Below, one piece after another: positions 1 to 64,000 of a stretch of 64,000 nucleotides of DNA; position 1 is the stretch's first letter; every line of letters begins with the position of its first letter. Where the stretch lies: positions 62,001 to 126,000 of the forward strand of contig SUTV01000002.1 in NCBI GenBank assembly GCA_015152515.1, in the 5' to 3' direction. Origin of the DNA: Cyanobacteria bacterium SIG29 (GTDB lineage: Bacteria > Cyanobacteriota > Vampirovibrionia > Gastranaerophilales > Gastranaerophilaceae). The notes beneath the pieces are model-generated. The model searched no databases. It was not told the DNA's origin and saw nothing but the letters and a program-made list of their open reading frames with translations. The translations under genes and the position numbers were made by a program.

Positions 1-915
1 TTCTTTTTCATCAGAATGTCTAGCAACTTTTGTACCATCTTCTAATTCACCTTCGATAGCTTTTACATCTAATGGAGATGGCATAAATGCTACAACGTTA
101 TCTAATAATAATTGAACACCTTTGTTTTTGAATGCTGTACCACAGCAAACAGGAACGATTTGGTTGTTACATACAGCTTTTCTTAAAACAGCTTTTAATT
201 CATCTACAGTTGGTTCTTCACCTTCCATAAATTTCATCATTAAATCATCATCAAATTCAGAAATAGCTTCAACTAAAGCAGCTCTGTATTCTTGAGCTTT
301 ATCCATTAAATCAGCTGGAACATCTTCAACTTTAATATCTGTACCCAAATCGTTAGTATAGATATGAGCTTTCATTTCAAATAAGTCGATTAAACCTGTA
401 AATTTGTCTTCTGAACCGATTGGTAATTGAATTGGATGAGCATTGGCATTTAATCTATCTCTTAATTGTCCAACAACTCTATAGAAATCAGCACCAGTTC
501 TATCCATTTTGTTTACGAATACCATTCTTGGTACTTCATATCTATTAGCTTGTCTCCAAACTGTTTCAGATTGAGATTGTACACCACCTACTGCACAGAA
601 TACAGCAACAACACCGTCTAATACACGTAAAGAACGTTCTACTTCGATTGTGAAGTCAACGTGCCCTGGTGTGTCAATGATGTTGAATTGGTGATTTTTC
701 CACATAGCTGTTACAGCAGCTGATTGAATTGTGATACCACGTTCTTTTTCTTGTTCCATAAAGTCAGTTACTGAAGCACCATCGTGTGTTTCACCAAGTT
801 TATGGGTTTTACCTGTGTAGAAAAGAATACGTTCTGTGGTAGTTGTTTTACCTGCGTCGATGTGAGCAGCAATACCAAAGTTTCTTACTCTTTCCAATGG
901 AGTTTGTCTTGCCAT
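1..915 (-). CDS. fusA: elongation factor G, N-terminal part (runs off the window)
   Basis: Translocation GTPase of the ribosome. The 305 codons present read [20 protein letters not shown] and continue with the P-loop AHIDAGKTT (residues 17-25), switch [10 protein letters not shown] and NKMD, followed by the EF-G-specific insert with the conserved [15 protein letters not shown]-type stretch. The C-terminal domains lie beyond base 1. The ATG at 915 follows an AAAGGA Shine-Dalgarno. It is transcribed away from the 1133 gene, so fusA has its own upstream region here instead of directly following rpsG. Family assignment is secure. Confidence 0.97.
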
Positions 916-952
916 TTTGTTTTTCCTTTTATTGTTACTACTTTTATTAAAA

Positions 953-981
953 TTTAACTCAGCTTACGCCATTAGTATAAT
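953..981 (+). promoter_or_regulatory. possible promoter for the 1133 gene
   Basis: TTTAAC at 953-958 and TATAAT at 976-981 are 17 bp apart on the + strand. This would give a leader of about 145 nt before the small gene at 1133. The region is very AT-rich, so a chance match is possible. Confidence 0.3.
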
Positions 982-1132
982 CTTTACATAAACACAATTT
1001 TTTTTAAAGAACTTGATTATATTTTTGAAATTTTTATGTAAAGAAAAATTAAAATTTACTTTTTTGAACTAAAGTTTTTTGTTTTTTTGACGACAAAACC
1101 CTCATCACAAGATTTGAAAAGGAGAGTTATTC

Positions 1133-1357
1133 ATGTCAAACGAAAGAAGATTAATCTTTAGAAACATTATTGGTGATGCTCAAGCAACTATTAATGCTAT
1201 TCAAAAATATATTACAGAAAATTCTCCAAGCAAAACTATTAATGATGTTGAATGCGAAATTGAAGAAGCACCAGCAGATTCAATCAACAGAGTAATCAAT
1301 GCTGTTGCTTGCGAAGAAACAAACGCTGAAATTCAAGGAATTATTAATAGACTATAG
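1133..1357 (+). CDS. small hypothetical protein (74 aa)
   Basis: Unrecognised small acidic soluble protein with no signal peptide or membrane segment. It starts with ATG after a strong GGAGAG Shine-Dalgarno (spacing about 7) and has two cysteines (in NDVECEIEE and NAVACEETN). It is predicted mostly helical. It sits alone between the divergent fusA and the downstream asnS, 64 bp before the asnS start. Codon use matches the neighbours and the ribosome site is good, so it is probably a real gene; the function is unknown. Confidence 0.7.
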   Translation: MSNERRLIFRNIIGDAQATINAIQKYITENSPSKTINDVECEIEEAPADSINRVINAVACEETNAEIQGIINRL

Positions 1358-1421
1358 TTTAATTTGAATTAAAAATATGATAAAATTAACCCGCATAGTA
1401 TTTTATGGGGTTAATTTTATT

Positions 1422-2708
1422 ATGAAAAAAATATGGATTCGCGACATTAAAGATTACGAAGACAAAGAAGTAACTCTTCAAGGATGGCTTTATAACAAAC
1501 GTTCTAGTGGAAAACTTCATTTCCTTCAATTACGCGATGGTACTGCAGAAATTCAAGCAGTCGTTTTTAAAGGTAATGTTTCAGAAGAAGTTTTTGAACT
1601 TGCCGATAAAATAACTCAAGAAAGTTCAATTGAAGTTATTGGTACTGTAAAAAAACATGACCGTTCTAAAATTGGTTATGAAATCGACGCAACAAATGTA
1701 AAAATCTTAAGTGTAGCAAATGATTATCCAATCACTCCAAAAGAACACGGTCCACACTTTTTAATGGAACATCGTCATTTATGGCTTCGTTCATTAAAAC
1801 AAAAAGCTATATTAAATATCCGTCACAGAATTATAAAATCAGTTCGTGATTTCTTTGATTCACACGGGTTCACACTTGTTGATGCTCCTATTTTCACACC
1901 AAACGCTTGTGAAGGTTCAACAACTTTATTTGAAACAGATTATTTTGACCAAAAAGCATATTTAAGCCAATCAGGTCAATTATATATGGAAGCAGCAGCT
2001 ATGGCTGTTGGTAAAGCATATTGTTTTGGTCCAACTTTTAGAGCAGAAAAATCTAAAACTCGCCGTCATTTAACAGAATTTTGGATGGTTGAACCAGAAA
2101 TGGCATTTGCTGATATTTGGGATGATATGGATTTAGCTGAAGAATTTGTTGAATACATTGTCGCTCAAGTACTTGAACACAATAGGGCTGATTTAGAAAC
2201 TCTTGAAAGAGATATTTCTAAACTTGAAAAAATCAAACGCCCATTCCCTAGAATTTCTTATGACGAAGCAATTGAAATTCTTCACAAAAAAGGAAATGAT
2301 ACTCCTTATGGAGAAGACTTTGGTGGCGATGAAGAAACTCTTATTTCAGAAGAATTTGATAGACCTGTTATGATTCACCATTATCCAATGAGCGTTAAAG
2401 CTTTCTATTTCAAACAAGCAGAAAATGACAAAGCAGCTTGTGTTGATATGATTGCACCAGAAGGTTATGGAGAAATCATTGGTGGTGGACAAAGAGAAGA
2501 AGACATTGATAAATTAATGGCTAAAATTAATGAACACAATTTAAATCCTGAAACATTCAACTGGTATTTAGACTTAAGAAAATATGGTAGCGTTCCTCAT
2601 GCCGGTTTTGGTTTAGGTATTGAAAGAACAGTTGCTTGGATATGCGGACTTCATCACGTTCGTGAAACAATTCCATTTGCAAGGTTAATGGATAGATTAA
2701 GACCATAA
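1422..2708 (+). CDS. asnS: asparaginyl-tRNA synthetase
   Basis: Class IIb aminoacyl-tRNA synthetase that charges tRNA-Asn. An N-terminal OB-fold anticodon-binding domain (about residues 1-110, with [20 protein letters not shown]) is followed by the class II core with motif 2 ([24 protein letters not shown]) and motif 3 ([15 protein letters not shown]). The end [16 protein letters not shown] is typical of AsnS, not AspS. A longer frame opens at 1377, but its first 15 codons ([15 protein letters not shown]) are not family-like, so I choose the ATG at 1422, which gives 428 aa. The gene is followed directly by a terminator. Confidence 0.95.
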
Positions 2709-2734
2709 AAAAGAGGCGAATGCCTCTTTTTTTT
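2707..2734 (+). terminator. intrinsic terminator after asnS
   Basis: GAGGC (2713-2717), a gaat loop and GCCTC (2722-2726) are followed by eight T and preceded by six A. It could work on both strands, but only asnS reads into it. Confidence 0.85.
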
Positions 2735-2798
2735 ATATTAATACTTTTAAATTATGTAAAAGATTAGTTTTTGATTAAATTTATTTTATAATTAAAGA

Positions 2799-3281
2799 AT
2801 GAGAATATTAGGCATAGACCCAGGGCTTGCAATTGTAGGCTACGGCATAATTGATATAGAAAAAGATGAAAACTATCTTGTTTCATCAGGTTCAATTCAA
2901 ACTGATAAAAATAACAATGATTCAGCTAGATTACTTGAAATCCAAACAGATATGCAAACAATTATAGATACATACAAACCTGATGTTGCAAGCATAGAAA
3001 AACTATTTTATTTCAAAAATCAAAAAACAATTATCCCAGTAGCAGAAGCTAGAGGTGTAATTTTAGCCACATTAGAAAAAAACAATATAAAAATTGCAGA
3101 ATTTACCCCTATAGAAGTAAAACAAATGATTACTGGTTATGGCAGAGCTTCAAAACAAGAAGTTGCTAAAATTGTAGAGATGTCTATAAAATATAAAAAA
3201 CTACCAAAATTAGATGATACTTTAGACTCTATCGCAATAGCACTATGCTATGGAAGAAGTAACCCAACAACAAGGAATTAA
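2799..3281 (+). CDS. ruvC: Holliday junction resolvase RuvC
   Basis: Endonuclease that resolves Holliday junctions with RuvAB. The RNase H-fold catalytic acids are visible: D7 in GIDPG, E67 in ASIEKLFYFKN, and D140/D143 in the DDTLDSIAIALCY helix. The length of 160 aa is normal for the family. There is no Shine-Dalgarno sequence; instead TATAAT (2787-2792) ends 6 bases before the ATG, which suggests a leaderless mRNA. The stop codon overlaps the next gene's ATG by one base. Confidence 0.95.
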   Translation: MRILGIDPGLAIVGYGIIDIEKDENYLVSSGSIQTDKNNNDSARLLEIQTDMQTIIDTYKPDVASIEKLFYFKNQKTIIPVAEARGVILATLEKNNIKIAEFTPIEVKQMITGYGRASKQEVAKIVEMSIKYKKLPKLDDTLDSIAIALCYGRSNPTTRN

Positions 3282-3724
3282 TGATGATTAACAAAGAACT
3301 TTTAAAAGTATTGAGTATTTTTTCAATAATTATAGGTGCAATTTTAGGTGTTTTACCCTTAATTCCAGCTTTAACAGGAATTGCTTTTTTCTTATTATTA
3401 TTCATTGTTTCACCATTTATATTAATTTATTTCAAACACATAAAAATAATTGAAGATTATAATATGGAAAAATGTTTAATCATTGGTGCAATTTCAGGTG
3501 CAATTGCTTGCGTTGGATTTACACTCATCTATTTTCCAATAGCTTTTATTTTACAATTAATTTTCAAAATAAATTCTTTTATTTGGATAAAAGTACTATT
3601 TACAAACATTGGATTTGTAATTCCAATGGTATTTTTCACTTCAATTATAAGTGCAATTTCTAATTCTTTTTCTGCATTTTTAATTGCATACTATTTTGAA
3701 TTTATAAAACAAAACAAACAATAA
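3281..3724 (+). CDS. hypothetical inner-membrane protein, about 4 TM
   Basis: A 147-aa hydrophobic protein with about four membrane segments (about residues 8-27, 30-52, 64-95 and 103-140). I recognise no family. It overlaps ruvC by one base (TAATG). A second ATG at 3284 lies better spaced from the AGGA at 3273-3276, so the true start may be 3284. It is probably co-transcribed with ruvC and mtnA. The position gives no functional clue. Confidence 0.75.
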   Translation: MMINKELLKVLSIFSIIIGAILGVLPLIPALTGIAFFLLLFIVSPFILIYFKHIKIIEDYNMEKCLIIGAISGAIACVGFTLIYFPIAFILQLIFKINSFIWIKVLFTNIGFVIPMVFFTSIISAISNSFSAFLIAYYFEFIKQNKQ

Positions 3725-3736
3725 AAGGACTTAATT

Positions 3737-4795
3737 ATGGCTTTTGAATCTAAAATTAAAACAATCGAATGGGTTGATAATGTATCAAGAATGATTGACC
3801 AAACAATTCTTCCATACGAATTTAAAACCGTTGATATAAAAACCACAAAAGAAATGTATTATGCTATTAAAGATATGATTGTTAGAGGTGCCCCAGCTAT
3901 TGGTATTGCAGGTGCACACGGAGTTAGTTTATCAGCTATTGAACTATCAAAAACCATAAACGATAAAAATGAATTTCTAACAGAATTACAAAAACAAGCA
4001 GACTATTTAAAATCATCAAGACCAACTGCTGTTAATCTAATGTGGGCAGTTGATAAACAAATGCAATTAGCAAAAAATACTCAAGGTGATGTTAAAGAAA
4101 TTACAAAAGCTTTAATTGAAAACGGCATAAAACTAGAAAACGAAGATATTGAAATAAATAAAAAAATGGGGGATTATGGCGCAGAAGTTGTACCAAAAGG
4201 TGCTACTATTTTAACCCATTGTAATGCTGGTGCTTTAGCAACAGTTGGCTATGGCACAGCTTTAGGTGTTATTAGAAGCGCATATGCAAAAGACCCAACT
4301 ATTAAAGTTTTTGCAGATGAAACTCGACCACGCCAACAAGGAGCAAGGCTAACTACTTGGGAATTAACTCAAGATGGAATTCCTACCACCTTAATTACAG
4401 ATGGTATGTGTTCATATTTCATGTCTAAAGGTATGATTCAAATGGTTGTTGTTGGTGCAGATAGAATTGCAGCAAATGGAGATACAGCAAATAAAATAGG
4501 AACATACACAGTTGCTATTGCAGCAAAATATCATAATATTCCATTTTATATTGCAGCACCACTTTCAACAATTGATACCTCAATTAAATCAGGTAAAGAA
4601 ATCCCGATTGAAGAACGTTCGCATGAAGAAGTTACCCATATAAATGGCGACTGGATTTGTGCAAAAGACGTGAACATAATAAACCCTGGATTTGATGTAA
4701 CTCCACACGAGTTAATCACAGGTATTATCACAGAAAAAGGTATTTTAAAACCTGATTTTGAAACATCTATAAGAAAAGCGTTTTTAAATAATTAA
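3737..4795 (+). CDS. mtnA: methylthioribose-1-phosphate isomerase
   Basis: Converts 5-methylthioribose-1-phosphate to methylthioribulose-1-phosphate in the methionine salvage pathway. It shows the family signatures RGAPAIG (50-56), THCNAGALAT with catalytic Cys162, and VVVGADRIAANGD with Asp242; these match the C160/D240 pair of the B. subtilis enzyme. The length of 352 aa is normal. It has an AAAGGA ribosome site. No other mtn gene is nearby, so the pathway must be completed elsewhere or the enzyme serves another purine-sugar salvage route. An eIF2B-like protein is less likely because both catalytic residues are present. Confidence 0.93.
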   Translation: MAFESKIKTIEWVDNVSRMIDQTILPYEFKTVDIKTTKEMYYAIKDMIVRGAPAIGIAGAHGVSLSAIELSKTINDKNEFLTELQKQADYLKSSRPTAVNLMWAVDKQMQLAKNTQGDVKEITKALIENGIKLENEDIEINKKMGDYGAEVVPKGATILTHCNAGALATVGYGTALGVIRSAYAKDPTIKVFADETRPRQQGARLTTWELTQDGIPTTLITDGMCSYFMSKGMIQMVVVGADRIAANGDTANKIGTYTVAIAAKYHNIPFYIAAPLSTIDTSIKSGKEIPIEERSHEEVTHINGDWICAKDVNIINPGFDVTPHELITGIITEKGILKPDFETSIRKAFLNN

Positions 4796-4806
4796 ACATT
4801 TGTTTA

Positions 4807-4835
4807 TTGTCAAACCCAATCAAAAATGATAAAAT
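4807..4835 (+). promoter_or_regulatory. sigma70-type promoter for the Skp-like gene
   Basis: TTGTCA (4807-4812) and TAAAAT (4830-4835) are separated by exactly 17 bp, placing the start near 4842 and a short leader before the ATG at 4860. Confidence 0.6.
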
Positions 4836-4859
4836 TTGGCAAGATAAGAGGAATTAATT

Positions 4860-5327
4860 ATGAAAAAACAAATTAAACTTGTAACACTGTCTGTATTGGT
4901 GTTTGCGCTTGGTATGACAGCAGGGAATTTTGCCGTTAGCGATGTTCCTGCAAATTACAAAGTTGCTATAGTAGATGTTCAAAAAGTTGTATCATCATCA
5001 GCTCAAGTTAAAGCTCTAAAAGCTGACCAAAAGAAAAAAGGTCAAGAACTTGCCAAATTTATAGAAACAGCTAAAACAGCTATTGAAAAAGAAAAAGATA
5101 CAAAAAAACGCGAAGCTCTTGAACAAAAATATAACAAAGAATTCAATGCTAAACGCTTAGAAATGGCAAAAACAAATGAGAAAAAATTATTAGAAATTGA
5201 TAAAAACATAACTGACCTAATCAATACAAAAGCAAAAGAAGACGGTTATAATTTAGTTCTAGTAAAAGGAGCTGTATTATCAGGTGGAACCGATATTACA
5301 GACGAAATTACAAAAGCTGTAAAATAA
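4860..5327 (+). CDS. OmpH/Skp-family periplasmic chaperone-like protein (1)
   Basis: Skp-like proteins hold unfolded outer-membrane proteins in the periplasm. A signal peptide covers about residues 1-25 (MKKQIKLVTL, then a hydrophobic core ending near GNFA). It is followed by the family start KVAIVDVQKVVSSS, a long charged coiled coil (about 45-115) and the closing AKEDGYNLVLVKGAVLSGGTDITDEI. The length of 155 aa fits. A second, diverged member lies at 6506 on the other side of aroF. The gene has its own promoter and terminator, so it is monocistronic. Confidence 0.88.
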   Translation: MKKQIKLVTLSVLVFALGMTAGNFAVSDVPANYKVAIVDVQKVVSSSAQVKALKADQKKKGQELAKFIETAKTAIEKEKDTKKREALEQKYNKEFNAKRLEMAKTNEKKLLEIDKNITDLINTKAKEDGYNLVLVKGAVLSGGTDITDEITKAVK

Positions 5328-5343
5328 AAAATAAATAAAATAC

Positions 5344-5378
5344 AAAAAAATCATCATATTAATTATGATGATTTTTTT
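5344..5378. terminator. bidirectional terminator between the Skp-like gene and aroF
   Basis: A 15-bp perfect hairpin: seven A plus TCATCATA, loop TTAAT (5359-5363), then TATGATGA plus seven T. The flanking A and T tracts let it end both the + strand Skp-like gene and the - strand aroF. Confidence 0.9.
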
Positions 5379-5395
5379 ATTTGAAAATATTTAAA

Positions 5396-6406
5396 TTAAA
5401 ATGATTTTTTCATTATTGTAGCAAATGCTTTTAAATCATTAAATAAAACTGAAAACTCTTCTGGACAAAGTGATTGAGCACCATCACATAAAGCTGTTTC
5501 AGGTGAGTTATGAACTTCGATAATAAGCCCATTAGCACCAGCAGCTACAGAAGCTTTTGACATAGGTGCCACTTTATCTCTTAAACCAGTTGCATGGCTT
5601 GGGTCAACAACTATTGGCAAATGGCTTATTTTTTGAACAACAGGAATAGCAGAAACATCAAGAGTATTTCTTGTAATATGCTCAAAAGTTCTTATACCGC
5701 GTTCGCATAAAATAACTTCTCTATTCCCACCAGCCATAATATATTCTGCAGACATTAAAAGTTCTTCAACTGTTGCGCTTAAACCCCTTTTTAAAAGTAC
5801 AGGTTTTTTAATTTCACCTAATGCTTTTAATAAGTTGAAATTTTGCATATTTCTAGCACCAACTTGCAAAATATCAACATACTTTAAAAACATAGGTATT
5901 TGGTTTACTTCCATAACTTCAGAAGTTACAGCCATATTATATTTATCAGCAACTTCTTTTAATATTTTAAGCCCTTCTTCGCCTAAACCTTGAAAAGCAT
6001 AAGGTGATGTTCTTGGTTTAAAAGCACCTCCACGAAGAACTCTAACACCAGCTTCAGCCAATTTTTTAGCAGTAGCATCAACTTGGTCATAAGTTTCTAC
6101 ACTACAAGGTCCTGCAATCATCCCAATATAATTACCACCAAATTTAACACCTTTAACATCAATAATGGTATCTTCAGGCTTAAAAACTCTACTTACAAGT
6201 TTATAAGGAGAAGAAATTCTAATAACTTCACTAACGCCATCTAAAAGTTCGATATCACGTTTATCAATAACTTTTCTACCAACAGCACCAATTACTGTAT
6301 GGTCAGCACCGTTAGAAACATGCGCTTCAAAACCACGCTCTTTAATAAAAGAAATAACTTTTTGAATTTTTTCCTCAGAACTCTGAGGTTGCATTACTAT
6401 TAACAT
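5396..6406 (-). CDS. aroF: 3-deoxy-7-phosphoheptulonate synthase (DAHP synthase, AroF/class I beta)
   Basis: First enzyme of the shikimate pathway; condenses phosphoenolpyruvate with erythrose-4-phosphate. It has an N-terminal ferredoxin-like regulatory domain (about 1-70, MLIVMQPQSSEEKIQKVISF), as in the Thermotoga-type enzyme, followed by the barrel with IAGPCSVE, RGGAFKPRTSPYAFQGLG, LQVGARNMQNF, LLKRG and VVDPSHATG. The regulatory domain implies feedback control by aromatic amino acids. The ATG follows GGAGAG. No other aro genes are close. Confidence 0.95.
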   Translation of the reverse strand: MLIVMQPQSSEEKIQKVISFIKERGFEAHVSNGADHTVIGAVGRKVIDKRDIELLDGVSEVIRISSPYKLVSRVFKPEDTIIDVKGVKFGGNYIGMIAGPCSVETYDQVDATAKKLAEAGVRVLRGGAFKPRTSPYAFQGLGEEGLKILKEVADKYNMAVTSEVMEVNQIPMFLKYVDILQVGARNMQNFNLLKALGEIKKPVLLKRGLSATVEELLMSAEYIMAGGNREVILCERGIRTFEHITRNTLDVSAIPVVQKISHLPIVVDPSHATGLRDKVAPMSKASVAAGANGLIIEVHNSPETALCDGAQSLCPEEFSVLFNDLKAFATIMKKSF

Positions 6407-6505
6407 ATTTCATCTCTCCTTAGCTTGATTATATAATAGACATAGAAATTTTGCTTGTTTTTATATACATCATTTGCTAAAATTAACTTATTATAGGAGG
6501 TTATA

Positions 6506-6958
6506 ATGTTAAAAATAAAATTTCTTCTAACAGCAATGTTAATTATGTTAGCAACAAACATGACTGCAAATGCAGCAAATATTGGATATGCAGATTTCCA
6601 AAAAGTTTTATCAGAATATAAATATGCTAAAAGCGCATATAAAGATATCGATAATAAATTACTTGAATTACAACAATATGTAATTGATAAAGATAAACAA
6701 TTCAAAGCTATTGAATCACCTATTCAAAAGAAAACTTTTGAAGAACAAATTAAAAAAGAATTCAAAGCAAAAGAAGATAGAATTTATAACTTAAAAGTAC
6801 AAAAAGAAAAAGAAATTCAAAATAATATCTTAACTGCATCAAAATCAGTAGCAGCAACTAAAAAATTAGATGTTGTTTTAGATTACAGCGTAGTTTATGC
6901 TGGTGGTGTTGATGTAACAAACGACATCATCCAATATTTAAACTCACCAAAAAAATAA
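6506..6958 (+). CDS. OmpH/Skp-family periplasmic chaperone-like protein (2)
   Basis: A 150-aa secreted protein with a clear signal peptide (MLKIKFLLTAMLIMLATNMTANA, cleavage after ANA). The Skp-like start NIGYADFQKVLSEYKYAK is followed by a charged helical region and the closing KLDVVLDYSVVYAGGVDVTNDII, which parallels the end of the protein at 4860. The two are diverged paralogues. A strong AGGAGG ribosome site precedes the ATG. The gene ends in its own terminator. Confidence 0.85.
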   Translation: MLKIKFLLTAMLIMLATNMTANAANIGYADFQKVLSEYKYAKSAYKDIDNKLLELQQYVIDKDKQFKAIESPIQKKTFEEQIKKEFKAKEDRIYNLKVQKEKEIQNNILTASKSVAATKKLDVVLDYSVVYAGGVDVTNDIIQYLNSPKK

Positions 6959-6978
6959 CATAAGATTAAATTATTAAA

Positions 6979-7005
6979 AAAAGAAGCCTTACATGGGCTT
7001 CTTTT
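6979..7005 (+). terminator. terminator after the second Skp-like gene
   Basis: GAAGCC (6983-6988), a 7-base loop and GGCTTC (6996-7001) with flanking A and T runs. It stands 22 bases before the next start codon, so some read-through into the phosphorylase gene is possible. Confidence 0.75.
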
Positions 7006-7026
7006 CTCAACTTTATAGGAGTTTAT

Positions 7027-8331
7027 ATGAAAATAGTTGACATTATTGAAAAAAAGAAAAAAGGTCTAACTTTAACAGAAGAAGAAATTAAATTCTTTAT
7101 TGATGGAATTATGGATAATTCTATTGCAGATTACCAAGCAAGTGCTCTTTTAATGGCAATTTATTTTAAAGGAATGACTTTAGATGAAACAACTTGGCTA
7201 ACAAAATATATGGTTGAATCAGGTGAAATCCTTGATTTATCAGATATTTCAAAAGATATTGTTGATAAACACTCAACAGGTGGTGTTGGCGATAAAATTA
7301 CATTAATGTTCTTACCTTTAATGGCAGCGGCAGGTATTCATACCGCAAAATTATCAGGTCGTGGTTTAGGTCATACTGGTGGAACTATTGATAAATTAGA
7401 ATCAATACCAAACTTCAAAACAGATTTAAGCATTGATGAATTTAAAGCAAAAGTAAAAGAACTCAATACTGCAATCGCATCACAAACTTTATCTTTAGCG
7501 CCAGCAGATGGTAAATTATATGCGCTTCGTGATGTAACATCTACCGTTGATATTATTCCATTAATTGCATCATCTGTTGTATCTAAAAAAATTGCATCAG
7601 GTGCAAACCATATTGTATTAGATGTTAAATGTGGTTCAGGTGCATTTATTAAAACACCTGAAGAAGCTGAAAAATTATCAACAGTTATGGTTGAAGTTGG
7701 TAAACGCTTAAACAGAAACATTTGCGCAGTTATTAGTTCTATGGATCAACCTTTAGGTAGAGCTATTGGTAACTCTGTTGAAATTCAAGAAGTTATTGAA
7801 TTTTTAAAAGGCAATATGGAAGTAGATTTAAAAGAAATCACTTATACACTTTGCCAAACAGCATTTGAAAAAGCAGGCAAATTCTCTTCTAAAGAAGAAG
7901 CTTATAAATATTTAGATGAATTAATTGAAAGCGGTAAAGCACTAGAAAAATTCAGAGAAATTGTGAAATCTCAAAATGGTGATGATTCTATTATTGAAGA
8001 TTACACAAAACTACCTCAAGCTAGCATTAAATATGAAGTTAAAGCAACTAAAGATGGTTTTGTAAAAAACATTGATGCTTTAAAAATCGCAAAAGCGTGC
8101 AAGAATTTAGGTGCTGGTCGTGATAAAAAATCTGACCCAATTGATTATTCAGCTGGTATTTATTTAACTCAAAAATATGCAGAACCTGTTTGCGAAGGCG
8201 AAACAATTGCTGTTCTATATACTAATAAAAATGAAGCAATTAAAGACGCTGAAAAATTAGTTTTAGAAGCATTTGAAATAACAGATGATGAACAACCTCC
8301 TAAATCTTTAATTTATAAAATTATTCATTAA
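7027..8331 (+). CDS. pyrimidine-nucleoside (thymidine) phosphorylase
   Basis: Phosphorolysis of thymidine or uridine to the base plus (deoxy)ribose-1-phosphate. Family features: N-terminal helical domain, KHSTGGVGDKITL (phosphate-binding), the signature SGRGLGHTGGTIDKLESIPNF (about 113-133), DVKCGSGAF, and the C-terminal PYNP domain (about 340-420). The length of 434 aa matches Pdp/DeoA. I cannot separate deoA from pdp by eye, so no symbol is given. It has an AGGAG ribosome site. The gene stands alone between two terminators. Confidence 0.93.
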   Translation: MKIVDIIEKKKKGLTLTEEEIKFFIDGIMDNSIADYQASALLMAIYFKGMTLDETTWLTKYMVESGEILDLSDISKDIVDKHSTGGVGDKITLMFLPLMAAAGIHTAKLSGRGLGHTGGTIDKLESIPNFKTDLSIDEFKAKVKELNTAIASQTLSLAPADGKLYALRDVTSTVDIIPLIASSVVSKKIASGANHIVLDVKCGSGAFIKTPEEAEKLSTVMVEVGKRLNRNICAVISSMDQPLGRAIGNSVEIQEVIEFLKGNMEVDLKEITYTLCQTAFEKAGKFSSKEEAYKYLDELIESGKALEKFREIVKSQNGDDSIIEDYTKLPQASIKYEVKATKDGFVKNIDALKIAKACKNLGAGRDKKSDPIDYSAGIYLTQKYAEPVCEGETIAVLYTNKNEAIKDAEKLVLEAFEITDDEQPPKSLIYKIIH

Positions 8332-8340
8332 TAAATAAAA

Positions 8341-8369
8341 GAAGCTACCTAATTGGTAGCTTCTTTTTT
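8341..8369. terminator. terminator between the phosphorylase and the HAD-like gene
   Basis: GAAGCTACC (8341-8349), loop taatt, GGTAGCTTC (8355-8363) and six T. It separates two converging genes and may serve both. Confidence 0.9.
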
Positions 8370-8377
8370 ATTAAATC

Positions 8378-8716
8378 CTACAATTTATACCAAGGCTGAA
8401 AGTTATTAATTTTATTTTTTAAATCATTATAATTTCCATTAAAACAAATACATCTATCGTCTATATACAACCAACAAAGGTCTTTTTTATTTGTAACACC
8501 TGAAATAATTTCATCAAGATTATTTTCTTTTATCCAATTTTGAACAAGATTAAATTCCCTTGTTGTAAAAATTTTTATTTTGTAGTCTTTTGATATATCT
8601 TCTAAAAATTCTTTTGCACCAATTTTTATTGACGGTATAAAACCTTCAATATAATTACCAGTATATTCATTTAATACACCATCTAAATCAATTAAAATTG
8701 TTTTTTTAAAAAACAT
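8378..8716 (-). CDS. small HAD-like phosphatase-fold protein
   Basis: A 112-aa protein with a compact HAD layout: motif I LIDLDGVLN (nucleophile D10, second acid D12), motif II FTTRE (T51/T52), a lysine-containing stretch TNKKDL (77-80) and motif III-like YIDDR (D86/D87). It lacks a large cap domain and is short for the superfamily. The substrate is unknown. It is divergent from the XRE regulator at 8778; the shared 61-bp gap carries a split inverted repeat, so it may be a regulatory target. Confidence 0.7.
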   Translation of the reverse strand: MFFKKTILIDLDGVLNEYTGNYIEGFIPSIKIGAKEFLEDISKDYKIKIFTTREFNLVQNWIKENNLDEIISGVTNKKDLCWLYIDDRCICFNGNYNDLKNKINNFQPWYKL

Positions 8717-8727
8717 AATTAGTTATC

Positions 8728-8792
8728 CGTGCTATTTGCCTGTTAAATACCATTAAATTATAAACCATAATTTCAGTATGACAAATAGCACG
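8728..8792. promoter_or_regulatory. split 11-bp inverted repeat flanking the XRE promoter
   Basis: CGTGCTATTTG (8728-8738) and its exact reverse complement CAAATAGCACG (8782-8792) are 43 bp apart. The left arm overlaps the -35 TTGCCT (8736-8741). The right arm lies inside codons 2-5 of the XRE gene. TATAAA (8759-8764) is 17 bp from the -35. This suggests autoregulation by looping or paired dimer binding; the regulator's identity is inferred. Confidence 0.55.
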
Positions 8793-8987
8793 ATTAAATT
8801 AATTCAAAATAATATAAAAAAGTACCGAAATGAAAGAAAATTAACACAGGAACAACTTTCAGAAATGGTTGGCATTTCTTGTGATTATTTATCTGAAATC
8901 GAACGAGGAAAAAAGATACCAAGTTTAAAAAGATTTATTGCCATTGTTGAAGCATTGGATATACCATTTACAAAATTTTTCAAATAA
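8778..8987 (+). CDS. small XRE-family (Cro/CI-type) DNA-binding regulator
   Basis: A 69-aa stand-alone HTH_3 domain: IKKYRNERKLTQEQLSEMVGIS (helices 1-3) and DYLSEIERGKKIPSLKRFIAI (recognition helix to helix 5). There is no extra sensing domain. No Shine-Dalgarno sequence precedes the ATG; the nearest -10-like elements (TATAAA 8759-8764, CATAAT 8766-8771) would give a nearly leaderless or leaderless mRNA. It is divergent from the HAD-like gene. It is likely an autorepressor, given the inverted repeat over its promoter and first codons. Confidence 0.88.
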   Translation: MTNSTIKLIQNNIKKYRNERKLTQEQLSEMVGISCDYLSEIERGKKIPSLKRFIAIVEALDIPFTKFFK

Positions 8988-9020
8988 TATCTTCTCTAAA
9001 ATACATATTTTAAAACGCAA

Positions 9021-9075
9021 CCATATATGGAGTTTCGTAATTTTGTTCTATTTTTAATGTGCCATATATGGAGTT
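9021..9075. repeat. pair of CCATATATGGAGTT direct repeats with palindromic cores
   Basis: The 14-base string occurs at 9021-9034 and 9062-9075, 41 bp apart (about four helical turns). Each core, CCATATATGG, is a perfect palindrome. They lie in the gap between two converging genes and lack a T-run, so they are not terminators. A binding site pair or a weak promoter (TTGTTC 9043-9048, TATATG 9065-9070) are alternatives. Confidence 0.5.
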
Positions 9076-9083
9076 ATAATATT

Positions 9084-9497
9084 CTATGCTATAACTTCTT
9101 GATTTGCTTTAATAATGTCTTCTAAAATAATACCGCAATCTGCCACCATGCCGGCACAATGCTCTCTTCTTTCTTTAGAATGAAAATCATCAAACCCGCT
9201 ACTTAAAACTTTACAACAATTAACCTTATATTTTTTAGCAAATTCTTCACTAAATTGTTTAGCTAAAGCTCTAGCTTTTTTACCATCACGCTCTTGATTC
9301 TTTCCATACATTGCACCAATAACCATTTGAGAGCCTGCAACAGCACCACACAAACATCTAACACCCATTCCACCAGAAAATGATGTTGCAATTGCTAAAG
9401 CTTCTTGTGAAATATAACCTTTATCAGCAGCCGCTTGCACAATAGCTTCACTACAAGAATATCCACCTAAAAAATATTTAACTGCTAAATCTTTCAT
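9084..9497 (-). CDS. C_GCAxxG_C_C family protein (TIGR01909-type)
   Basis: A 137-aa cysteine-rich protein with GGYSCSEAI (Cys15), CLCGAVAGSQMVIGA (Cys48, Cys50), NCCKVL (Cys94, Cys95) and HCAGMVADCGIIL (Cys114, Cys121), the cysteine order that names the family. It is thought to bind metal or redox groups; its role is not established. An upstream in-frame start at 9518 exists, but GGAGAG at 9502-9507 is placed for the ATG at 9497, so I use that start. No partner genes are adjacent. Confidence 0.88.
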   Translation of the reverse strand: MKDLAVKYFLGGYSCSEAIVQAAADKGYISQEALAIATSFSGGMGVRCLCGAVAGSQMVIGAMYGKNQERDGKKARALAKQFSEEFAKKYKVNCCKVLSSGFDDFHSKERREHCAGMVADCGIILEDIIKANQEVIA

Positions 9498-9527
9498 AAA
9501 ACTCTCCTTTTTTTTCATTATAACACT

Positions 9528-9555
9528 TGAAAAACCATGAAAAATATGTTACAAT
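9528..9555 (+). promoter_or_regulatory. promoter for the structured leader / glycosidase gene
   Basis: TTGAAA (9528-9533) and TACAAT (9550-9555) are 16 bp apart; a transcript would start near 9562, about 24 bases before the first possible start codon. Confidence 0.5.
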
Positions 9556-9561
9556 TGTAGT

Positions 9562-9760
9562 ATAACGAAGCACGGAACAGATTTATGTATGCACTCGCTG
9601 AACAAAGAATATTTTGCTTCGAGAAAATGGTCTTAAAACTTGGAACTTTATTGATGGCACTGGCCGTTTTCTCAGGTCAAAATATGTCCATGAGTGCATA
9701 CAGCGTAAAACCAATCCTTGAGGGTCATATTATAAAAGAGCATGTTAATGCTCTTTTTTT
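9562..9760 (+). ncRNA. candidate ~195-nt structured RNA ending in a terminator (6S-like or attenuating leader)
   Basis: Three nested helices stack into a rod: 9586-9597 with 9691-9702 (12 bp, one G-U), 9609-9616 with 9678-9685 (8 bp perfect), and 9621-9630 with 9664-9673 (10 bp, one G-U). They are separated by internal loops and followed at once by the intrinsic terminator at 9734-9760. The segment is visibly more GC-rich than its flanks. A competing pairing, CGAAGCA (9566-9572) with TGCTTCG (9615-9621), crosses the rod and would give a switch or pseudoknot. Length and shape resemble 6S RNA, but the segment also reads as the signal-peptide region of the gene starting at 9585, so attenuation is equally possible. 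Function is inferred only. Confidence 0.4.
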
Positions 9761-10772
9761 ATTAGAAAAAAAATACAAAAACTTTAATCTTGAAAAAGTT
9801 AAAGAAGGAATTTTTTATATAAGGCAAAACAAAATAATCAATAAACATAATATAAAGATTAATGTTATTGAAATCAATAAAGACTTAAACCCTAATTTAA
9901 TAATCGAACCCAAATTAGCAACAGAAAATCTACATTCAAAATCAAAAATTAAAGATATAGCAAAAGATAGTATTATCGCGATAAATGGGACATATTTTAA
10001 ACAAAATACAGGTACACCACTAGGAACATTAGTTATAAATAACGAAATAATAACAGGACCTATTTATGAAAGAGTAGCATTTGGTATTGGGGAAAATGAA
10101 TTTAAAACAGGAAGATTGGGCTTTGAAGGAAAACTAAAAAAAGGTAAATCAGAAATAAAAATCAACAACATAAACCAACCAAGAATGCTATATTCAGATG
10201 TTTTAATTTATACATCTAAATGGGGAAAATATTCGCCAAAAACAAAAGCCAATTACAAAAATATTTTAATAAAAAACAATAAAATTATAGAAACATCATC
10301 TAGTCCAATAGAAATTAAAGAAAATGAAATAGTTATATCAGCACAAGAAGAAAAGCTTATAGATTTTGAAATTGGAGATAAAGTAAAACTTGAGTATAAT
10401 CTAACTCCAAATTGGAAAGAGATAAAACATATAATAAGTGGTGGACCATATTTATTAAAAGAGGGTGAAATTTTTATAGATACAGCCAGTGAAAAATTAA
10501 ACGCAATTGCGGGTAGAAATCCAAGAACTGCTATTGGATATACAAAAGATAATTCTTTAATAATGGTAACTGTTGATGGAAGAAAAGAAGGTACAAGCGG
10601 AGTAACTTTAAAAGAACTTGCAAAAATTATGAGTGATTTAGGTTGTTATGAAGCAATCAATTTAGATGGTGGCAGTTCAACCGTTATGTATGTAAATGGC
10701 AAAGTTTTAAATGGTAGTAATGTAAAATCTACTTTAGTTAGCAATGCAATAATTGTTAGAGAAAAAGCATAA
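9585..10772 (+). CDS. phosphodiester glycosidase family protein (NAGPA/DUF2233-type), secreted
   Basis: The C-terminal two thirds (about residues 110-392) match the family of N-acetylglucosamine-1-phosphodiester alpha-N-acetylglucosaminidase: IAINGTYF, GGPYLLKEG, GRNPRTAIGYTKDNSLIMVTVDGR and EAINLDGGSSTVMYVNG. These enzymes act on phosphodiester-linked sugars outside the cytoplasm. Residues 15-40 (MVLKLGTLLMALAVFSGQ) look like a signal peptide, so I keep the upstream start; ATGs at 9585, 9627 and 9654 are in frame and none has a strong ribosome site. Codons 50-58 coincide with a perfect intrinsic terminator. The first 50 codons use GTC, CTG, GCC and CTC, unlike the neighbours, consistent with RNA-structure constraint. 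Confidence 0.8.
   Translation: MYALAEQRIFCFEKMVLKLGTLLMALAVFSGQNMSMSAYSVKPILEGHIIKEHVNALFLLEKKYKNFNLEKVKEGIFYIRQNKIINKHNIKINVIEINKDLNPNLIIEPKLATENLHSKSKIKDIAKDSIIAINGTYFKQNTGTPLGTLVINNEIITGPIYERVAFGIGENEFKTGRLGFEGKLKKGKSEIKINNINQPRMLYSDVLIYTSKWGKYSPKTKANYKNILIKNNKIIETSSSPIEIKENEIVISAQEEKLIDFEIGDKVKLEYNLTPNWKEIKHIISGGPYLLKEGEIFIDTASEKLNAIAGRNPRTAIGYTKDNSLIMVTVDGRKEGTSGVTLKELAKIMSDLGCYEAINLDGGSSTVMYVNGKVLNGSNVKSTLVSNAIIVREKA
9734..9760 (+). terminator. intrinsic terminator inside the 5' part of the glycosidase gene
   Basis: AAAAGAGCAT (9734-9743), loop GTTA, ATGCTCTTTT (9748-9757) and a T-run to 9760. A 10-bp perfect stem of this quality within codons 50-58 of a gene is unexpected and implies attenuation, or a separate small RNA ending here. 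Confidence 0.75.
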
Positions 10773-10823
10773 TTTAATTAAATGTGCTAATATTACTATG
10801 TTAATTTAATTAAATGGTAAAAA

Positions 10824-11072
10824 ATGAAAAACAAAGCGTTTTCTCTTGCAGAAGTATTGATTACTTTAGTTGTTATTGGTGTTGTAGCTGCTATTACAAT
10901 ACCAACTCTAATGGTTAATTTTCAAAAAGAAAAAACCGTTATTAAATTAAAAAAAGCTTATTCTACCTTGTACAATGTATATAATTTATCTGTTAGTCAT
11001 AATGGCCCAGTTGATCAATAGGATTTTGGGAAAAATACATATGATTGGAATGTTTCAAGAGAGTTTTTTACC
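10824..11072 (+). pseudogene. truncated prepilin-like gene with a nonsense codon
   Basis: The first 65 codons encode a type II/IV prepilin N-terminus: short basic leader, FSLAEVLITLVVIGVVAAITIPTL, then a helical stem ending GPVDQ. TAG at 11019-11021 interrupts the frame; downstream the same frame continues with pilin-like DFGKNTYDWNVSREFFT, so TAG most likely replaced a TGG tryptophan codon. The frame then runs into the tail of the - strand gene at 11073 and ends, so the C-terminal head is missing too. Only a weak ribosome site precedes the ATG. A 14-base direct repeat (10771-10784, 10803-10816) lies just upstream. An intact relative is at 43541. Confidence 0.8.
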
Positions 11073-11558
11073 CTAGTAAAAATTCGCTTCTTTATAACGC
11101 CTATATTCATTTAATTGAGCATAAAAATCAGGCCACCAAACTTTTATCAAACCATCTATAATTCCAACATCCTCATGGTATGCTATACCTTCACCACGAG
11201 GATTAATATACTTTGTGTTAAAAGTTTCCATCATCATTGGCGTCATTGCGCTGCCTCTTATAGCACTTCTTGTACTTTCAATTTTTAAAGTGTTTATTCG
11301 TTCAGTCGGAGTTCCTGCTTGTATTGCATGAAATAATTCTAATTCAAGACGCTCTAACCTATCAATTGTATTTTCATCAGGAAAAGAGATATTATACAGC
11401 CTTTTTTCTATTGTAGCCAAAGCTTTATACTGTTGTTTTGTAATATTAACCAATCTAGGATTATCAGCAGTATTTTCAATTTCAAATGCAAATGAAAAAT
11501 AAGGCAAAATAAAAAACAAAAGAAAACACATACCAAGCTTTTTTGGTATTCTAAACAT
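11073..11558 (-). CDS. secreted hypothetical protein with an ERLExxxF-type helical motif
   Basis: A 161-aa protein with a signal peptide (MFRIPKKLGMCFLLFFILPYFSFA, about 1-24). Residues 50-92 (IEKRLYN, then TIDRLERLELELF, then ERINTLK) form a helical motif of regularly spaced Leu/Arg/Glu that I have seen repeated in secreted proteins of this lineage; here there is one and a half copies. The C-terminal part is aromatic-rich (KVWWPDFYAQLNEYRRY). A GGGAAG ribosome site precedes the ATG. Function unknown. Its 3' end abuts the broken prepilin on the other strand. Confidence 0.75.
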   Translation of the reverse strand: MFRIPKKLGMCFLLFFILPYFSFAFEIENTADNPRLVNITKQQYKALATIEKRLYNISFPDENTIDRLERLELELFHAIQAGTPTERINTLKIESTRSAIRGSAMTPMMMETFNTKYINPRGEGIAYHEDVGIIDGLIKVWWPDFYAQLNEYRRYKEANFY

Positions 11559-11651
11559 AACACACTTCCCGCAAACTATATCTTAAGTTTACGGAATTTT
11601 TATTTGATTTTAATTAGAAAAAAGCACTATAAAATATAACTATTATTCTTA

Positions 11652-12119
11652 TTAATTAATAATAATTGAATTTTTATTTCCTTCTTCAATTTGAATAACA
11701 ATTTCACCAGTTCTATTATCAGCAGAAACAATTATTGGTACAGCAGAATAATAGCCATTAGCTTGATAATATTTCATAACATCTCTTCTAATAGCAGATA
11801 AATTTTCAACAACCATAGGTTTTTCAATAAGCTTTTTAACAACAACTTGTAATTCTGAATCAGGAATAGCATTATTTCCAACAAAAGTTATTTTTTTAAT
11901 TTCATTAACCACATCTGGGAAAACTTGTTCATTTAAAGAAGTTTTTGGTTTAACAATAGCACTTTTTTGTTTAGTACGAGAAGCTACTTCATGAAGTCTT
12001 AAATCTCTAGTATATTGAGAGTTAATAGCACCAGCATCCATGCCTCCCATCACATTAGCGAAAGCATAATCTACATTAGAAACTAACAAAATACACGCAA
12101 GTATAAAAATCTTTTTCAT
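11652..12119 (-). CDS. secreted POTRA-domain protein
   Basis: A 155-aa protein with a signal peptide (1-21, ending YAFA). A linker is followed by a single ShlB-type POTRA domain (about 74-147): IKKITFVGNNAIPDSELQVVVKKLIEKPM, LSAIRRDVMKYYQANGYYSAVPIIV, GEIVIQIEEG. POTRA domains normally precede an outer-membrane barrel (FhaC/BamA), but the protein ends right after the domain, so a barrel is missing. It could act as a detached periplasmic POTRA partner. A GGAG ribosome site precedes the ATG. It is divergent from tig. Confidence 0.82.
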   Translation of the reverse strand: MKKIFILACILLVSNVDYAFANVMGGMDAGAINSQYTRDLRLHEVASRTKQKSAIVKPKTSLNEQVFPDVVNEIKKITFVGNNAIPDSELQVVVKKLIEKPMVVENLSAIRRDVMKYYQANGYYSAVPIIVSADNRTGEIVIQIEEGNKNSIIIN

Positions 12120-12182
12120 AAAATACTCCTTTTATTCTAAAATCATTATAACACATTTAGTCCTCCATATCGTCTATTTTTA

Positions 12183-12209
12183 TTGAAAGAATTATGTTTA
12201 TGTTATAAT
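12183..12209 (+). promoter_or_regulatory. possible tig promoter
   Basis: TTGAAA (12183-12188) and TATAAT (12204-12209) are 15 bp apart; the start would lie near 12216, giving a leader of about 65 nt before tig. The spacing is slightly short. Confidence 0.4.
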
Positions 12210-12280
12210 CTATTTTGTGATAGGTTAGAATTTCTATCATTTTGGACATGTGTATTATCAAATAGAAAAGGTGACATAAA

Positions 12281-13579
12281 ATGACAGTAACAATCGAAAA
12301 ACTAGAAAACAATGAAGTAAAATTAAATATTGAAATTGAAGCTTCTGTGACAACATGGGAATATGACAAAGCATGCAAAAAACTTTCTCAAAGAGTAAAT
12401 GTTCCTGGTTTCAGACAAGGTAAAGCTCCAAAAAATATAATTGAAAAATATGTTGGTATTGCTGCTATTCAAAGAGAAGTTTTAGATAGCTTATTACCTA
12501 CAATTTTTGAATCAACTATTGAAGAAAATAAATTCGATTTAGTATCAGCTCCAAGTGTTGAATCATTTAATTTTGCTGACGACAAATCATTAAAAATCGT
12601 AGCTAAATTTGAATTAAAACCAGAAGTTAAATTAGAAAACTACAAAGGTATGGAAGTTGAAGTTGAAGAATTCAAAAATGCTGAAGATGTAGTTGAAAAA
12701 GAATTAAACATTTTAGTTGATAGATATGCTTCATTAGAAGAAGTTACTGGCAGAAAAACAACAGCAACAGACTTAGTAAACATTGACTTTGCTGGTTATG
12801 CTAATGGCGAAGAAATTAAAGGTGGAAGCGCTAAAGGTTACATGTTAGATTTAGGACACTCTAACTTCATTCCTGGTTTTGCTGAACAATTAGTTGACCA
12901 CGAAATTGGCGAAGAATTCACAATTAAAGTTCAATTCCCAGCAGAATACCACGATGAAAAATTAAAAGGTGCAGATGCTGAATTCAACATCAAAATTAAC
13001 GGAATTAAAGAAAAAGTTCTTCCAGAAATTAATGATGAATTAGCAAAAAAAGTAAACCCAAATTTTGAAACTCTTGACGCATTAAAAGAAGATATCCAAA
13101 AATACGCTGAAAATAATGCAAAAATGGAAAACGAAAAAAGAGTAGCTAATAAAATATTTGATACATTATTAGAAAAAACAAACATTGATATTCAAGACAC
13201 AATGATTAATCGTGAAATCCAAGCATTAATGGGTGAATTCAGACAAAGAATCAACATGCAAGGTGGAAACTTTGACCAAATGCTTGAAAAAGAAGGACAC
13301 GAAAAAGTATATGCTCAAATGAAAGAAGAAGCTGTAAAAAGAATTAAAACTTCTTTAATCGTTGGTAAAATTGCATTAGAAGAAAATGTTAGCGTTTCTC
13401 AAGAAGACATTCAAGAAAAAATTACTGATTTAGCTAGCATTTACCGTACAACAACAGAAAATATTGTTGCAGAAATTCAAAAAAATATGAATTTATTACA
13501 CTCAATGAACCAACAAGTAATTACAGAAAAAGTTACTAAATTGTTAATTGATAGTGCAAAAGTTAAATATACAAAATAA
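12281..13579 (+). CDS. tig: trigger factor (ribosome-associated chaperone)
   Basis: Peptidyl-prolyl isomerase/chaperone at the ribosome exit tunnel. The ribosome-binding signature GFRQGKAP is at residues 43-50, in the tail domain. The FKBP-type middle domain covers about 160-250 (DLVNIDFAGYANGEEIKGG, then LGHSNFIPGFAEQLVDHEIGE) and is followed by the long helical C-domain. The length of 432 aa is standard. An AAGGTGA site precedes the ATG. First gene of tig-clpP-clpX, a classical order that couples folding to proteolysis. Confidence 0.97.
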   Translation: MTVTIEKLENNEVKLNIEIEASVTTWEYDKACKKLSQRVNVPGFRQGKAPKNIIEKYVGIAAIQREVLDSLLPTIFESTIEENKFDLVSAPSVESFNFADDKSLKIVAKFELKPEVKLENYKGMEVEVEEFKNAEDVVEKELNILVDRYASLEEVTGRKTTATDLVNIDFAGYANGEEIKGGSAKGYMLDLGHSNFIPGFAEQLVDHEIGEEFTIKVQFPAEYHDEKLKGADAEFNIKINGIKEKVLPEINDELAKKVNPNFETLDALKEDIQKYAENNAKMENEKRVANKIFDTLLEKTNIDIQDTMINREIQALMGEFRQRINMQGGNFDQMLEKEGHEKVYAQMKEEAVKRIKTSLIVGKIALEENVSVSQEDIQEKITDLASIYRTTTENIVAEIQKNMNLLHSMNQQVITEKVTKLLIDSAKVKYTK

Positions 13580-13600
13580 CAGGATTAGAAAGGGAAAAAT

Positions 13601-14209
13601 ATGAGTTTTGTACCTGTAGTTATAGAAAATTCAAGCAGAGGCGAAAGATCATTTGATATTTTCTCAAGATTATTAAGAGAAAGAATCATCTTCTTAGGCA
13701 CTCCTATTGATGACATGGTAGCAAACTTGATAGTTGCTCAATTACTATTATTAGATAGTGAAAACCCAGAAAAAGATATTATGCTATACATCAACTCACC
13801 TGGTGGTAGCGTAACAGCTGGTTTAGCTATTTATGACACAATGCAACACATCAGAGCAGATGTATCTACAATTTGTTTAGGTCAAGCTGCTTCTATGGGC
13901 GCATTCTTACTATCATCTGGTGCTAAAGGTAAAAGATTAGCATTACCACACTCAAGAGTATTAATCCACCAACCTTTAGGTGGCGCTCAAGGTCAAGCTA
14001 CAGATATCGAAATTCAAGCAGCTGAAATTATCAGAATTAAAAAGTCATTAAATGAAATTTTAGCTAGCAATACTGGTCAATCAATTAAGAAAATTGAAAA
14101 AGACACAGATAGAGACTATATCATGACACCAGAAGAAGCTTTAGAATACGGTATGATTGATAAAGTAGTTACAGTAAATACAACTCCAAAACCAAATCAG
14201 GAGATATAA
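13601..14209 (+). CDS. clpP: ATP-dependent Clp protease proteolytic subunit
   Basis: Serine protease barrel of ClpXP. The catalytic triad is visible: S98 in [10 protein letters not shown]123 in [10 protein letters not shown], and D172 in EKDTDRD. The length of 202 aa is typical and the propeptide is short. It lies 21 bp after tig and 3 bp before clpX, so it is in one operon. It has an AAAGGG ribosome site. Confidence 0.98.
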
Positions 14210-14212
14210 TTA

Positions 14213-15544
14213 ATGGGAACAATGGATGACAGTCGTTTAAAATGTTCATTCTGTGGTAAAACACAAGAGCAAGTTAAAAAATTAATTGCAGGTCCAGATG
14301 TTTATATCTGTGATGAGTGTGTTGAGCTGTGTAATGAAATTTTAGATGAAGAGTTTCTAGAAAATAAGGATAAACCTGAAGAAAAAGAAACTAAAGAAGC
14401 AGATATTACAAAAGTGCCTAAACCACACGAAATTAAAGCATATCTTGATGAATTTATTGTTGGTCAAGATGACGCAAAAAAAGTATTGTCTGTTGCTGTT
14501 TACAACCACTATAAAAGAATTGCACACAACGCTGTTAGCGATAAAGAGCAAGTTGAAATCCAAAAAAGTAATATTTTACTTGTTGGACCAACAGGTAGCG
14601 GTAAAACATTATTAGCTCAAACTTTAGCTAAAATGTTAGATGTTCCATTTGCAATCGCTGACGCTACAACATTAACAGAAGCAGGTTATGTTGGTGATGA
14701 CGTTGAAAACATTCTTTTAAGACTTTACCAAAGTGCTGATTTTGATGCTCAAAAAGCAGAAAGAGGTATTATCTATATCGATGAAATCGATAAAATCTCT
14801 AGAAAATCAGAAAATACAAGCATAACAAGAGACGTATCAGGTGAAGGCGTACAACAAGCATTATTAAAAATGATTGAAGGTACTGTTGCGAATGTTCCAC
14901 CTCAAGGCGGAAGAAAACATCCACATCAAGAATTCATACAAATTAATACTGCAAACATCTTATTCATTGTTGGTGGTGCGTTCGTTGGATTAGACAAAAT
15001 CGTTGAAAGACGTGCTGGTGATTCAACAACAATGGGCTTTGGCGCAGCTGCTAAAACTCAAGCAGAAAAAGAACTTGAAGCTGCTAAATTATTAAAGAAA
15101 TTACAACCAGAAGATTTATTGAAATTTGGTTTAATTCCTGAATTTATTGGCCGTGTTCCAGTTTATGCTGTATTAGACCAACTTGAAGAATCTACATTGA
15201 AAAATATTTTAACTCAACCTAAAAATGCACTATTAAAACAATATCAATGTTTATTAGGTATGGATGGTGTTGAATTAAAATTTGAACCAGAAGCTGTTGA
15301 TTTAATTGCAGCAGAAGCCATTAAACGCAAAACTGGTGCAAGAGCACTTCGCTCAATTGTAGAAGAAATAATGATGGATATTATGTATGCATTACCATCA
15401 CAAGAAGACGTAAAAGAATTTACTTTAACGGCTGATATGGTTAAAAAGAAAAATGAAGGAGTTGCAGAGTTAATTAAACTTCCAACAAAGAAAGAAGAAG
15501 TTAAAGAAACTCCAGAGCAAAGCCCAAAAGAAGAAATAGCATAA
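14213..15544 (+). CDS. clpX: ATP-dependent Clp protease ATPase subunit ClpX
   Basis: AAA+ unfoldase that feeds substrates to ClpP. It has an N-terminal C4 zinc-binding domain (C11, C14, C33, C36), Walker A GPTGSGKT (125-132), Walker [10 protein letters not shown], the sensor region, and the ClpP-docking loop in the C-terminal half ([16 protein letters not shown]). The tail is Lys/Glu-rich. The GGAG of the clpP end serves as its ribosome site. The operon ends in a strong terminator 2 bases after the stop. Confidence 0.98.
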
Positions 15545-15545
15545 G

Positions 15546-15575
15546 AAAAAACCTCCTAGAAATAGGAGGTTTTTT
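15546..15575 (+). terminator. terminator of the tig-clpP-clpX operon
   Basis: A 13-bp perfect stem: AAAAAACCTCCTA (15546-15558), a GAAA tetraloop, then TAGGAGGTTTTTT (15563-15575). Confidence 0.95.
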
Positions 15576-15632
15576 AATGAATAAATTTATCTAAGTAACG
15601 CAATTTTTATTTTTAGATGTTTTGTAGACCAT

Positions 15633-16202
15633 ATGTATAACGTATCCTTTTTTGGTCTAAAAGAAAATTTAGAATATGGTCGTCAAGCAATTGATGCAGT
15701 AAAAAAAGACTTCCCAAATGGGTTCAAGTCTAATTCATACTACAATGTTTTTGAAAAAAATAAAGACCCAGAAGTAGGTTGTGAACTAGGAATGCTTATT
15801 TCTAAAACAAGAGAAAGAATTGACGACAATAAAAAACACGGAATGGATAAATATGAAGCAACCATAGAAGCTGTAAAAAGATATGGTTGTGCAAACTGCG
15901 GAGAACAAGCACTTTTTATTAATAGAAAACTTTCAGAACAAGGCGTAAGAAACAAAATTATTATAATGGATATCAGAAATAATAATACAAACTATTCTGA
16001 AGATGGTCATACTTTTTGTGTTATAGACGATAGAGATATAGACGCAAGAGAACCAAGAAACTGGAGTGATAATGCTGTTATTGTTGATATGTGGTCAAAC
16101 ACAGTATGTCAGGCAAAAGAAGGCATTAAATACTTTTATGATTTATTTAAACCAAATAAACACACGCAGTACGTTTCTTTCTACGAAGATTTTTATGTTT
16201 AA
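15633..16202 (+). CDS. putative papain/transglutaminase-like Cys-His-Asp protein
   Basis: A 189-aa protein of unrecognised close family, but with the ordered residues of transglutaminase-like or effector-type cysteine enzymes: YGCANCGEQA (Cys89), DGHTFCVIDD (His126) and NAVIVDMWSN (Asp152). The NCGE, GH-hydrophobic and VxDxW trio is typical of catalytic triads in that fold. No signal peptide is seen. The N-terminus MYNVSFFGLK resembles that of the 50131 protein. There is no Shine-Dalgarno sequence before the ATG. It is monocistronic, between the clpX terminator and lepA. It could be a peptidase, amidase or host-directed enzyme; substrate unknown. Confidence 0.55.
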   Translation: MYNVSFFGLKENLEYGRQAIDAVKKDFPNGFKSNSYYNVFEKNKDPEVGCELGMLISKTRERIDDNKKHGMDKYEATIEAVKRYGCANCGEQALFINRKLSEQGVRNKIIIMDIRNNNTNYSEDGHTFCVIDDRDIDAREPRNWSDNAVIVDMWSNTVCQAKEGIKYFYDLFKPNKHTQYVSFYEDFYV

Positions 16203-16249
16203 TATATTTTTTTATTGGCAAACAATTTTTTCTATAATAAACTAATAAT

Positions 16250-18052
16250 ATGAAATATATAGAAAATGTTAGAAATTTTTGTATCATCGCACACATAGAC
16301 CACGGCAAATCAACACTTGCCGATAGATTGCTTGAAAAAACTGGCACTATCGCAGAGCGTGATATGCAAAATCAATTGCTTGATTCAATGGATATTGAAC
16401 GCGAACGTGGTATTACCATAAAATTAAATGCTGCAAGAATGAACTATAAAGCAAAAAATGGAAAAGATTATGTTTTAAACTTAATCGATACTCCAGGACA
16501 CGTTGATTTTTCTTATGAAGTTTCTCGTTCATTAGCAGCTTGTGAAGGTGCATTATTAATTGTTGATGCTACTCAAGGTGTTGAAGCTCAAACATTATCT
16601 AACGTTTATTTGGCTATTGAACAAAATTTGGAAATTATTCCTGTTATCAATAAAATCGACCTTCCTTCTGCTGATGTTGAAAGAGTTAGAGCAGAAATTG
16701 AAGAAGTTTTAGGTATTGACGCTTCTATGGCAATTCCAGTTAGTGCAAAAGCAGGTATTGGTATTGAAGATGTTTTAGAAGCAGTTATTGATTTTGTTCC
16801 ACCTCCAGAAGATACTTCTAATAAACCATTAAGAGCATTAGTATTTGATAGTGCTTACGACCAATACTTAGGAACACTTTGTTTCTTTAAGGTTATTGAT
16901 GGTAATATCAAACTTGGTGACAAAATCAAATTTATGGCATCTGGCAAAGAATATGAAATTACCGAATTAGGATATTTAAACCCAAATAGAATACCTGTAA
17001 AACAATTAAAAACAGGTGATGTAGGCTATATGGGTTGTTCTATTAAAGAAGTAACTCGTTTTGTAGGTGATACTATCACAACTGTTGAAAATGGAGCATC
17101 AGAACCATTAGGTGGCTATAAAGAAGCATTACCAATGGTATTTTCTGGTATGTATCCTGTTGATAATGATCAATATCAAGATTTAAAAGAAGCACTAGAA
17201 AAACTAAAATTAAACGATTCAAGTATCACATTTGAGCCAGAAACTTCATCAGCTTTAGGTTTTGGTTTCCGTTGCGGATTCTTAGGTATGCTTCATATGG
17301 AAATTGCGCAAGAACGTATCGAAAGAGAATATGGTATAACACTTGTAACCACAGCACCTAGCGTAATTTATAAAGTTCACAAAACAAACGGTGAAATTGT
17401 TGAAATTGATAACCCATCAAATCTTCCAGATGCTCAGTTTAGAGATTATATCGAAGAACCTTATGTAAAAACAACAATTATTACGCCAAATGAGTTTGTT
17501 GGTTTATTAATGGAATTAGCCCAATCTAAACGTGGCATTTTCCTAAATATGACTTATATTGATAAAGTTAGAGTTTCACTTCATTATGAAATTCCATTAA
17601 GTGAAATTATTACAGATTTCTATGACCAATTAAAATCTCGTTCAAAAGGTTATGCAAGTTTAGACTATGAATTTAGTGATTATAAACGTTCTGATTTGCA
17701 AAAATTAGATATTTTACTTGCTGGTGAAATAGTTGACGCATTAAGCGCAATTGTTCACAAAGACAGTGCATTTTATGTTGGTCAAAAATTAACATCAAAA
17801 TTAAGAGAAATCATCCCAAGACAAATGTTTGAAGTTGCAATCCAAGCAGCTATTGGCGGTAGAATTATTGCAAGAACAAACATTAAAGCATTGAGAAAAA
17901 GCGTACTTGATAAATGCTATGGTGGTGATATTTCCCGTAAAAGAAAATTATTAGAAAAACAAAAACGTGGTAAAAAACGTATGAAAGCCGTTGGAAGGGT
18001 AGAAGTTCCTCAAGAAGCCTTTATGGCAGTATTGAGCCTAAATGACGACTAA
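16250..18052 (+). CDS. lepA: elongation factor 4 (LepA)
   Basis: Ribosome-bound back-translocating or biogenesis GTPase. P-loop AHIDHGKST (about 14-22), switch [16 protein letters not shown], then EF-G-like domains, and the LepA-specific C-terminal region ending [21 protein letters not shown]. The length of 600 aa is standard. There is no Shine-Dalgarno sequence; TATAAT (16233-16238) ends 11 bases before the ATG, so the leader would be only a few bases. Its stop codon overlaps the ribosome site of glgC. Confidence 0.97.
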
Positions 18053-18063
18053 AGGAGGTAAAA

Positions 18064-19299
18064 TTGGCACTTGATACAGCACTAGTAATGATTTTAGCAG
18101 GCGGTGAAGGCAAAAGATTATTTCCACTAACTCGAGACAGAGCAAAACCAGCAGTTCCCTTTGGCGGAAGATATAGAATTATTGATTTCGTAATTAATAA
18201 TTTTATCAATTCTGGGTTTTATAAAATTAAAATTTTAACTCAATATAAATCAGATTCATTAAACCAACATATTGCAAGAAGTTGGCCAGTATCACCTATT
18301 TTAGGACAATATATCGATTTAGTTCCAGCACAAATGAGAACTGACGGTAATTGGTATAAAGGTACTGCTGATGCAGTTTATCAAAACATAGCTCACATTA
18401 ATGATGAAGGTCCAAAATATGTATGCGTTTTTGGTGGCGACCATATTTATAGAATGGATGTTTCTCAAATGATGAGATTCCACAAGAAAAAAGAAGCAAC
18501 ATTAACCATTTCTGCTATTCCAATTCCTATTTCAGAAGCAAGTGAATTTGGAATTATTGAAGTTGATGACGAATGGAGATTAACAGGTTTTGTCGAAAAA
18601 CCTCAAACAACTCCAAAATGCATTCCAGGACACCCAGATATGTGTTTAGCATCAATGGGAAATTATATTTTTGAAGCAGAAGAATTAATAAATGAAGTTG
18701 TAGAAGATGCTAAAAATGAAAATTCTAGTCACGATTTTGGAAAAAACATAATTCCAAAAATGTTGGCAGATGGAAAACCTGTTTATGTTTATGATTATTC
18801 TCAAAATGAATTTACAGGCATGACACCAGAAGAGCGTGGTCATTGGAGAGATGTAGGAAGCATTGATAGTTATTGGCAAGCAAATATGGATTTGTTAGAT
18901 TACAAACCAGTTTTAAATTTATATTCAACTGAATGGCCATTAAGAACATATAATAATAATCTTCCTCCTGCTAAATTTATTTGGGAAGAAGGCGACAGAG
19001 TTGGTATGGCAACAAACTCAATGGTTTCAGAAGGTTGTATTATTTCTGGTGGTAGCATTTCTAGATGTGTACTTTCTCCACAAGTGAGAATTAACAGTTT
19101 TTCAAACGTTACAGATTCAATTTTAATGGAGAATGTTAACGTTGGTAGATATTGCGAAATTAGAAAAGCTATTATAGATAAAAATGTTGATATTCCACCA
19201 TATACAAAAATTGGTGTTGATTTAGAAGAAGACAAGAGAAGAGGTTTTCTTGTTTCATCCGGCGGAGTAACGGTTGTACCAAAAGGAGCTAAACTGTGA
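18064..19299 (+). CDS. glgC: glucose-1-phosphate adenylyltransferase (ADP-glucose pyrophosphorylase)
   Basis: Makes ADP-glucose for glycogen. Nucleotide-binding ILAGGEGKRLFPLTRDRAKPAVPFGG near the N-terminus, FGGDHIYRMD, GFVEKP, GHWRDVGSIDSYWQANMDL, then a left-handed beta-helix C-terminal domain (about 290-411). It starts with TTG at 18064, supported by a near-perfect AAAGGAGGT at 18051-18059 overlapping the lepA stop. The family length of about 410 aa fits. It overlaps the thioredoxin-like gene by 4 bases. No glgA or glgB is in the window. Confidence 0.95.
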   Translation: MALDTALVMILAGGEGKRLFPLTRDRAKPAVPFGGRYRIIDFVINNFINSGFYKIKILTQYKSDSLNQHIARSWPVSPILGQYIDLVPAQMRTDGNWYKGTADAVYQNIAHINDEGPKYVCVFGGDHIYRMDVSQMMRFHKKKEATLTISAIPIPISEASEFGIIEVDDEWRLTGFVEKPQTTPKCIPGHPDMCLASMGNYIFEAEELINEVVEDAKNENSSHDFGKNIIPKMLADGKPVYVYDYSQNEFTGMTPEERGHWRDVGSIDSYWQANMDLLDYKPVLNLYSTEWPLRTYNNNLPPAKFIWEEGDRVGMATNSMVSEGCIISGGSISRCVLSPQVRINSFSNVTDSILMENVNVGRYCEIRKAIIDKNVDIPPYTKIGVDLEEDKRRGFLVSSGGVTVVPKGAKL

Positions 19300-19769
19300 A
19301 GAAAAAATTTTTTATAGGTTTGTTTATTGTAAGCGCAATTGGACTTTTTTTATTTGCAAATTCAGTACTAAATTATGATGCGCAAACCACTCAAAAACAA
19401 CTACAAGCACCAATAGAAATTCCTGAAGGCAACATTATAACAATGCAAGAAGCTCAAACTTCTAAAAAACCGATAATCGCCCTATTTTATGTAGATTGGT
19501 GTACATATTGTATAAAATTTATGCCGCTATTTGCAAAATCATCAATCACAAATAAAGATAAATTTACCTTTGTAGCTATAAACTGTGAAAACCCAGAAAA
19601 CAAAATTTATTTGGAAAAATATGGTATTATCGGCTATCCAACAGTTCATATTATTGACAAACAAATGGATTTTAACTACTTATTAAATCCAGCATCAACT
19701 ATTAGCGTAGAAACCATACAACAAGAACTAGAAAAACACCTGAAATTAAGGGCAAAAGTACTAAAATAA
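19296..19769 (+). CDS. membrane-anchored thioredoxin-like protein
   Basis: A 157-aa protein with an uncleaved-looking N-terminal membrane segment (about 4-22) and a thioredoxin fold facing the periplasm: PIIALFYVDWCTYCIKF with active-site Cys69 and Cys72 (WCTYC), then YGIIGYPTVHIID with the cis-proline. Likely a thiol oxidoreductase or cytochrome-maturation type protein. GTG start at 19296, overlapping the glgC stop (GTGA), with AAAAGGAG upstream, so it is translationally coupled to glgC. Confidence 0.88.
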   Translation: MKKKFFIGLFIVSAIGLFLFANSVLNYDAQTTQKQLQAPIEIPEGNIITMQEAQTSKKPIIALFYVDWCTYCIKFMPLFAKSSITNKDKFTFVAINCENPENKIYLEKYGIIGYPTVHIIDKQMDFNYLLNPASTISVETIQQELEKHLKLRAKVLK

Positions 19770-19771
19770 TA

Positions 19772-19801
19772 TTGACTTTTTTAATGAAATTATAATATAA
19801 T
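19772..19801 (+). promoter_or_regulatory. promoter of the MarR-RND efflux operon
   Basis: TTGACT (19772-19777) and TATAAT (19796-19801) are 18 bp apart, immediately upstream of the operator-like repeats. A second TATAAT (19791-19796) overlaps. Confidence 0.7.
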
Positions 19802-19833
19802 AGTCCATTATTGGACAGTATGATATTGGACTA
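19802..19833 (+). promoter_or_regulatory. MarR-type operator
   Basis: GTCCA (19803-19807) and TGGAC (19812-19816) form an inverted repeat with a 4-base gap. A third half-site, TGGAC (19827-19831), lies within TGGACTA, the exact reverse complement of TAGTCCA (19801-19807). The array sits between the -10 and the TTG start of the MarR gene, an arrangement typical of autorepression. Binding is inferred. Confidence 0.6.
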
Positions 19834-19850
19834 ATATAAGGGATTTACAC

Positions 19851-20285
19851 TTGGACGAATTAAAAATAGAAGAATATCACGAAAAAATTTGGCAGATACA
19901 TTTAAGTATCTCTGATTTTTTCAATGAATATGCTATTTCAAAGGGATTAACATTTCCTGCATTTAAAGTGCTTGGAATTATATACAAAAAAAATGAATGT
20001 ACTCAAAAAGAGATTACTCAACTAACGCATTTACCAAAACAAACCGTAAATGCTATAATTAATAATTTCTACAAACAAGGAATTATTAAAGAACCTGTTG
20101 AATCTCAAACAGATAAAAGAAATAAAGTCATAACATTTACTTCGCAAGGAAAAGCATACGCTGATGATGTAATAAAAAAAGTTAAAGAAGCAACTTTTAG
20201 AGCGTTAAATATTATCGGCGAAGAAAAAAGAAACTCATTATTTGAAACAATGACATTATTTAGAAACAATTTATACATAGAATAA
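19851..20285 (+). CDS. MarR-family transcriptional regulator
   Basis: A 144-aa winged-helix repressor. Helical dimerisation arms surround the wHTH (about 36-97): FPAFKVLGIIYKKNECTQKEITQLTHLPKQTVNAIINNFYKQGIIKE, with the wing residues DKRNKVITFTSQG. TTG start with AAGGGA upstream. It leads the RND efflux genes and probably represses them and itself until a ligand (drug, bile or phenolic compound) binds; the ligand is not inferable. Confidence 0.93.
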   Translation: MDELKIEEYHEKIWQIHLSISDFFNEYAISKGLTFPAFKVLGIIYKKNECTQKEITQLTHLPKQTVNAIINNFYKQGIIKEPVESQTDKRNKVITFTSQGKAYADDVIKKVKEATFRALNIIGEEKRNSLFETMTLFRNNLYIE

Positions 20286-20310
20286 AAAATATAGAATAAG
20301 AGGATAAAAA

Positions 20311-21477
20311 ATGGGCTATTTAAAAAATAAAAAACACAGATGGGTATTGTTCCTATTAATATTTATATTAGGTTCAATTGGTTTTAGACAAGCATCAAGT
20401 TGGCATGCAGGTTATTTGCAACAAAAAGCAGCTGCAATTCCAAAATCAGTTCAAACAATAAACCCATTATCAATGGATGTATATTCTGAATCTAATTCAG
20501 CAGGTAGAGTTGAAGCTAAATATTCAGTTGATATCGTTGCAAGAATCAATGGTTGGTTGCAAAAAAGCTATTTTGAAGAAGGTGACAAAGTAAAAAAGGG
20601 TCAACCATTATTCTTAATTGAACCAGACCAATATCAAAACTTGGTTAATACAGCTGCAGCAAATGTAAGACAAGCTCAAGCAGCTTTGACAAATGCAGAA
20701 AAAGAATTAATTAGAGCTCAAGAATTAGTAAAAGGTGATTATGTAAGTAAATCATATTATGACCAAGCTCTAGCAACTCGTGATTCATCAAAAGCAGCAT
20801 TAGACGCCGCAAAAGCACAATTAGCTGATGCAAAATTAAATTTAAGTTATACAAAAATTGTAGCACCTGTTGATGGTAAAATCGGTAAAATTATTATCAC
20901 AGAAGGCAACCTTGTTAATACAGCAACTGGCCCTATTTCTAGAGTTGTTAGTACAAGTCCAATTTATGTACTATTTAATTTAAAAAGTAGTGAATTTTTA
21001 AAACTTAAAAAGAATGATTTTTCTAATGATTTTACAAATATGGAAGTTAAACTTCAATTAGCTGATGGCAGCGAATATGATGAATTAGGTAAAATTGAGT
21101 ATGTTGGTAATGAAGTTGATCAAACAACAGGTACTATTGATTTAAGAGCAACATTTGAAAATGCAAATGAATTATTAGTTCCAGGTGACTTTGTAAGTGT
21201 AATAGTTAAATCAACAGTTCCAAGACAAACATTAGGTATTCCACAATCTGCTGCATTAAATGACGCTCAAGGTTATTATGTATGGATTGTAGATGCAGAT
21301 AATAAAGCTCAAAGAAAAAATATCAAAGTTTCACAAGAAATTAATAAAAATTGGGTGGTAGAAGAAGGGCTTGAAGCTACAGATAATGTGGTTGCAAAAG
21401 GTGTTCAAAGTATCCGTATGCCAGGTCAAGTAGTAAATCCTTCTCCTCTTGAAACAGAAAATAATAAAGCAGAGTAA
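20311..21477 (+). CDS. RND efflux periplasmic adaptor subunit (AcrA/MexA-like)
   Basis: Membrane-fusion protein linking the RND pump to TolC. An N-terminal membrane anchor (about 10-27, no lipobox cysteine) is followed by lipoyl-like halves (RINGWLQKSYFEEGDKVKKGQPLFLIEP and TKIVAPVDGKIG), a coiled-coil hairpin (about 105-175), and beta-barrel and membrane-proximal domains. 388 aa. It follows the MarR gene by 25 bp and precedes the pump by 18 bp, in one operon. Confidence 0.95.
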   Translation: MGYLKNKKHRWVLFLLIFILGSIGFRQASSWHAGYLQQKAAAIPKSVQTINPLSMDVYSESNSAGRVEAKYSVDIVARINGWLQKSYFEEGDKVKKGQPLFLIEPDQYQNLVNTAAANVRQAQAALTNAEKELIRAQELVKGDYVSKSYYDQALATRDSSKAALDAAKAQLADAKLNLSYTKIVAPVDGKIGKIIITEGNLVNTATGPISRVVSTSPIYVLFNLKSSEFLKLKKNDFSNDFTNMEVKLQLADGSEYDELGKIEYVGNEVDQTTGTIDLRATFENANELLVPGDFVSVIVKSTVPRQTLGIPQSAALNDAQGYYVWIVDADNKAQRKNIKVSQEINKNWVVEEGLEATDNVVAKGVQSIRMPGQVVNPSPLETENNKAE

Positions 21478-21495
21478 TCGAGGTTATAAAAGAAA

Positions 21496-24400
21496 ATGGA
21501 AGATAATAAAAAGAAAAAAGGATTATATTTCTTCATCACAAAACCTCGTTTTGCGATGGTTATATCAATATTTATTACCATTGTTGGTTTAGTATCAATG
21601 TTTGGTTTGCAATTAGAAAAATATCCAAACATTACACCTCCACAGGTAACAGTATCAGCCTCATACCCTGGTGCAAGTGCTGCCGTTATTGAATCATCAG
21701 TAGCATCACTTGTTGAATCACAGGTTAACGGTGTTGAAAACATGTTATATATGTCATCAACTTGTTATGATGAAATGTATCAGTTAAATATTTTCTTTAA
21801 AGTTGGTACTAATAAAGATATTAACCTTGTAAACGTTCAAAATAGGTTAAAGCAAGTTGAACCATTATTACCAGAAGACGTTAAACGTTTAGGTGTAACC
21901 GCTGTAAACAAAGTAGCTGGTGCAGGTGCTTGTATTTTAAACCTTGAATCAAATAATAATTCTTGGACTCAATTAGATTTAACAAACTATGCATCAATTT
22001 ATATTAAAGACGAAATTAAACGTTTAGATGGTGTTGGTGAAGTTAACGTATTCGGTGCTGGTGATTACAGTATGAGAATATGGCTTGACCCAAGTAAAAT
22101 GGCTAACTTAAATGTTTCAGTTAACGAGATAAAAGCTGCTATTGCCGGTCAAAATGTACAAGTTTCATCTGGCGCATTAGGTGCTTTGCCAAGTAAAACA
22201 AATCAAACATTAAGAATGGCTCTTATGACAAAAGGTCGTTTAATTGAAGCTGAAGAATTTGAAGAAATTATTGTTCGCTCAAATACAGACGGTTCTCAAA
22301 TAAAAATTAAAGACCTTGCAAGAGTTGAACTTGGAGCATATTCTTACGATAAAATTGGTTTAATTGGTGGTAAACCAGCTTCTGTAATCCAAATTGTACC
22401 ACTTCCTGGTGCAAACACTATTGAAGTAGTTAACCTAGTTAATAAAAAGATAGCAGAACTTAATAAAACACTTCCAGATTCTTTAGAAGTAAAAATGATG
22501 CACGATGACTCTAAGTTTATTCGTGAATCAATGAAAGAAGTATTCTTTACCATCATTTTAACTTCAATCATTGTAATTGTAGTAATATTCACTTTCCTAG
22601 GTGATTGGCGTTCAACATTAATTCCTTTCGTAACAATTCCAGTATCATTAATTGGTGTATTTGCTGCGTTACCAATGTTTGGTATGTCCATCAACTTATT
22701 AACATTATTTGCGATGGTACTGGCGGTAACAGTAGTAGTTGACGACGCTATCGTTGTAATTGAAAACGTAAAACGTCACTTAGAAGAAGGCAAGTCTCCA
22801 GTAGAAGCAACCCAATTGACAATGCAAGAGGTTGGTGGCGCTTTAGTTGCAATGGCAATGGTACTTATGGCGGTATTTGTTCCAGTATCATTTGTAGCAG
22901 GTTTATCTGGTTTGATGTATAGACAATTTGCTGTATGTATTGCAGTATCTATCGCATTATCAGCAGTTTGCGCATTATCATTATCACCTGCTATGTGTAC
23001 AATGGTACTTCGTGCAGAAGACCCAAACAGAAAACCAAGTAACTTCTTCACTGCTTTTATTAAAAAAGTATTCGTTGCTTTTGATAAAAGATTTAATGAA
23101 ATTACAAAATGGTACTTAGAAGTAGTTAAAAAATTCGTATTTAATAAAAAATTAACTGTTACTTTATATGTGATTTTCTTAATTATAATGGGTTTCCTAT
23201 TTAAGATTATTCCAACAGGATTTATTCCTGATGAAGACCAAGCTGTTGTTATGGCACAAGTTATGCTTCCACCAGGGTCAGCATTAAACAAAACTCAAGA
23301 AGTTTTATTAAAGATGACAGAAGAAGCTAAACAAGTTGAAGGTGTAGAAAAAGATAAAATTATTACCTTTGCGGGTATCGGACCTACAAACATGGCATTT
23401 TGTATCACTCCATTACATGAATGGCATGAAAGACAAGTTACACCTTGGGGTTGGGTAATCAGAAAAATTCAAGGCAAACCAACCGACCTATCTCATAATG
23501 GTATATTGGCTGAATTAAGAAAAAGATTTGCAAAAATAAACGAAGCTCAAATTGCTTGTTTCTCTCCACCAGCTATTTCTGGTATGAGTATGTTAGGTGG
23601 TTTTGAATTCCAAATGTTATCAAAAGGTGAACACTCACTTCAAGATATTGAAGGTTTTGCTCAAAAATTAATGATAGCAGCTAACCAAGACCCTGACTTA
23701 ACTAACGTTTATACAACATTCCAAGCTAACGTACCACAATATCGTTTAAATATAGATTATGCTAAAGTTTTAGCACAAAATGTTGATATTCAAGAATTAT
23801 ATGCAACAATGGCTTCAACTTTAGGTTCATATTATGTAAATGACTTCAATAAATTAGGCCGTGTATTCAGAGTTCAACTTCAAGCTGAAGATGATTTCAG
23901 AAACAAAGCAACTGATATTGATAAAATTTATGTTAAAAATATGAGAGGACAAATGGTTCCTTTAAGAACTATGGTAAGTCTAGAACAAACAGTTGGTGCA
24001 GCATCTATCACTAGATTTAACCAATATCGTAGCGTTCAATTCTCAGGTCAACCATCAAGTGGTAAATCATCTGGTGAAGCTATGATTGCAATGGAAAACG
24101 TTGCTCAAAAAGTACTTCCTCAAGATGTAGGTTATGACTGGTCTGGTACTTCAATGCAAGAAAGAGAATCATCTGGTCAAACAGGTGTTGTAGTAGCATT
24201 AGCTCTAACATTCGTTTACTTATTCTTAGTTGCATTATACGAAAGCTGGTCAATTCCAGTTGCGGTATTGTTAATTGCTCCAATTGCTGCATTAGGTGCT
24301 TTAATATTCCAAATGATGATGGGATTATCATTTGACCTTTATGCTCAAATAGGTATGATTACATTAATAGGGGTTGCAGCAAAACAATCAATTTTGATTG

Positions 24401-24717
24401 TAGAGTTTGCCCGTGACCTACACGAACAACAAGGTATGAGTATTGAAGATGCTGCTATTGAAGCTGCAAGATTAAGATTCAGAGCTATTATGATGACTGC
24501 TTTAGCATTCGTATTTGGTGTATTACCAATGGTATTTGCAACAGGTGCTGGTGCTCAATCAAGAATCGCTGTTGGTGCTACAGTATTTGGTGGTATGACA
24601 GCTGCAGCTACAATCGGTACAATTTTAACTCCTGTATTCTATGTATTAGTTCAATCTATGGTTGAAAATGCAACAAAAAGAAAACAAGAAAAATTAGCAA
24701 AACAACAAAATATATAA
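21496..24717 (+). CDS. RND (HAE1-type) multidrug efflux transporter, AcrB-like
   Basis: A 1073-aa proton-driven inner-membrane pump. Twelve membrane segments with two large periplasmic loops; TM4 carries the proton-relay pair [13 protein letters not shown] and TM10 the lysine in [16 protein letters not shown]. The N-terminus [20 protein letters not shown] and the [17 protein letters not shown] stretch are typical of HAE1 pumps. It forms a tripartite complex with the adaptor at 20311 and the channel at 24730. Confidence 0.96.
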
Positions 24718-24738
24718 TTTAGAGTAAGAGTGGAAAAA

Positions 24739-26559
24739 ATGAACAAAAAATTATTTATAATTATGTTTTTATTACTAGCAAGCCCTGTGTTTGCTAGTGA
24801 TAATCCAATCAACGAGGAAATTATCAATGAAGCTGAACCTAGCATTGAAAATGTTGAAATGCCAAAACAAACATTTTCTCAAAAGGTTAAAGCTCTTTTC
24901 ACAAGAGAAAAAGAAGAAATAAATGAAAATAAAGCTCAAGATGTTCCCGTAGTTGAACCAGATGCTGAACAAATTAAAGCTTTAGAAAAAGAACAAAAAG
25001 CTAGAGTAAAAGCAGCTGAAAAAGAAATTGATGATGCAAGAAAAGCAGCAGAAAAAGCTTCAAAAGAAGTAGAAAAAGCTCAACTTGAAGCAGCAAAAAA
25101 AGCTCAAAAGGAAGCTAAACTTGCTGCTGAAGAAGCCGAAAAGGCAGCAAAACTTGCTGAAAAAACTGCAAAAGAAGAAGCTAAATTAGCAGAAAAAGAA
25201 GCTAAAAAAACAGCTAAAAAACAAAAAGCAGAAGCTGTTGAATTGGTGACAGATGAAGTTCCTGCAGTAGCAGAAGGTGAACAACAAACAACATTAACAA
25301 ACACTTCATACGAAGCAAGCGTTGAAACAACTAGAATTATGGAAGTTGATGAGTGCGTTAAAATTGCAATGGAAAATCATCCTGCAATTAAAGCAGCATT
25401 AAGCAATTCTGAAATTTATAAAAGCAAAATCGGACAAGCTTGGTCAAACTTCTTCCCAACTTTTTCTGCAGGTTTAAGCTATTCAAGAAACGATATGCAA
25501 GTTGCAAACTTTGCATTTCCTACTCAAAAATATGATATGTTCTATGCTCCAAACATTTCAGGCAACATGTTAATTTTTGACTTTGGTAAAACAAAAGCCC
25601 AAGCTGATCTTGCTAAAAGAACATATGAATCAACTAAATTTGCTTTAGAAACTAGCATTAATACTGTTGTATATAATGTTAAACAAGCATATTACAACTT
25701 ATTATTTGCGCAACAACAAGTAAAAGTGTATGAAGACACAGTTGCAGACTTTACTCTTCATTTAGAACAAGCAAAAGCATATTATGACATTGGTACAAAA
25801 GCAAAAATAGATGTTTTAACTGCTGAATACAATTTAGGAAAAGCTAAATTAAATTTAATTCAAGCAAAAAATACATTAAAAATTGCTTATGTTCAATTAA
25901 GTAATGCAATGGGTAAACCAGATTATTCTGATTATGATGTAACTGATAACTTAACAACAAAAGCTTATGCTATTGAAGTTGAAGAGGCTGTAAAAACAGC
26001 ATTTGAAACAAGCCCTCAATTATTAGCGGCTAAAAAGAAAGCTGACGCTTCTGGTTTATTAGTTAGAGCTTCAAAAAGAGCATTTGCACCAAATGTTTCT
26101 GCATTTGGCGGTTACACAAGAGGTGGTAAAAAAGTTGATACCGACTATGGTTACCAATTTGGCGCACAAATCAATTATTCAACTGTTAATTTAATGCTTT
26201 TAAAGAAACAAGTTGATGAAGCAAAAGCAACTCACCAAAAAGATGCTGCTGACTATGAAAACATGAAACAAACAACCTACTTTGAAGTTAAACAAGCTCA
26301 TATTAATATGACTAATGCACAAGAAAGTATTATTGTTGCAAAATTATCTATGGATCAAGCAAAAGAACAATATGACCAAGCTTCAGGTAGATACAAAGTT
26401 GGTTTAGGTGATGCTATCGAATTAAAAGATGCAGAAACTACATATAGAAGTGCTCAACTTCAATTCTATAACACACTCCTAAATTATCACGTATCAGCAG
26501 CTAATTTAGAAAGACTAATGGGTGTTCCATTAAATTCATCAGATACTGATTTATTATAA
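24739..26559 (+). CDS. TolC-family outer-membrane channel with a TolA-like helical extension
   Basis: Outer-membrane exit duct of the RND pump. A frame opens at GTG 24730, but the ATG at 24739 (MNKKLFIIMFLLL) gives a better signal peptide (about 20 aa, ending FA). Between the signal and the first OEP repeat, roughly residues 75-167, lies a very Ala/Lys/Glu-rich coiled-coil stretch like the TolA stalk, absent from ordinary TolC. Two OEP repeats follow (MEVDECVKIAMENHPAIKAAL onward, and about 420-605). Last gene of the efflux operon, 12 bp after the pump. Confidence 0.9.
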   Translation: MNKKLFIIMFLLLASPVFASDNPINEEIINEAEPSIENVEMPKQTFSQKVKALFTREKEEINENKAQDVPVVEPDAEQIKALEKEQKARVKAAEKEIDDARKAAEKASKEVEKAQLEAAKKAQKEAKLAAEEAEKAAKLAEKTAKEEAKLAEKEAKKTAKKQKAEAVELVTDEVPAVAEGEQQTTLTNTSYEASVETTRIMEVDECVKIAMENHPAIKAALSNSEIYKSKIGQAWSNFFPTFSAGLSYSRNDMQVANFAFPTQKYDMFYAPNISGNMLIFDFGKTKAQADLAKRTYESTKFALETSINTVVYNVKQAYYNLLFAQQQVKVYEDTVADFTLHLEQAKAYYDIGTKAKIDVLTAEYNLGKAKLNLIQAKNTLKIAYVQLSNAMGKPDYSDYDVTDNLTTKAYAIEVEEAVKTAFETSPQLLAAKKKADASGLLVRASKRAFAPNVSAFGGYTRGGKKVDTDYGYQFGAQINYSTVNLMLLKKQVDEAKATHQKDAADYENMKQTTYFEVKQAHINMTNAQESIIVAKLSMDQAKEQYDQASGRYKVGLGDAIELKDAETTYRSAQLQFYNTLLNYHVSAANLERLMGVPLNSSDTDLL

Positions 26560-26575
26560 TTTAATTAAAAATATT

Positions 26576-26604
26576 AAAATAGTAGGTTTTTTGCCTACTA
26601 TTTT
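26576..26604 (+). terminator. terminator of the RND efflux operon
   Basis: AAAATAGTAGG (26576-26586), a T-rich 7-base loop, then CCTACTATTTT (26594-26604). Confidence 0.8.
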
Positions 26605-26643
26605 ATTTTGTAAAGACAAAAAATTTTATTATGTGTTTTATTA

Positions 26644-26679
26644 AAAATGTTTATAATAAAATATTTATATAAACATTTT
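26644..26679 (+). promoter_or_regulatory. 12-bp inverted repeat upstream of typA
   Basis: AAAATGTTTATA (26644-26655) and its exact reverse complement TATAAACATTTT (26668-26679) with a 12-base spacer. The left arm overlaps a TATAAT (26652-26657). It may be an operator or an RNA hairpin in the typA leader; the region is very AT-rich. Confidence 0.4.
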
Positions 26680-26727
26680 ATAAAATAACTTAAAACACGA
26701 AACAAATAACATTAGGAAACATTAATA

Positions 26728-28521
26728 ATGGATAACACGAAAATAAGAAATGTAGCTATTATTGCGCACGTTGACCACGGTAAAACAACATTAGTTGACA
26801 GCATTTTAAAACAATGTGGCGTATTTAGAGATAATCAACAAGTTCAAGAAAGAGTATTAGACTCAAACGATTTAGAAAAAGAAAGAGGAATTACAATCCT
26901 TTCTAAAAATGTATCTGTTGATTATAAAGGTTATAAAATTAACGTTGTAGATACACCAGGACACGCAGACTTTGGTGGTGAAGTAGAACGTGTATTAGGA
27001 ATGGTGGATGGAGCACTTTTAATTGTTGATGCGCAAGAAGGTCCAATGCCACAAACAAGATTTGTACTATCTAAAGCATTAGAGCTTGGTATAAAAATTA
27101 TTGTTGTAATCAATAAAATTGATAAACCAGGAGCAGATCCAGATGGTGCTGTTGATAAAGTATTCGATTTATTTACTGAATTAACAGACAATGAAGAATT
27201 AATAGACTTCCCATACATCTATGCAAATGGCTTAGCTGGTTTTGCAAAGAAAAATCTTGAAGATGAATCTAAAACATTAGAACCATTATTAGATTGCATT
27301 TTAGAAAATGTAAAACACCCATCAGGCGATAAAAATAAAACTCTTCAATTCCAAGTTACAACATTAGATTATAACGACTATGTTGGAAGAATTGCAATTG
27401 GTAGAATTTTAAACGGCACAGTTAAATCCCAACAACAAGTTAATTTAATAAAAGCCGATGGAACAATACAAAGAGGCAAAATCGTAAAATTATATGTATT
27501 TGAAGATTTAGGCAGAGTAGAAACTAATCAAGCAGTAGCAGGCGATATTGTTGCTATTACTGGTTTTGATGAAGTTCAAATTGGTGAAACAATCACAGAA
27601 GTTGATTGCACAGAAGCTCTTCCTTTAATTAAAATTGACGAACCAACTCTTCAAATGATTTTCTCAATTAACGATAGCCCATTTGCTGGTCAAGAAGGTA
27701 AATTCGTAACTTCAAGACAAGTAAGAAAAAGATTATATGATGAGTTAGAAAAAAATGTTAGCTTACGCGTTGAAGAAACAGATACAACTGAAGCTTTCAG
27801 AGTATCAGGCAGAGGCGAATTACATTTAAGTATTTTAATCGAAACAATGAGAAGAGAAGGTTTTGAATTCCAAGTTTCTAAACCAGAAGTTATCTTTAAA
27901 AGAATAGATGGCGAATTAATGGAACCATACGAAGATTTATTAATTGATGTTCCAGAAAGTTGCGCTGGCTCTTGTATTGAAAAATTATCAAACCGTAAAG
28001 GTGAATTACTTCATATGCAAAACGCAAAAGGCAGAACAATGCTAAACTTCTCAATTCCAGCAAGAGGTTTAATTGGATTTAGAGGTGAATTTATAAGAAT
28101 GACTCGTGGTGAAGGTATTATGAACCACACATTTGATACATATAAAGCATATGCCGGCGATATTTCTAAACAAAGAAACGGTTCATTAGTTTCTCACGAA
28201 CAAGGTGAAGCTATCCCTTATGCTTTAGCTCAATTTGAAGATAGAGGCGTATTCTTCTTAACTCCTAAAACAAAGGTTTATAGAGGAATGGTTGTTGGTG
28301 AACACAATAGACCTCAAGATATAGAAATTAACGTTTGTAAAACAAAGAAACTTACAAACATGAGAAGTGCAACAGCAGATGTTATGGTGACTTTGCAAGC
28401 TCACAGAAAAATGTCTTTAGAAGATTGCATGGAATATATTAGCGATGACGAATTACTAGAAATTACACCACAAAACATAAGAATTCGTAAAGCTGATTTA
28501 ACAAGAGTTCGTTTCAATTAG
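26728..28521 (+). CDS. typA: ribosome-associated GTPase TypA/BipA
   Basis: Translational GTPase involved in ribosome assembly and stress adaptation. P-loop [12 protein letters not shown] (about 11-22), [27 protein letters not shown], then EF-G-like domains and the BipA-specific C-terminal part ([28 protein letters not shown]). 597 aa is the usual length. It is monocistronic, between the inverted repeat and a terminator. It is not fusA: domain IV is absent. Confidence 0.96.
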
Positions 28522-28546
28522 AACCCCTCCCAAATACAAAACGAAA

Positions 28547-28573
28547 AAAAGAGAACCAAATAGGTTCTCTTTT
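28547..28573 (+). terminator. terminator after typA
   Basis: AAAAGAGAACC (28547-28557), loop aaata, GGTTCTCTTTT (28563-28573). It faces the accB 3' end and may act on both strands. Confidence 0.85.
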
Positions 28574-28603
28574 ATTTATGTTTATATTGAATTTATAATC
28601 TTA

Positions 28604-29068
28604 TTATTCAACATACATAAGAACTTGACCGAATTCAACGCTTTCGCCATTTTGAACACAAATTTCTGTAATTTTACCAGAAACTTCTGATTCGATTTCG
28701 TTCATTAATTTCATAGCTTCAACAATGCATACTACTTGACCAGTTGCAATAGTATCACCAACTTTTACAAATGGAGCATCATCAGGTGATGGAGCAGCAT
28801 AAAAAGTACCTACCATTGGAGCAGTAATTGGTTTACCACTATGCTCAACGGGAGCTTCTACTTTAGCTTCAACTTTTTCTGGAATAATTACCTGAGATGT
28901 AACTGTTGACGGCATAACAACCGGTGTAACTGCAGCTGGCATAGGCACTACTTGTTTTTCACGCTTAAAACAAACTGCTCTTTCTTCATCTTCTAAAGTA
29001 ATTTCTGAAAGGTCGTTTTCGTATACTATTTTAGCTAATTTATCTAAATAATCTAAATCAAATTTCAT
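28604..29068 (-). CDS. accB: acetyl-CoA carboxylase biotin carboxyl carrier protein
   Basis: Carries biotin between the carboxylase and transferase sites in fatty-acid synthesis. A helical N-terminus and Pro/Val-rich linker (about 40-75) precede the biotinyl domain APMVGTFYAAPSPDDAPFVKVGD, then VEAMKLMNEIE with biotinylated Lys120. 154 aa. It lies 9 bp downstream of efp, the common bacterial efp-accB order. accC is not adjacent. Confidence 0.96.
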   Translation of the reverse strand: MKFDLDYLDKLAKIVYENDLSEITLEDEERAVCFKREKQVVPMPAAVTPVVMPSTVTSQVIIPEKVEAKVEAPVEHSGKPITAPMVGTFYAAPSPDDAPFVKVGDTIATGQVVCIVEAMKLMNEIESEVSGKITEICVQNGESVEFGQVLMYVE

Positions 29069-29077
29069 TATAGTATC

Positions 29078-29635
29078 CTAAACTCTGTCTAAATATTCAT
29101 TAGTTCTGGTATCAACTCTGATAACTGTTCCTGTTGTTACAAAGAATGGAACGTTAACAACTGCACCAGTTTCTAATGTAGCTGGTTTTGTACCACCTTG
29201 AGCTGTATTTCCTTTTTCAGCTGGAGGAGTATCAACAACTTCTAATTCAACGAAGTTAGGAATATCAATACCGATAATATTTGTTCCGTGAAGTAAAATA
29301 GCTACGTTCATATTTTCTTTTAAATATTTAACGCCATCGCCAATTTTATCAGCAGAAACAGAAATTTGTTCGTATGATTCTAAATCCATCATAACGAAGT
29401 CATTACCTTCTTTGTATAAGTATTGCATATCTCTTTTATCTAAAGTAGCTTTAGCAACTTTTTCACCAGCTCTAAATGTTTTTTCAATTACGTTACCAGA
29501 TTCAGCATTTTTTAATTTTGTTCTAACGAATGCTGCACCTTTACCTGGTTTTACGTGCATAAATTCAACAACGTTCCAAAGTCCGCCATCAATTTCAAGT
29601 GTTAAGCCTGTTTTTAAATCGTTTACTGATATCAT
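29078..29635 (-). CDS. efp: elongation factor P
   Basis: Relieves ribosome stalling at proline runs. Three beta-barrel domains, 185 aa; KPGKGAAFVRTK carries the Lys32 loop that enters the peptidyl-transferase centre. The C-terminal signature GTVIRVDTRTNEYLDRV is present. The residue after PGKG is compatible with lysylation or an unmodified factor; no modification gene (epmA/epmB) is nearby. It has an AAAAGGA ribosome site and forms an operon with accB. Confidence 0.96.
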   Translation of the reverse strand: MISVNDLKTGLTLEIDGGLWNVVEFMHVKPGKGAAFVRTKLKNAESGNVIEKTFRAGEKVAKATLDKRDMQYLYKEGNDFVMMDLESYEQISVSADKIGDGVKYLKENMNVAILLHGTNIIGIDIPNFVELEVVDTPPAEKGNTAQGGTKPATLETGAVVNVPFFVTTGTVIRVDTRTNEYLDRV

Positions 29636-29715
29636 TAATCTTTTCCTTTTCTAAGATGCACTCTTTTTCATTCTCAAATATACCATAAAAGTCCAATTTT
29701 TAATAAATTTTTTCA

Positions 29716-30360
29716 TTAATATTTACATGCCAAGTATTCAAATACAGGCTTATTCACCTTCCAAAGTTCCTCATTTTCAACATTTTCTGGTAATTCTAGG
29801 GTAATAGTTGGGATATTTCTTTCAACACCTGCATAATTTCCAAAACTGCCCAAAGTAGGATAGCCAATATCACCTTGCGCAGGATAACCAGTAATTTGCG
29901 AAATCTTTTCAGCCAACTCTTTTGCTGGTCCATCATAATTAACTATTTCAAATGGTGCATGAATTGATAAAATAGCGTCAAATTTATAATTTTCCAACAC
30001 TTCAATCATAAATTTAGTCTCTATTTCACTTGCTGGCTCAAAACCACCAAAATATTCTTTTTTATCTGTTACTTTCCAATTTTTTGTTGGGAAATTTCTA
30101 TTTAAATCTATTCCATTTGAATTTTGTCTTTGGTTTTTTATTTTACCATCAGGATTTAAACACGGAATTATAACCAACTTATTTTTTATATTTGATAAAT
30201 CTGTTTTTAAATATTCATTTATCAAATATTCACCTTGTGGCTCTTCACCATGAAAAACACCAACGAACAATATCGTTTTATTATATTGCTCGTTAGTTGT
30301 TTCATATAAATTAATTGTGTTATTTTCTTTTGTTTTAGCAGTTTTTACAAGTTTAAGCAT
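29716..30360 (-). CDS. M14-family zinc carboxypeptidase, MpaA-like murein peptide amidase
   Basis: A 214-aa M14 fold: HGEE (H37, E40 as zinc ligands), NPDGKIKNQRQNSNGIDLNRNFP (arginine near 88), SIHAP (H134, third ligand), and ITLELPE (catalytic Glu189). The length and the HGEEPQGEYL start are like MpaA, which trims recycled murein peptides in the cytoplasm. No signal peptide agrees with that. It lies 3 bp after pepA; both are peptidases, so peptide recycling is the likely theme. The exact substrate is inferred. Confidence 0.85.
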   Translation of the reverse strand: MLKLVKTAKTKENNTINLYETTNEQYNKTILFVGVFHGEEPQGEYLINEYLKTDLSNIKNKLVIIPCLNPDGKIKNQRQNSNGIDLNRNFPTKNWKVTDKKEYFGGFEPASEIETKFMIEVLENYKFDAILSIHAPFEIVNYDGPAKELAEKISQITGYPAQGDIGYPTLGSFGNYAGVERNIPTITLELPENVENEELWKVNKPVFEYLACKY

Positions 30361-30363
30361 TTA

Positions 30364-31827
30364 CTATCCTGCAATATATTTAATCAAACTTCTTACGCCA
30401 ACACCTGTAGCATTTTTTATGCCTTCTGCATTAGTTGATTCAACAAAAGCAGTACCTGCTATATCAATATGTATCCAAGGTGTATCTTTAATGAAATTAG
30501 ATAAGAAAATACCAGCAGCTGAAGCTCCGCCCATCCTTCCACCTGTATTTTTTGTATCAGCTATATCACTTTTTAAAGTATCGCCGTATTCTTCATACAT
30601 AGGCATTTGCCAATATCTTTCACCGGCTTTTTCGCCAACAGCAATAAATTCTTTAACCTTTTTATCATCATTGCCCATAATACCACTAGCAACACTACCT
30701 AATGCCACCATGCAAGCACCTGTTAAAGTTGCAATATCAATAATTTCATCAACCTTAAGTTCTTCTGCATAAGCTAAAGCATCAGCTAATGTTACACGAC
30801 CTTCTGCATCTGTATTATCTATTTCAATACTTCTTCCGGTTTTTGCAATAATTACATCACCAGGTTTATACGCACTGCCTGATGGCATATTTTCACAAGC
30901 AGCAACAATAGCATGAACTTCAACATCTGGTTTTAATTCAGAAATTGCACGCATTGTAGAAATAACAGCCGCAGCACCAGACATATCATCACGCATTGTA
31001 AGCATAGATGCTGGTGGTTTTAAATCTAACCCGCCTGCGTCAAAGGTAATACCTTTACCAACAATAGCAATTTTGCGTTTTGCATTTTTAGGTTTATATT
31101 CCATATGAATAAATTTAGGTTCATGAACGCTTCCTTGACCAACGGCTAAAAAGGCACCCATTCCCATTTTTTCAATTTCTTTTTTATTATAAACAGTTGT
31201 TTTTACACCTGAATTTTCAACAGCATATTGCGCTAAAGTCTCTGGATACAAATATTGAGATGATTCATTAATTAAATCTCTTGCTCTATTAACAGCCTCA
31301 GCAACAACTAAACCAGTTTCTACACCTTTTTTAGCTTTTTTGAATTTTTCATTATCTATTTCAGCAATAATAAATTCTTTTACATCAACTTCATTTTTTG
31401 TTGATTTATATTTATCAAAAGCGTATGTTCCAGATATAGCTCCTTCTGTAATCATTTGAGCACAAGCTTGTGGACACAAACCCGCAACACCTGCGCCATG
31501 TAAAATAGAAACAACTTTCTTATCTTTACACGCCTTTATAACTTTTACGGTTAAATTTCTTATTTTAACCAAAGAAAAATCTTCTTTTTTACCAAGACCT
31601 ACAACAAAAATTTTCTTTCCTGATTCAAGCAATGGCAATTTATAAATTTCGCCATATTTTCCTTCAAATTTTTCTTTTTTTATAACAAAATCAGAAATTA
31701 CTTTATTAAAAGCTTTATCAACAATACCAGTAACTCCAGCTGGTGATTTTACACCTTCAAATAAATTAACCACAATAACGTCTGCATCTATATCCAAAAT
31801 AGATTTTTTTTCAATTTTAACCTTCAT
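30364..31827 (-). CDS. pepA: leucyl (cytosol) aminopeptidase, M17 family
   Basis: Bimetal aminopeptidase. The C-terminal catalytic domain has GKGITFDAGGLDLK (Lys258, Asp263), MRDDMSGAA (Asp281), and the family signature NTDAEGR at 338-344. The N-terminal domain is about 160 aa. 487 aa is normal. An AGGAG site precedes the ATG. It lies 12 bp downstream of the response-regulator gene and just upstream of the MpaA-like gene, suggesting one operon. Confidence 0.95.
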   Translation of the reverse strand: MKVKIEKKSILDIDADVIVVNLFEGVKSPAGVTGIVDKAFNKVISDFVIKKEKFEGKYGEIYKLPLLESGKKIFVVGLGKKEDFSLVKIRNLTVKVIKACKDKKVVSILHGAGVAGLCPQACAQMITEGAISGTYAFDKYKSTKNEVDVKEFIIAEIDNEKFKKAKKGVETGLVVAEAVNRARDLINESSQYLYPETLAQYAVENSGVKTTVYNKKEIEKMGMGAFLAVGQGSVHEPKFIHMEYKPKNAKRKIAIVGKGITFDAGGLDLKPPASMLTMRDDMSGAAAVISTMRAISELKPDVEVHAIVAACENMPSGSAYKPGDVIIAKTGRSIEIDNTDAEGRVTLADALAYAEELKVDEIIDIATLTGACMVALGSVASGIMGNDDKKVKEFIAVGEKAGERYWQMPMYEEYGDTLKSDIADTKNTGGRMGGASAAGIFLSNFIKDTPWIHIDIAGTAFVESTNAEGIKNATGVGVRSLIKYIAG

Positions 31828-31839
31828 AACTATCTCCTA

Positions 31840-33149
31840 CTAAAATAAATTATCATTAAATTTTTTAATCCAACCAAACATAACTGATAATTCATACGGT
31901 TTTGGTAAATACAAGTCGGCACCAGCATTTAAAACCATTTCTTTGTCATGCACGGTTGTTGTAAATATAATATTTGATTTTAAATTTTGATATTCAAATT
32001 TTAATTTTCGACAAACCTCTAAACCCTGTAATTCTTCAGAATTTCCTGCATCTAAAATAATTACAGATGGATTAAATTCTTGTATATAATCAAAAATTTC
32101 ATCATAGGTTGATACAACCTTTACAACATATCCTTGTAACCTAGCAGTAGCTTCTAACAAAATAGATAAAGCTTCATCAGGCTCTGCTATCAAAATATTT
32201 CTATTTTCTTCTATTTTCTCAACAGCATTATCAGCGCTTATTTTTGGTCGTTCAATAACATAAGCAGAACCGGTTTTATATTTGGCTAATTTATGAGTTG
32301 AAATTAAAGAGCTAACTACTTGTTTTAAATCTGTATATTTTTTTGAATTTTTAGAAATTACACCAATACTTGTAGATACCAAATTTACTTTGTCTTCAGC
32401 TTCATCATCACCATGCATAAAAGTAAATCCACGTTTTATATCAGCTTGTGAATAAAATTTAGACACAACTGTATCAAACGCATATGTTAAATAATTAGCT
32501 ATTTTTTCAGCTTTTTCATTATCTGTAATAATCACAAAATCTTCATTTGAAATTTGACCCAAATAATCACTAGGCTCTAACGAAGATTTTATAATAGCAG
32601 AATATGTTTGAAGCAATTTATCTGTTCAAGCTCACCATAAATTTCTTTATAAAATTCTAAATTATCAATATCAACAAGCATAATAGCCCATTCATCTTGA
32701 CTATTTAAAACTCTTTTTATCATTCTATAAGAAATTTTTGAATTAAAAAGCATTGTTTTTTCTGACAAAGAATTTTCATAATTTCTTCTTAAATGCGCAA
32801 AAATTCTAGCCTTAAATTCTTCATTGTTCATAGGCTCACTTAAAAAATCATCAGCACCAGAATCCAAAATTTCTATTTTATCTTGAATATGATTAGATTT
32901 TGAAAGTGCAACAATGGCAGGACGATTGTTATACGTTAATACCCTAATTTGTTCTATAGCTTTTTTTACATCAAAATCTAAACTATCAGAAATTAAAATC
33001 AAATCAGGCTCAAAAGAATTCATATAATTAAGCGCATTAGAAAAATCACTAGCAACAAAAACAGTAAGGTCACTATTTTCTAAAATTTTTTTATATTTAG
33101 TTGATTGCTCAATCCTTTTATCAATTATTAAAACAACTTTAACTAACAT
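31840..33149 (-). pseudogene. REC-GGDEF-like-REC response regulator split by a frameshift
   Basis: Two overlapping frames make one protein. Frame A (33149 to 32589) holds a REC domain (Asp55 in LILISD; the conserved KP lysine is replaced in FLSEPMN) and the start of a GGDEF fold (WAIMLVDIDNLEFYKEIYGELEQ). Frame B (31840 to about 32625) continues it (DKLLQTYSAIIKSSL, then SNEDFVIIT in place of GGDEF), then a second complete REC (NILIAEPDEA, IILDAG, LPKPYE). The break is near 32625, where GAACAGATAAA reads as if one A were lost from GAACAAGATAAA. It could be a true mutation, phase variation, or a sequencing error. The upstream kinase overlaps by 7 bp. Confidence 0.85.
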
Positions 33150-33883
33150 ATCGCCTTTTTTCCATTATCTTCTGGACTTGAAGCCTTAAATATAACCTTA
33201 AATTCGCTACCTTTATCACAACTACTTACTTTGATTTCTCCATTCATTTTTTCAACCAAAGTTTTTGTAATATACAAGCCTAATCCGTTTCCTTGAATTT
33301 TTCTTGTTAATGGCGAATCTATTCTAGAAAACTTATTAAAAATTTTCTCTAAATCTGCTTCATTAATTCCAATACCTTCATCTTTAATCGTAATAATCAA
33401 AGTATTATCATTAAAATTTTGACCAACATTAACCTCAACTAAAGAATTTTCTGGTGAATATTTTGAAGCATTATCAATTAAATTCAACAAGATTTGTTGT
33501 AATTTATCAGTATCAACCATAATTTTTGGTAGATTTTTTTCATAATTACAAACAAATTTGTGCGTTTTATATTGATTTTTAATCATTTGAACTGCGCTTT
33601 CGACAAAAGGCACAACATCAACTGATTTATATATCATAAGCTCTTTATTAGATTGCATTTTAGACACAGTCAAAAGATTTTCAACCAAATTAATAAGTCT
33701 ATTTGATTGGTCTTTTATTATTGTTAGAAATTTTTCTCTTTGTTCTGGCGTAAGTCTATCATGTGATTGCAACAATGTATCAGCAAAGCCTCTAATACTT
33801 GTTAAAGGTGTTCTTAATTCATGACTTACTGTTGAAATAAAGTCTAAATGTGCTTGTTCTAATTGATTATGATTATTTTCCAT
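33143..33883 (-). CDS. soluble sensor histidine kinase
   Basis: A 246-aa kinase core without membrane or sensor domains. HisKA with phospho-acceptor His21 in ISTVSHELRTPLTSIRG; HATPase with N-box LLNLIDNASKY, G1 DEGIGI and G2 GNGLGLYITK. It overlaps the REC-GGDEF-REC gene by 7 bp, so the two are probably a cognate pair. With no sensor, input may come through protein contact, or a sensor domain was lost. SHELRTP is identical in the kinase at 35558. Confidence 0.92.
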   Translation of the reverse strand: MENNHNQLEQAHLDFISTVSHELRTPLTSIRGFADTLLQSHDRLTPEQREKFLTIIKDQSNRLINLVENLLTVSKMQSNKELMIYKSVDVVPFVESAVQMIKNQYKTHKFVCNYEKNLPKIMVDTDKLQQILLNLIDNASKYSPENSLVEVNVGQNFNDNTLIITIKDEGIGINEADLEKIFNKFSRIDSPLTRKIQGNGLGLYITKTLVEKMNGEIKVSSCDKGSEFKVIFKASSPEDNGKKAIC

Positions 33884-33941
33884 AGCTATTATTATATAAC
33901 TGTTTTCGTTTTTAAGCTATACGCCCACACTATAATAAACT

Positions 33942-34757
33942 CTACTCTTTTATTCCACCGCTTAAAATATCATTTATAAAATATTTTCTGCCCATTAAAA
34001 ATACCATAATTACAGGTACTGAACATATTACAGAATATGCACATAATGCGCCCCAATCAGTAATTTCTCTAAAACTTCCTTTAAAATTAGCCAACCCTAA
34101 CGGTAAAGTTCTCATAGCGTCTGAATTAGTCACAATTAAAGGCCACATAAAACTATTCCAAGTGGTTATAAAAGTAAAAATTGCAAGCGTAACAACTGCC
34201 GGCATGGCAAGGGGCATAGCAATTTTCCAAAAGACTTCAAATGTATTACATCCATCAATTTTAGCAGAAGATTCCATATCATCAGGTAAACCCTTAAACC
34301 ACTGCCTCATCATAAATACGCCAAAACCACCAAATAGCCCTGGTACTATTAATGCCCAATAAGTATCTATCCAATGAAATTGCTTCATTATAAAAAATAA
34401 AGGAACTATATTAACTTGTGGAGGAATCATCATTGAAACTAATATCAAAAAGAATAATAATTCCTTGTTTTTAAAGTCAAAACGAGCAAACGCATATCCT
34501 GCCATTGCAGAAATTATTACTTGACCAATTGTTATTGCAATTGCAACAAACATACTATTAAAGAAATATCTAAAAATATCTACATTATCAACAACATATT
34601 TATAGTTTTCACAAGTAAATGGTTCGGGTAAAAAGCTAACTCCACCAGAAAAAATTTGCTGATTTGTCATAAGTGAAAGACAAAACATATAAATAAATGG
34701 CAACAACATTGATATTGCGCCTATAATTAATACAAAATACCCGAAAATTTTTTTCAT
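33942..34757 (-). CDS. carbohydrate ABC transporter permease (MalG/UgpE-like), unpaired
   Basis: A 271-aa MalG-type permease with six membrane segments. The EAA loop GLPDDMESSAKIDGCNTFEVFWKIAMPLAMPA contacts the ATPase. The N-terminal MLLPFIYMFCLSLMTNQQIF and the end KYFINDILSGGIKE are typical. A MalF-type partner, binding protein and ATPase are not next to it, so it must pair with proteins encoded elsewhere. It is divergent from the response regulator at 34833. Confidence 0.9.
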   Translation of the reverse strand: MKKIFGYFVLIIGAISMLLPFIYMFCLSLMTNQQIFSGGVSFLPEPFTCENYKYVVDNVDIFRYFFNSMFVAIAITIGQVIISAMAGYAFARFDFKNKELLFFLILVSMMIPPQVNIVPLFFIMKQFHWIDTYWALIVPGLFGGFGVFMMRQWFKGLPDDMESSAKIDGCNTFEVFWKIAMPLAMPAVVTLAIFTFITTWNSFMWPLIVTNSDAMRTLPLGLANFKGSFREITDWGALCAYSVICSVPVIMVFLMGRKYFINDILSGGIKE

Positions 34758-34777
34758 AAATTTATAATAACATTAAT

Positions 34778-34806
34778 TTGTGAAAATGCCTTGAATATGT
34801 CATAAT
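34778..34806 (+). promoter_or_regulatory. promoter of the response regulator/kinase operon
   Basis: TTGTGA (34778-34783) and CATAAT (34801-34806) are 17 bp apart, with a start about 20 bases before the GTG at 34833. Confidence 0.45.
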
Positions 34807-34832
34807 AAAATTGTAGAAAAGAGGGTTTTATA

Positions 34833-35549
34833 GTGGCTCAACGACTTTTAATTGCAGATGATGATAATGAAATCAGAGAACTTTTAGAATTCGACCTTTC
34901 CCAAAGTGGTTACGAAGTTGATAGCGCAAAAGATGGTGAAGAAGCACTTCAAAAAGCTTTGATTGGTAATTATGATCTTATTTTGCTTGATGTTATGATG
35001 CCTAAAATGAATGGTTTTGATGTTTGCAAAAATATTCGTGCTACAAAAGGTGAAGTACCAATTTTAATGCTTACTGCAAAAGGAACAATCAATGATAAAA
35101 CTCAAGGGTTTGACTCTGGTGCAGACGATTACATTGTAAAACCTTTTGATATTCAAGAAGTACTTCTAAGAGTTAGAGCATTAGTTAGAAGAAGCCCATC
35201 AACAAAAATACAAAATACAAGCTCTCAAGAAATTTTAAAAGTTGGTGATATAGAACTTTTTCCTGATTCACTTGAAACGGCAATAAAAAATGGAAAAAAG
35301 ATAAAATTAACTCCAACAGAATTTGAAATTTTATATTGTTTAATTCAACATTTCAACAATGCTGTAACCCTAGCTGTCCTATTAAATGAAGTATGGGGAT
35401 ATAATTCTGATGATGATGTTAGAATGCTAAGGGTTCACGTTGGTGGATTAAGACAAAAAATCGAAGAAAATCCAAAAATTCCAGAATACTTACACACAGT
35501 TACAAATGTTGGTTATAAACTAACTCCATTTGGCGAAGAAATTGATTAA
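34833..35549 (+). CDS. OmpR-family response regulator (RpaA/RpaB-like)
   Basis: 238 aa. The REC domain has acidic D9-D11, phospho-acceptor Asp53 in LILLDVMMPKMNG, and a KPF motif in GADDYIVKPF. The C-terminal winged helix (about 135-232) has LTPTEFEILYCL and VHVGGLRQKI. The stretch GFDSGADDYIVKPF and overall layout resemble cyanobacterial RpaA/RpaB, a resemblance seen by eye only. GTG start with GAGGG upstream. It is followed 8 bp later by a membrane kinase, its likely partner. Confidence 0.93.
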   Translation: MAQRLLIADDDNEIRELLEFDLSQSGYEVDSAKDGEEALQKALIGNYDLILLDVMMPKMNGFDVCKNIRATKGEVPILMLTAKGTINDKTQGFDSGADDYIVKPFDIQEVLLRVRALVRRSPSTKIQNTSSQEILKVGDIELFPDSLETAIKNGKKIKLTPTEFEILYCLIQHFNNAVTLAVLLNEVWGYNSDDDVRMLRVHVGGLRQKIEENPKIPEYLHTVTNVGYKLTPFGEEID

Positions 35550-35557
35550 AGGTTAAT

Positions 35558-37252
35558 ATGAAGTTTAAAAGATTAAAAATCGTTGAACAAATTATTATAA
35601 TTTCACTTATTGGTGTATTAGTTCCTTCTGTAATTTCTTGGTTTATTATCAACAATATAAGCCAACAATCATTAAGACGAGAACTAGGATATTCCGCACA
35701 AATGTTAGCCAAAACTGTTGAAAACAACATTTTTTCAATTTTAAATTCAGGCAACAATCGTCTTGAAGAAATTATAATCTCACTTGAACATATCCAACCT
35801 AATAAACAAAATCTTTACCTAAAAAACTTAGCTATTAAATCTGATATATTTAATGAATTTGAATTAATTAGACCATCAGAACAAACCGATTTTGATGTTA
35901 AAGACTCAATTTACTATAATAAAGAAACTGAACAACTTTGGCTGACTGATAAAATTCACAACGATAAATATATTCAAGCAGAAATTAATACCAAATTTAT
36001 TAAAGAAAACATTTTCAAAAATATTGAAGATGAAAAAAATAGAAGAATATATATTGTTGACCTAAATGGAAAACTATTATTTTCTCAAAACTATGATGAA
36101 ACAGATTTTACAAAAAGCATAAAACAATTACCTAAAACTCTTGTAAACAATGTAGCAACAAGGTTTGAAAAAATTAAAAATCAACCTAGAGTTTATATAA
36201 AAATGCAAGATGTTGATTTAGTTGTAATAGTTAATACAACCGAAGAACTAACTAAATCAACAATTATAAAAGCAAGATTAAAAATTCTAGCAGCTTTTTT
36301 AATAGCGGCTGCAGTTACAATATTTTTAACTCTTTTATATAGCTACTATTTATACCAAAACATTAGACAACTATTCAAAGGAGTAATCGCTGTATCTAGA
36401 GGTAATTACAAAAAGCCAATAACTCCATTAATAAATGTTTTAACACCTAGAGAAATTATCTTCCTTGCTGAAGAATTTAATAGCATGATTGAAGAAATAA
36501 ATGCTTCATATAAAAAACTAAAAGAAAAAAATAAAGAACTTAAACAACTTGATAGCTTCCGTTCTAATTTAGTTGATACAGTAAGTCACGAATTAAGAAC
36601 TCCATTAACAAGCATCAGAGGCTACACATCAAGACTTTTGAGAACAGATATTGAAATTGATGAAGCTACTAAACATAAATCTCTTCAAATTATTAAACAA
36701 CAATCAGAACGTTTATCTCGTATGATTGAAGATTTACTTGTAATTCCTGATATTGAAGGTGCAAAATTAAATATTAATTTTGAAAAAGTAAACATCCATA
36801 ACATTATTGAAGCTTCAATTTATTCTGTTAAAAATATAGAAAATCGTGAAATTCAAAATAAAATTCCAAGTGATTTTCCATATCTATGGGCTGATAAAGA
36901 TAGGCTTGAACAAGTTATAATTAACATTTTAGGTAATGCAAATAAATACGCATATGAAAACACTCCAATCAAACTTGAAGCAAAATATGATGAAAATAAA
37001 GCAACAATAAAAGTTTCTAACCAATCCGATTATATAAATAAACAAACTTTGAACACGTTATTTGATAAATTTATTAGAATTGACGATAAAACAACTAGAA
37101 CAACAAGAGGAACCGGTTTGGGACTATACATTGTTAAAGGTTTAGTTGAAGCTATGAATGGAAATATTCATTTAAAATCAACAACAGAAAATGTATTTTC
37201 GGTAAAATTAGAAATTCCTTTGTACAAAGAAGACGAAAACTATGAAGCTTGA
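35558..37252 (+). CDS. membrane sensor histidine kinase
   Basis: A 564-aa sensor with TM1 (about 10-32), a periplasmic domain of about 210 aa (possibly Cache-like), TM2 (about 243-264), HAMP (about 265-325), HisKA with His344 in DTVSHELRTPLTSIRG, and HATPase (N-box INILGNANKYAYE; GTGLGLYIVKG). The SHELRTP stretch is close to that of the soluble kinase at 33143. Paired with the OmpR-type regulator. Its stop overlaps tadA by 11 bp, so tadA is in the same transcript. Confidence 0.94.
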   Translation: MKFKRLKIVEQIIIISLIGVLVPSVISWFIINNISQQSLRRELGYSAQMLAKTVENNIFSILNSGNNRLEEIIISLEHIQPNKQNLYLKNLAIKSDIFNEFELIRPSEQTDFDVKDSIYYNKETEQLWLTDKIHNDKYIQAEINTKFIKENIFKNIEDEKNRRIYIVDLNGKLLFSQNYDETDFTKSIKQLPKTLVNNVATRFEKIKNQPRVYIKMQDVDLVVIVNTTEELTKSTIIKARLKILAAFLIAAAVTIFLTLLYSYYLYQNIRQLFKGVIAVSRGNYKKPITPLINVLTPREIIFLAEEFNSMIEEINASYKKLKEKNKELKQLDSFRSNLVDTVSHELRTPLTSIRGYTSRLLRTDIEIDEATKHKSLQIIKQQSERLSRMIEDLLVIPDIEGAKLNINFEKVNIHNIIEASIYSVKNIENREIQNKIPSDFPYLWADKDRLEQVIINILGNANKYAYENTPIKLEAKYDENKATIKVSNQSDYINKQTLNTLFDKFIRIDDKTTRTTRGTGLGLYIVKGLVEAMNGNIHLKSTTENVFSVKLEIPLYKEDENYEA

Positions 37253-37673
37253 ATATATGCAAAAAGCCATTAAACTTGCAAAAACTTCTGGTAAAGATAT
37301 TCCAGTTGGTGCAATTATAGTCAAAAATGGTGAAATAATTTCAAAAGCAGTAAACCAACGCGAAAAAAGACAAAATGCTATTTATCACGCAGAAATTTTG
37401 GCAATTAGAAGAGCTTGTAGAAAACTAAAAAATTGGCGATTAAATGATTGCGAAATATATGTAACTCTAGAACCATGCCCGATGTGTGCAAGCGCAATTT
37501 TACAAGCAAGAATTGGTAAAATTTATTTTGGCGCATACGATTTTTTAAACGGCGCTTTCGGTTCTAAATCAGATATGAGAACAATAATGAACTATAGCGC
37601 AAAAGTTAAAGGTGGAATTATGGAAGAAGACTGCGCTAACTTATTAAAAGATTATTTTGAAAGTATGAGATAA
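37242..37673 (+). CDS. tadA: tRNA-specific adenosine deaminase
   Basis: Deaminates A34 to inosine in tRNA-Arg(ACG). The zinc deaminase motif is complete: HAE with His49 and Glu51, and PCPMC with Cys79 and Cys82. The C-terminal ends in a helix (ANLLKDYFESMR). 143 aa. It overlaps the kinase by 11 bp and abuts the next gene by one base, so it is translated as part of a string. A guanine deaminase is less likely given the tRNA-type GAYDFLNGAFGS segment. Confidence 0.93.
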   Translation: MKLEYMQKAIKLAKTSGKDIPVGAIIVKNGEIISKAVNQREKRQNAIYHAEILAIRRACRKLKNWRLNDCEIYVTLEPCPMCASAILQARIGKIYFGAYDFLNGAFGSKSDMRTIMNYSAKVKGGIMEEDCANLLKDYFESMR

Positions 37674-38422
37674 TGATAAAAAAACAACTAGATAAATATC
37701 TTCTTGAATACGAAACAAAAGCTTTTATAAAAGATGATCCAATTCAATTTATTCATAAATTTCAAAACAAAAAAGATATTGAAATAGCTGGATTTATTGC
37801 ATCAATGTTTGCTTATGGAAAAAGAGAAGTTTTTATTGAAAAACTAAATCATATTTTCAATTTAATGCAAAATGAACCATTAAATTATGTGCTTGATTTT
37901 AATTATAAAAACCATAATCTTGTAAATTGCGATTACAGATTTTCAAAGGATTGTGATTTAATTCAAATTTTAAAAATCTTAAATTCTTTATACAAAAATA
38001 ATGAAACTTTAGAAACCTTATTCCAAGAATCATACAAAGGTGATATTTGGTCTATGTTTCAATGTATTGTTGATTATTTTTATAAAAACAAAGATGAAAA
38101 TATCACCAAAGGATTTTTTCATTTATTACCAAATCCAAGTAAAAAAAGTGCATTAAAACGATTAAATATGTTACTTCGATGGTTTGTAAGAAAAAGCGAA
38201 GTAGATATTGGTATTTGGGACTTTATTCCAAAATCAGAATTACTAATTCCATTAGATACGCATGTAGCTAAAATTAGTCGTAAATTAGGCTTACTAAAAC
38301 GCAACGACAACGGATACGAAAGCGTAATAGAACTAACAAACAATTTAAAACTGTTTGACCCTACTGACCCAATAAAATATGACTTTGCGCTATTTGGTTA
38401 CGGAGTAAACAATAAAATATAA
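37673..38422 (+). CDS. TIGR02757 (DUF2400) family protein
   Basis: A 249-aa protein with the family-typical FHLLPNPSKKSALKRLNMLLRWFVR, VDIGIWDFIPKSELLIPLDTHVAKISRKLGLL and DPIKYDFALFGYG. The LDTHVAKISRKLGL helix resembles helix-hairpin-helix proteins, but the function is not established. The first base of its ATG is the last of the tadA stop (TAATG). The stop is followed immediately by the stop of the opposite-strand gene at 38423, with no room for a terminator. Confidence 0.88.
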   Translation: MIKKQLDKYLLEYETKAFIKDDPIQFIHKFQNKKDIEIAGFIASMFAYGKREVFIEKLNHIFNLMQNEPLNYVLDFNYKNHNLVNCDYRFSKDCDLIQILKILNSLYKNNETLETLFQESYKGDIWSMFQCIVDYFYKNKDENITKGFFHLLPNPSKKSALKRLNMLLRWFVRKSEVDIGIWDFIPKSELLIPLDTHVAKISRKLGLLKRNDNGYESVIELTNNLKLFDPTDPIKYDFALFGYGVNNKI

Positions 38423-39112
38423 TTATTTATCTGTTGCTAAAAACAAACTAATAATATCGTTAACTTGAGTCATATTTTGTTGATAATCTTGAATAGATGC
38501 TTCAAGTTGCATAATTTGAGTTTTATACTCTTGAATTTTAAGCATACATTCTCTTGATGAACTATTTAATTCTTCTTGGAATACTTGAGCTTCTTTTAAA
38601 ACACTATTCATAGGAATACCCATAGCTTCAAGTGTTTGACGAATAATTTGCGCACCTGTTTGTTTTGTAACACCAACAGGTAATGAATTTATTAAATTTT
38701 TTAATGTAGCAACATTTGCTGGTATTGTTGTTTTTGAATTTGTTGATTGCATAATTGCTTGTTGTAATTTTTCTTGATTCAATGTAACACTATTAAAATA
38801 AGGTTGTTGTTTAGCAGGCTGAACTTTAGGCTCTGCAAAAACAGGTTGTTCCATAATATTTTGAGAAACACCATCTTGTTTAAATTTATAAGAATTATCT
38901 TCTTCAATAATTTCTAAATCATCACCAGAATCTTGAAGTTCATTCAATGGTTCATATTGAATTTCAGGTAAATCTTCAATTTCAGTTAATGGCAACGCAT
39001 TACCAATAGAATTATTTACATCATCCATTGGAGCAATATCAGCTTCTGCTTGTCTTTTTAATGCTTCAACTATTTTTTTACCCACACCTTCTGGGAGTTG
39101 ATTTCTGGTCAT
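38423..39112 (-). CDS. hypothetical protein with a disordered middle and coiled-coil end
   Basis: 229 aa, no signal peptide or membrane segment, unrecognised. The N-terminus (MTRNQLPEGVGKKIVEALKRQ) is helical, the middle (about 25-110) is acidic and proline/glutamine-rich (disordered). A folded-looking core (TTIPANVATLKNLINSLPVGVTKQTGAQIIRQTLEAMGI) leads into a coiled coil (about 170-222). The layout suggests a scaffolding or division/cytoskeleton-type protein, but that is speculation. It converges on the TIGR02757 gene without a gap. Confidence 0.7.
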   Translation of the reverse strand: MTRNQLPEGVGKKIVEALKRQAEADIAPMDDVNNSIGNALPLTEIEDLPEIQYEPLNELQDSGDDLEIIEEDNSYKFKQDGVSQNIMEQPVFAEPKVQPAKQQPYFNSVTLNQEKLQQAIMQSTNSKTTIPANVATLKNLINSLPVGVTKQTGAQIIRQTLEAMGIPMNSVLKEAQVFQEELNSSSRECMLKIQEYKTQIMQLEASIQDYQQNMTQVNDIISLFLATDK

Positions 39113-39171
39113 AACTTATCCTTTATTCTTTGACAATAAAATTATATATAAAAAATGAATTTTATTCAAAT

Positions 39172-39579
39172 TTAATAATATCTTCTGTCAAAATTTTCTT
39201 TATCTGAAAAATATTTAATATCATATACCTTAATTAAATGCCAACCTTCTGATGTTTTAACAGGTTCAGAAAGTACTTTTTTATCAAGGTTATAAGCTGC
39301 TTCTTCAAATTCTTTAATTAATTTTCCTTTAACATTATATCCTATGTCACCTTTTTGTTCTTTTGATGGACATTGAGAATATTTTTCTGCAGCTTCTTCA
39401 AAAGTTATTTTTTTATCTACAATATCTTGTCTTATTTGTTTAGCTTCATCTTCTGTTTTTACTAAAATATGACTAATTTTAATTTCTTGTTTATCCATTA
39501 CACTATGTGTATACCAAAATGGAAAATAGCAACAAGCTAAAGCTAAAATCCAACAAATTATATTTAAAACAACTTTCAT
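39172..39579 (-). CDS. membrane-anchored parvulin-type peptidyl-prolyl isomerase (PpiC-like)
   Basis: 135 aa. An N-terminal membrane segment (about 4-24) and one parvulin domain: IKISHILVKTEDEAKQIRQDI, ITFEEAAEKYSQCPSKEQKGDIGY, LSEPVKTSEGWHLIKV. It would sit outside the cytoplasm and assist folding of exported proteins. The domain is complete but the anchor and linker are short compared with PrsA or SurA. It is monocistronic or a read-through partner of the 38423 gene. Confidence 0.9.
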   Translation of the reverse strand: MKVVLNIICWILALACCYFPFWYTHSVMDKQEIKISHILVKTEDEAKQIRQDIVDKKITFEEAAEKYSQCPSKEQKGDIGYNVKGKLIKEFEEAAYNLDKKVLSEPVKTSEGWHLIKVYDIKYFSDKENFDRRYY

Positions 39580-39624
39580 AAAAACCTCTCAACTACTATA
39601 AAAATAATTATACATTAAACTCTA

Positions 39625-40545
39625 TTAATTGTCATACTTTTCACAAGCTAAAAGCGCTGTTCCAATCATGCCAGAATAATTGCCAGCTTTTGCAAGTTTT
39701 ATTTGAACAGGTGATACAACAATTTCATTATTTATTAAATTTTGAATTTCTTCTGTATTTATAAATTCACCCATTCCCCCTGAAATTACGATAATTTCAG
39801 GATCAAATATATTAACAATATTTATTAAACCGATAACTAAATCTTGTTTCCAAATATTAAATACCTTTTTAGAATATTCATCATCTTTTTTAAGTCCATC
39901 AATAATGTCATAAGTTGTAACTTCTTCGGCTTTTTTAGATGAATAAATACTAGAATTAAAAACTTCATCATTTAAAGCAACTTCTTGTGCTGTTAATTTT
40001 AAACCTGTACCAGAAGCATAACTTTCAAAACAGTCTTTTCTATGGCAAGTACATTCTCTTCCTCTGCCATTTATTTTCATACTGCCAACTTCTCCACCTC
40101 TACCAGATTTACCTCTTAATAATCGACCATCTACAATAAAGCCACCACCTACACCTGTTCCCAATGTTATGGTTATATTGTTATTTATCCCAATAGCACT
40201 TCCAACTTTATATTCAGCCCAAGCTGCACAATTAGCATCATTTTCAACATATACAGGCTTTTTACTAAGCAAAGAAAAATCAATATCATTATATCCAGCA
40301 GGCAAATTTGGTGTTGAAGAATCTACTTTTGTATTTGTTATATTAACAGCTCCAGCAGTTGCAAATGCTATCATATCAACATTATTTTCATTTTCTAAAA
40401 CAATTTGCTTAAAAACAGCCTTTAAATCTTCAATATTTTTAGGAGTAGAAGTCCTTTTTACTTCACTTAAAAATTCACCTTTTTCATTTATGACTGCATA
40501 AATTAATTTTGTTCCACCAACATCTATTGCTAAAACCTTAGTCAT
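39625..40545 (-). CDS. ROK-family sugar kinase, likely N-acetylmannosamine kinase
   Basis: The ROK fold has AIDVGGTKLIYAVI (phosphate loop), GTGVGGGFIVDG, GRGGEVGSMKING and the zinc motif ECTCHRKDCFESYASG, EIIVISGGMG. It overlaps nanE by 8 bp, so the substrate is probably ManNAc (NanK), although glucokinase is possible. A longer frame opens at GTG 40560, but GAGGAG is placed for the ATG at 40545. No sialate lyase (nanA) or transporter is in the window. Confidence 0.85.
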   Translation of the reverse strand: MTKVLAIDVGGTKLIYAVINEKGEFLSEVKRTSTPKNIEDLKAVFKQIVLENENNVDMIAFATAGAVNITNTKVDSSTPNLPAGYNDIDFSLLSKKPVYVENDANCAAWAEYKVGSAIGINNNITITLGTGVGGGFIVDGRLLRGKSGRGGEVGSMKINGRGRECTCHRKDCFESYASGTGLKLTAQEVALNDEVFNSSIYSSKKAEEVTTYDIIDGLKKDDEYSKKVFNIWKQDLVIGLINIVNIFDPEIIVISGGMGEFINTEEIQNLINNEIVVSPVQIKLAKAGNYSGMIGTALLACEKYDN

Positions 40546-41227
40546 TTTCTCCTCTTTCACAAAAGCGTTTTGTAATTAACTGCGGACGAGTAACTGCTGA
40601 ACCGATAACCACGCTATATGCGCCTAATTCAAAAGCTTTATTTACCTCTGATATTTCCCAAATTCTACCTTCTAAAATAATTGGACAATCAAGCTCTTTT
40701 ACTAATTTTTCAAGTAATTCAAAATCTGGAGTTGTAAGGTCTTGTCTAGAATTTTGAGTATAGCCTGATAGAGTTGTTGAAATAACATCAAAACCCAGTT
40801 TTTTTGCATTTAAACCCTCTTCAAAAGTAGAAATATCAGCCATAGCTAATTTATTTTTTGATTTTATATAATTAATTATTTCTTCTAAACTTTCTTTAGG
40901 TCTTGGACGCATTGTAGCATCTGTCGCAATAATATCAGCACCTGCATTTATAAGCTCGTCAACTTCTTTTAATGTTGGTGTAATATAAACAACTTCCTTC
41001 CAATTATTTGGAAGTTTATCTGGCTTTGTTAAACCAATAACAGGAACATCAAAAAGCTTTTTAGCATTTTTAACATCTCTAGAACCAGCCAACCTTAAAC
41101 CTTTTGCTCCACCATTAATAACTGATTGCATCATGGCAATCATGCAACCTTCATCATATAAAGGCTCATCTGGCATGGCTTGAACAGATATAATAACTTG
41201 TTTTTTTAGTTTTTCTAATATATTCAT
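40538..41227 (-). CDS. nanE: N-acetylmannosamine-6-phosphate 2-epimerase
   Basis: Converts ManNAc-6-P to GlcNAc-6-P in amino-sugar (sialic acid) use. 229-aa TIM barrel: VINGGAKGLRLAGSRDV, GADIIATDATMRPRP, MADISTFEEGLNAKKLGFDVISTTLSGYT, and GAYSVVIGSAVTRP, all typical of NanE. It is first in a two-gene unit with the ROK kinase. It is transcribed away from dnaK, across the structured tandem repeat. Confidence 0.94.
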   Translation of the reverse strand: MNILEKLKKQVIISVQAMPDEPLYDEGCMIAMMQSVINGGAKGLRLAGSRDVKNAKKLFDVPVIGLTKPDKLPNNWKEVVYITPTLKEVDELINAGADIIATDATMRPRPKESLEEIINYIKSKNKLAMADISTFEEGLNAKKLGFDVISTTLSGYTQNSRQDLTTPDFELLEKLVKELDCPIILEGRIWEISEVNKAFELGAYSVVIGSAVTRPQLITKRFCERGEND

Positions 41228-41254
41228 AGCTTTATTATAGCAAATTTATTAAAA

Positions 41255-41529
41255 CTTGTTCACTTTGCTCGACTACATTCTACAAAATTTCGCGTCTTAA
41301 AATTTCCTCTCAGCTCACCCAGTCGCAAACAACGTTTCACTCCTGTTTGTTCTTGTGTTCGCTTATTCGAACTCGCTCGCTTTGCTCAACTACGTTCTAC
41401 GGAAATTTCGCGTCTTGAAATTTCCTCCCAGCTCACCCAGTCGCAAACAACGTTTCACTCCTGTTTGCTCTTGTGTTCGCTTATTCGAACTCGCTCGCTT
41501 TGCTCGACTACGTTCTACGGAAATTTCGC
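41255..41529. repeat. structured ~118-bp tandem repeat (about 2.3 copies) upstream of dnaK
   Basis: Units begin near 41263, 41380 and 41498 (periods 117 and 118, one 1-bp indel); the third is a stub. Copies differ at only a few bases. Each full unit holds three inverted repeats; in copy 2 these are GGAAATTTC/GAAATTTCC (41401-41409, 41417-41425), GCAAACA/TGTTTGC (41443-41449, 41462-41468) and GTTCG/CGAAC (41475-41479, 41486-41490). The block is much richer in G+C than its flanks. A 70-codon frame within it is not credible as a gene. It fills most of the 403-bp gap between nanE and dnaK. Confidence 0.9.
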
Positions 41530-41563
41530 AATTATTAATTTTTTGTTTATTTTTTAAGAAAAG

Positions 41564-41592
41564 TTGAAAATCGGTGTTATAAAGAATATTAG
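41564..41592 (+). promoter_or_regulatory. possible dnaK promoter
   Basis: TTGAAA (41564-41569) and TATTAG (41587-41592), 17 bp apart, between the repeat and dnaK. No CIRCE element (TTAGCACTC/GAGTGCTAA) is present. Confidence 0.4.
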
Positions 41593-41624
41593 AGAGAAAA
41601 TAACAAAAAAAGAAATGGAGATAA

Positions 41625-43466
<1,842 letters not shown>

Positions 43467-43498
43467 ATTGCCACGAAAATCAAAGATTTTCTCGCAAT
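43467..43498. repeat. palindromic repeat unit after dnaK
   Basis: Nested arms ATTGC (43467-43471) with GCAAT (43494-43498) and GAAAATC (43475-43481) with GATTTTC (43485-43491). The ATTGCCACG and CTCGCAATGACA ends resemble a short palindromic element common in many bacterial genomes. It lies directly after the dnaK stop and before the terminator. Confidence 0.55.
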
Positions 43499-43506
43499 GA
43501 CATAAC

Positions 43507-43539
43507 AAAAAGACCTTAGAAAAATCTAAGGTCTTTTTT
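43507..43539. terminator. bidirectional terminator between dnaK and the prepilin
   Basis: AAAAAGACCTTAGA (43507-43520), loop AAAA, TCTAAGGTCTTTTTT (43525-43539). Serves dnaK and the converging prepilin gene. Confidence 0.95.
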
Positions 43540-43540
43540 A

Positions 43541-44239
43541 TTATTTTTTACTAAATCTTCCAAGAACCCTTGCTGTACAATCATAATTATAATCAACACT
43601 TCTACTATCGCAATATTTAGCTTCATCATCCTGACCAGCAGGAACTAAACCTCTATTTGTTAAAACAAACATATGAACATCTTTTCCAACCATATTTGGT
43701 CCTTTTTGACCATTAACATCAACTAAAATAATTAAATTATCACTTTCAACAATTAAGTTTCTTTCTACTCCGGCAAGTTGTTTAATGCTTTCTTTATACC
43801 AAACATCTAAAGCAACAGAAGTTCCATCCATCAAAGTAAATGTATATAAATGAGCAAAATTTCCAGCAAAACCATCTTCTGTAAAATATCTTGCAGGTTT
43901 TCCATTCTTAGCTTTAGCAGGTGAAAAACATTCATTATTTTTAAAAACTCTACCACATACCTTATTTATATTCATATATCTTTTTAGTTTGTTTGCTACA
44001 TCTTCTGTAAAACTATTATTATGTGCATAATCCCAATCTAAATAATTATCATAAAATTGATACCCATAAGCCAATCTAAATGCCTGAGAAAAAACAGAAA
44101 AATTCTTTTTTAATGCAGATCTATATTGATGATCACCAATAGTATTTGATAATGTTGGAACAGTAATTGCCGCTATAACTCCAATAATAACGAGAGTTAC
44201 AAGCACTTCTGCCAAAGTAAAAGCTAATTTTTTAAACAT
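43541..44239 (-). CDS. prepilin-like (type II/IV pseudopilin) protein
   Basis: 232 aa with a short basic leader (MFKKL) and AFTLAEVLVTLVIIGVIAAITVPTL; cleavage before AFTL by the prepilin peptidase PilD. A globular head with paired cysteines (CGRVFKNNEC near 96 and CDSRSVDYNYDC near the end) and LIILVDVNGQKGPNMVGKDVHMF, a calcium- or minor-pilin-type loop, follow. No pil assembly genes are close; it is likely a minor pilin or pseudopilin used with machinery elsewhere. The broken gene at 10824 is a relative. Confidence 0.92.
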   Translation of the reverse strand: MFKKLAFTLAEVLVTLVIIGVIAAITVPTLSNTIGDHQYRSALKKNFSVFSQAFRLAYGYQFYDNYLDWDYAHNNSFTEDVANKLKRYMNINKVCGRVFKNNECFSPAKAKNGKPARYFTEDGFAGNFAHLYTFTLMDGTSVALDVWYKESIKQLAGVERNLIVESDNLIILVDVNGQKGPNMVGKDVHMFVLTNRGLVPAGQDDEAKYCDSRSVDYNYDCTARVLGRFSKK

Positions 44240-44298
44240 AAATTCATTTCTAATTCAGTAACTTATTTCATTCTAATCGATAAAATTTTTTTAGTCAA

Positions 44299-44329
44299 AA
44301 AAAGAGAAGGCTAAAAACCTTCTCTTTTT
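44299..44329 (-). terminator. terminator of pgk
   Basis: AAAAAGAGAAGG (44299-44310), a 7-base loop, CCTTCTCTTTTT (44318-44329). Lies after pgk on the - strand and before the prepilin start. Confidence 0.85.
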
Positions 44330-44348
44330 AAATTATGTATTTTTTTAA

Positions 44349-45545
44349 TTACATATCATCTAAAGCAGCTACGCCAGGTAATACTTTACCTTCAATAAAT
44401 TCTAATGAAGCACCGCCACCTGTAGAAACATGTGTAAAGTCTTCAGCTTTGCAGAATTTTTTAGCAGCAGATACACTGTCACCACCACCGATAACAGAAA
44501 CTGCACCATTTTTTGTAGCTTCAACTATAGCAGCTAATACAGCTTTTGTACCTTCAGCAAATGCTGGATTTTCAAATGCACCAACTGGTCCATTCATAAG
44601 AATTGTTTTTGATGATTTTAATACTTCAGCAAATGCAACTCTTGAATCGTTACCAGCATCAACACCTTCAAAACCATCTGGAATTTCTTTAATAGCAACA
44701 AATTTATTTGTTCCATTACCTGAAAAATCATCAGTAACTAAAACATCTGTAGCCATAACTAATTTAACACCTTTAGCAGCAGCTTTTGCTTCAATAGCTT
44801 TTGCAACTTCCATTTGATCATCTTCACAAATAGAATTACCAATTTTACCACCGTTAGCTTTAACAAATGTATAAGCCATACCGCCACCGATAATTAAATT
44901 ATCAACTTTATCTAATAAGTTTTCTAAAACACCAATTTTAGAAGAAACTTTAGCACCACCAACAACAGCTGTAAATGGTCTTGTTGGATTATCTAATGCT
45001 TGAGATAGACATCTTAATTCTTTTTCCATTAATAAACCAGAAACTGCTGGTTTTAAAACTTTAGCTAATTTAGCTGTTGAAGTATGATTTCTGTGAGCTG
45101 CACCAAATGCATCATTTACATAAAAATCACCTAATTTAGCTAATTCATTAGCAAATGTCATATCATCATCTTTTGCTTCTTCAGCTTTGTAATATCTAAT
45201 ATTTTCAAGTAAAGCAACTTGTCCATCTTTTAATTCTGCAACCATTTTTTCAGCATCAGCTACATCTGGAATAAACATAACTTCTTCGCCTAAAACTTTA
45301 GACATATATTTAGCAACTGGAGCTAAAGTAAATTCAGGATTTTTTTCGCCTTTTGGTCTGCCTAAGTGAGCCATTAAAATAATTTTAGCGCCTTTTTCTT
45401 TTAATAAATTCAAAGTTGGTAAAATAGCTTGAATTCTTGTATCGTCAGTAACATTTTTATCTGCATCTAATGGAACATTAATATCAACTCTAACTAGAGC
45501 TTTTTTTCCTTTAATGTCAGCTAAATCTTTAATAGATTTTTTCAT
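44349..45545 (-). CDS. pgk: phosphoglycerate kinase
   Basis: Glycolytic/gluconeogenic kinase, 398 aa. ALVRVDINVPLD at the N-terminus, HLGRPKG, AAHRNHTSTA, VGGAKVSSKI and GGGDSVSAAKKF with the closing FTHVSTGGGASLEFIEGK (nucleotide site) are all visible. An AGGAG site precedes the ATG. It lies 15 bp downstream of thrB, so probably transcribed in a dnaN-thrB-pgk string. gap is not in the window. Confidence 0.98.
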   Translation of the reverse strand: MKKSIKDLADIKGKKALVRVDINVPLDADKNVTDDTRIQAILPTLNLLKEKGAKIILMAHLGRPKGEKNPEFTLAPVAKYMSKVLGEEVMFIPDVADAEKMVAELKDGQVALLENIRYYKAEEAKDDDMTFANELAKLGDFYVNDAFGAAHRNHTSTAKLAKVLKPAVSGLLMEKELRCLSQALDNPTRPFTAVVGGAKVSSKIGVLENLLDKVDNLIIGGGMAYTFVKANGGKIGNSICEDDQMEVAKAIEAKAAAKGVKLVMATDVLVTDDFSGNGTNKFVAIKEIPDGFEGVDAGNDSRVAFAEVLKSSKTILMNGPVGAFENPAFAEGTKAVLAAIVEATKNGAVSVIGGGDSVSAAKKFCKAEDFTHVSTGGGASLEFIEGKVLPGVAALDDM

Positions 45546-45560
45546 TTCTACCTCTCCTTT

Positions 45561-46487
45561 TTATATTATTTTACTACCTTCGTTTTCAATATTTAATGTT
45601 CTAATATCACAATTCACATTATAATCAACAAAAATTTGTTTAACTTCATCTTCTACTTTTTCAAAACCATCATTTACTGAAATAACTAAAATAGTAGGAC
45701 CAGCACCAGAAATAACACAACCTAAAATATCATCTTTATTTTCTAAAAGTTGAGTTAATTCAGTAAACCCTTTAATTAATTCAGCTCTGTATGGTTGATG
45801 AAGTTTATCTTTTAAAGATTTTTTCATCATATCAGCATCTTTTCTATAAACCGAATCAATAATCATAGAAGCTTTTCTAATATTATAAGCAGCATCAGCA
45901 ACTGAAATAGTTTCAGGTAAAATAGAACGTGCTATTTTCGTATCTAATTCATAATCAGGAATTAAAACAGTTAATTTCCAATTTTCTGGCCAATCAATTT
46001 TAGAATAAGAAACACTTCCATCTTCTTCAATAGAAGCAACACAAAAACCACCAAAAATAGCTGGTGCAACATTGTCAGGATGTCCTTCAACTTCTGATGC
46101 TATTGATAATAAAACAGCATCATCAGCAGGACTTCCAAGTAATTTATTAGCTGCCATTAAACCACCAACAATAACTGAAGCACTACTTCCCAAACCACGA
46201 GTAACAGGAATTTGTGTTTTTATTGTTATTTTCATATCACTAGCGCTTTGACCAACAAAATTATATAAAAGCTCAATAGCTTTATAAACAATATTATTTT
46301 CATCTAATGGAATGGATAAAGTATCCATATCATTATTTTCATCAATTATATTAATTTCAACGCCACTTCCTGGCATAACTGTTTCTTCAACAGTTATTTC
46401 ATTATAAATAGGAAGAGCTAATCCTAAACAATCAAAGCCAGGTCCTAAATTTGCTGTTGTAGCGGGAACTTTAACTGTAACTTTCAT
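45561..46487 (-). CDS. thrB: homoserine kinase
   Basis: GHMP-family kinase of threonine synthesis. 308 aa with VPATTANLGPGFDCLGLAL (substrate loop), VTRGLGSSASVIVGGLMAAN (GHMP phosphate loop) and the C-terminal CVISGAGPTILVI. thrC and hom are not adjacent. It lies 10 bp downstream of dnaN, an uncommon partner. Confidence 0.95.
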   Translation of the reverse strand: MKVTVKVPATTANLGPGFDCLGLALPIYNEITVEETVMPGSGVEINIIDENNDMDTLSIPLDENNIVYKAIELLYNFVGQSASDMKITIKTQIPVTRGLGSSASVIVGGLMAANKLLGSPADDAVLLSIASEVEGHPDNVAPAIFGGFCVASIEEDGSVSYSKIDWPENWKLTVLIPDYELDTKIARSILPETISVADAAYNIRKASMIIDSVYRKDADMMKKSLKDKLHQPYRAELIKGFTELTQLLENKDDILGCVISGAGPTILVISVNDGFEKVEDEVKQIFVDYNVNCDIRTLNIENEGSKII

Positions 46488-46497
46488 ATCTAACCTT

Positions 46498-47613
46498 TTA
46501 TCTTATCTGAATAGGCATAATCAGACAGATATAATCTTCTTGACTATCAGGTCTAAATACTGTTGCTGATAAACTTCCATTTAAACCAACTACAACATTT
46601 TTAGCATCCATTGTTTTAATAGAATCTAAAACATATTTATAGTTAAAAGCAATAGCTAAATTTTCACCTGAATATTCACAATCAATAATATCTTCTGATT
46701 TACCAGAATTTGGTGTATCGGCTGTTAATAATAATTTATTATCGTTAAACATAAATTTAACAATACTTGTTCTATCATTTACCATTGTAGAAACTCTATC
46801 TAAAGCTGATATTAATTCATCTCTAGAAACTTTTGAATTATTTGCAGTTGTTTTTGGAATTAATTGTTCATAAGGAGGATATTCACCTTCAATTAATCTA
46901 GAATTAATAGCAAAACTCATTGTTTTTAAAGTTAAACGAGATTTATCTACAATAAAAGTAACTTTTTCTTCTGAAATAAAAGAACAAATTCTTACAAATT
47001 CATTTAAAGTTTTAGCTGGAATAACTATTTTTGCAGACTTATCTTCATTATTTTTAATGTTTTCTACAATTCTAGTTAATCTATTACCATCAGTAGCTGC
47101 CATTTCTAATTTGTTTCCTTTAATCAAACAGAAAACACCAGAAATAACATTTCTATTTTCATAATTAGCAGTAGCATAAACTGTATTTTTAATTGATTTT
47201 AAAAGTGGGTCTAATTCAATTTCAATTTCAGTTCCATCAGAAATTTCTTCTTCAATTTTTGGAAATTCTTGAGCTGAAATACCAATAATTTCAAATTTTG
47301 AATTTCCACAAGTAATGCTAACAATGTTATTATCTTCATTTAAAGAAAATTCTACTGGTTTATCAGGTAATTTTGCAGCAATTTCTAATAATTTTTTAGC
47401 TGGAAGTGTAATTTTACCTTCTTTTTTTACAGCAACAGTTGTTTTAGCTTTTATAGAAATTTCTAAATCTGTTGCAGTTAAATTTAGAACATTATTTTCT
47501 GCTTCAAACAATACATTAGCTAATACAGGTTGAACATTTCCTCTTTGAGCTGTAACTTTTTCAACTATTTTAATTTTATTTAATAAAGAATCTTTATCTA
47601 TTGTAAAAAGCAT
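46498..47613 (-). CDS. dnaN: DNA polymerase III beta subunit (sliding clamp)
   Basis: Ring-shaped processivity clamp. 371 aa in three homologous domains; domain 1 starts MLFTIDKDSLLNKIKIVEKVT, with PVLANVLFEA, and the C-terminus is DYICLIMPIQIR (the -MPIR-type end). The frame could start at TTG 47625, but AGGA is placed for the ATG at 47613, which also gives the family-typical N-terminus. dnaA is not adjacent. The AT-rich region upstream looks like a replication origin. Confidence 0.97.
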   Translation of the reverse strand: MLFTIDKDSLLNKIKIVEKVTAQRGNVQPVLANVLFEAENNVLNLTATDLEISIKAKTTVAVKKEGKITLPAKKLLEIAAKLPDKPVEFSLNEDNNIVSITCGNSKFEIIGISAQEFPKIEEEISDGTEIEIELDPLLKSIKNTVYATANYENRNVISGVFCLIKGNKLEMAATDGNRLTRIVENIKNNEDKSAKIVIPAKTLNEFVRICSFISEEKVTFIVDKSRLTLKTMSFAINSRLIEGEYPPYEQLIPKTTANNSKVSRDELISALDRVSTMVNDRTSIVKFMFNDNKLLLTADTPNSGKSEDIIDCEYSGENLAIAFNYKYVLDSIKTMDAKNVVVGLNGSLSATVFRPDSQEDYICLIMPIQIR

Positions 47614-47625
47614 AATATTCCTCAA

Positions 47626-48110
47626 TTTTTCTTGTGCACTATCTTATTATATAAGAAAAATAAAAAAGAGAAAAATTCTTTTTATTTAATTGCTTATTTA
47701 ATTTATTAGATATTAATTATATTTTTATAAATAAAAAAATAATAGTAGTAATAAGCATTTTATTAAACTGTATAAAACTATTTAAAACAATTAATATAAT
47801 TAAATTAGAGACTTGTTCAAAACTTTTCAAAAACCATTTTAAAGATGTAAAAAAAATGTTTAATAATTTTATAAAATAAAAATTAAAAAAAAGTTTTCTA
47901 ATTTTAATTAAAATTTTAAACATATTTATAATATAGTTTTCTACAAGTTTTCTACAGTTTATATATAAAATATAATGTTAAATTTTGATACAAAAATGTC
48001 ATGAAAACATGCTTATTTATTGGGGTTTGTCATGCTCTAATAAAAATTTTTTTATTTTGTCAAGTAAAGGTAAATTTTTTTAACTGTTCAAAACTTTTAT
48101 TTTTATACAG
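47626..48110. other. candidate replication origin (oriC) upstream of dnaN
   Basis: About 485 bp of very AT-rich non-coding DNA. Two TTTTCTACA nonamers (47937-47945, 47948-47956), 11 bp apart, differ by one base from the DnaA box TTTTCCACA. TGTATAAAA (47769-47777) and TTTTATACA (48101-48109) are weaker, opposite-facing candidates. TGTTCAAAACTTTT occurs twice. Hand counts suggest a change in G/C strand preference around 48-49.5 kb. dnaN-adjacent origins are known in cyanobacteria. No credible gene is present. Confidence 0.5.
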
Positions 48111-48407
48111 TTATTTATTAAAATCATTTGATTTTTTTTCGTGTAAAAATTTAGCTAATTTATATTGTTCGAAACTTAATGCAAAATTATATAATGCATT
48201 TATTAAAGTTCTTCCACTTTCACTTTTTGCAATAATTAAAGTTTTTTCAGAGTCATTTTTTGCATAATAAAGTTCTGCTTTTAAAATATTATCTACTTTA
48301 TCTAAAGATGGTCGCATTAATCTTTCTATAATCCATTCATTTAATAGGTTTACAGAATTTTTATCTTTATTTTCTTGTAAGTATTTAGAAAATTCTTTTA
48401 AAATCAT
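48111..48407 (-). CDS. small hypothetical protein (98 aa) after the glycosyltransferase
   Basis: 98-aa, mostly helical, charged, no signal peptide or membrane segment. Its ATG overlaps the TGA of the glycosyltransferase (ATGA, 4 bp), so it is translationally coupled to it. I recognise no family. The stop is near the border of the origin-like region. Codon use is like the neighbours; probably real. Confidence 0.6.
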   Translation of the reverse strand: MILKEFSKYLQENKDKNSVNLLNEWIIERLMRPSLDKVDNILKAELYYAKNDSEKTLIIAKSESGRTLINALYNFALSFEQYKLAKFLHEKKSNDFNK

Positions 48408-49480
48408 TTTTTATAGTCATACCATTTTTCAAAAGTTGAAAAGAAAACAATAGCGTAATTTTTTACACCTTTTTCTATTCTAAAAATTTTATCGAAAAAG
48501 AAAAATAATGGATAATAAACAATAAATGGTAATTTAGTAAATCTATCAATTAAAAATAGAGTTCTATTTCTAACAAATTCTTTATCATTTTCTTCTATTT
48601 GCAGGTGTTTAAAATCATATTTCATCATATTAAAGAATTTTCTTTTATATGGAAATCTAATTTTCATAAACCACCAATAAAGAGTAATAACTTTATAATC
48701 CCAGTAAAAATATTTCATTTCATCCCAAAGACCAACATTTTTAAGATTATCACCTATTAAATTGAAAATTTTTAAATAATCAAAGAAAATATGATTTCTA
48801 GAATTAGTTACTGCATTTTTTCTATTACAACGATAAAACATTAAATCTTCTCTTAAAACAGAAATTTTTTCTGCTTTAAAAAGTGCGTCATAAACAAAAA
48901 CATTATCTTCAAAGAAAATATCACCTGGAAATTTAACATCTTTTTCTATTAAAAATTTGCGTTTATACATTTTATCCCAAGGAACACTTGTTTGCCAAAA
49001 AACGCTATATTTAATATCTCGCCAATTAAATGTTTTATTATCAAATTCTGTTGGAATTTGTTTTAATTTAGCGTAAACGTGATTTTTATCTATTTTACCT
49101 GTTCTGTCATCAAATTGATTCCAAGTAAACATAACAATATCAGAATCTGTTTGGGTAATTTTTTCATATAATTTTTCAATGGCATTAAGTTCCATATAAT
49201 CATCACCATCAATGAAAAATATATATTCGCTGCGTGCCATTTTTACTGCAAAATTTCTTGCAATTCCTTGTTTTAAATTTTTAGAATTTTTATAAATAGT
49301 AAATCTATCATCATTTTTTGCATATTCTTCAATAATTTCAATAGTTTTATCTGTTGATTTATTATCAACAATAATAATTTCAATATCTTTAAAAGTTTGA
49401 TTAACAACACTATCTAGTGTTTGTCTAATATATTTTTCAACATTGTGAACTGGAATTATTACAGAAACTTTTGCGCTCAT
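48404..49480 (-). CDS. family 2 glycosyltransferase
   Basis: 358 aa. GT-A fold starting VSVIIPVHNVEKYIRQTLDSVVNQTFKDIEIIIVDNKSTDKT, with the metal-binding DGDD in YIFFIDGDDYME. The C-terminal third is basic and aromatic, as in cell-surface polysaccharide or lipooligosaccharide glycosyltransferases. An AGAGGT site precedes the ATG. It is followed by a coupled small gene. The sugar donor and acceptor are unknown. Confidence 0.92.
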   Translation of the reverse strand: MSAKVSVIIPVHNVEKYIRQTLDSVVNQTFKDIEIIIVDNKSTDKTIEIIEEYAKNDDRFTIYKNSKNLKQGIARNFAVKMARSEYIFFIDGDDYMELNAIEKLYEKITQTDSDIVMFTWNQFDDRTGKIDKNHVYAKLKQIPTEFDNKTFNWRDIKYSVFWQTSVPWDKMYKRKFLIEKDVKFPGDIFFEDNVFVYDALFKAEKISVLREDLMFYRCNRKNAVTNSRNHIFFDYLKIFNLIGDNLKNVGLWDEMKYFYWDYKVITLYWWFMKIRFPYKRKFFNMMKYDFKHLQIEENDKEFVRNRTLFLIDRFTKLPFIVYYPLFFFFDKIFRIEKGVKNYAIVFFSTFEKWYDYKK

Positions 49481-49553
49481 AAAATACCTCTTTAGTTATT
49501 ATAATATAATTTTGTATTCGTGTTAAAATTTTTTTATAGGGAAGAGGTAGAAA

Positions 49554-50141
49554 ATGCACGAAATATTTACAAGTATGAATAATTTTTTCCAATCACATGG
49601 TGTTATGGGTTTAGCATTAAATTCATTTATAGAAAGTTTCTTTTTAGTACCTCCACCTGATTTTTTACTTATAGTAATGGATTTAGCTCAGCCGTCTAAA
49701 GCTTTATTTTATGCATTTATTTGTACAATAGCATCAGCTTTGGGTGGTGGTGTTGGGTATGCAATAGGTTATTGGGGTGGCAGACCTGCATTTAATTGGT
49801 TATTTAGAAAAAGTGGAAAAGAAAAATTTGAAGCTGTAGAAAAAATGTATAATAAATATGGTTCAATAGCTGTATTTTTCTCCGCATTTACACCAATTCC
49901 ATACAAAGTTTTTACAATTGCAAGTGGTATTTTAAATATGAATTTTTGGAAATTTATGCTTGCAAGCTTCTTTGGAAGAGGATTGAGATTTTTTATTGTT
50001 AGTATAGTTTTAATGTTATTTGGTGAAGCTATAAAACAATATTTAGAATTAGTAATTATAGCTGTAACTATTGTTATTATTTTATTTTTCGTTATCTTAT
50101 ACAAAAAAAGAAAATCATTGATTAAAACAGATGAAAATTAG
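49554..50141 (+). CDS. DedA/SNARE-associated (VTT-domain) membrane protein
   Basis: 195-aa inner-membrane protein. FIESFFLVPPPDFLLIVMDL (helix-turn near the start), ALGGGVGYAIGYWGGRPAF, AFTPIPYKVFTIASGILNMNFWKFMLASFFGRGLRF are typical of the family. It has about five hydrophobic stretches and a basic tail. Family members are implicated in membrane homeostasis and lipid flipping. AGGGAAGAGG ribosome site. It overlaps the next gene by 11 bp. Confidence 0.92.
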   Translation: MHEIFTSMNNFFQSHGVMGLALNSFIESFFLVPPPDFLLIVMDLAQPSKALFYAFICTIASALGGGVGYAIGYWGGRPAFNWLFRKSGKEKFEAVEKMYNKYGSIAVFFSAFTPIPYKVFTIASGILNMNFWKFMLASFFGRGLRFFIVSIVLMLFGEAIKQYLELVIIAVTIVIILFFVILYKKRKSLIKTDEN

Positions 50142-50742
50142 TCCAATAAGTTTTAAAAGTACATATAAGTTATCACGCCAAGATTTAAATAATTCTATGA
50201 TGAGAAAAATTTTAGCTAAAAAAGAAAAGTTTGATATGACTTTTACTTATGGATCTTATTTATCTAGTGAAGATAATTTTTTTATACAAACACCGGATGA
50301 AAATGGCAATTTAACCTTAAATTTGTTGAATAAATTGAAAATACCTTTTAAAAGTTTACAAAAAAGTGAAACATTAGATTATGAAAATATAAAGTCACGA
50401 ATGGTTTTATCTGGCTTTGATGACCCTGATAAAATGTCTTTAAAAAATGCTAAAACAAATGTTTTAGAGCAAAAGTTTAAAGAAAGTGGAAGTTTGTATG
50501 TTGGTAAAAATGGGCAAAATGGTTCTAAAGAAAAATACGATAAAATAAAGCGTTATTTAGAAACAGGTGAACCAATAGTTGCACCTCATATTTATTTTGA
50601 TACAAAAAATGATAAAACAACGCTTCATTTTCACGATGGAAGGCATAGATTTGCTGTTTTAAGAGATTTAGGGATGAAAGAAATACCTGTGGCTATTGAT
50701 AAAAATGATATTTTAATAGCTGAAAAAATGGGTCTTTTTTAA
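50131..50742 (+). CDS. hypothetical protein with a ParB/sulfiredoxin-like GRHR motif
   Basis: 203 aa, no signal peptide. The C-terminal segment DKTTLHFHDGRHRFAVLRDLGMKEIPVAID (about 162-190) is the nucleotide-binding GxxR-type turn of ParB/sulfiredoxin-fold domains; the expected preceding strand IVAPHIYFD is there. The N-terminus MKISPISFKS resembles the start of the 15633 protein. No HTH follows, so it is not a chromosome-partitioning ParB. It overlaps the DedA gene by 11 bp, an odd pairing. The function is unknown. Confidence 0.6.
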   Translation: MKISPISFKSTYKLSRQDLNNSMMRKILAKKEKFDMTFTYGSYLSSEDNFFIQTPDENGNLTLNLLNKLKIPFKSLQKSETLDYENIKSRMVLSGFDDPDKMSLKNAKTNVLEQKFKESGSLYVGKNGQNGSKEKYDKIKRYLETGEPIVAPHIYFDTKNDKTTLHFHDGRHRFAVLRDLGMKEIPVAIDKNDILIAEKMGLF

Positions 50743-50834
50743 TTTTGAACTAAAATTATTTTACTTCGTTATAGAATATATAATATTGTTGACTGATTTA
50801 AATACTATAAAATAATTTTATAATCTTCATAATT

Positions 50835-52247
50835 ATGAAAAAAATTCTTTTAATAACATTTATAATAATGATTTCATTATCAACAAAGGTGTTTGCTATT
50901 GACGAAATAGAAAAAGGTGCTACTTTATCTGTTGATAATTGTATTGAGCTTGCTATTAAAAATAGTCCAGATATTAAAATTTATAAGCAATATATTGAAA
51001 TGCAAGATTATAAAGTTGGGCAAAGTAAAGCAAGATATTTTCCAACTTTAGGTGCTAGTCTTGGTCATGATTATGGCAATACAGATGTTGGTTATAGATC
51101 TTCTCAAAATAAAGGTTCATCTGCTAGAGTTACATTAAATCAACTTATTTATAGTTTTGGTAAAGTTTTTTCTCAAGTTAAAATGCAAAAATTTTATAAA
51201 ATTGCAGCAGAATATGATTATCAAAATGCAATTTTAAATACTACAAATAATGTTAAATCAGCTTATTATGCTGTTTTAGCAGCAAAAGCTAATGTAGATA
51301 TTCAAAAAGCTAATGTTTTAGTAAATGAAAGACAATATGATAGAACAAAAGCATTTTTTGATGAGGGTTTAGTTTCTAAAATTGATTTAGTAAATCAAGA
51401 AGTTTATTTAAGTGATGCTAAAATTGGTTTGGTTAGCGCAGAAAATTTATATCAAAATTCTATTGTTAAATTAAATAATTCAATGTATATAGTTAATGCG
51501 CCCGAATATAGTATTGAAAATACTGAAACTTTTAATTTTAAAGATAATTATGCTCAAATAAATCTTTTAAATGTGGCTAATACAACTACAAAAGATGATG
51601 GAACTGTTGAAGTAAAAAATGCTGTTTTAACAACTCAAGTTGAAAAATCAGATATTTTAGAAAATTATAAATTTGAAAAATATCCATATACTTTAGATGA
51701 ATCTATTGAAAAAGCATATAAAAATCGTCCTGATTTATTATCAATGCAAGCAACTAAAGATGCAGTTAATGAAGCTTTAAAATATTCTAAAAAATCTTAT
51801 TTACCTGATTTAACAGGTAGTGTTGGTTATAATTGGAATAATAATAATTATTATTCAACAAATGGTGTTTCAATAGGTGCTTATTTGTCAATGAGTAACT
51901 TAAATATAATGGACACAAATTTAAAAATTAAAGAAAGCAAAGCTCAATTTGAAATTGCTGAACAAAATGTAGAAATGATTAAAAAGAATATTTATTTTGA
52001 TGTTCAAAATTGTTATATAAATATGATTCAGTTAGAAAAAAATATTCCTTTGTTACAAACAAAAGTAAGACAAACTTTAGAAAACTATGAACTAGCTGAT
52101 GCTAGATATGAAGTTGGATTAGGTAATTTTATTGAGCTTCAAGATGCTAAAGAAAATTATAATAATGCTCAAAGAGATTATGTACAAACAATTTATAAAT
52201 ACAATGTTGCCTTAACAGACTTGCATACGGCAATGGGAGAAAAATAA
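50835..52247 (+). CDS. TolC-family outer-membrane channel (MacAB partner)
   Basis: 470 aa, signal peptide (MKKILLITFIIMISLSTKVFA), two OEP repeats (LSVDNCIELAIKNSPDIKIY onward; YTLDESIEKAYKNRPDLLSM onward) and the end ELQDAKENYNNAQRDYVQTIYKYNVALTDLHTAMG. There is no TolA-like extension, unlike the 24739 channel. No Shine-Dalgarno: TATAAT (50819-50824) is 10 bases before the ATG. First gene of a four-gene export operon; overlaps macA by one base. Confidence 0.94.
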   Translation: MKKILLITFIIMISLSTKVFAIDEIEKGATLSVDNCIELAIKNSPDIKIYKQYIEMQDYKVGQSKARYFPTLGASLGHDYGNTDVGYRSSQNKGSSARVTLNQLIYSFGKVFSQVKMQKFYKIAAEYDYQNAILNTTNNVKSAYYAVLAAKANVDIQKANVLVNERQYDRTKAFFDEGLVSKIDLVNQEVYLSDAKIGLVSAENLYQNSIVKLNNSMYIVNAPEYSIENTETFNFKDNYAQINLLNVANTTTKDDGTVEVKNAVLTTQVEKSDILENYKFEKYPYTLDESIEKAYKNRPDLLSMQATKDAVNEALKYSKKSYLPDLTGSVGYNWNNNNYYSTNGVSIGAYLSMSNLNIMDTNLKIKESKAQFEIAEQNVEMIKKNIYFDVQNCYINMIQLEKNIPLLQTKVRQTLENYELADARYEVGLGNFIELQDAKENYNNAQRDYVQTIYKYNVALTDLHTAMGEK

Positions 52248-53386
52248 TGAAAAAAATAATTATAGCTATTGCAATAATTTTATTGATATTAACACCGTTT
52301 GTTTTTAGAAAACAAAATGGTAAAGCTGAATATATTACTGAGCCTGTGCAAGAAAGAACAATAACTCAAATTGTTGAAGCAACTGGTACTATTGAGCCAA
52401 TTAACACTGTATCAATAGGTTCGCAGGTTTCTGGTAGAATTGAACAAATTTTTGTAGATTACAATTCACAAGTTGAAAAGGGTCAACAGTTAGCGCAAAT
52501 AGATGTTTCGTTATTTCAAGCGCAATTACAACAAGCAGAAGCAAATATTAATAATGCTCAAGCAACATTAGCTAGAAATAAAGCGTTACTTGATTATGAT
52601 ACAAAAACATATCATAGATATAAAAACTTATATGATAGAAATTTAGTTTCTAAAAATGATTTAGATTCAGCAGAATCAGCATATAAATCAGATTTAGCAC
52701 AGGTTGCAGCTGCTAAAGCACAAATTATGCAAGCGCAAGCTAATTATGCAACAGCATCAGCAAATATGGGTTATACAAAAATAGTATCGCCTGTAAAAGG
52801 TACTGTTATTTCAAAAGAAGTTGAAGTTGGACAAACAGTTGCTGCAAGTTTTCAAACTCCTACATTGTTTATGGTTGCAGAAGACCTTACAAAAATGCGT
52901 ATAGAAACAAGTGTTTCAGAGGCTGATATAGGCAAAGTTAAAGAAGGTCAAGAAGTTGAATATACGCTTGATGGCTATCCAGATAGTATATTTAAAGGTG
53001 TGGTTACTCAAGTAAGATTATCACCTACAACAGAATCTAATGTTGTTACTTATACCGTTGTTATTGAAGTTGAAAATAATGAAGGCAAACTTCTTCCTGG
53101 CATGACAGCAAATGTTTCTATTATTACTGGTAAAAAAGAAAATATTTTAACTGTTCCTAATGTTGCTTTAAAATTTACGATTGCAGATAACAAGCAAAAG
53201 TACGATAAAAAAGGTATTTGGATTGAGAAAAAAGGAAAACCAACTAGAATAAATATTGAAACAGGCGTTAGCAATGATAATTATACAGAAATTATTTCAG
53301 ATGAAATAAAAGCTGGTGATATTGTTTATGTTAGAAATCTAAATGGTGGCAAAAAACAACAACAAATGAGGGTACCAAGATTATAA
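52247..53386 (+). CDS. MacA-like periplasmic adaptor
   Basis: 379 aa. N-terminal membrane anchor (about 2-19), then EATGTIEPINTVSIGSQVSGRIEQIFVDYNSQVEKGQQLAQID (lipoyl half), a coiled-coil hairpin (about 85-170), YTKIVSPVKGTVISKEVEVGQTV (second half) and a beta-barrel with a glycine-rich end. Links the MacB-type ABC permease to the TolC channel. Its ATG overlaps the tolC stop by one base. Confidence 0.93.
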   Translation: MKKIIIAIAIILLILTPFVFRKQNGKAEYITEPVQERTITQIVEATGTIEPINTVSIGSQVSGRIEQIFVDYNSQVEKGQQLAQIDVSLFQAQLQQAEANINNAQATLARNKALLDYDTKTYHRYKNLYDRNLVSKNDLDSAESAYKSDLAQVAAAKAQIMQAQANYATASANMGYTKIVSPVKGTVISKEVEVGQTVAASFQTPTLFMVAEDLTKMRIETSVSEADIGKVKEGQEVEYTLDGYPDSIFKGVVTQVRLSPTTESNVVTYTVVIEVENNEGKLLPGMTANVSIITGKKENILTVPNVALKFTIADNKQKYDKKGIWIEKKGKPTRINIETGVSNDNYTEIISDEIKAGDIVYVRNLNGGKKQQQMRVPRL

Positions 53387-53387
53387 A

Positions 53388-54104
53388 ATGGCACTAATTG
53401 AAGTAAAAAATGCTGTAAAAACATATCAAACAGGTGATGAAAGTTTTAACGCACTTGATGGAGTTTCTTTAAGTATTGAAAAAGGCGAACTTGTTGCTAT
53501 TATGGGAACTTCAGGAAGTGGAAAATCAACATGTATGAATATGCTTGGAACATTAGATAAACCAAATTCTGGTAGTTATTATTTAGATGGCGTTGATGTT
53601 TTTTCATTGTCACCTGATGAATTATCAGATATTAGAAATTTAAAATTAGGTTTTGTTTTTCAAGGGTTTAATTTAATTTCAAGAACATCAGCTATAGATA
53701 ATGTTGAATTGCCAATGATTTATAAGGGAATACCTGAAGAAGAAAGACATAAAAGAGCAAGGGATGCTTTAAGAATAGTTGGTCTTGAAAATAGAGAAGA
53801 ACATATGCCAAACCAGATGTCTGGTGGTCAACAGCAAAGGGTTGCAATAGCTAGAGCAATAGTAAATGATGCGCCTTTGATTTTAGCTGATGAGCCAACA
53901 GGTAATTTAGATACAAAAACTTCAATTGAAGTAATGGAATTTTTTGTAAAATTGAACAAAGAAACTGGTAAAACAATCCTTATTGTTACACATGAACCAG
54001 ATATAGCAGAATATTGTGATAGAATTATTCGTTTTAAAGACGGAAAAATAGTTTCTGACCAATCAAAAGATGAATGGCAAAAAGCAAGAACAAGGCAGAC
54101 TTAA
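53388..54104 (+). CDS. MacB/LolD-type ABC transporter ATPase
   Basis: 238 aa. Walker A GTSGSGKST (40-48), signature MSGGQQQRVAIARAI, Walker B LILADEPTGNLD and the H-loop VTHEP. It powers the MacB-type permease in the next gene. In E. coli MacB these two parts are one protein; here they are separate. One base after macA, one base before the permease. Confidence 0.95.
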   Translation: MALIEVKNAVKTYQTGDESFNALDGVSLSIEKGELVAIMGTSGSGKSTCMNMLGTLDKPNSGSYYLDGVDVFSLSPDELSDIRNLKLGFVFQGFNLISRTSAIDNVELPMIYKGIPEEERHKRARDALRIVGLENREEHMPNQMSGGQQQRVAIARAIVNDAPLILADEPTGNLDTKTSIEVMEFFVKLNKETGKTILIVTHEPDIAEYCDRIIRFKDGKIVSDQSKDEWQKARTRQT

Positions 54105-55334
54105 ATGATAGATTTTAAATCAACAACTAAAATGGCAATAAATTCATTAAAGGTGAATAAACTTCGTTCTGCTTTAACAAGTTTAGGTATTATTATTGGT
54201 GTTAGTGCAGTAATTATAATGCTTGCAATAGGTACTGGTGCAAGTAAACAAGTTCAAGCAAATATGGAATCAATGGGAAGTAATATTTTAACCGTTCGTT
54301 CTGCTAGTGCTAAAACTGGTGGAGTAAGAATGGGGGTTGGTACAAAACCTTCTTTAACATTAAAAGATGCTACTGCTATTCAAAAAATGATTGCAGATGT
54401 TGACGCAGTAGCTCCAGCTTCTTCTGAAGGTAAACAAGTTATGTATGGTAATCAAAACTGGCAAACAACGGTTTATGGTACTACAGCACCATATTTATAT
54501 ATAAAAAATTATGAAATTGAAGATGGTAGAAAGTTTACAAAAGAAGATGAAAAAAATGGTGCTAAAGTATGTATCATTGGTTCAACAGTTGCAACAGAGT
54601 TATTTGGAGATGTTTCTCCAATTGATAAAGTTATAAGAATAGGAAATGTTCCTTTTAAAGTTTTAGGTACTTTAAAAACAAAAGGCTCTTCTGGACATTT
54701 TGATCAGGATGATTTGATATTTATACCTATTACAACAGCACAAAAAAAATTATTTGGCGTTGCTTTTCCTGGAACTGTTAATATGATTGTAGTTAAAGGT
54801 CAAGATTCTGATACTTTAAATGATGTTCAAAAGAACATAGAAGAACTTTTAAAACAAAGGCATAACATTGGTAAAAATCAATTAAATGATTTTGAAATAA
54901 GAAATTCAGCAGAATTCCAAGAAAAAATGAAATCAACAGTTCAAACTTTTGCAATTTTGCTTGCTTCTATTGCTTCAGTTTCTTTGCTTGTTGGTGGTAT
55001 TGGTATTATGAATATTATGCTTGTATCAGTAACAGAAAGAACAAAAGAAATTGGTATAAGAATGGCAATAGGTGCAAGAGCATCAGATATTCGTTGGCAG
55101 TTCTTGATAGAATCTTTTATGCTTTCAATTATAGGTGGTTTAGTTGGCGTTGTTGTCGGTATTTTGGGTGCTAAATCTGTTGAATTTTTCTCAGAAGGTA
55201 TGAATGTTTCAATATCTTTATTTTCAATATTTTTGTCATTAGGTTTTTCTGGCTTAGTAGGTGTAGCTTTCGGTTATTATCCAGCACATAAAGCTTCATT
55301 ATTAAATCCTATCGACGCTTTAAGGTATGAGTAG
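54105..55334 (+). CDS. MacB-type ABC transporter permease
   Basis: 409 aa with the FtsX/MacB layout: TM1 (about 18-40), a large periplasmic MacB_PCD domain (about 45-270), then three TMs near the end (about 280-395). NKLRSALTSLGIIIGVSAVIIMLAIGTGA and GGIGIMNIMLVSVTERTKEIGIRMAIGA are diagnostic. It exports a peptide, antibiotic or lipid substrate through TolC; the substrate is not inferable. Last gene of the operon. Confidence 0.95.
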   Translation: MIDFKSTTKMAINSLKVNKLRSALTSLGIIIGVSAVIIMLAIGTGASKQVQANMESMGSNILTVRSASAKTGGVRMGVGTKPSLTLKDATAIQKMIADVDAVAPASSEGKQVMYGNQNWQTTVYGTTAPYLYIKNYEIEDGRKFTKEDEKNGAKVCIIGSTVATELFGDVSPIDKVIRIGNVPFKVLGTLKTKGSSGHFDQDDLIFIPITTAQKKLFGVAFPGTVNMIVVKGQDSDTLNDVQKNIEELLKQRHNIGKNQLNDFEIRNSAEFQEKMKSTVQTFAILLASIASVSLLVGGIGIMNIMLVSVTERTKEIGIRMAIGARASDIRWQFLIESFMLSIIGGLVGVVVGILGAKSVEFFSEGMNVSISLFSIFLSLGFSGLVGVAFGYYPAHKASLLNPIDALRYE

Positions 55335-55367
55335 TATAATTAATCTTGTAGAATTTATAGGAATTTT

Positions 55368-56966
55368 ATGAGTTTTAAGTTAGATAAAAGTAAAATAATT
55401 ACTTTTTTAGTTATATTACTTTTTTCAATTTGCATAATTAGTTTTAGTATTTTTTTAGGCAAAGATTATGCTTTGTTTGAAGATGATATTTTATATTCTA
55501 CGTATTTAAAAGATGAAAAATTGTTTGATTGTTTAGATTTTAATTTTCGTCATGGTGGTGGATATATAGGTTTTTTCTTATCAAAATTTCTTTCATTTGG
55601 TTTACCTAATATGTTAGGAATCCATCCTGTAGATTTTACTCAAATGCATTTGGCAATAAAGGGTGGTTTTACCATAATAGCTTTGTTATTATTGGCAAAA
55701 TTTTCAACCTTTTATTCAAAATCTAAATATATTTACAGTTCTATTTTTTGTTTATTATCGTTTTATTATTTTTATTTAAATTTAAAATTAAATACTTTAA
55801 TTAGTGGTGTTAGTTATAGTTATTATAGATATTCCTTCTCATTAATATTTTTTTCAATATTTGTTTATTATCTTTCAAAAATCTTATTAAGTAAGGCTGA
55901 AAGTAAAAATAAAAAAGCCTTAATTTTTGCAATAATTTCTGGTTTTATTGCTGGAACATCTAGTGAAATAGTATTTGAATCCTTAGGAATATTTGTTTTA
56001 TTAATTATTTTTTATCAAGTAGTTCTATCTAAAATTATTTCTAATGTTGAAAAATTTAATTTATATAAATTAAATATAAGTAAAAACTTCTTTTATCCTG
56101 TAAACTTTTTATTTATTGCAATATTGTGCTTTATTTCTTCAACTGGATTTAAAAAGGTTGTAAATGAGAGAGGATTTGAAGATATAGTTTTTTCTTTTGA
56201 TCTTATAAAAGAGTTTTTAATTGAATTTTTCAATTTATACATATTATCTGAAATTTGGTTTTGGATTATTTTTTTAGTAATTATAATAATAAATTTTAGA
56301 ATTGCTTATAATAAAAAAGAGATAAATAAAGCATTAATCCCAACATTTTTATTGGTTTCAATTATTTGTTCAATATTATCTTTGGTTGTTTGTGGAAAAA
56401 CCTTTTATGAAGAAGGTGAATTTTGGTTAGTTCATCATAATATTCAATTTATATTTTTAATGTTAGTAGTTGTTCCATTTTTAATGAATTTAAGTTATTT
56501 AATTAAAAATACAAATATAAAAAAGCAGATAAAATTTGTTATTCCAATATTGTGTTTAATATATTTGGCAATGATAGTTAAAATAAATAATTCACAAGAA
56601 ATAATTAAATATAATCAACATATAAAATTTTTAAAAGAACATTGTTATAAAATCGAAAAAATATTTAGATTCTATCATCTACAAGGAAAAATACCTTATC
56701 TTCCAGGTTATATTGTAACTAGAGACATATATAAATTTGAACTTCCAAGAGAAGAAGTTTGTAAAATGGATAAATATAATAATTTTTTGCGTTCATATTA
56801 TCCAAATATTTACAATGATTCAAGCACATATTATATGTTGTATTGTGTTAGTGATAAAGCCTATGAAAGGTTTTATTCATTAGGTGGAACTTTCACACAA
56901 GATGAATTATCAGACATTAAATTTTCAAGACTTTTTGATGAAAATTTTGTTTTGAATAAAAAGTAG
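55368..56966 (+). CDS. large polytopic membrane protein, possible GT-C-like
   Basis: 532 aa with about ten membrane segments and an N-terminal cytoplasmic start. The first loop has YALFEDDILYSTYL, an acidic pair like that of GT-C glycosyltransferases (mannosyl/oligosaccharyl type); the C-terminal soluble part (about 410-532) is cysteine-containing (HCYKIEK, EEVCKMD, YCVSDK). I do not recognise a family. The AGGAATTTT ribosome site is good. It lies 33 bp after the MacB operon, which may be read through. Confidence 0.6.
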   Translation: MSFKLDKSKIITFLVILLFSICIISFSIFLGKDYALFEDDILYSTYLKDEKLFDCLDFNFRHGGGYIGFFLSKFLSFGLPNMLGIHPVDFTQMHLAIKGGFTIIALLLLAKFSTFYSKSKYIYSSIFCLLSFYYFYLNLKLNTLISGVSYSYYRYSFSLIFFSIFVYYLSKILLSKAESKNKKALIFAIISGFIAGTSSEIVFESLGIFVLLIIFYQVVLSKIISNVEKFNLYKLNISKNFFYPVNFLFIAILCFISSTGFKKVVNERGFEDIVFSFDLIKEFLIEFFNLYILSEIWFWIIFLVIIIINFRIAYNKKEINKALIPTFLLVSIICSILSLVVCGKTFYEEGEFWLVHHNIQFIFLMLVVVPFLMNLSYLIKNTNIKKQIKFVIPILCLIYLAMIVKINNSQEIIKYNQHIKFLKEHCYKIEKIFRFYHLQGKIPYLPGYIVTRDIYKFELPREEVCKMDKYNNFLRSYYPNIYNDSSTYYMLYCVSDKAYERFYSLGGTFTQDELSDIKFSRLFDENFVLNKK

Positions 56967-56991
56967 TAGGGTTGAGTTTGTTTTTTAATAT

Positions 56992-58359
56992 TTATTTTTT
57001 ACTCACGCAAACTCTTATTGCGTGCATTAAGTTTGGAACTTCAACTATTTCTATTTCGAAGTTACCTGATAATTTTTTGTTTTGTTTTGGAATAATAGCT
57101 TTTTTAAAACCTAATTTTTGAGCTTCATATATGCGTTTTTCTAAGTTTGATACGTTTCTTATTTCGCCAGATAAACTTATTTCTCCAATGATTACACAAT
57201 TAGGGTCAACAACAACATCACGGAAGCAAGTTGCAATGGCTAGAGCTATACCTAAATCGGCTGCCGGTTCATCAATTTCAATACCACCAATAACATTTAC
57301 ATAAACATCATGTTTAGATAGGTTTAATCCAATTCTTTTTTCTAAAACAGCTATAATTTGCAGTAATCTGTTATATTCAACACCAGTTGAAACTCTTCTA
57401 GGTGATGGGTAAGATGTTGCACCAACTAAAGCTTGAACTTCAACTAATAATGCTCTTGTTCCTTCGTTAGTTGCAATAATAACGCTACCAGCAGTTGCTG
57501 TTTCGGTGCGTTCTTTCATAAATAATTCACTAGGGTTTGTTACTTCTTCAAGTCCATTTTCTACCATATTGAATACGCCAATTTCGTTGGTTGAACCAAA
57601 ACGATTTTTTATAGAGCGTAATAGTCTTTGAGATTTATATTTATCACCTTCAAAGTATATTACTGTATCAACCATATGCTCTAAAACCTTTGGTCCAGCT
57701 ATATTTCCATCTTTTGTAACATGCCCGATAACAACAACTGTAATATTTTTATTTTTAGCTATATCCATTAGGGCATTTGTACATTCACGAATTTGGCTTA
57801 CGCTACCTGATGTACTTGAAATATTGCTTGTATAAATTGATTGGATTGAATCAATAACCAAAATTTCAGGTTTTAAAGTATCAATTTGAGTGATAACAGC
57901 TTCTAAATTTGTTTGAGAATAAACATATAAATTATCTGAATTTACATTTAATCTTTGAGCTCTTAATTTTACTTGAGAACCAGATTCTTCTGCGCAAATG
58001 TATAAAAGTTTTTTACCTTGTTTGCAGATATTACCGGCAGTTTGTAAAACTAAAGTTGATTTTCCAATACCAGGGTCACCTGCTAAAAGCACTAAAGAAC
58101 CTTGAACTAAACCACCGCCTAAAACACGGTCTAATTCTTCAAAACCGGATGGCAATTTAATACTTTCTGTAATTTCAATTTCATTGATAAGACAAACAGG
58201 GTTATCATCTATAACAACACTTTGAGTTTGCGAATTAGTTTTAACTTCAACTTCTTCAACTAAAGTTCCCCAGTTGTTGCAATCAGGACATTTTCCAATA
58301 TATTTTGCTGTTTCATATCCACAATTTTGGCATACCCATTTAGTTTTAATTTTTGCCAT
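56992..58359 (-). CDS. radA: DNA repair protein RadA (Sms)
   Basis: Branch-migration/recombination ATPase. N-terminal C4 zinc finger (C10, C13, C24, C27), RecA-like core with Walker A GDPGIGKST (94-102) and the RadA motif KNRFGSTNEIG, then the Lon-like C-terminal domain (about 285-455). 455 aa is standard. Its start overlaps the 58346 gene by 14 bp, so it is co-transcribed with that gene. Confidence 0.96.
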   Translation of the reverse strand: MAKIKTKWVCQNCGYETAKYIGKCPDCNNWGTLVEEVEVKTNSQTQSVVIDDNPVCLINEIEITESIKLPSGFEELDRVLGGGLVQGSLVLLAGDPGIGKSTLVLQTAGNICKQGKKLLYICAEESGSQVKLRAQRLNVNSDNLYVYSQTNLEAVITQIDTLKPEILVIDSIQSIYTSNISSTSGSVSQIRECTNALMDIAKNKNITVVVIGHVTKDGNIAGPKVLEHMVDTVIYFEGDKYKSQRLLRSIKNRFGSTNEIGVFNMVENGLEEVTNPSELFMKERTETATAGSVIIATNEGTRALLVEVQALVGATSYPSPRRVSTGVEYNRLLQIIAVLEKRIGLNLSKHDVYVNVIGGIEIDEPAADLGIALAIATCFRDVVVDPNCVIIGEISLSGEIRNVSNLEKRIYEAQKLGFKKAIIPKQNKKLSGNFEIEIVEVPNLMHAIRVCVSKK

Positions 58360-59347
58360 TATCTAGTTTCTCTTTTCTTTCTTCTCTAAGGTCTTCTTTG
58401 GTATCTATTAAATGTACGCTTTTTATTACAGCGTTTGAAATTAATAGCAAAAATGGATTAACTCCAGGACTTGTATTCATTGAAATTTGAGTTTCTATTT
58501 TTTCATTTTTCTTTTTATTGAAAGCTTCTTTTGTTGCCATATCAAGATTTATATTTATATTATATTTTTTGCTTTCTTCCTTCATTGATAAAATAAATTC
58601 TTTTTGAGGGAAGGTTTCAGAAGAAACTAATAAAATTTTTATTCCATCAGCATCAGTTTTGTAAACATCAGCTTGAAGATTTCCATAATTTTTTGTCGCT
58701 ATTAAAATTGAAATATAATCATCGCTATATTTTTCATCATTAGAATTTTTGTTTGCAATTTCTAATTTAAAAGCGTTTGGGTCTGTTAAAGGGAGCCAAG
58801 GAAGATACATTAACATTGTTGTTTTAAGACTTTGAACATCAGAAGTTGATGAAGCTGTTACGAAGGAAATTAATTTTGTTAATTCACTTAATTGTTCTTC
58901 TTTAAGGCTCATTCCAATTTGATTATACTGTGCTAGCATTTGATATAGATTGCTCATAGCATCTTTAGAATTATTTTTTAATAGCTCGGCAACTTTTGAT
59001 AAATCCAAAGTTGAAGCTAATAAAATTAAAGCTGTTTTTTGATTAACCATTTCAGGATTTGTTTGAAGCTGGGTTAAAAGTTGTTCAAAATTTTTAGGGA
59101 ACTGTAATAAATCTTTGAGCATATTAACATTTTGTTGTTGGTTTAAAAGTGTTAATTCTGCAAATGTTTGGTTTAATTGATTTGTTGTTCTTGGCAAATA
59201 TGGTTGTGCAATATAAGGGGTATCTGGTTTAAAATTTTGGGTTTGTTGTTGATTATTTTGAACATTATTTTGCACATTATTTGGCGCAACTCGGTTAAAG
59301 TTGTTTGCAAAATTATTTAAAAATTGTCCCCAGTTGATATTTGACAT
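58346..59347 (-). CDS. hypothetical protein with a Gln/Asn-rich start; possible FliK-like end
   Basis: 333 aa, cytoplasmic. The N-terminal 60 residues are rich in Asn and Gln and look disordered; the middle is helical. The C-terminal half has SILIATKNYGNLQADVYKTDADGIKILLVSSE, loosely like the flagellar hook-length (FliK) C-terminal domain, but similarity is weak and no flagellar gene is in the window. It overlaps radA by 14 bp, which suggests a link in expression, not function. Confidence 0.55.
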   Translation of the reverse strand: MSNINWGQFLNNFANNFNRVAPNNVQNNVQNNQQQTQNFKPDTPYIAQPYLPRTTNQLNQTFAELTLLNQQQNVNMLKDLLQFPKNFEQLLTQLQTNPEMVNQKTALILLASTLDLSKVAELLKNNSKDAMSNLYQMLAQYNQIGMSLKEEQLSELTKLISFVTASSTSDVQSLKTTMLMYLPWLPLTDPNAFKLEIANKNSNDEKYSDDYISILIATKNYGNLQADVYKTDADGIKILLVSSETFPQKEFILSMKEESKKYNININLDMATKEAFNKKKNEKIETQISMNTSPGVNPFLLLISNAVIKSVHLIDTKEDLREERKEKLDNGKN

Positions 59348-59487
59348 AATTATAAATTAGCATATTGTTGCAAAAAATGTAATATTTAATATTCTTAATA
59401 ATCCTACAGACGCATGATTTAAAATTCTACAAGAGTAGTATATAATAATAATAGGAGCGTGTGGCTTCATAATTGAAAGGACAAGAG

Positions 59488-59778
59488 ATGTCATTCGGTA
59501 TTAATGGTCCAGATAATCATATCCCTGCAATTCAAAAATCACATCAAACAACTGATGGTGGTGCTGGTAATTTAGGGTATTTTCAACAGGAAAAAAAGAA
59601 AAAGGATGAAAAAGACGAGAATGATGTTTTTGAGTTCTCTTCTAAAGAGGATAAAGAAGATCCACTTATGGAAGATTTAGAATCAATTGGTTCTAAAATA
59701 AAAAACTTTTGGAATAATTTAGGTAAAAAAGAAAAAACTGAAGAACAAAATATAGAAGAAAAAAAACCCGAGGATTAA
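59488..59778 (+). CDS. small acidic hypothetical protein
   Basis: 96 aa if started at the ATG 59488, which follows AAAGGACAAGAG; an in-frame TTG at 59473 is less likely. It starts MSFGINGPDNHIPAIQ; the middle is Lys/Glu-rich (probably disordered) and a hydrophobic/amphipathic helix (ESIGSKIKNFWNNLGKK) is near the end. I recognise no family. It is monocistronic; its stop lies in the loop of the terminator at 59761. Confidence 0.6.
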   Translation: MSFGINGPDNHIPAIQKSHQTTDGGAGNLGYFQQEKKKKDEKDENDVFEFSSKEDKEDPLMEDLESIGSKIKNFWNNLGKKEKTEEQNIEEKKPED

Positions 59779-59795
59779 TAATCTTCGGGTTTTTT
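59761..59795. terminator. bidirectional terminator between the 59488 gene and clpB
   Basis: AAAAAACCCGA (59761-59771) and TCGGGTTTTTT (59785-59795) with a 13-base loop. It contains the stop codon of the 59488 gene in the loop. Confidence 0.85.
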
Positions 59796-59804
59796 GTATA
59801 TTTA

Positions 59805-62408
59805 TTAAGTTTCAAAAGTTAGTTCATCATTATTTATATCAATAATTACTTTAGAGTGAGGAGTAATTTCTTGTTTTAATATTTTTTTAGATAAAGGATT
59901 TTCTATAAGTTGTCTTATAGTTCTTTTTAGTGGTCTTGCTCCATAAATTGGATTGTAGCCTTTTTGTGCTAAAAATTCTTTTGCTTCAGGTGTAATTTCA
60001 ATTTGTATATCTTGTTCTGATAATAATTTATGTAGATGAGCTACTTGAATATCAACAATTTTAGCTAGTTGCATCATTGTTAAAGCTTTAAAGAATACAA
60101 TATCATCAATTCTGTTTAAAAATTCTGGTTTGAAGCGTTGTTGCATTAATGCCATAACTTCTTCTTTTGTTTGTTCTGCTTGATTTTTTGATAGCATTGA
60201 TTCAAGTGTATTTTTTAATATGATTTCGCTTCCTATGTTGCTAGTTAGAATGATTAATGTATTTTTAAAATCAACAGTTCTACCTTTAGAATCAGTTAAT
60301 CTACCATCATCAAAAATTTGAAGCATAATATTAAATACATCTGGATGTGCTTTTTCAATTTCATCAAAAAGTACTACAGAATAAGGTTTTCTTCTAACTT
60401 GTTCTGTTAATTGACCGCCTTCATCATATCCAACATATCCTGGAGGTGCGCCAATAAGTCTTGCAACTGTGTGTTTTTCCATATATTCGGACATATCAAT
60501 TCTAATTAGGGCATCTTCATCATTAAACATAAACTCTGCTAGAGCTTTTGCTAATTCTGTTTTACCAACACCAGTTGGTCCTAGAAAAATAAATGTACCA
60601 ATTGGGCGATTTGGGTCTTTTAATCCAGAGCGTGCTCGTCTAATTGCGTCTGATACAACTTCTACAGCTTCATCTTGACCGATAACTCTTTTGTGTAAAA
60701 AATCTTCCATTTGAACAAGTTTTTGCATTTCGCTTTCAAGTAGTTTATTAACGGCAATACCTGTCCATTTGCTCACAATTTGTGCAATATCATCTTCATC
60801 AATTTCTTCTTTTAAAAGAGTTGTTTTATGATTTTTTGCATTTTCGCCAACTTCTTTTAATTGTTTTTCTAGTGCCATTAATTTACCATATTTAAGTTCA
60901 GCAGCTTTTTGCAAATCCATATTGCGTTCTGCTTCTTCAATTTGGATTTTAATTTTTTCGATTTCTTCTTTTATTGAGGCTTCACCTTGTATAGAATTTT
61001 TTTCGTATTCCCATTGGCTTTGAAGTTTATTGATTTTTTTATTTAAGTCTGAAAGTGTTGCTTCAATATTTTGAATTTTTTCAGCATTATCAGAGTTTTG
61101 TTCTTGTTTTAGAGCTTCGCGTTCAATTTCTAATTGCATTTTTTGGCGTACAAGCATATCAAGTTCTTCTGGCATTGAATCAATTTCAATGCGTAATGAT
61201 GAAGCTGCTTCATCAACTAAGTCGATTGCCTTATCTGGTAAAAATCTATCTGTAATATATCTGTCTGATAATTTAGCAGCGGCTACTAAAGCAGAATCTT
61301 TAATTCTAACCCCATGATGTACTTCGTAGCGTTGTTTTAAACCTCTTAAAATGCTAATGGTATCTTCAATTGATGGTTCATCAGCCATAACAGGTTGAAA
61401 ACGGCGTTCTAGTGCTGGGTCTTTTTCAATATATTTACGATATTCATTGATTGTTGTTGCTCCAATACATTTTATTGTGCCTCGAGCTAACATTGGTTTT
61501 AAAAGATTTCCAGCGTCAGAAGAACCTTCTGTTGCGCCAGCACCAACAACTGTATGAAGTTCATCAATGAACATAATAATTTCACCGTTTGAGTCTTCAA
61601 CTTCTTTTAGAACAGCTTTAAGTCTTTCTTCAAACTCACCTCTAAATTTTGCACCTGCAATTAATGCGCCTAAATCTAAAGAAATAAGTTTTGAGTCTTT
61701 TAAATTTTCAGGTACGTCGCCACGAATAATTCTTTGAGCTAAACCTTCTATAATAGCTGTTTTACCAACACCAGCTTCACCAATTAAAACAGGGTTGTTT
61801 TTAGTTTTACGGTTTAATACTTGGATGATTCTTCTTATTTCATCATCTCTGCCAATAACTGGGTCTAGCTTGCCTTTTCGTGCTAGGGTTGTTAAATCAG
61901 TCGAATATTTTTCTAAAGCTTTATATGAATCTTCTGCGTTTTTGCTATCCACTTTTTTATTTCCTCTTACTTTTTTCATAGCGTTTAAAATAGAGTTTTT
62001 AGATATTTTATTATTATTTAAAATTTGTTGAATTTTTGAATTATTTAATTCAGTCATTGCCATTAAAATATGTTCAATACTAATGAAGGAATCTTTTAAA
62101 CTATCTGCATTTTCTTGTGCAATATCTAACATGTTATTTGTCATTTGAGATAAATAAAGTTGTTGATTAGGGTTTGAATTTTGGATTTGTGGAAGGTTAG
62201 ATATTTCATTTACAAGTTGATGTTTGAAATTATCATTATCAATTTTTAATTCTTTACAATAATCTTTTGCTATACCTTCGTTATCTTCAGCAATTGCAAG
62301 CATAATATGAATTGGCTCAAGTTGAGAATTTTTGTATCTATACATAGTTTGTTGAGCGCTATAAATTATTTCTTTTGTATAATCTGTTAGTCTATTAAAA
62401 TCTATCAT
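59805..62408 (-). CDS. clpB: ATP-dependent chaperone ClpB
   Basis: Hsp100 disaggregase, 867 aa. N-domain, first AAA+ ([30 protein letters not shown]), the long coiled-coil M-domain (about 405-530), and second AAA+ ([36 protein letters not shown]). A GTG at 62417 is possible, but GAGGTG is placed for the ATG at 62408 (MIDFNRL), the usual ClpB start. No HrcA/CIRCE site is seen upstream. Confidence 0.97.
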
Positions 62409-62509
62409 TAAGAACACCTCTTTTCGTCAGGCAATTAAAACCTATATTATTAGTTTAATAGTAATTTTTTCAAAATCATAAAAAATTTATAATTAATTAA
62501 GATTTTTTG

Positions 62510-63574
62510 TTAAATTGGTAAACTAAATGTAATGGCACTTGTTCTATTATTTACATGTTCAGCCCAAATTTTGCCGTTATGTGCTTCTATAATTTTTCGG
62601 CAATTATAAAGCTCTAGCCCAAATCCAATCTTTCTAAATTTGTTTGAACAAGTTATGTATTCTTCAAAGATTTCGTTTAGATTTTTCATTTTTTTTACGT
62701 ATCCATAATCTAAAAATGAAATATTAATATTTTTTTTATTTTTTTCAATTTGGATAATTATTCTAGATTTTTCTATACTTTGTTCTGATGCATTAATTAT
62801 TAGATTATTTATAACTTTACCAACTTCGGTTATATCTATATTAATTTCAGGAATAGAACCTTTTACAATTAATTCAACTAGTTGTTTTTTTCTATCAGTA
62901 ACTTTAGATAGTTGATAAACTTTTTCTTTTATAAGTTTAACAATAGAGCAATTCTCTTTTTCAAGCTCATATAAATTAAATTCATTTTTATATTTTAGAA
63001 TTAAATTATCAGTCATGTAATTCATAAAAGAACATGAGTTTAAAAGTTCTTCTAAGATTGATTTTAAGTTATTATCAATATTTCCAAATTTATTATTTAA
63101 AAGTAGCTCTAAAATTTGAATGTTGGCTCTCATTGGGTTTTTGAGGTCGTGAGTTAAAATATCTATAAAAGTTTCTTTTTGAATTTTATTTTTTATTTCT
63201 TGAGTGATGTCTTGAATTATAATAGAGTAGCCTTCAAGTTTATTTTTTTTATTAAAAATTTTGCAAATATGCACATCCATTGGTATATTATGCAAATTAT
63301 TTTTATCATTAAAAATTAGTTTTAAAAATAAATGCATTTTATTAGAATTTATAAAATTTTCAAAGTTGATTATTAAATTATTATTTTCATAATTTGGGGT
63401 TAAATCAGTTATAGAGAAAATATTATTCTTAAAATTGTATTTTGTATTTTGGAATAATATATTCATTTTTTCATCAGTGATAATCACTTCACTATTTGAA
63501 TATTTAGTGATGTGAGTAAAAGTGGTTTGTAAAATATTTGTATTTTTATTGAAAATTTTTGTTGTTAAATTCAT
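62510..63574 (-). CDS. soluble sensor histidine kinase with a PAS-like N-terminus
   Basis: 354 aa, no membrane segment. Residues about 20-130 look PAS-like (SNSEVIITDEKMNILFQN, then GYSIIIQDITQEIKNK). HisKA with His142 in DILTHDLKNPMRANIQ, HATPase near the C-terminus (VINNLIINASEQ; GFGLELYNCRKIIEAHNGKIW). The HATPase G2 is GFGLEL instead of G-x-GLGL, and the G1 is DYGYVKK, so ATP binding may be weakened. No response regulator is adjacent. No Shine-Dalgarno: TATAAT is 13 bases before the ATG. Confidence 0.85.
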   Translation of the reverse strand: MNLTTKIFNKNTNILQTTFTHITKYSNSEVIITDEKMNILFQNTKYNFKNNIFSITDLTPNYENNNLIINFENFINSNKMHLFLKLIFNDKNNLHNIPMDVHICKIFNKKNKLEGYSIIIQDITQEIKNKIQKETFIDILTHDLKNPMRANIQILELLLNNKFGNIDNNLKSILEELLNSCSFMNYMTDNLILKYKNEFNLYELEKENCSIVKLIKEKVYQLSKVTDRKKQLVELIVKGSIPEINIDITEVGKVINNLIINASEQSIEKSRIIIQIEKNKKNINISFLDYGYVKKMKNLNEIFEEYITCSNKFRKIGFGLELYNCRKIIEAHNGKIWAEHVNNRTSAITFSLPI

Positions 63575-63668
63575 TTTTTTAAACCAAATTATATTTTTAA
63601 TTTAAAACATAATTTGATTTTTTTAATCAGTTAATTGGGCAATTAGATATTACAAGTTTAGAAATTTT

Positions 63669-64000
63669 TTATTTTCCTATGCAGAAGTTATCAAAGATAT
63701 TTGTTAAAATATCATCTGTTATTACTTCACCAGATACTTCAGAAATAAACATTAAAGCTGATTTAATATCTATTGAAATTAAATCTTGAATTTCTTGGTT
63801 TTGAGTTGCAATTAAAGCATTTATTAAAGAATTTTTAGTTTCTTCTAAACATTTTTGTTGTCTTTGGTTTGTAATAAATTCAACTTCGGTTAAATTTTGC
63901 TTCATAACTGCTGATTTGATTTGTGATTTTAATTCTGCTAAATTTTCACCTGTTTTTAATGAAATACAAACAGCGCTTTCGTCTTTATTTTTTGTTAAAT
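63669..64000 (-). CDS. mnmE: tRNA modification GTPase MnmE, C-terminal part (cut by window edge)
   Basis: Only the last 110 codons are inside. It reads LTKNKDESAVCISLKTGENLAELKSQIKSAV (end of the inserted G domain) and ends ALMFISEVSGEVITDDILTNIFDNFCIGK, with the CIGK tail that carries the catalytic cysteine of MnmE. With MnmG it makes 5-carboxymethylaminomethyluridine at U34 in tRNA. The frame stays open to base 64000; the start is upstream of the window. Confidence 0.95.
   Translation of the reverse strand, partial: LTKNKDESAVCISLKTGENLAELKSQIKSAVMKQNLTEVEFITNQRQQKCLEETKNSLINALIATQNQEIQDLISIDIKSALMFISEVSGEVITDDILTNIFDNFCIGK

Follow-up and report, generated by a model that had tools for sequence, protein, structure and literature searches.

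The region studied lies in a window of 64,000 nucleotides, by which we mean the whole stretch of DNA that was analysed, and comprises, on the forward strand, a promoter, a structured leader and the 5' end of a gene for a phosphodiester glycosidase of the NAGPA family (Table 1). The NAGPA domain itself occupies residues 244-391 of the predicted protein, and the best match of solved structure, extending over residues 83-391, is Slr0280 of Synechocystis (PDB 5h3k; NAGPA/DUF2233), a likeness at the protein level only. The gene was found in 36 of the 41 genomes of the genus, and it is to these 36 that genus counts refer; in the remaining five not even the body of the protein finds a counterpart at E<=1e-5. 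In all 36 homologues an ATG shortly 3' of the promoter opens a frame that continues across the hairpin and terminator described below. At 30 of these loci the frame measures 395-433 codons, apart from a single one that abuts a contig end and has 339. The protein sequence is well conserved, the signal-peptide-like segment included. A signal peptide, judged plausible in the first-pass annotation, is probable from this alignment as read by eye. The same annotation had supposed that a 6S RNA might have gone unrecognised because a reading frame passes through it; to judge from its retention in 36 of 36, that frame belongs to a genuine gene in these homologues and does not hide a non-coding RNA by chance.

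Table 1. Features of the leader and gene, in window positions, with examples of the 5'-UTR motif of sister genera in positions of their own loci.
Feature	Position	Strand	Remarks
Promoter TTGAAA-17-TACAAT	9527..9555	+	10/12 consensus, TG preceding -10
Promoter/initial-transcript box TGTTACAATTGTAGTA	9547..9562	+	conserved; single match in this genome (G000)
Possible alternative pairing, 5' side (Shine-Dalgarno region in relatives)	9566..9572	+	
ORF, 395 aa, phosphodiester glycosidase (NAGPA, PF09992), probably secreted	9585..10772	+	Pfam E 2.3e-40
Probable signal-peptide codons	9585..9698	+	protein alignment; cleavage near S-M-S-A, judged by eye
Outer helix, 5' arm (includes start-codon region)	9586..9597	+	present here; kept in part of genus
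Middle helix, 5' arm	9609..9616	+	present here; not conserved genus-wide
Possible alternative pairing, 3' side	9615..9621	+	
Core helix, 5' arm GAGAAAAUGGUC	9621..9632	+	consensus helix; GAG 23/24, GTC 25/26 fixed
Core helix, 3' arm GGCCGUUUUCUC	9662..9673	+	consensus helix; GTT 26/26, TTC 31/31 fixed
Middle helix, 3' arm	9678..9685	+	present here; not conserved genus-wide
Outer helix, 3' arm	9691..9702	+	present here; kept in part of genus
Predicted in-frame intrinsic terminator AAAAGAGCAU-GUUA-AUGCUCUUUU-UUU, codons ~51-59	9734..9760	+	conservation and codon permutation
Example copies of the 5'-UTR motif	L083:844-947; L092:1336-1440; L126:1430-1537	+; -; -	plus 37 more in alignment

The promoter, of the sigma-70 type, lies just upstream, as first proposed, with a spacer of 17 nucleotides and not 16. 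Its TACAAT box is unchanged at 30 of 30 genus loci while the -35 box occurs as small variants; [TC]ACAATTGTAGTA is found upstream of the gene at all 36 genus loci, and close variants of the box at many loci of other genera. Consensus matches in positions 1-20000 are no commoner than in shuffled sequence, either for promoters (94 against 100.0) or for terminators (10 against 8.5), and our calls of both therefore rest on conservation. We considered the promoter box as the signal of a regulon and rejected it: allowing at most one mismatch it occurs in 26 of 38 genomes, nearly all positive genus genomes having a single site, apart from G003 and G013 with two each. In the form TGTTACAATWGTAGTA (9547-9562 and homologous sites) the box is conserved across many genera regardless of the type of leader downstream, and TACAATTGTA within it is a perfect palindrome that might be an operator. 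On the other strand, a divergent gene for a C_GCAxxG_C_C redox-type protein (9084-9518) has its start facing the shared intergenic region; a limited scan caught a similar divergent ORF at 10 of 30 genus loci.

The G+C content of the leader region (36.7%) had been described as much higher than that of its surroundings. This is true of the downstream flank (19.1%) and not of the sequence directly upstream (31.7%); the window as a whole averages 29.6%, and 8% of its 199-nt windows match or exceed the region's value.

Folding of the leader and comparison with known RNA classes

The 199-nt RNA from 9562 to 9760 is predicted to fold at -57.2 kcal/mol, a stability reached by none of 200 dinucleotide shuffles (z = -4.1). 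Three nested helices, a pairing that crosses them and a perfect 10-bp terminator stem had been noted here, and all are present in the sequence. Conservation of the helices was assessed in 32 of the 36 genus loci, the set used also for synonymous conservation, covariation, codon fixation and alternative pairing; L010, L018, L019 and L027, whose proteins are near-identical to others, were left out. The innermost helix, drawn at first as 9621-9630/9664-9673 and two base pairs longer in its consensus version (9621-9632/9662-9673), is conserved, and its hairpin ends at 9673, 60 nt before the terminator begins. The two outer helices pair in 65.9% of cases against 65.9% in shuffles, no excess at all; they do beat versions of themselves slid along the alignment (29-52%, at most 51.7%). 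In some relatives TACGCA/TGCGTA or CGCATT/AATGCG can be seen by eye to replace TATGCA/TGCATA, in a differing register, so that this is not proof of pairing. We thus rejected the whole three-helix rod as a conserved structure and retained its core.

The crossing pairing does not overlap the terminator. Present in this sequence as had been noted, it is strong (-7.5 kcal/mol or better) in just 14 of 32 relatives. Duplexes between arms of the same relative are stronger than those between swapped arms, only 1 of 2000 permutations being as strong, in a test that relatedness confounds. We keep it as a candidate, a possible alternative pairing of the Shine-Dalgarno region.

The likeness to 6S RNA (RF00013) that had been remarked on consists of a length of ~195 nt and a rod-like fold in this one species. 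It differs in that the region is coding, in 36 of 36 homologues, and is free of Rfam matches: the whole window gave none at gathering score, positions 9450-9900 gave no 6S match even at E<=10, and the genome's own 6S match lies elsewhere, at C11:231632-231804, with 49.3 bits slightly over the cut-off of 46.4. We therefore reject this identity. A riboswitch would be expected to show an invariant unpaired aptamer core outside or upstream of the coding sequence. Here the element is itself coding and without Rfam match, and its fixed minority codons (see below) are located in paired parts, in the U-tract and at one alanine codon near the start, a picture that does not fit a riboswitch. The suggestion of a riboswitch or attenuator is accordingly kept in its second half, attenuator being the best-fitting label.

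An in-frame terminator conserved within the genus

The stem of the predicted terminator (9734-9743/9748-9757) runs into seven T (9754-9760), and 35 of the 36 genus homologues share a stem of GAGCA/TGCTC (GGCTC in L013) with seven T behind it. The sole homologue without it, L030 of genome G032, has kept the promoter and the gene and reads KKNIDTLAL where the others have KEQ..ALFL; it amounts to a natural test case. We searched the 64 kb for hairpins at least as stable as -8 kcal/mol with five or more T after them and obtained nine sites, of which six are intergenic (three places, each on both strands) and three intragenic in the sense direction. Among these three, we judged only 9734-9760 to be a compact canonical terminator.

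A hairpin ahead of a run of seven T may favour slippage of RNA polymerase, which the hairpin could stimulate here to yield a short, frameshifted product. In the 35 genus sequences that have the T7 run, the shifted frames stop 0-30 codons on, at varying distances, and no conserved product emerges; we consider slippage extremely improbable.

Selection on the RNA beyond the protein code

To separate RNA from protein constraint we compared folding with that of sequences in which synonymous codons had been permuted within each gene, at 30 genus loci; the seeds of the shuffles throughout were partly unfixed, and z-scores may shift slightly. In the window's own sequence both the leader hairpin (z = -3.9) and the terminator (z = -4.8) exceed all 200 permutations in stability. 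Across the genus the terminator windows average z = -3.3 (range -2.1 to -5.8, all 30 at or below -2.1), a set that includes L030 even though its site, at -2.4 kcal/mol, is no real terminator. The leader hairpin is less uniform, with a mean z of -1.7; it reaches -2 or below at 11 of the 30 loci and is unremarkable (z > -2) at the other 19. Control windows from the same genes, 207 in number, average -0.13 (sd 1.12), two of them lying beyond -4.

Measured against codon usage, synonymous conservation is greatest at the terminator (1.83-1.99), rises to 1.61 in columns of the core helix and is 0.97-1.37 from column 79 onward. We then scored each of the 217 alignment columns in which 22 or more of the 32 sequences agree on an amino acid that has synonymous codons, calling a column fixed if at least 95% use a codon whose share elsewhere is below one half. 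Nine columns qualify and all are in the leader, 9 of 33 there against 0 of 184 downstream (Fisher p = 1.6e-8, uncorrected for phylogeny, with the leader boundary at column ~73-74, the end of the terminator, chosen after viewing the profile of synonymous conservation). Eight of the nine sit in the core helix or the terminator; the ninth is a GCA (alanine) near the start. The arms of the core helix account for GAG, GTC, GTT and TTC, the terminator stem and U-tract for GAG (31/31), GCT (31/31), CTT (32/32) and TTA (27/28), and no fixed minority codon is found between the core-helix arms. For phenylalanine, the core helix uses TTC (31 of 31 sequences) but the U-tract TTT (31 of 31). As to pairing, 89.9% of the cells of the core helix and terminator are paired, against 89.1% in shuffles (7 of 500 as high) and 52-63% in slid versions, and their covariation score is equalled in 5 of 500 shuffles. 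With so little variation among the pairs, covariation is modest; its null consists of shuffles that leave phylogeny aside, and counts throughout treat related species as separate.

Could the structure be a mere by-product of a conserved signal peptide combined with A+T-rich codon use? The good conservation of the peptide, the partial constraint of the helix arms by amino acids and the modest covariation would all fit such an origin, which the codon-permutation tests and the restriction of minority-codon fixation to the leader make very improbable. Selection at the RNA level on the core helix, terminator stem and U-tract is evident from these comparisons, and the 5' end of the gene is by the same measure dual-coding, for a probable signal peptide and for an RNA core hairpin plus terminator. 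What had been proposed as a new conserved regulatory RNA is thus a conserved RNA element overlapping a gene, and not a free-standing non-coding RNA.

The fixed codons of the U-tract also bear on whether the hairpin acts on transcription or on translation. As an element of translational pausing it might slow the ribosome once the signal peptide has left the tunnel, so aiding targeting; the hairpin begins, by eye, ~12-20 codons past the probable signal peptide in the genus, and the protein is probably secreted. A pause hairpin would need neither the fixed TTT and TTA codons nor the seven T, and in genera g35, g40 and g43 the corresponding hairpin appears, again by eye, inside the signal peptide itself. 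We regard this alternative as improbable. The U-tract codons support a terminator, since a mere hairpin needs none of them.

A putative translation-gated attenuator in the gene's own first codons

A predicted intrinsic terminator thus lies 3' of a translated leader and is conserved beyond what coding needs. The reading that we favour, with a probability of about 0.6, is that the element is an attenuator gated by translation of the gene's own first codons; termination itself, its gating by ribosomes and the trigger are inferred from sequence comparison. A ribosome that starts promptly and trails RNA polymerase through the signal-peptide codons would cover the terminator arm, allowing the polymerase to read through and make full-length mRNA. 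Were initiation or early elongation slow, the terminator would fold and an RNA of ~195 nt without stop codon would be released, which the cell's tmRNA could clear. The core hairpin would most likely time the polymerase relative to the ribosome, and may be an element of pausing or of initiation control; the start-codon pairing, where present, would tune initiation.

Attenuators of the pyrBI, trp and bmrCD type rely on a short leader ORF that is separate from the gene and precedes it. The element described here would resemble them in that the place of the ribosome behind the polymerase would settle whether the terminator folds (for pyrBI, PMC4824070). It differs in that its 'leader' is the first codons of the gene itself and its terminator encodes residues of the protein; the crossing pairing, taken as a candidate antiterminator, is strong in 14 of 32 relatives and lies clear of the terminator. 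Measurements in E. coli bear on the gating step: a terminator a few bases past a stop codon is strongly repressed by ribosomes, and one inside a coding region is repressed partly, to 40% of its efficiency (PMC4824070). Such repression speaks for the attenuator reading, its being only partial for an in-gene terminator against it. Species with runaway transcription have been described (PMC13323073); ribosomes would not gate the terminator there, and if this lineage is among them, the gating model in its simple form fails.

Constitutive premature termination is an alternative. The terminator would simply generate a non-stop mRNA, in the manner of ArfA or BrfA, from which tmRNA would clear the ribosomes, and output would be tied to the capacity for tmRNA rescue or merely kept low. 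The in-frame terminator does precede any stop codon, in the layout of brfA, and the genome has a tmRNA (85.3 bits). In B. subtilis the in-ORF terminator of brfA is functional, as deletion of the terminator, synonymous mutations and fusions to lacZ showed (PMC6881298), a precedent on which the attenuator reading draws as well. That terminator, however, is near the 3' end of the gene, 62 of 71 codons are transcribed, the truncated protein works, and control is by trans-translation (PMC6881298). Here a glycosidase gene of 395 codons has its terminator at codons ~51-59, shortly past the probable signal peptide; ~85% of the protein, with the NAGPA domain that lies downstream, would be lost, and we see no reason for a link to rescue. 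The likeness to brfA and arfA thus ends at an intrinsic terminator within an ORF and a non-stop mRNA, and we consider such an explanation unlikely.

Terminators at the same gene in other genera

A match to the gene was found in 204 of 241 genomes, from which we took by hand a spread of genera amounting to 45 loci outside the genus. Nine of them carry an in-frame terminator near codons 54-61, counted from the first Met (the frame of L165, which ends at a contig end, was placed by homology), and in 36 it is absent. The nine are those of g47, g35 (two loci), g40, g43 and four genomes of f6, another family, in which the terminator is present in 4 of 4 genomes sampled. Only the g47 stem has GAGCA. 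The other eight are unlike it: GGCTCTGCC, AGTTCTGC or TGGCTCGGT in f6, and TCGGGTG or TCGGGCG in g35, g43 and g40. Codon permutation gave z-scores of -2.4 to -4.5 for these terminators, each equalled in stability by between 0 and 12 of 500 permutations, in windows preselected for a hairpin. Between two f6 genomes, G044 and G047, a C-G pair of the stem has become U-A by a synonymous change of Glu codon (by eye). Nothing points more strongly to retention of termination as such, and not of one given sequence, than this constancy of position while the stem sequence changes. On the other side, the 36 of 45 loci that have no terminator, and L030, which lacks it and has the gene, count against the attenuator reading.

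RNAs that result from premature termination can function in trans, and the terminated ~195-nt RNA might be a small RNA that starts within the 5' end of the gene; it would have a promoter of its own, a structured body and a canonical terminator. A conserved unpaired seed was not seen, fixed minority codons are absent from the segment between the core-helix arms where they might have marked one, and other genera retain the in-frame terminator with unrelated sequence. A trans-acting role accordingly seems doubtful, at the low end of likelihood.

Several loci outside the genus have features of their own. L158 has an extra weak hairpin at codon 27 (-8.5), and in L089, L155 and L161 a site lies beyond codon 100. 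At L089:1737-1822 (+) a match to bacterial small SRP RNA (47.5 bits) precedes the start codon of the NAGPA gene by ~0.4 kb. L048-L061 (12 loci of g30 and 2 of g39) show, from promoter to codon ~42, neither an in-frame terminator nor the 5'-UTR motif described next. The g30 leaders are more stable than their codon permutations (z = -1.8 to -5.3, 11 of 12 below -2.6; 60 permutations each), and in the predicted fold of L051 the end of the signal-peptide codons pairs with the Shine-Dalgarno region.

A 5'-UTR motif in sister genera

At 25 of the 45 loci outside the genus, 21 of them recognised by pattern and four (L156, L157, L160, L167) by a covariance model, the gene is preceded by an unclassified motif that reads GAGUGUUA(U)UCCCC..CCACUC, then an A-rich linker, then GGUAUCC, which can pair with the start AUGGAUAC. 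In shorter form its first part reads GAGUGUUAUUCCCC..CCACUC, and the helix GUAUCC/GGAUAC would take in the start codon. We aligned 40 distinct copies, each situated 55-75 nt upstream of the ATG of the same NAGPA gene. The search for two-sided changes at the 11 consensus pairs of these copies found none, so that the motif's helices rest on invariance. The model matches 69 of 117 genomes from the order, and each of these has a single copy except for one, in which a contig end carries another; gene context was verified for the 40 aligned copies, the 69 of 117 being matches at genome level. Within the genus the motif was not found, by the model in three genomes sampled or by the core pattern at the 36 loci, and Rfam gave no match over the motif at the 20 loci scanned, ten of which bear it. 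The small hairpin with its C-rich loop and A-rich tail looks similar in layout to preQ1-I.

Motif and in-frame terminator are found together at none of the 45 loci, and 11 have neither (Fisher p = 0.002 for exclusion, on the 21 pattern hits and uncorrected). We raise, tentatively and as a possibility that the odds do not favour, the idea that one probably secreted glycosidase gene is RNA-controlled across Gastranaerophilales by interchangeable devices, a riboswitch-like 5'-UTR motif or a translation-gated terminator, both reading the same signal.

Discussion

Searches of open-access literature gave precedents but no paper on this element; for this gut lineage they yielded nothing joining Gastranaerophilales with a riboswitch, and scarcely anything on regulatory RNA in Melainabacteria. 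A terminator that doubles as protein code is a clear case of overlapping codes, in which the needs of the RNA seem to fix single codons. If termination is indeed gated by the ribosome, the gene would carry its own checkpoint of coupling and would need no separate leader peptide. The recurrence of terminators with different stems, and their absence where the 5'-UTR motif is present, make the signal that would be sensed directly testable. Should the two devices prove to be interchangeable, translation of the signal-peptide codons would be the sensor of a transcription checkpoint.
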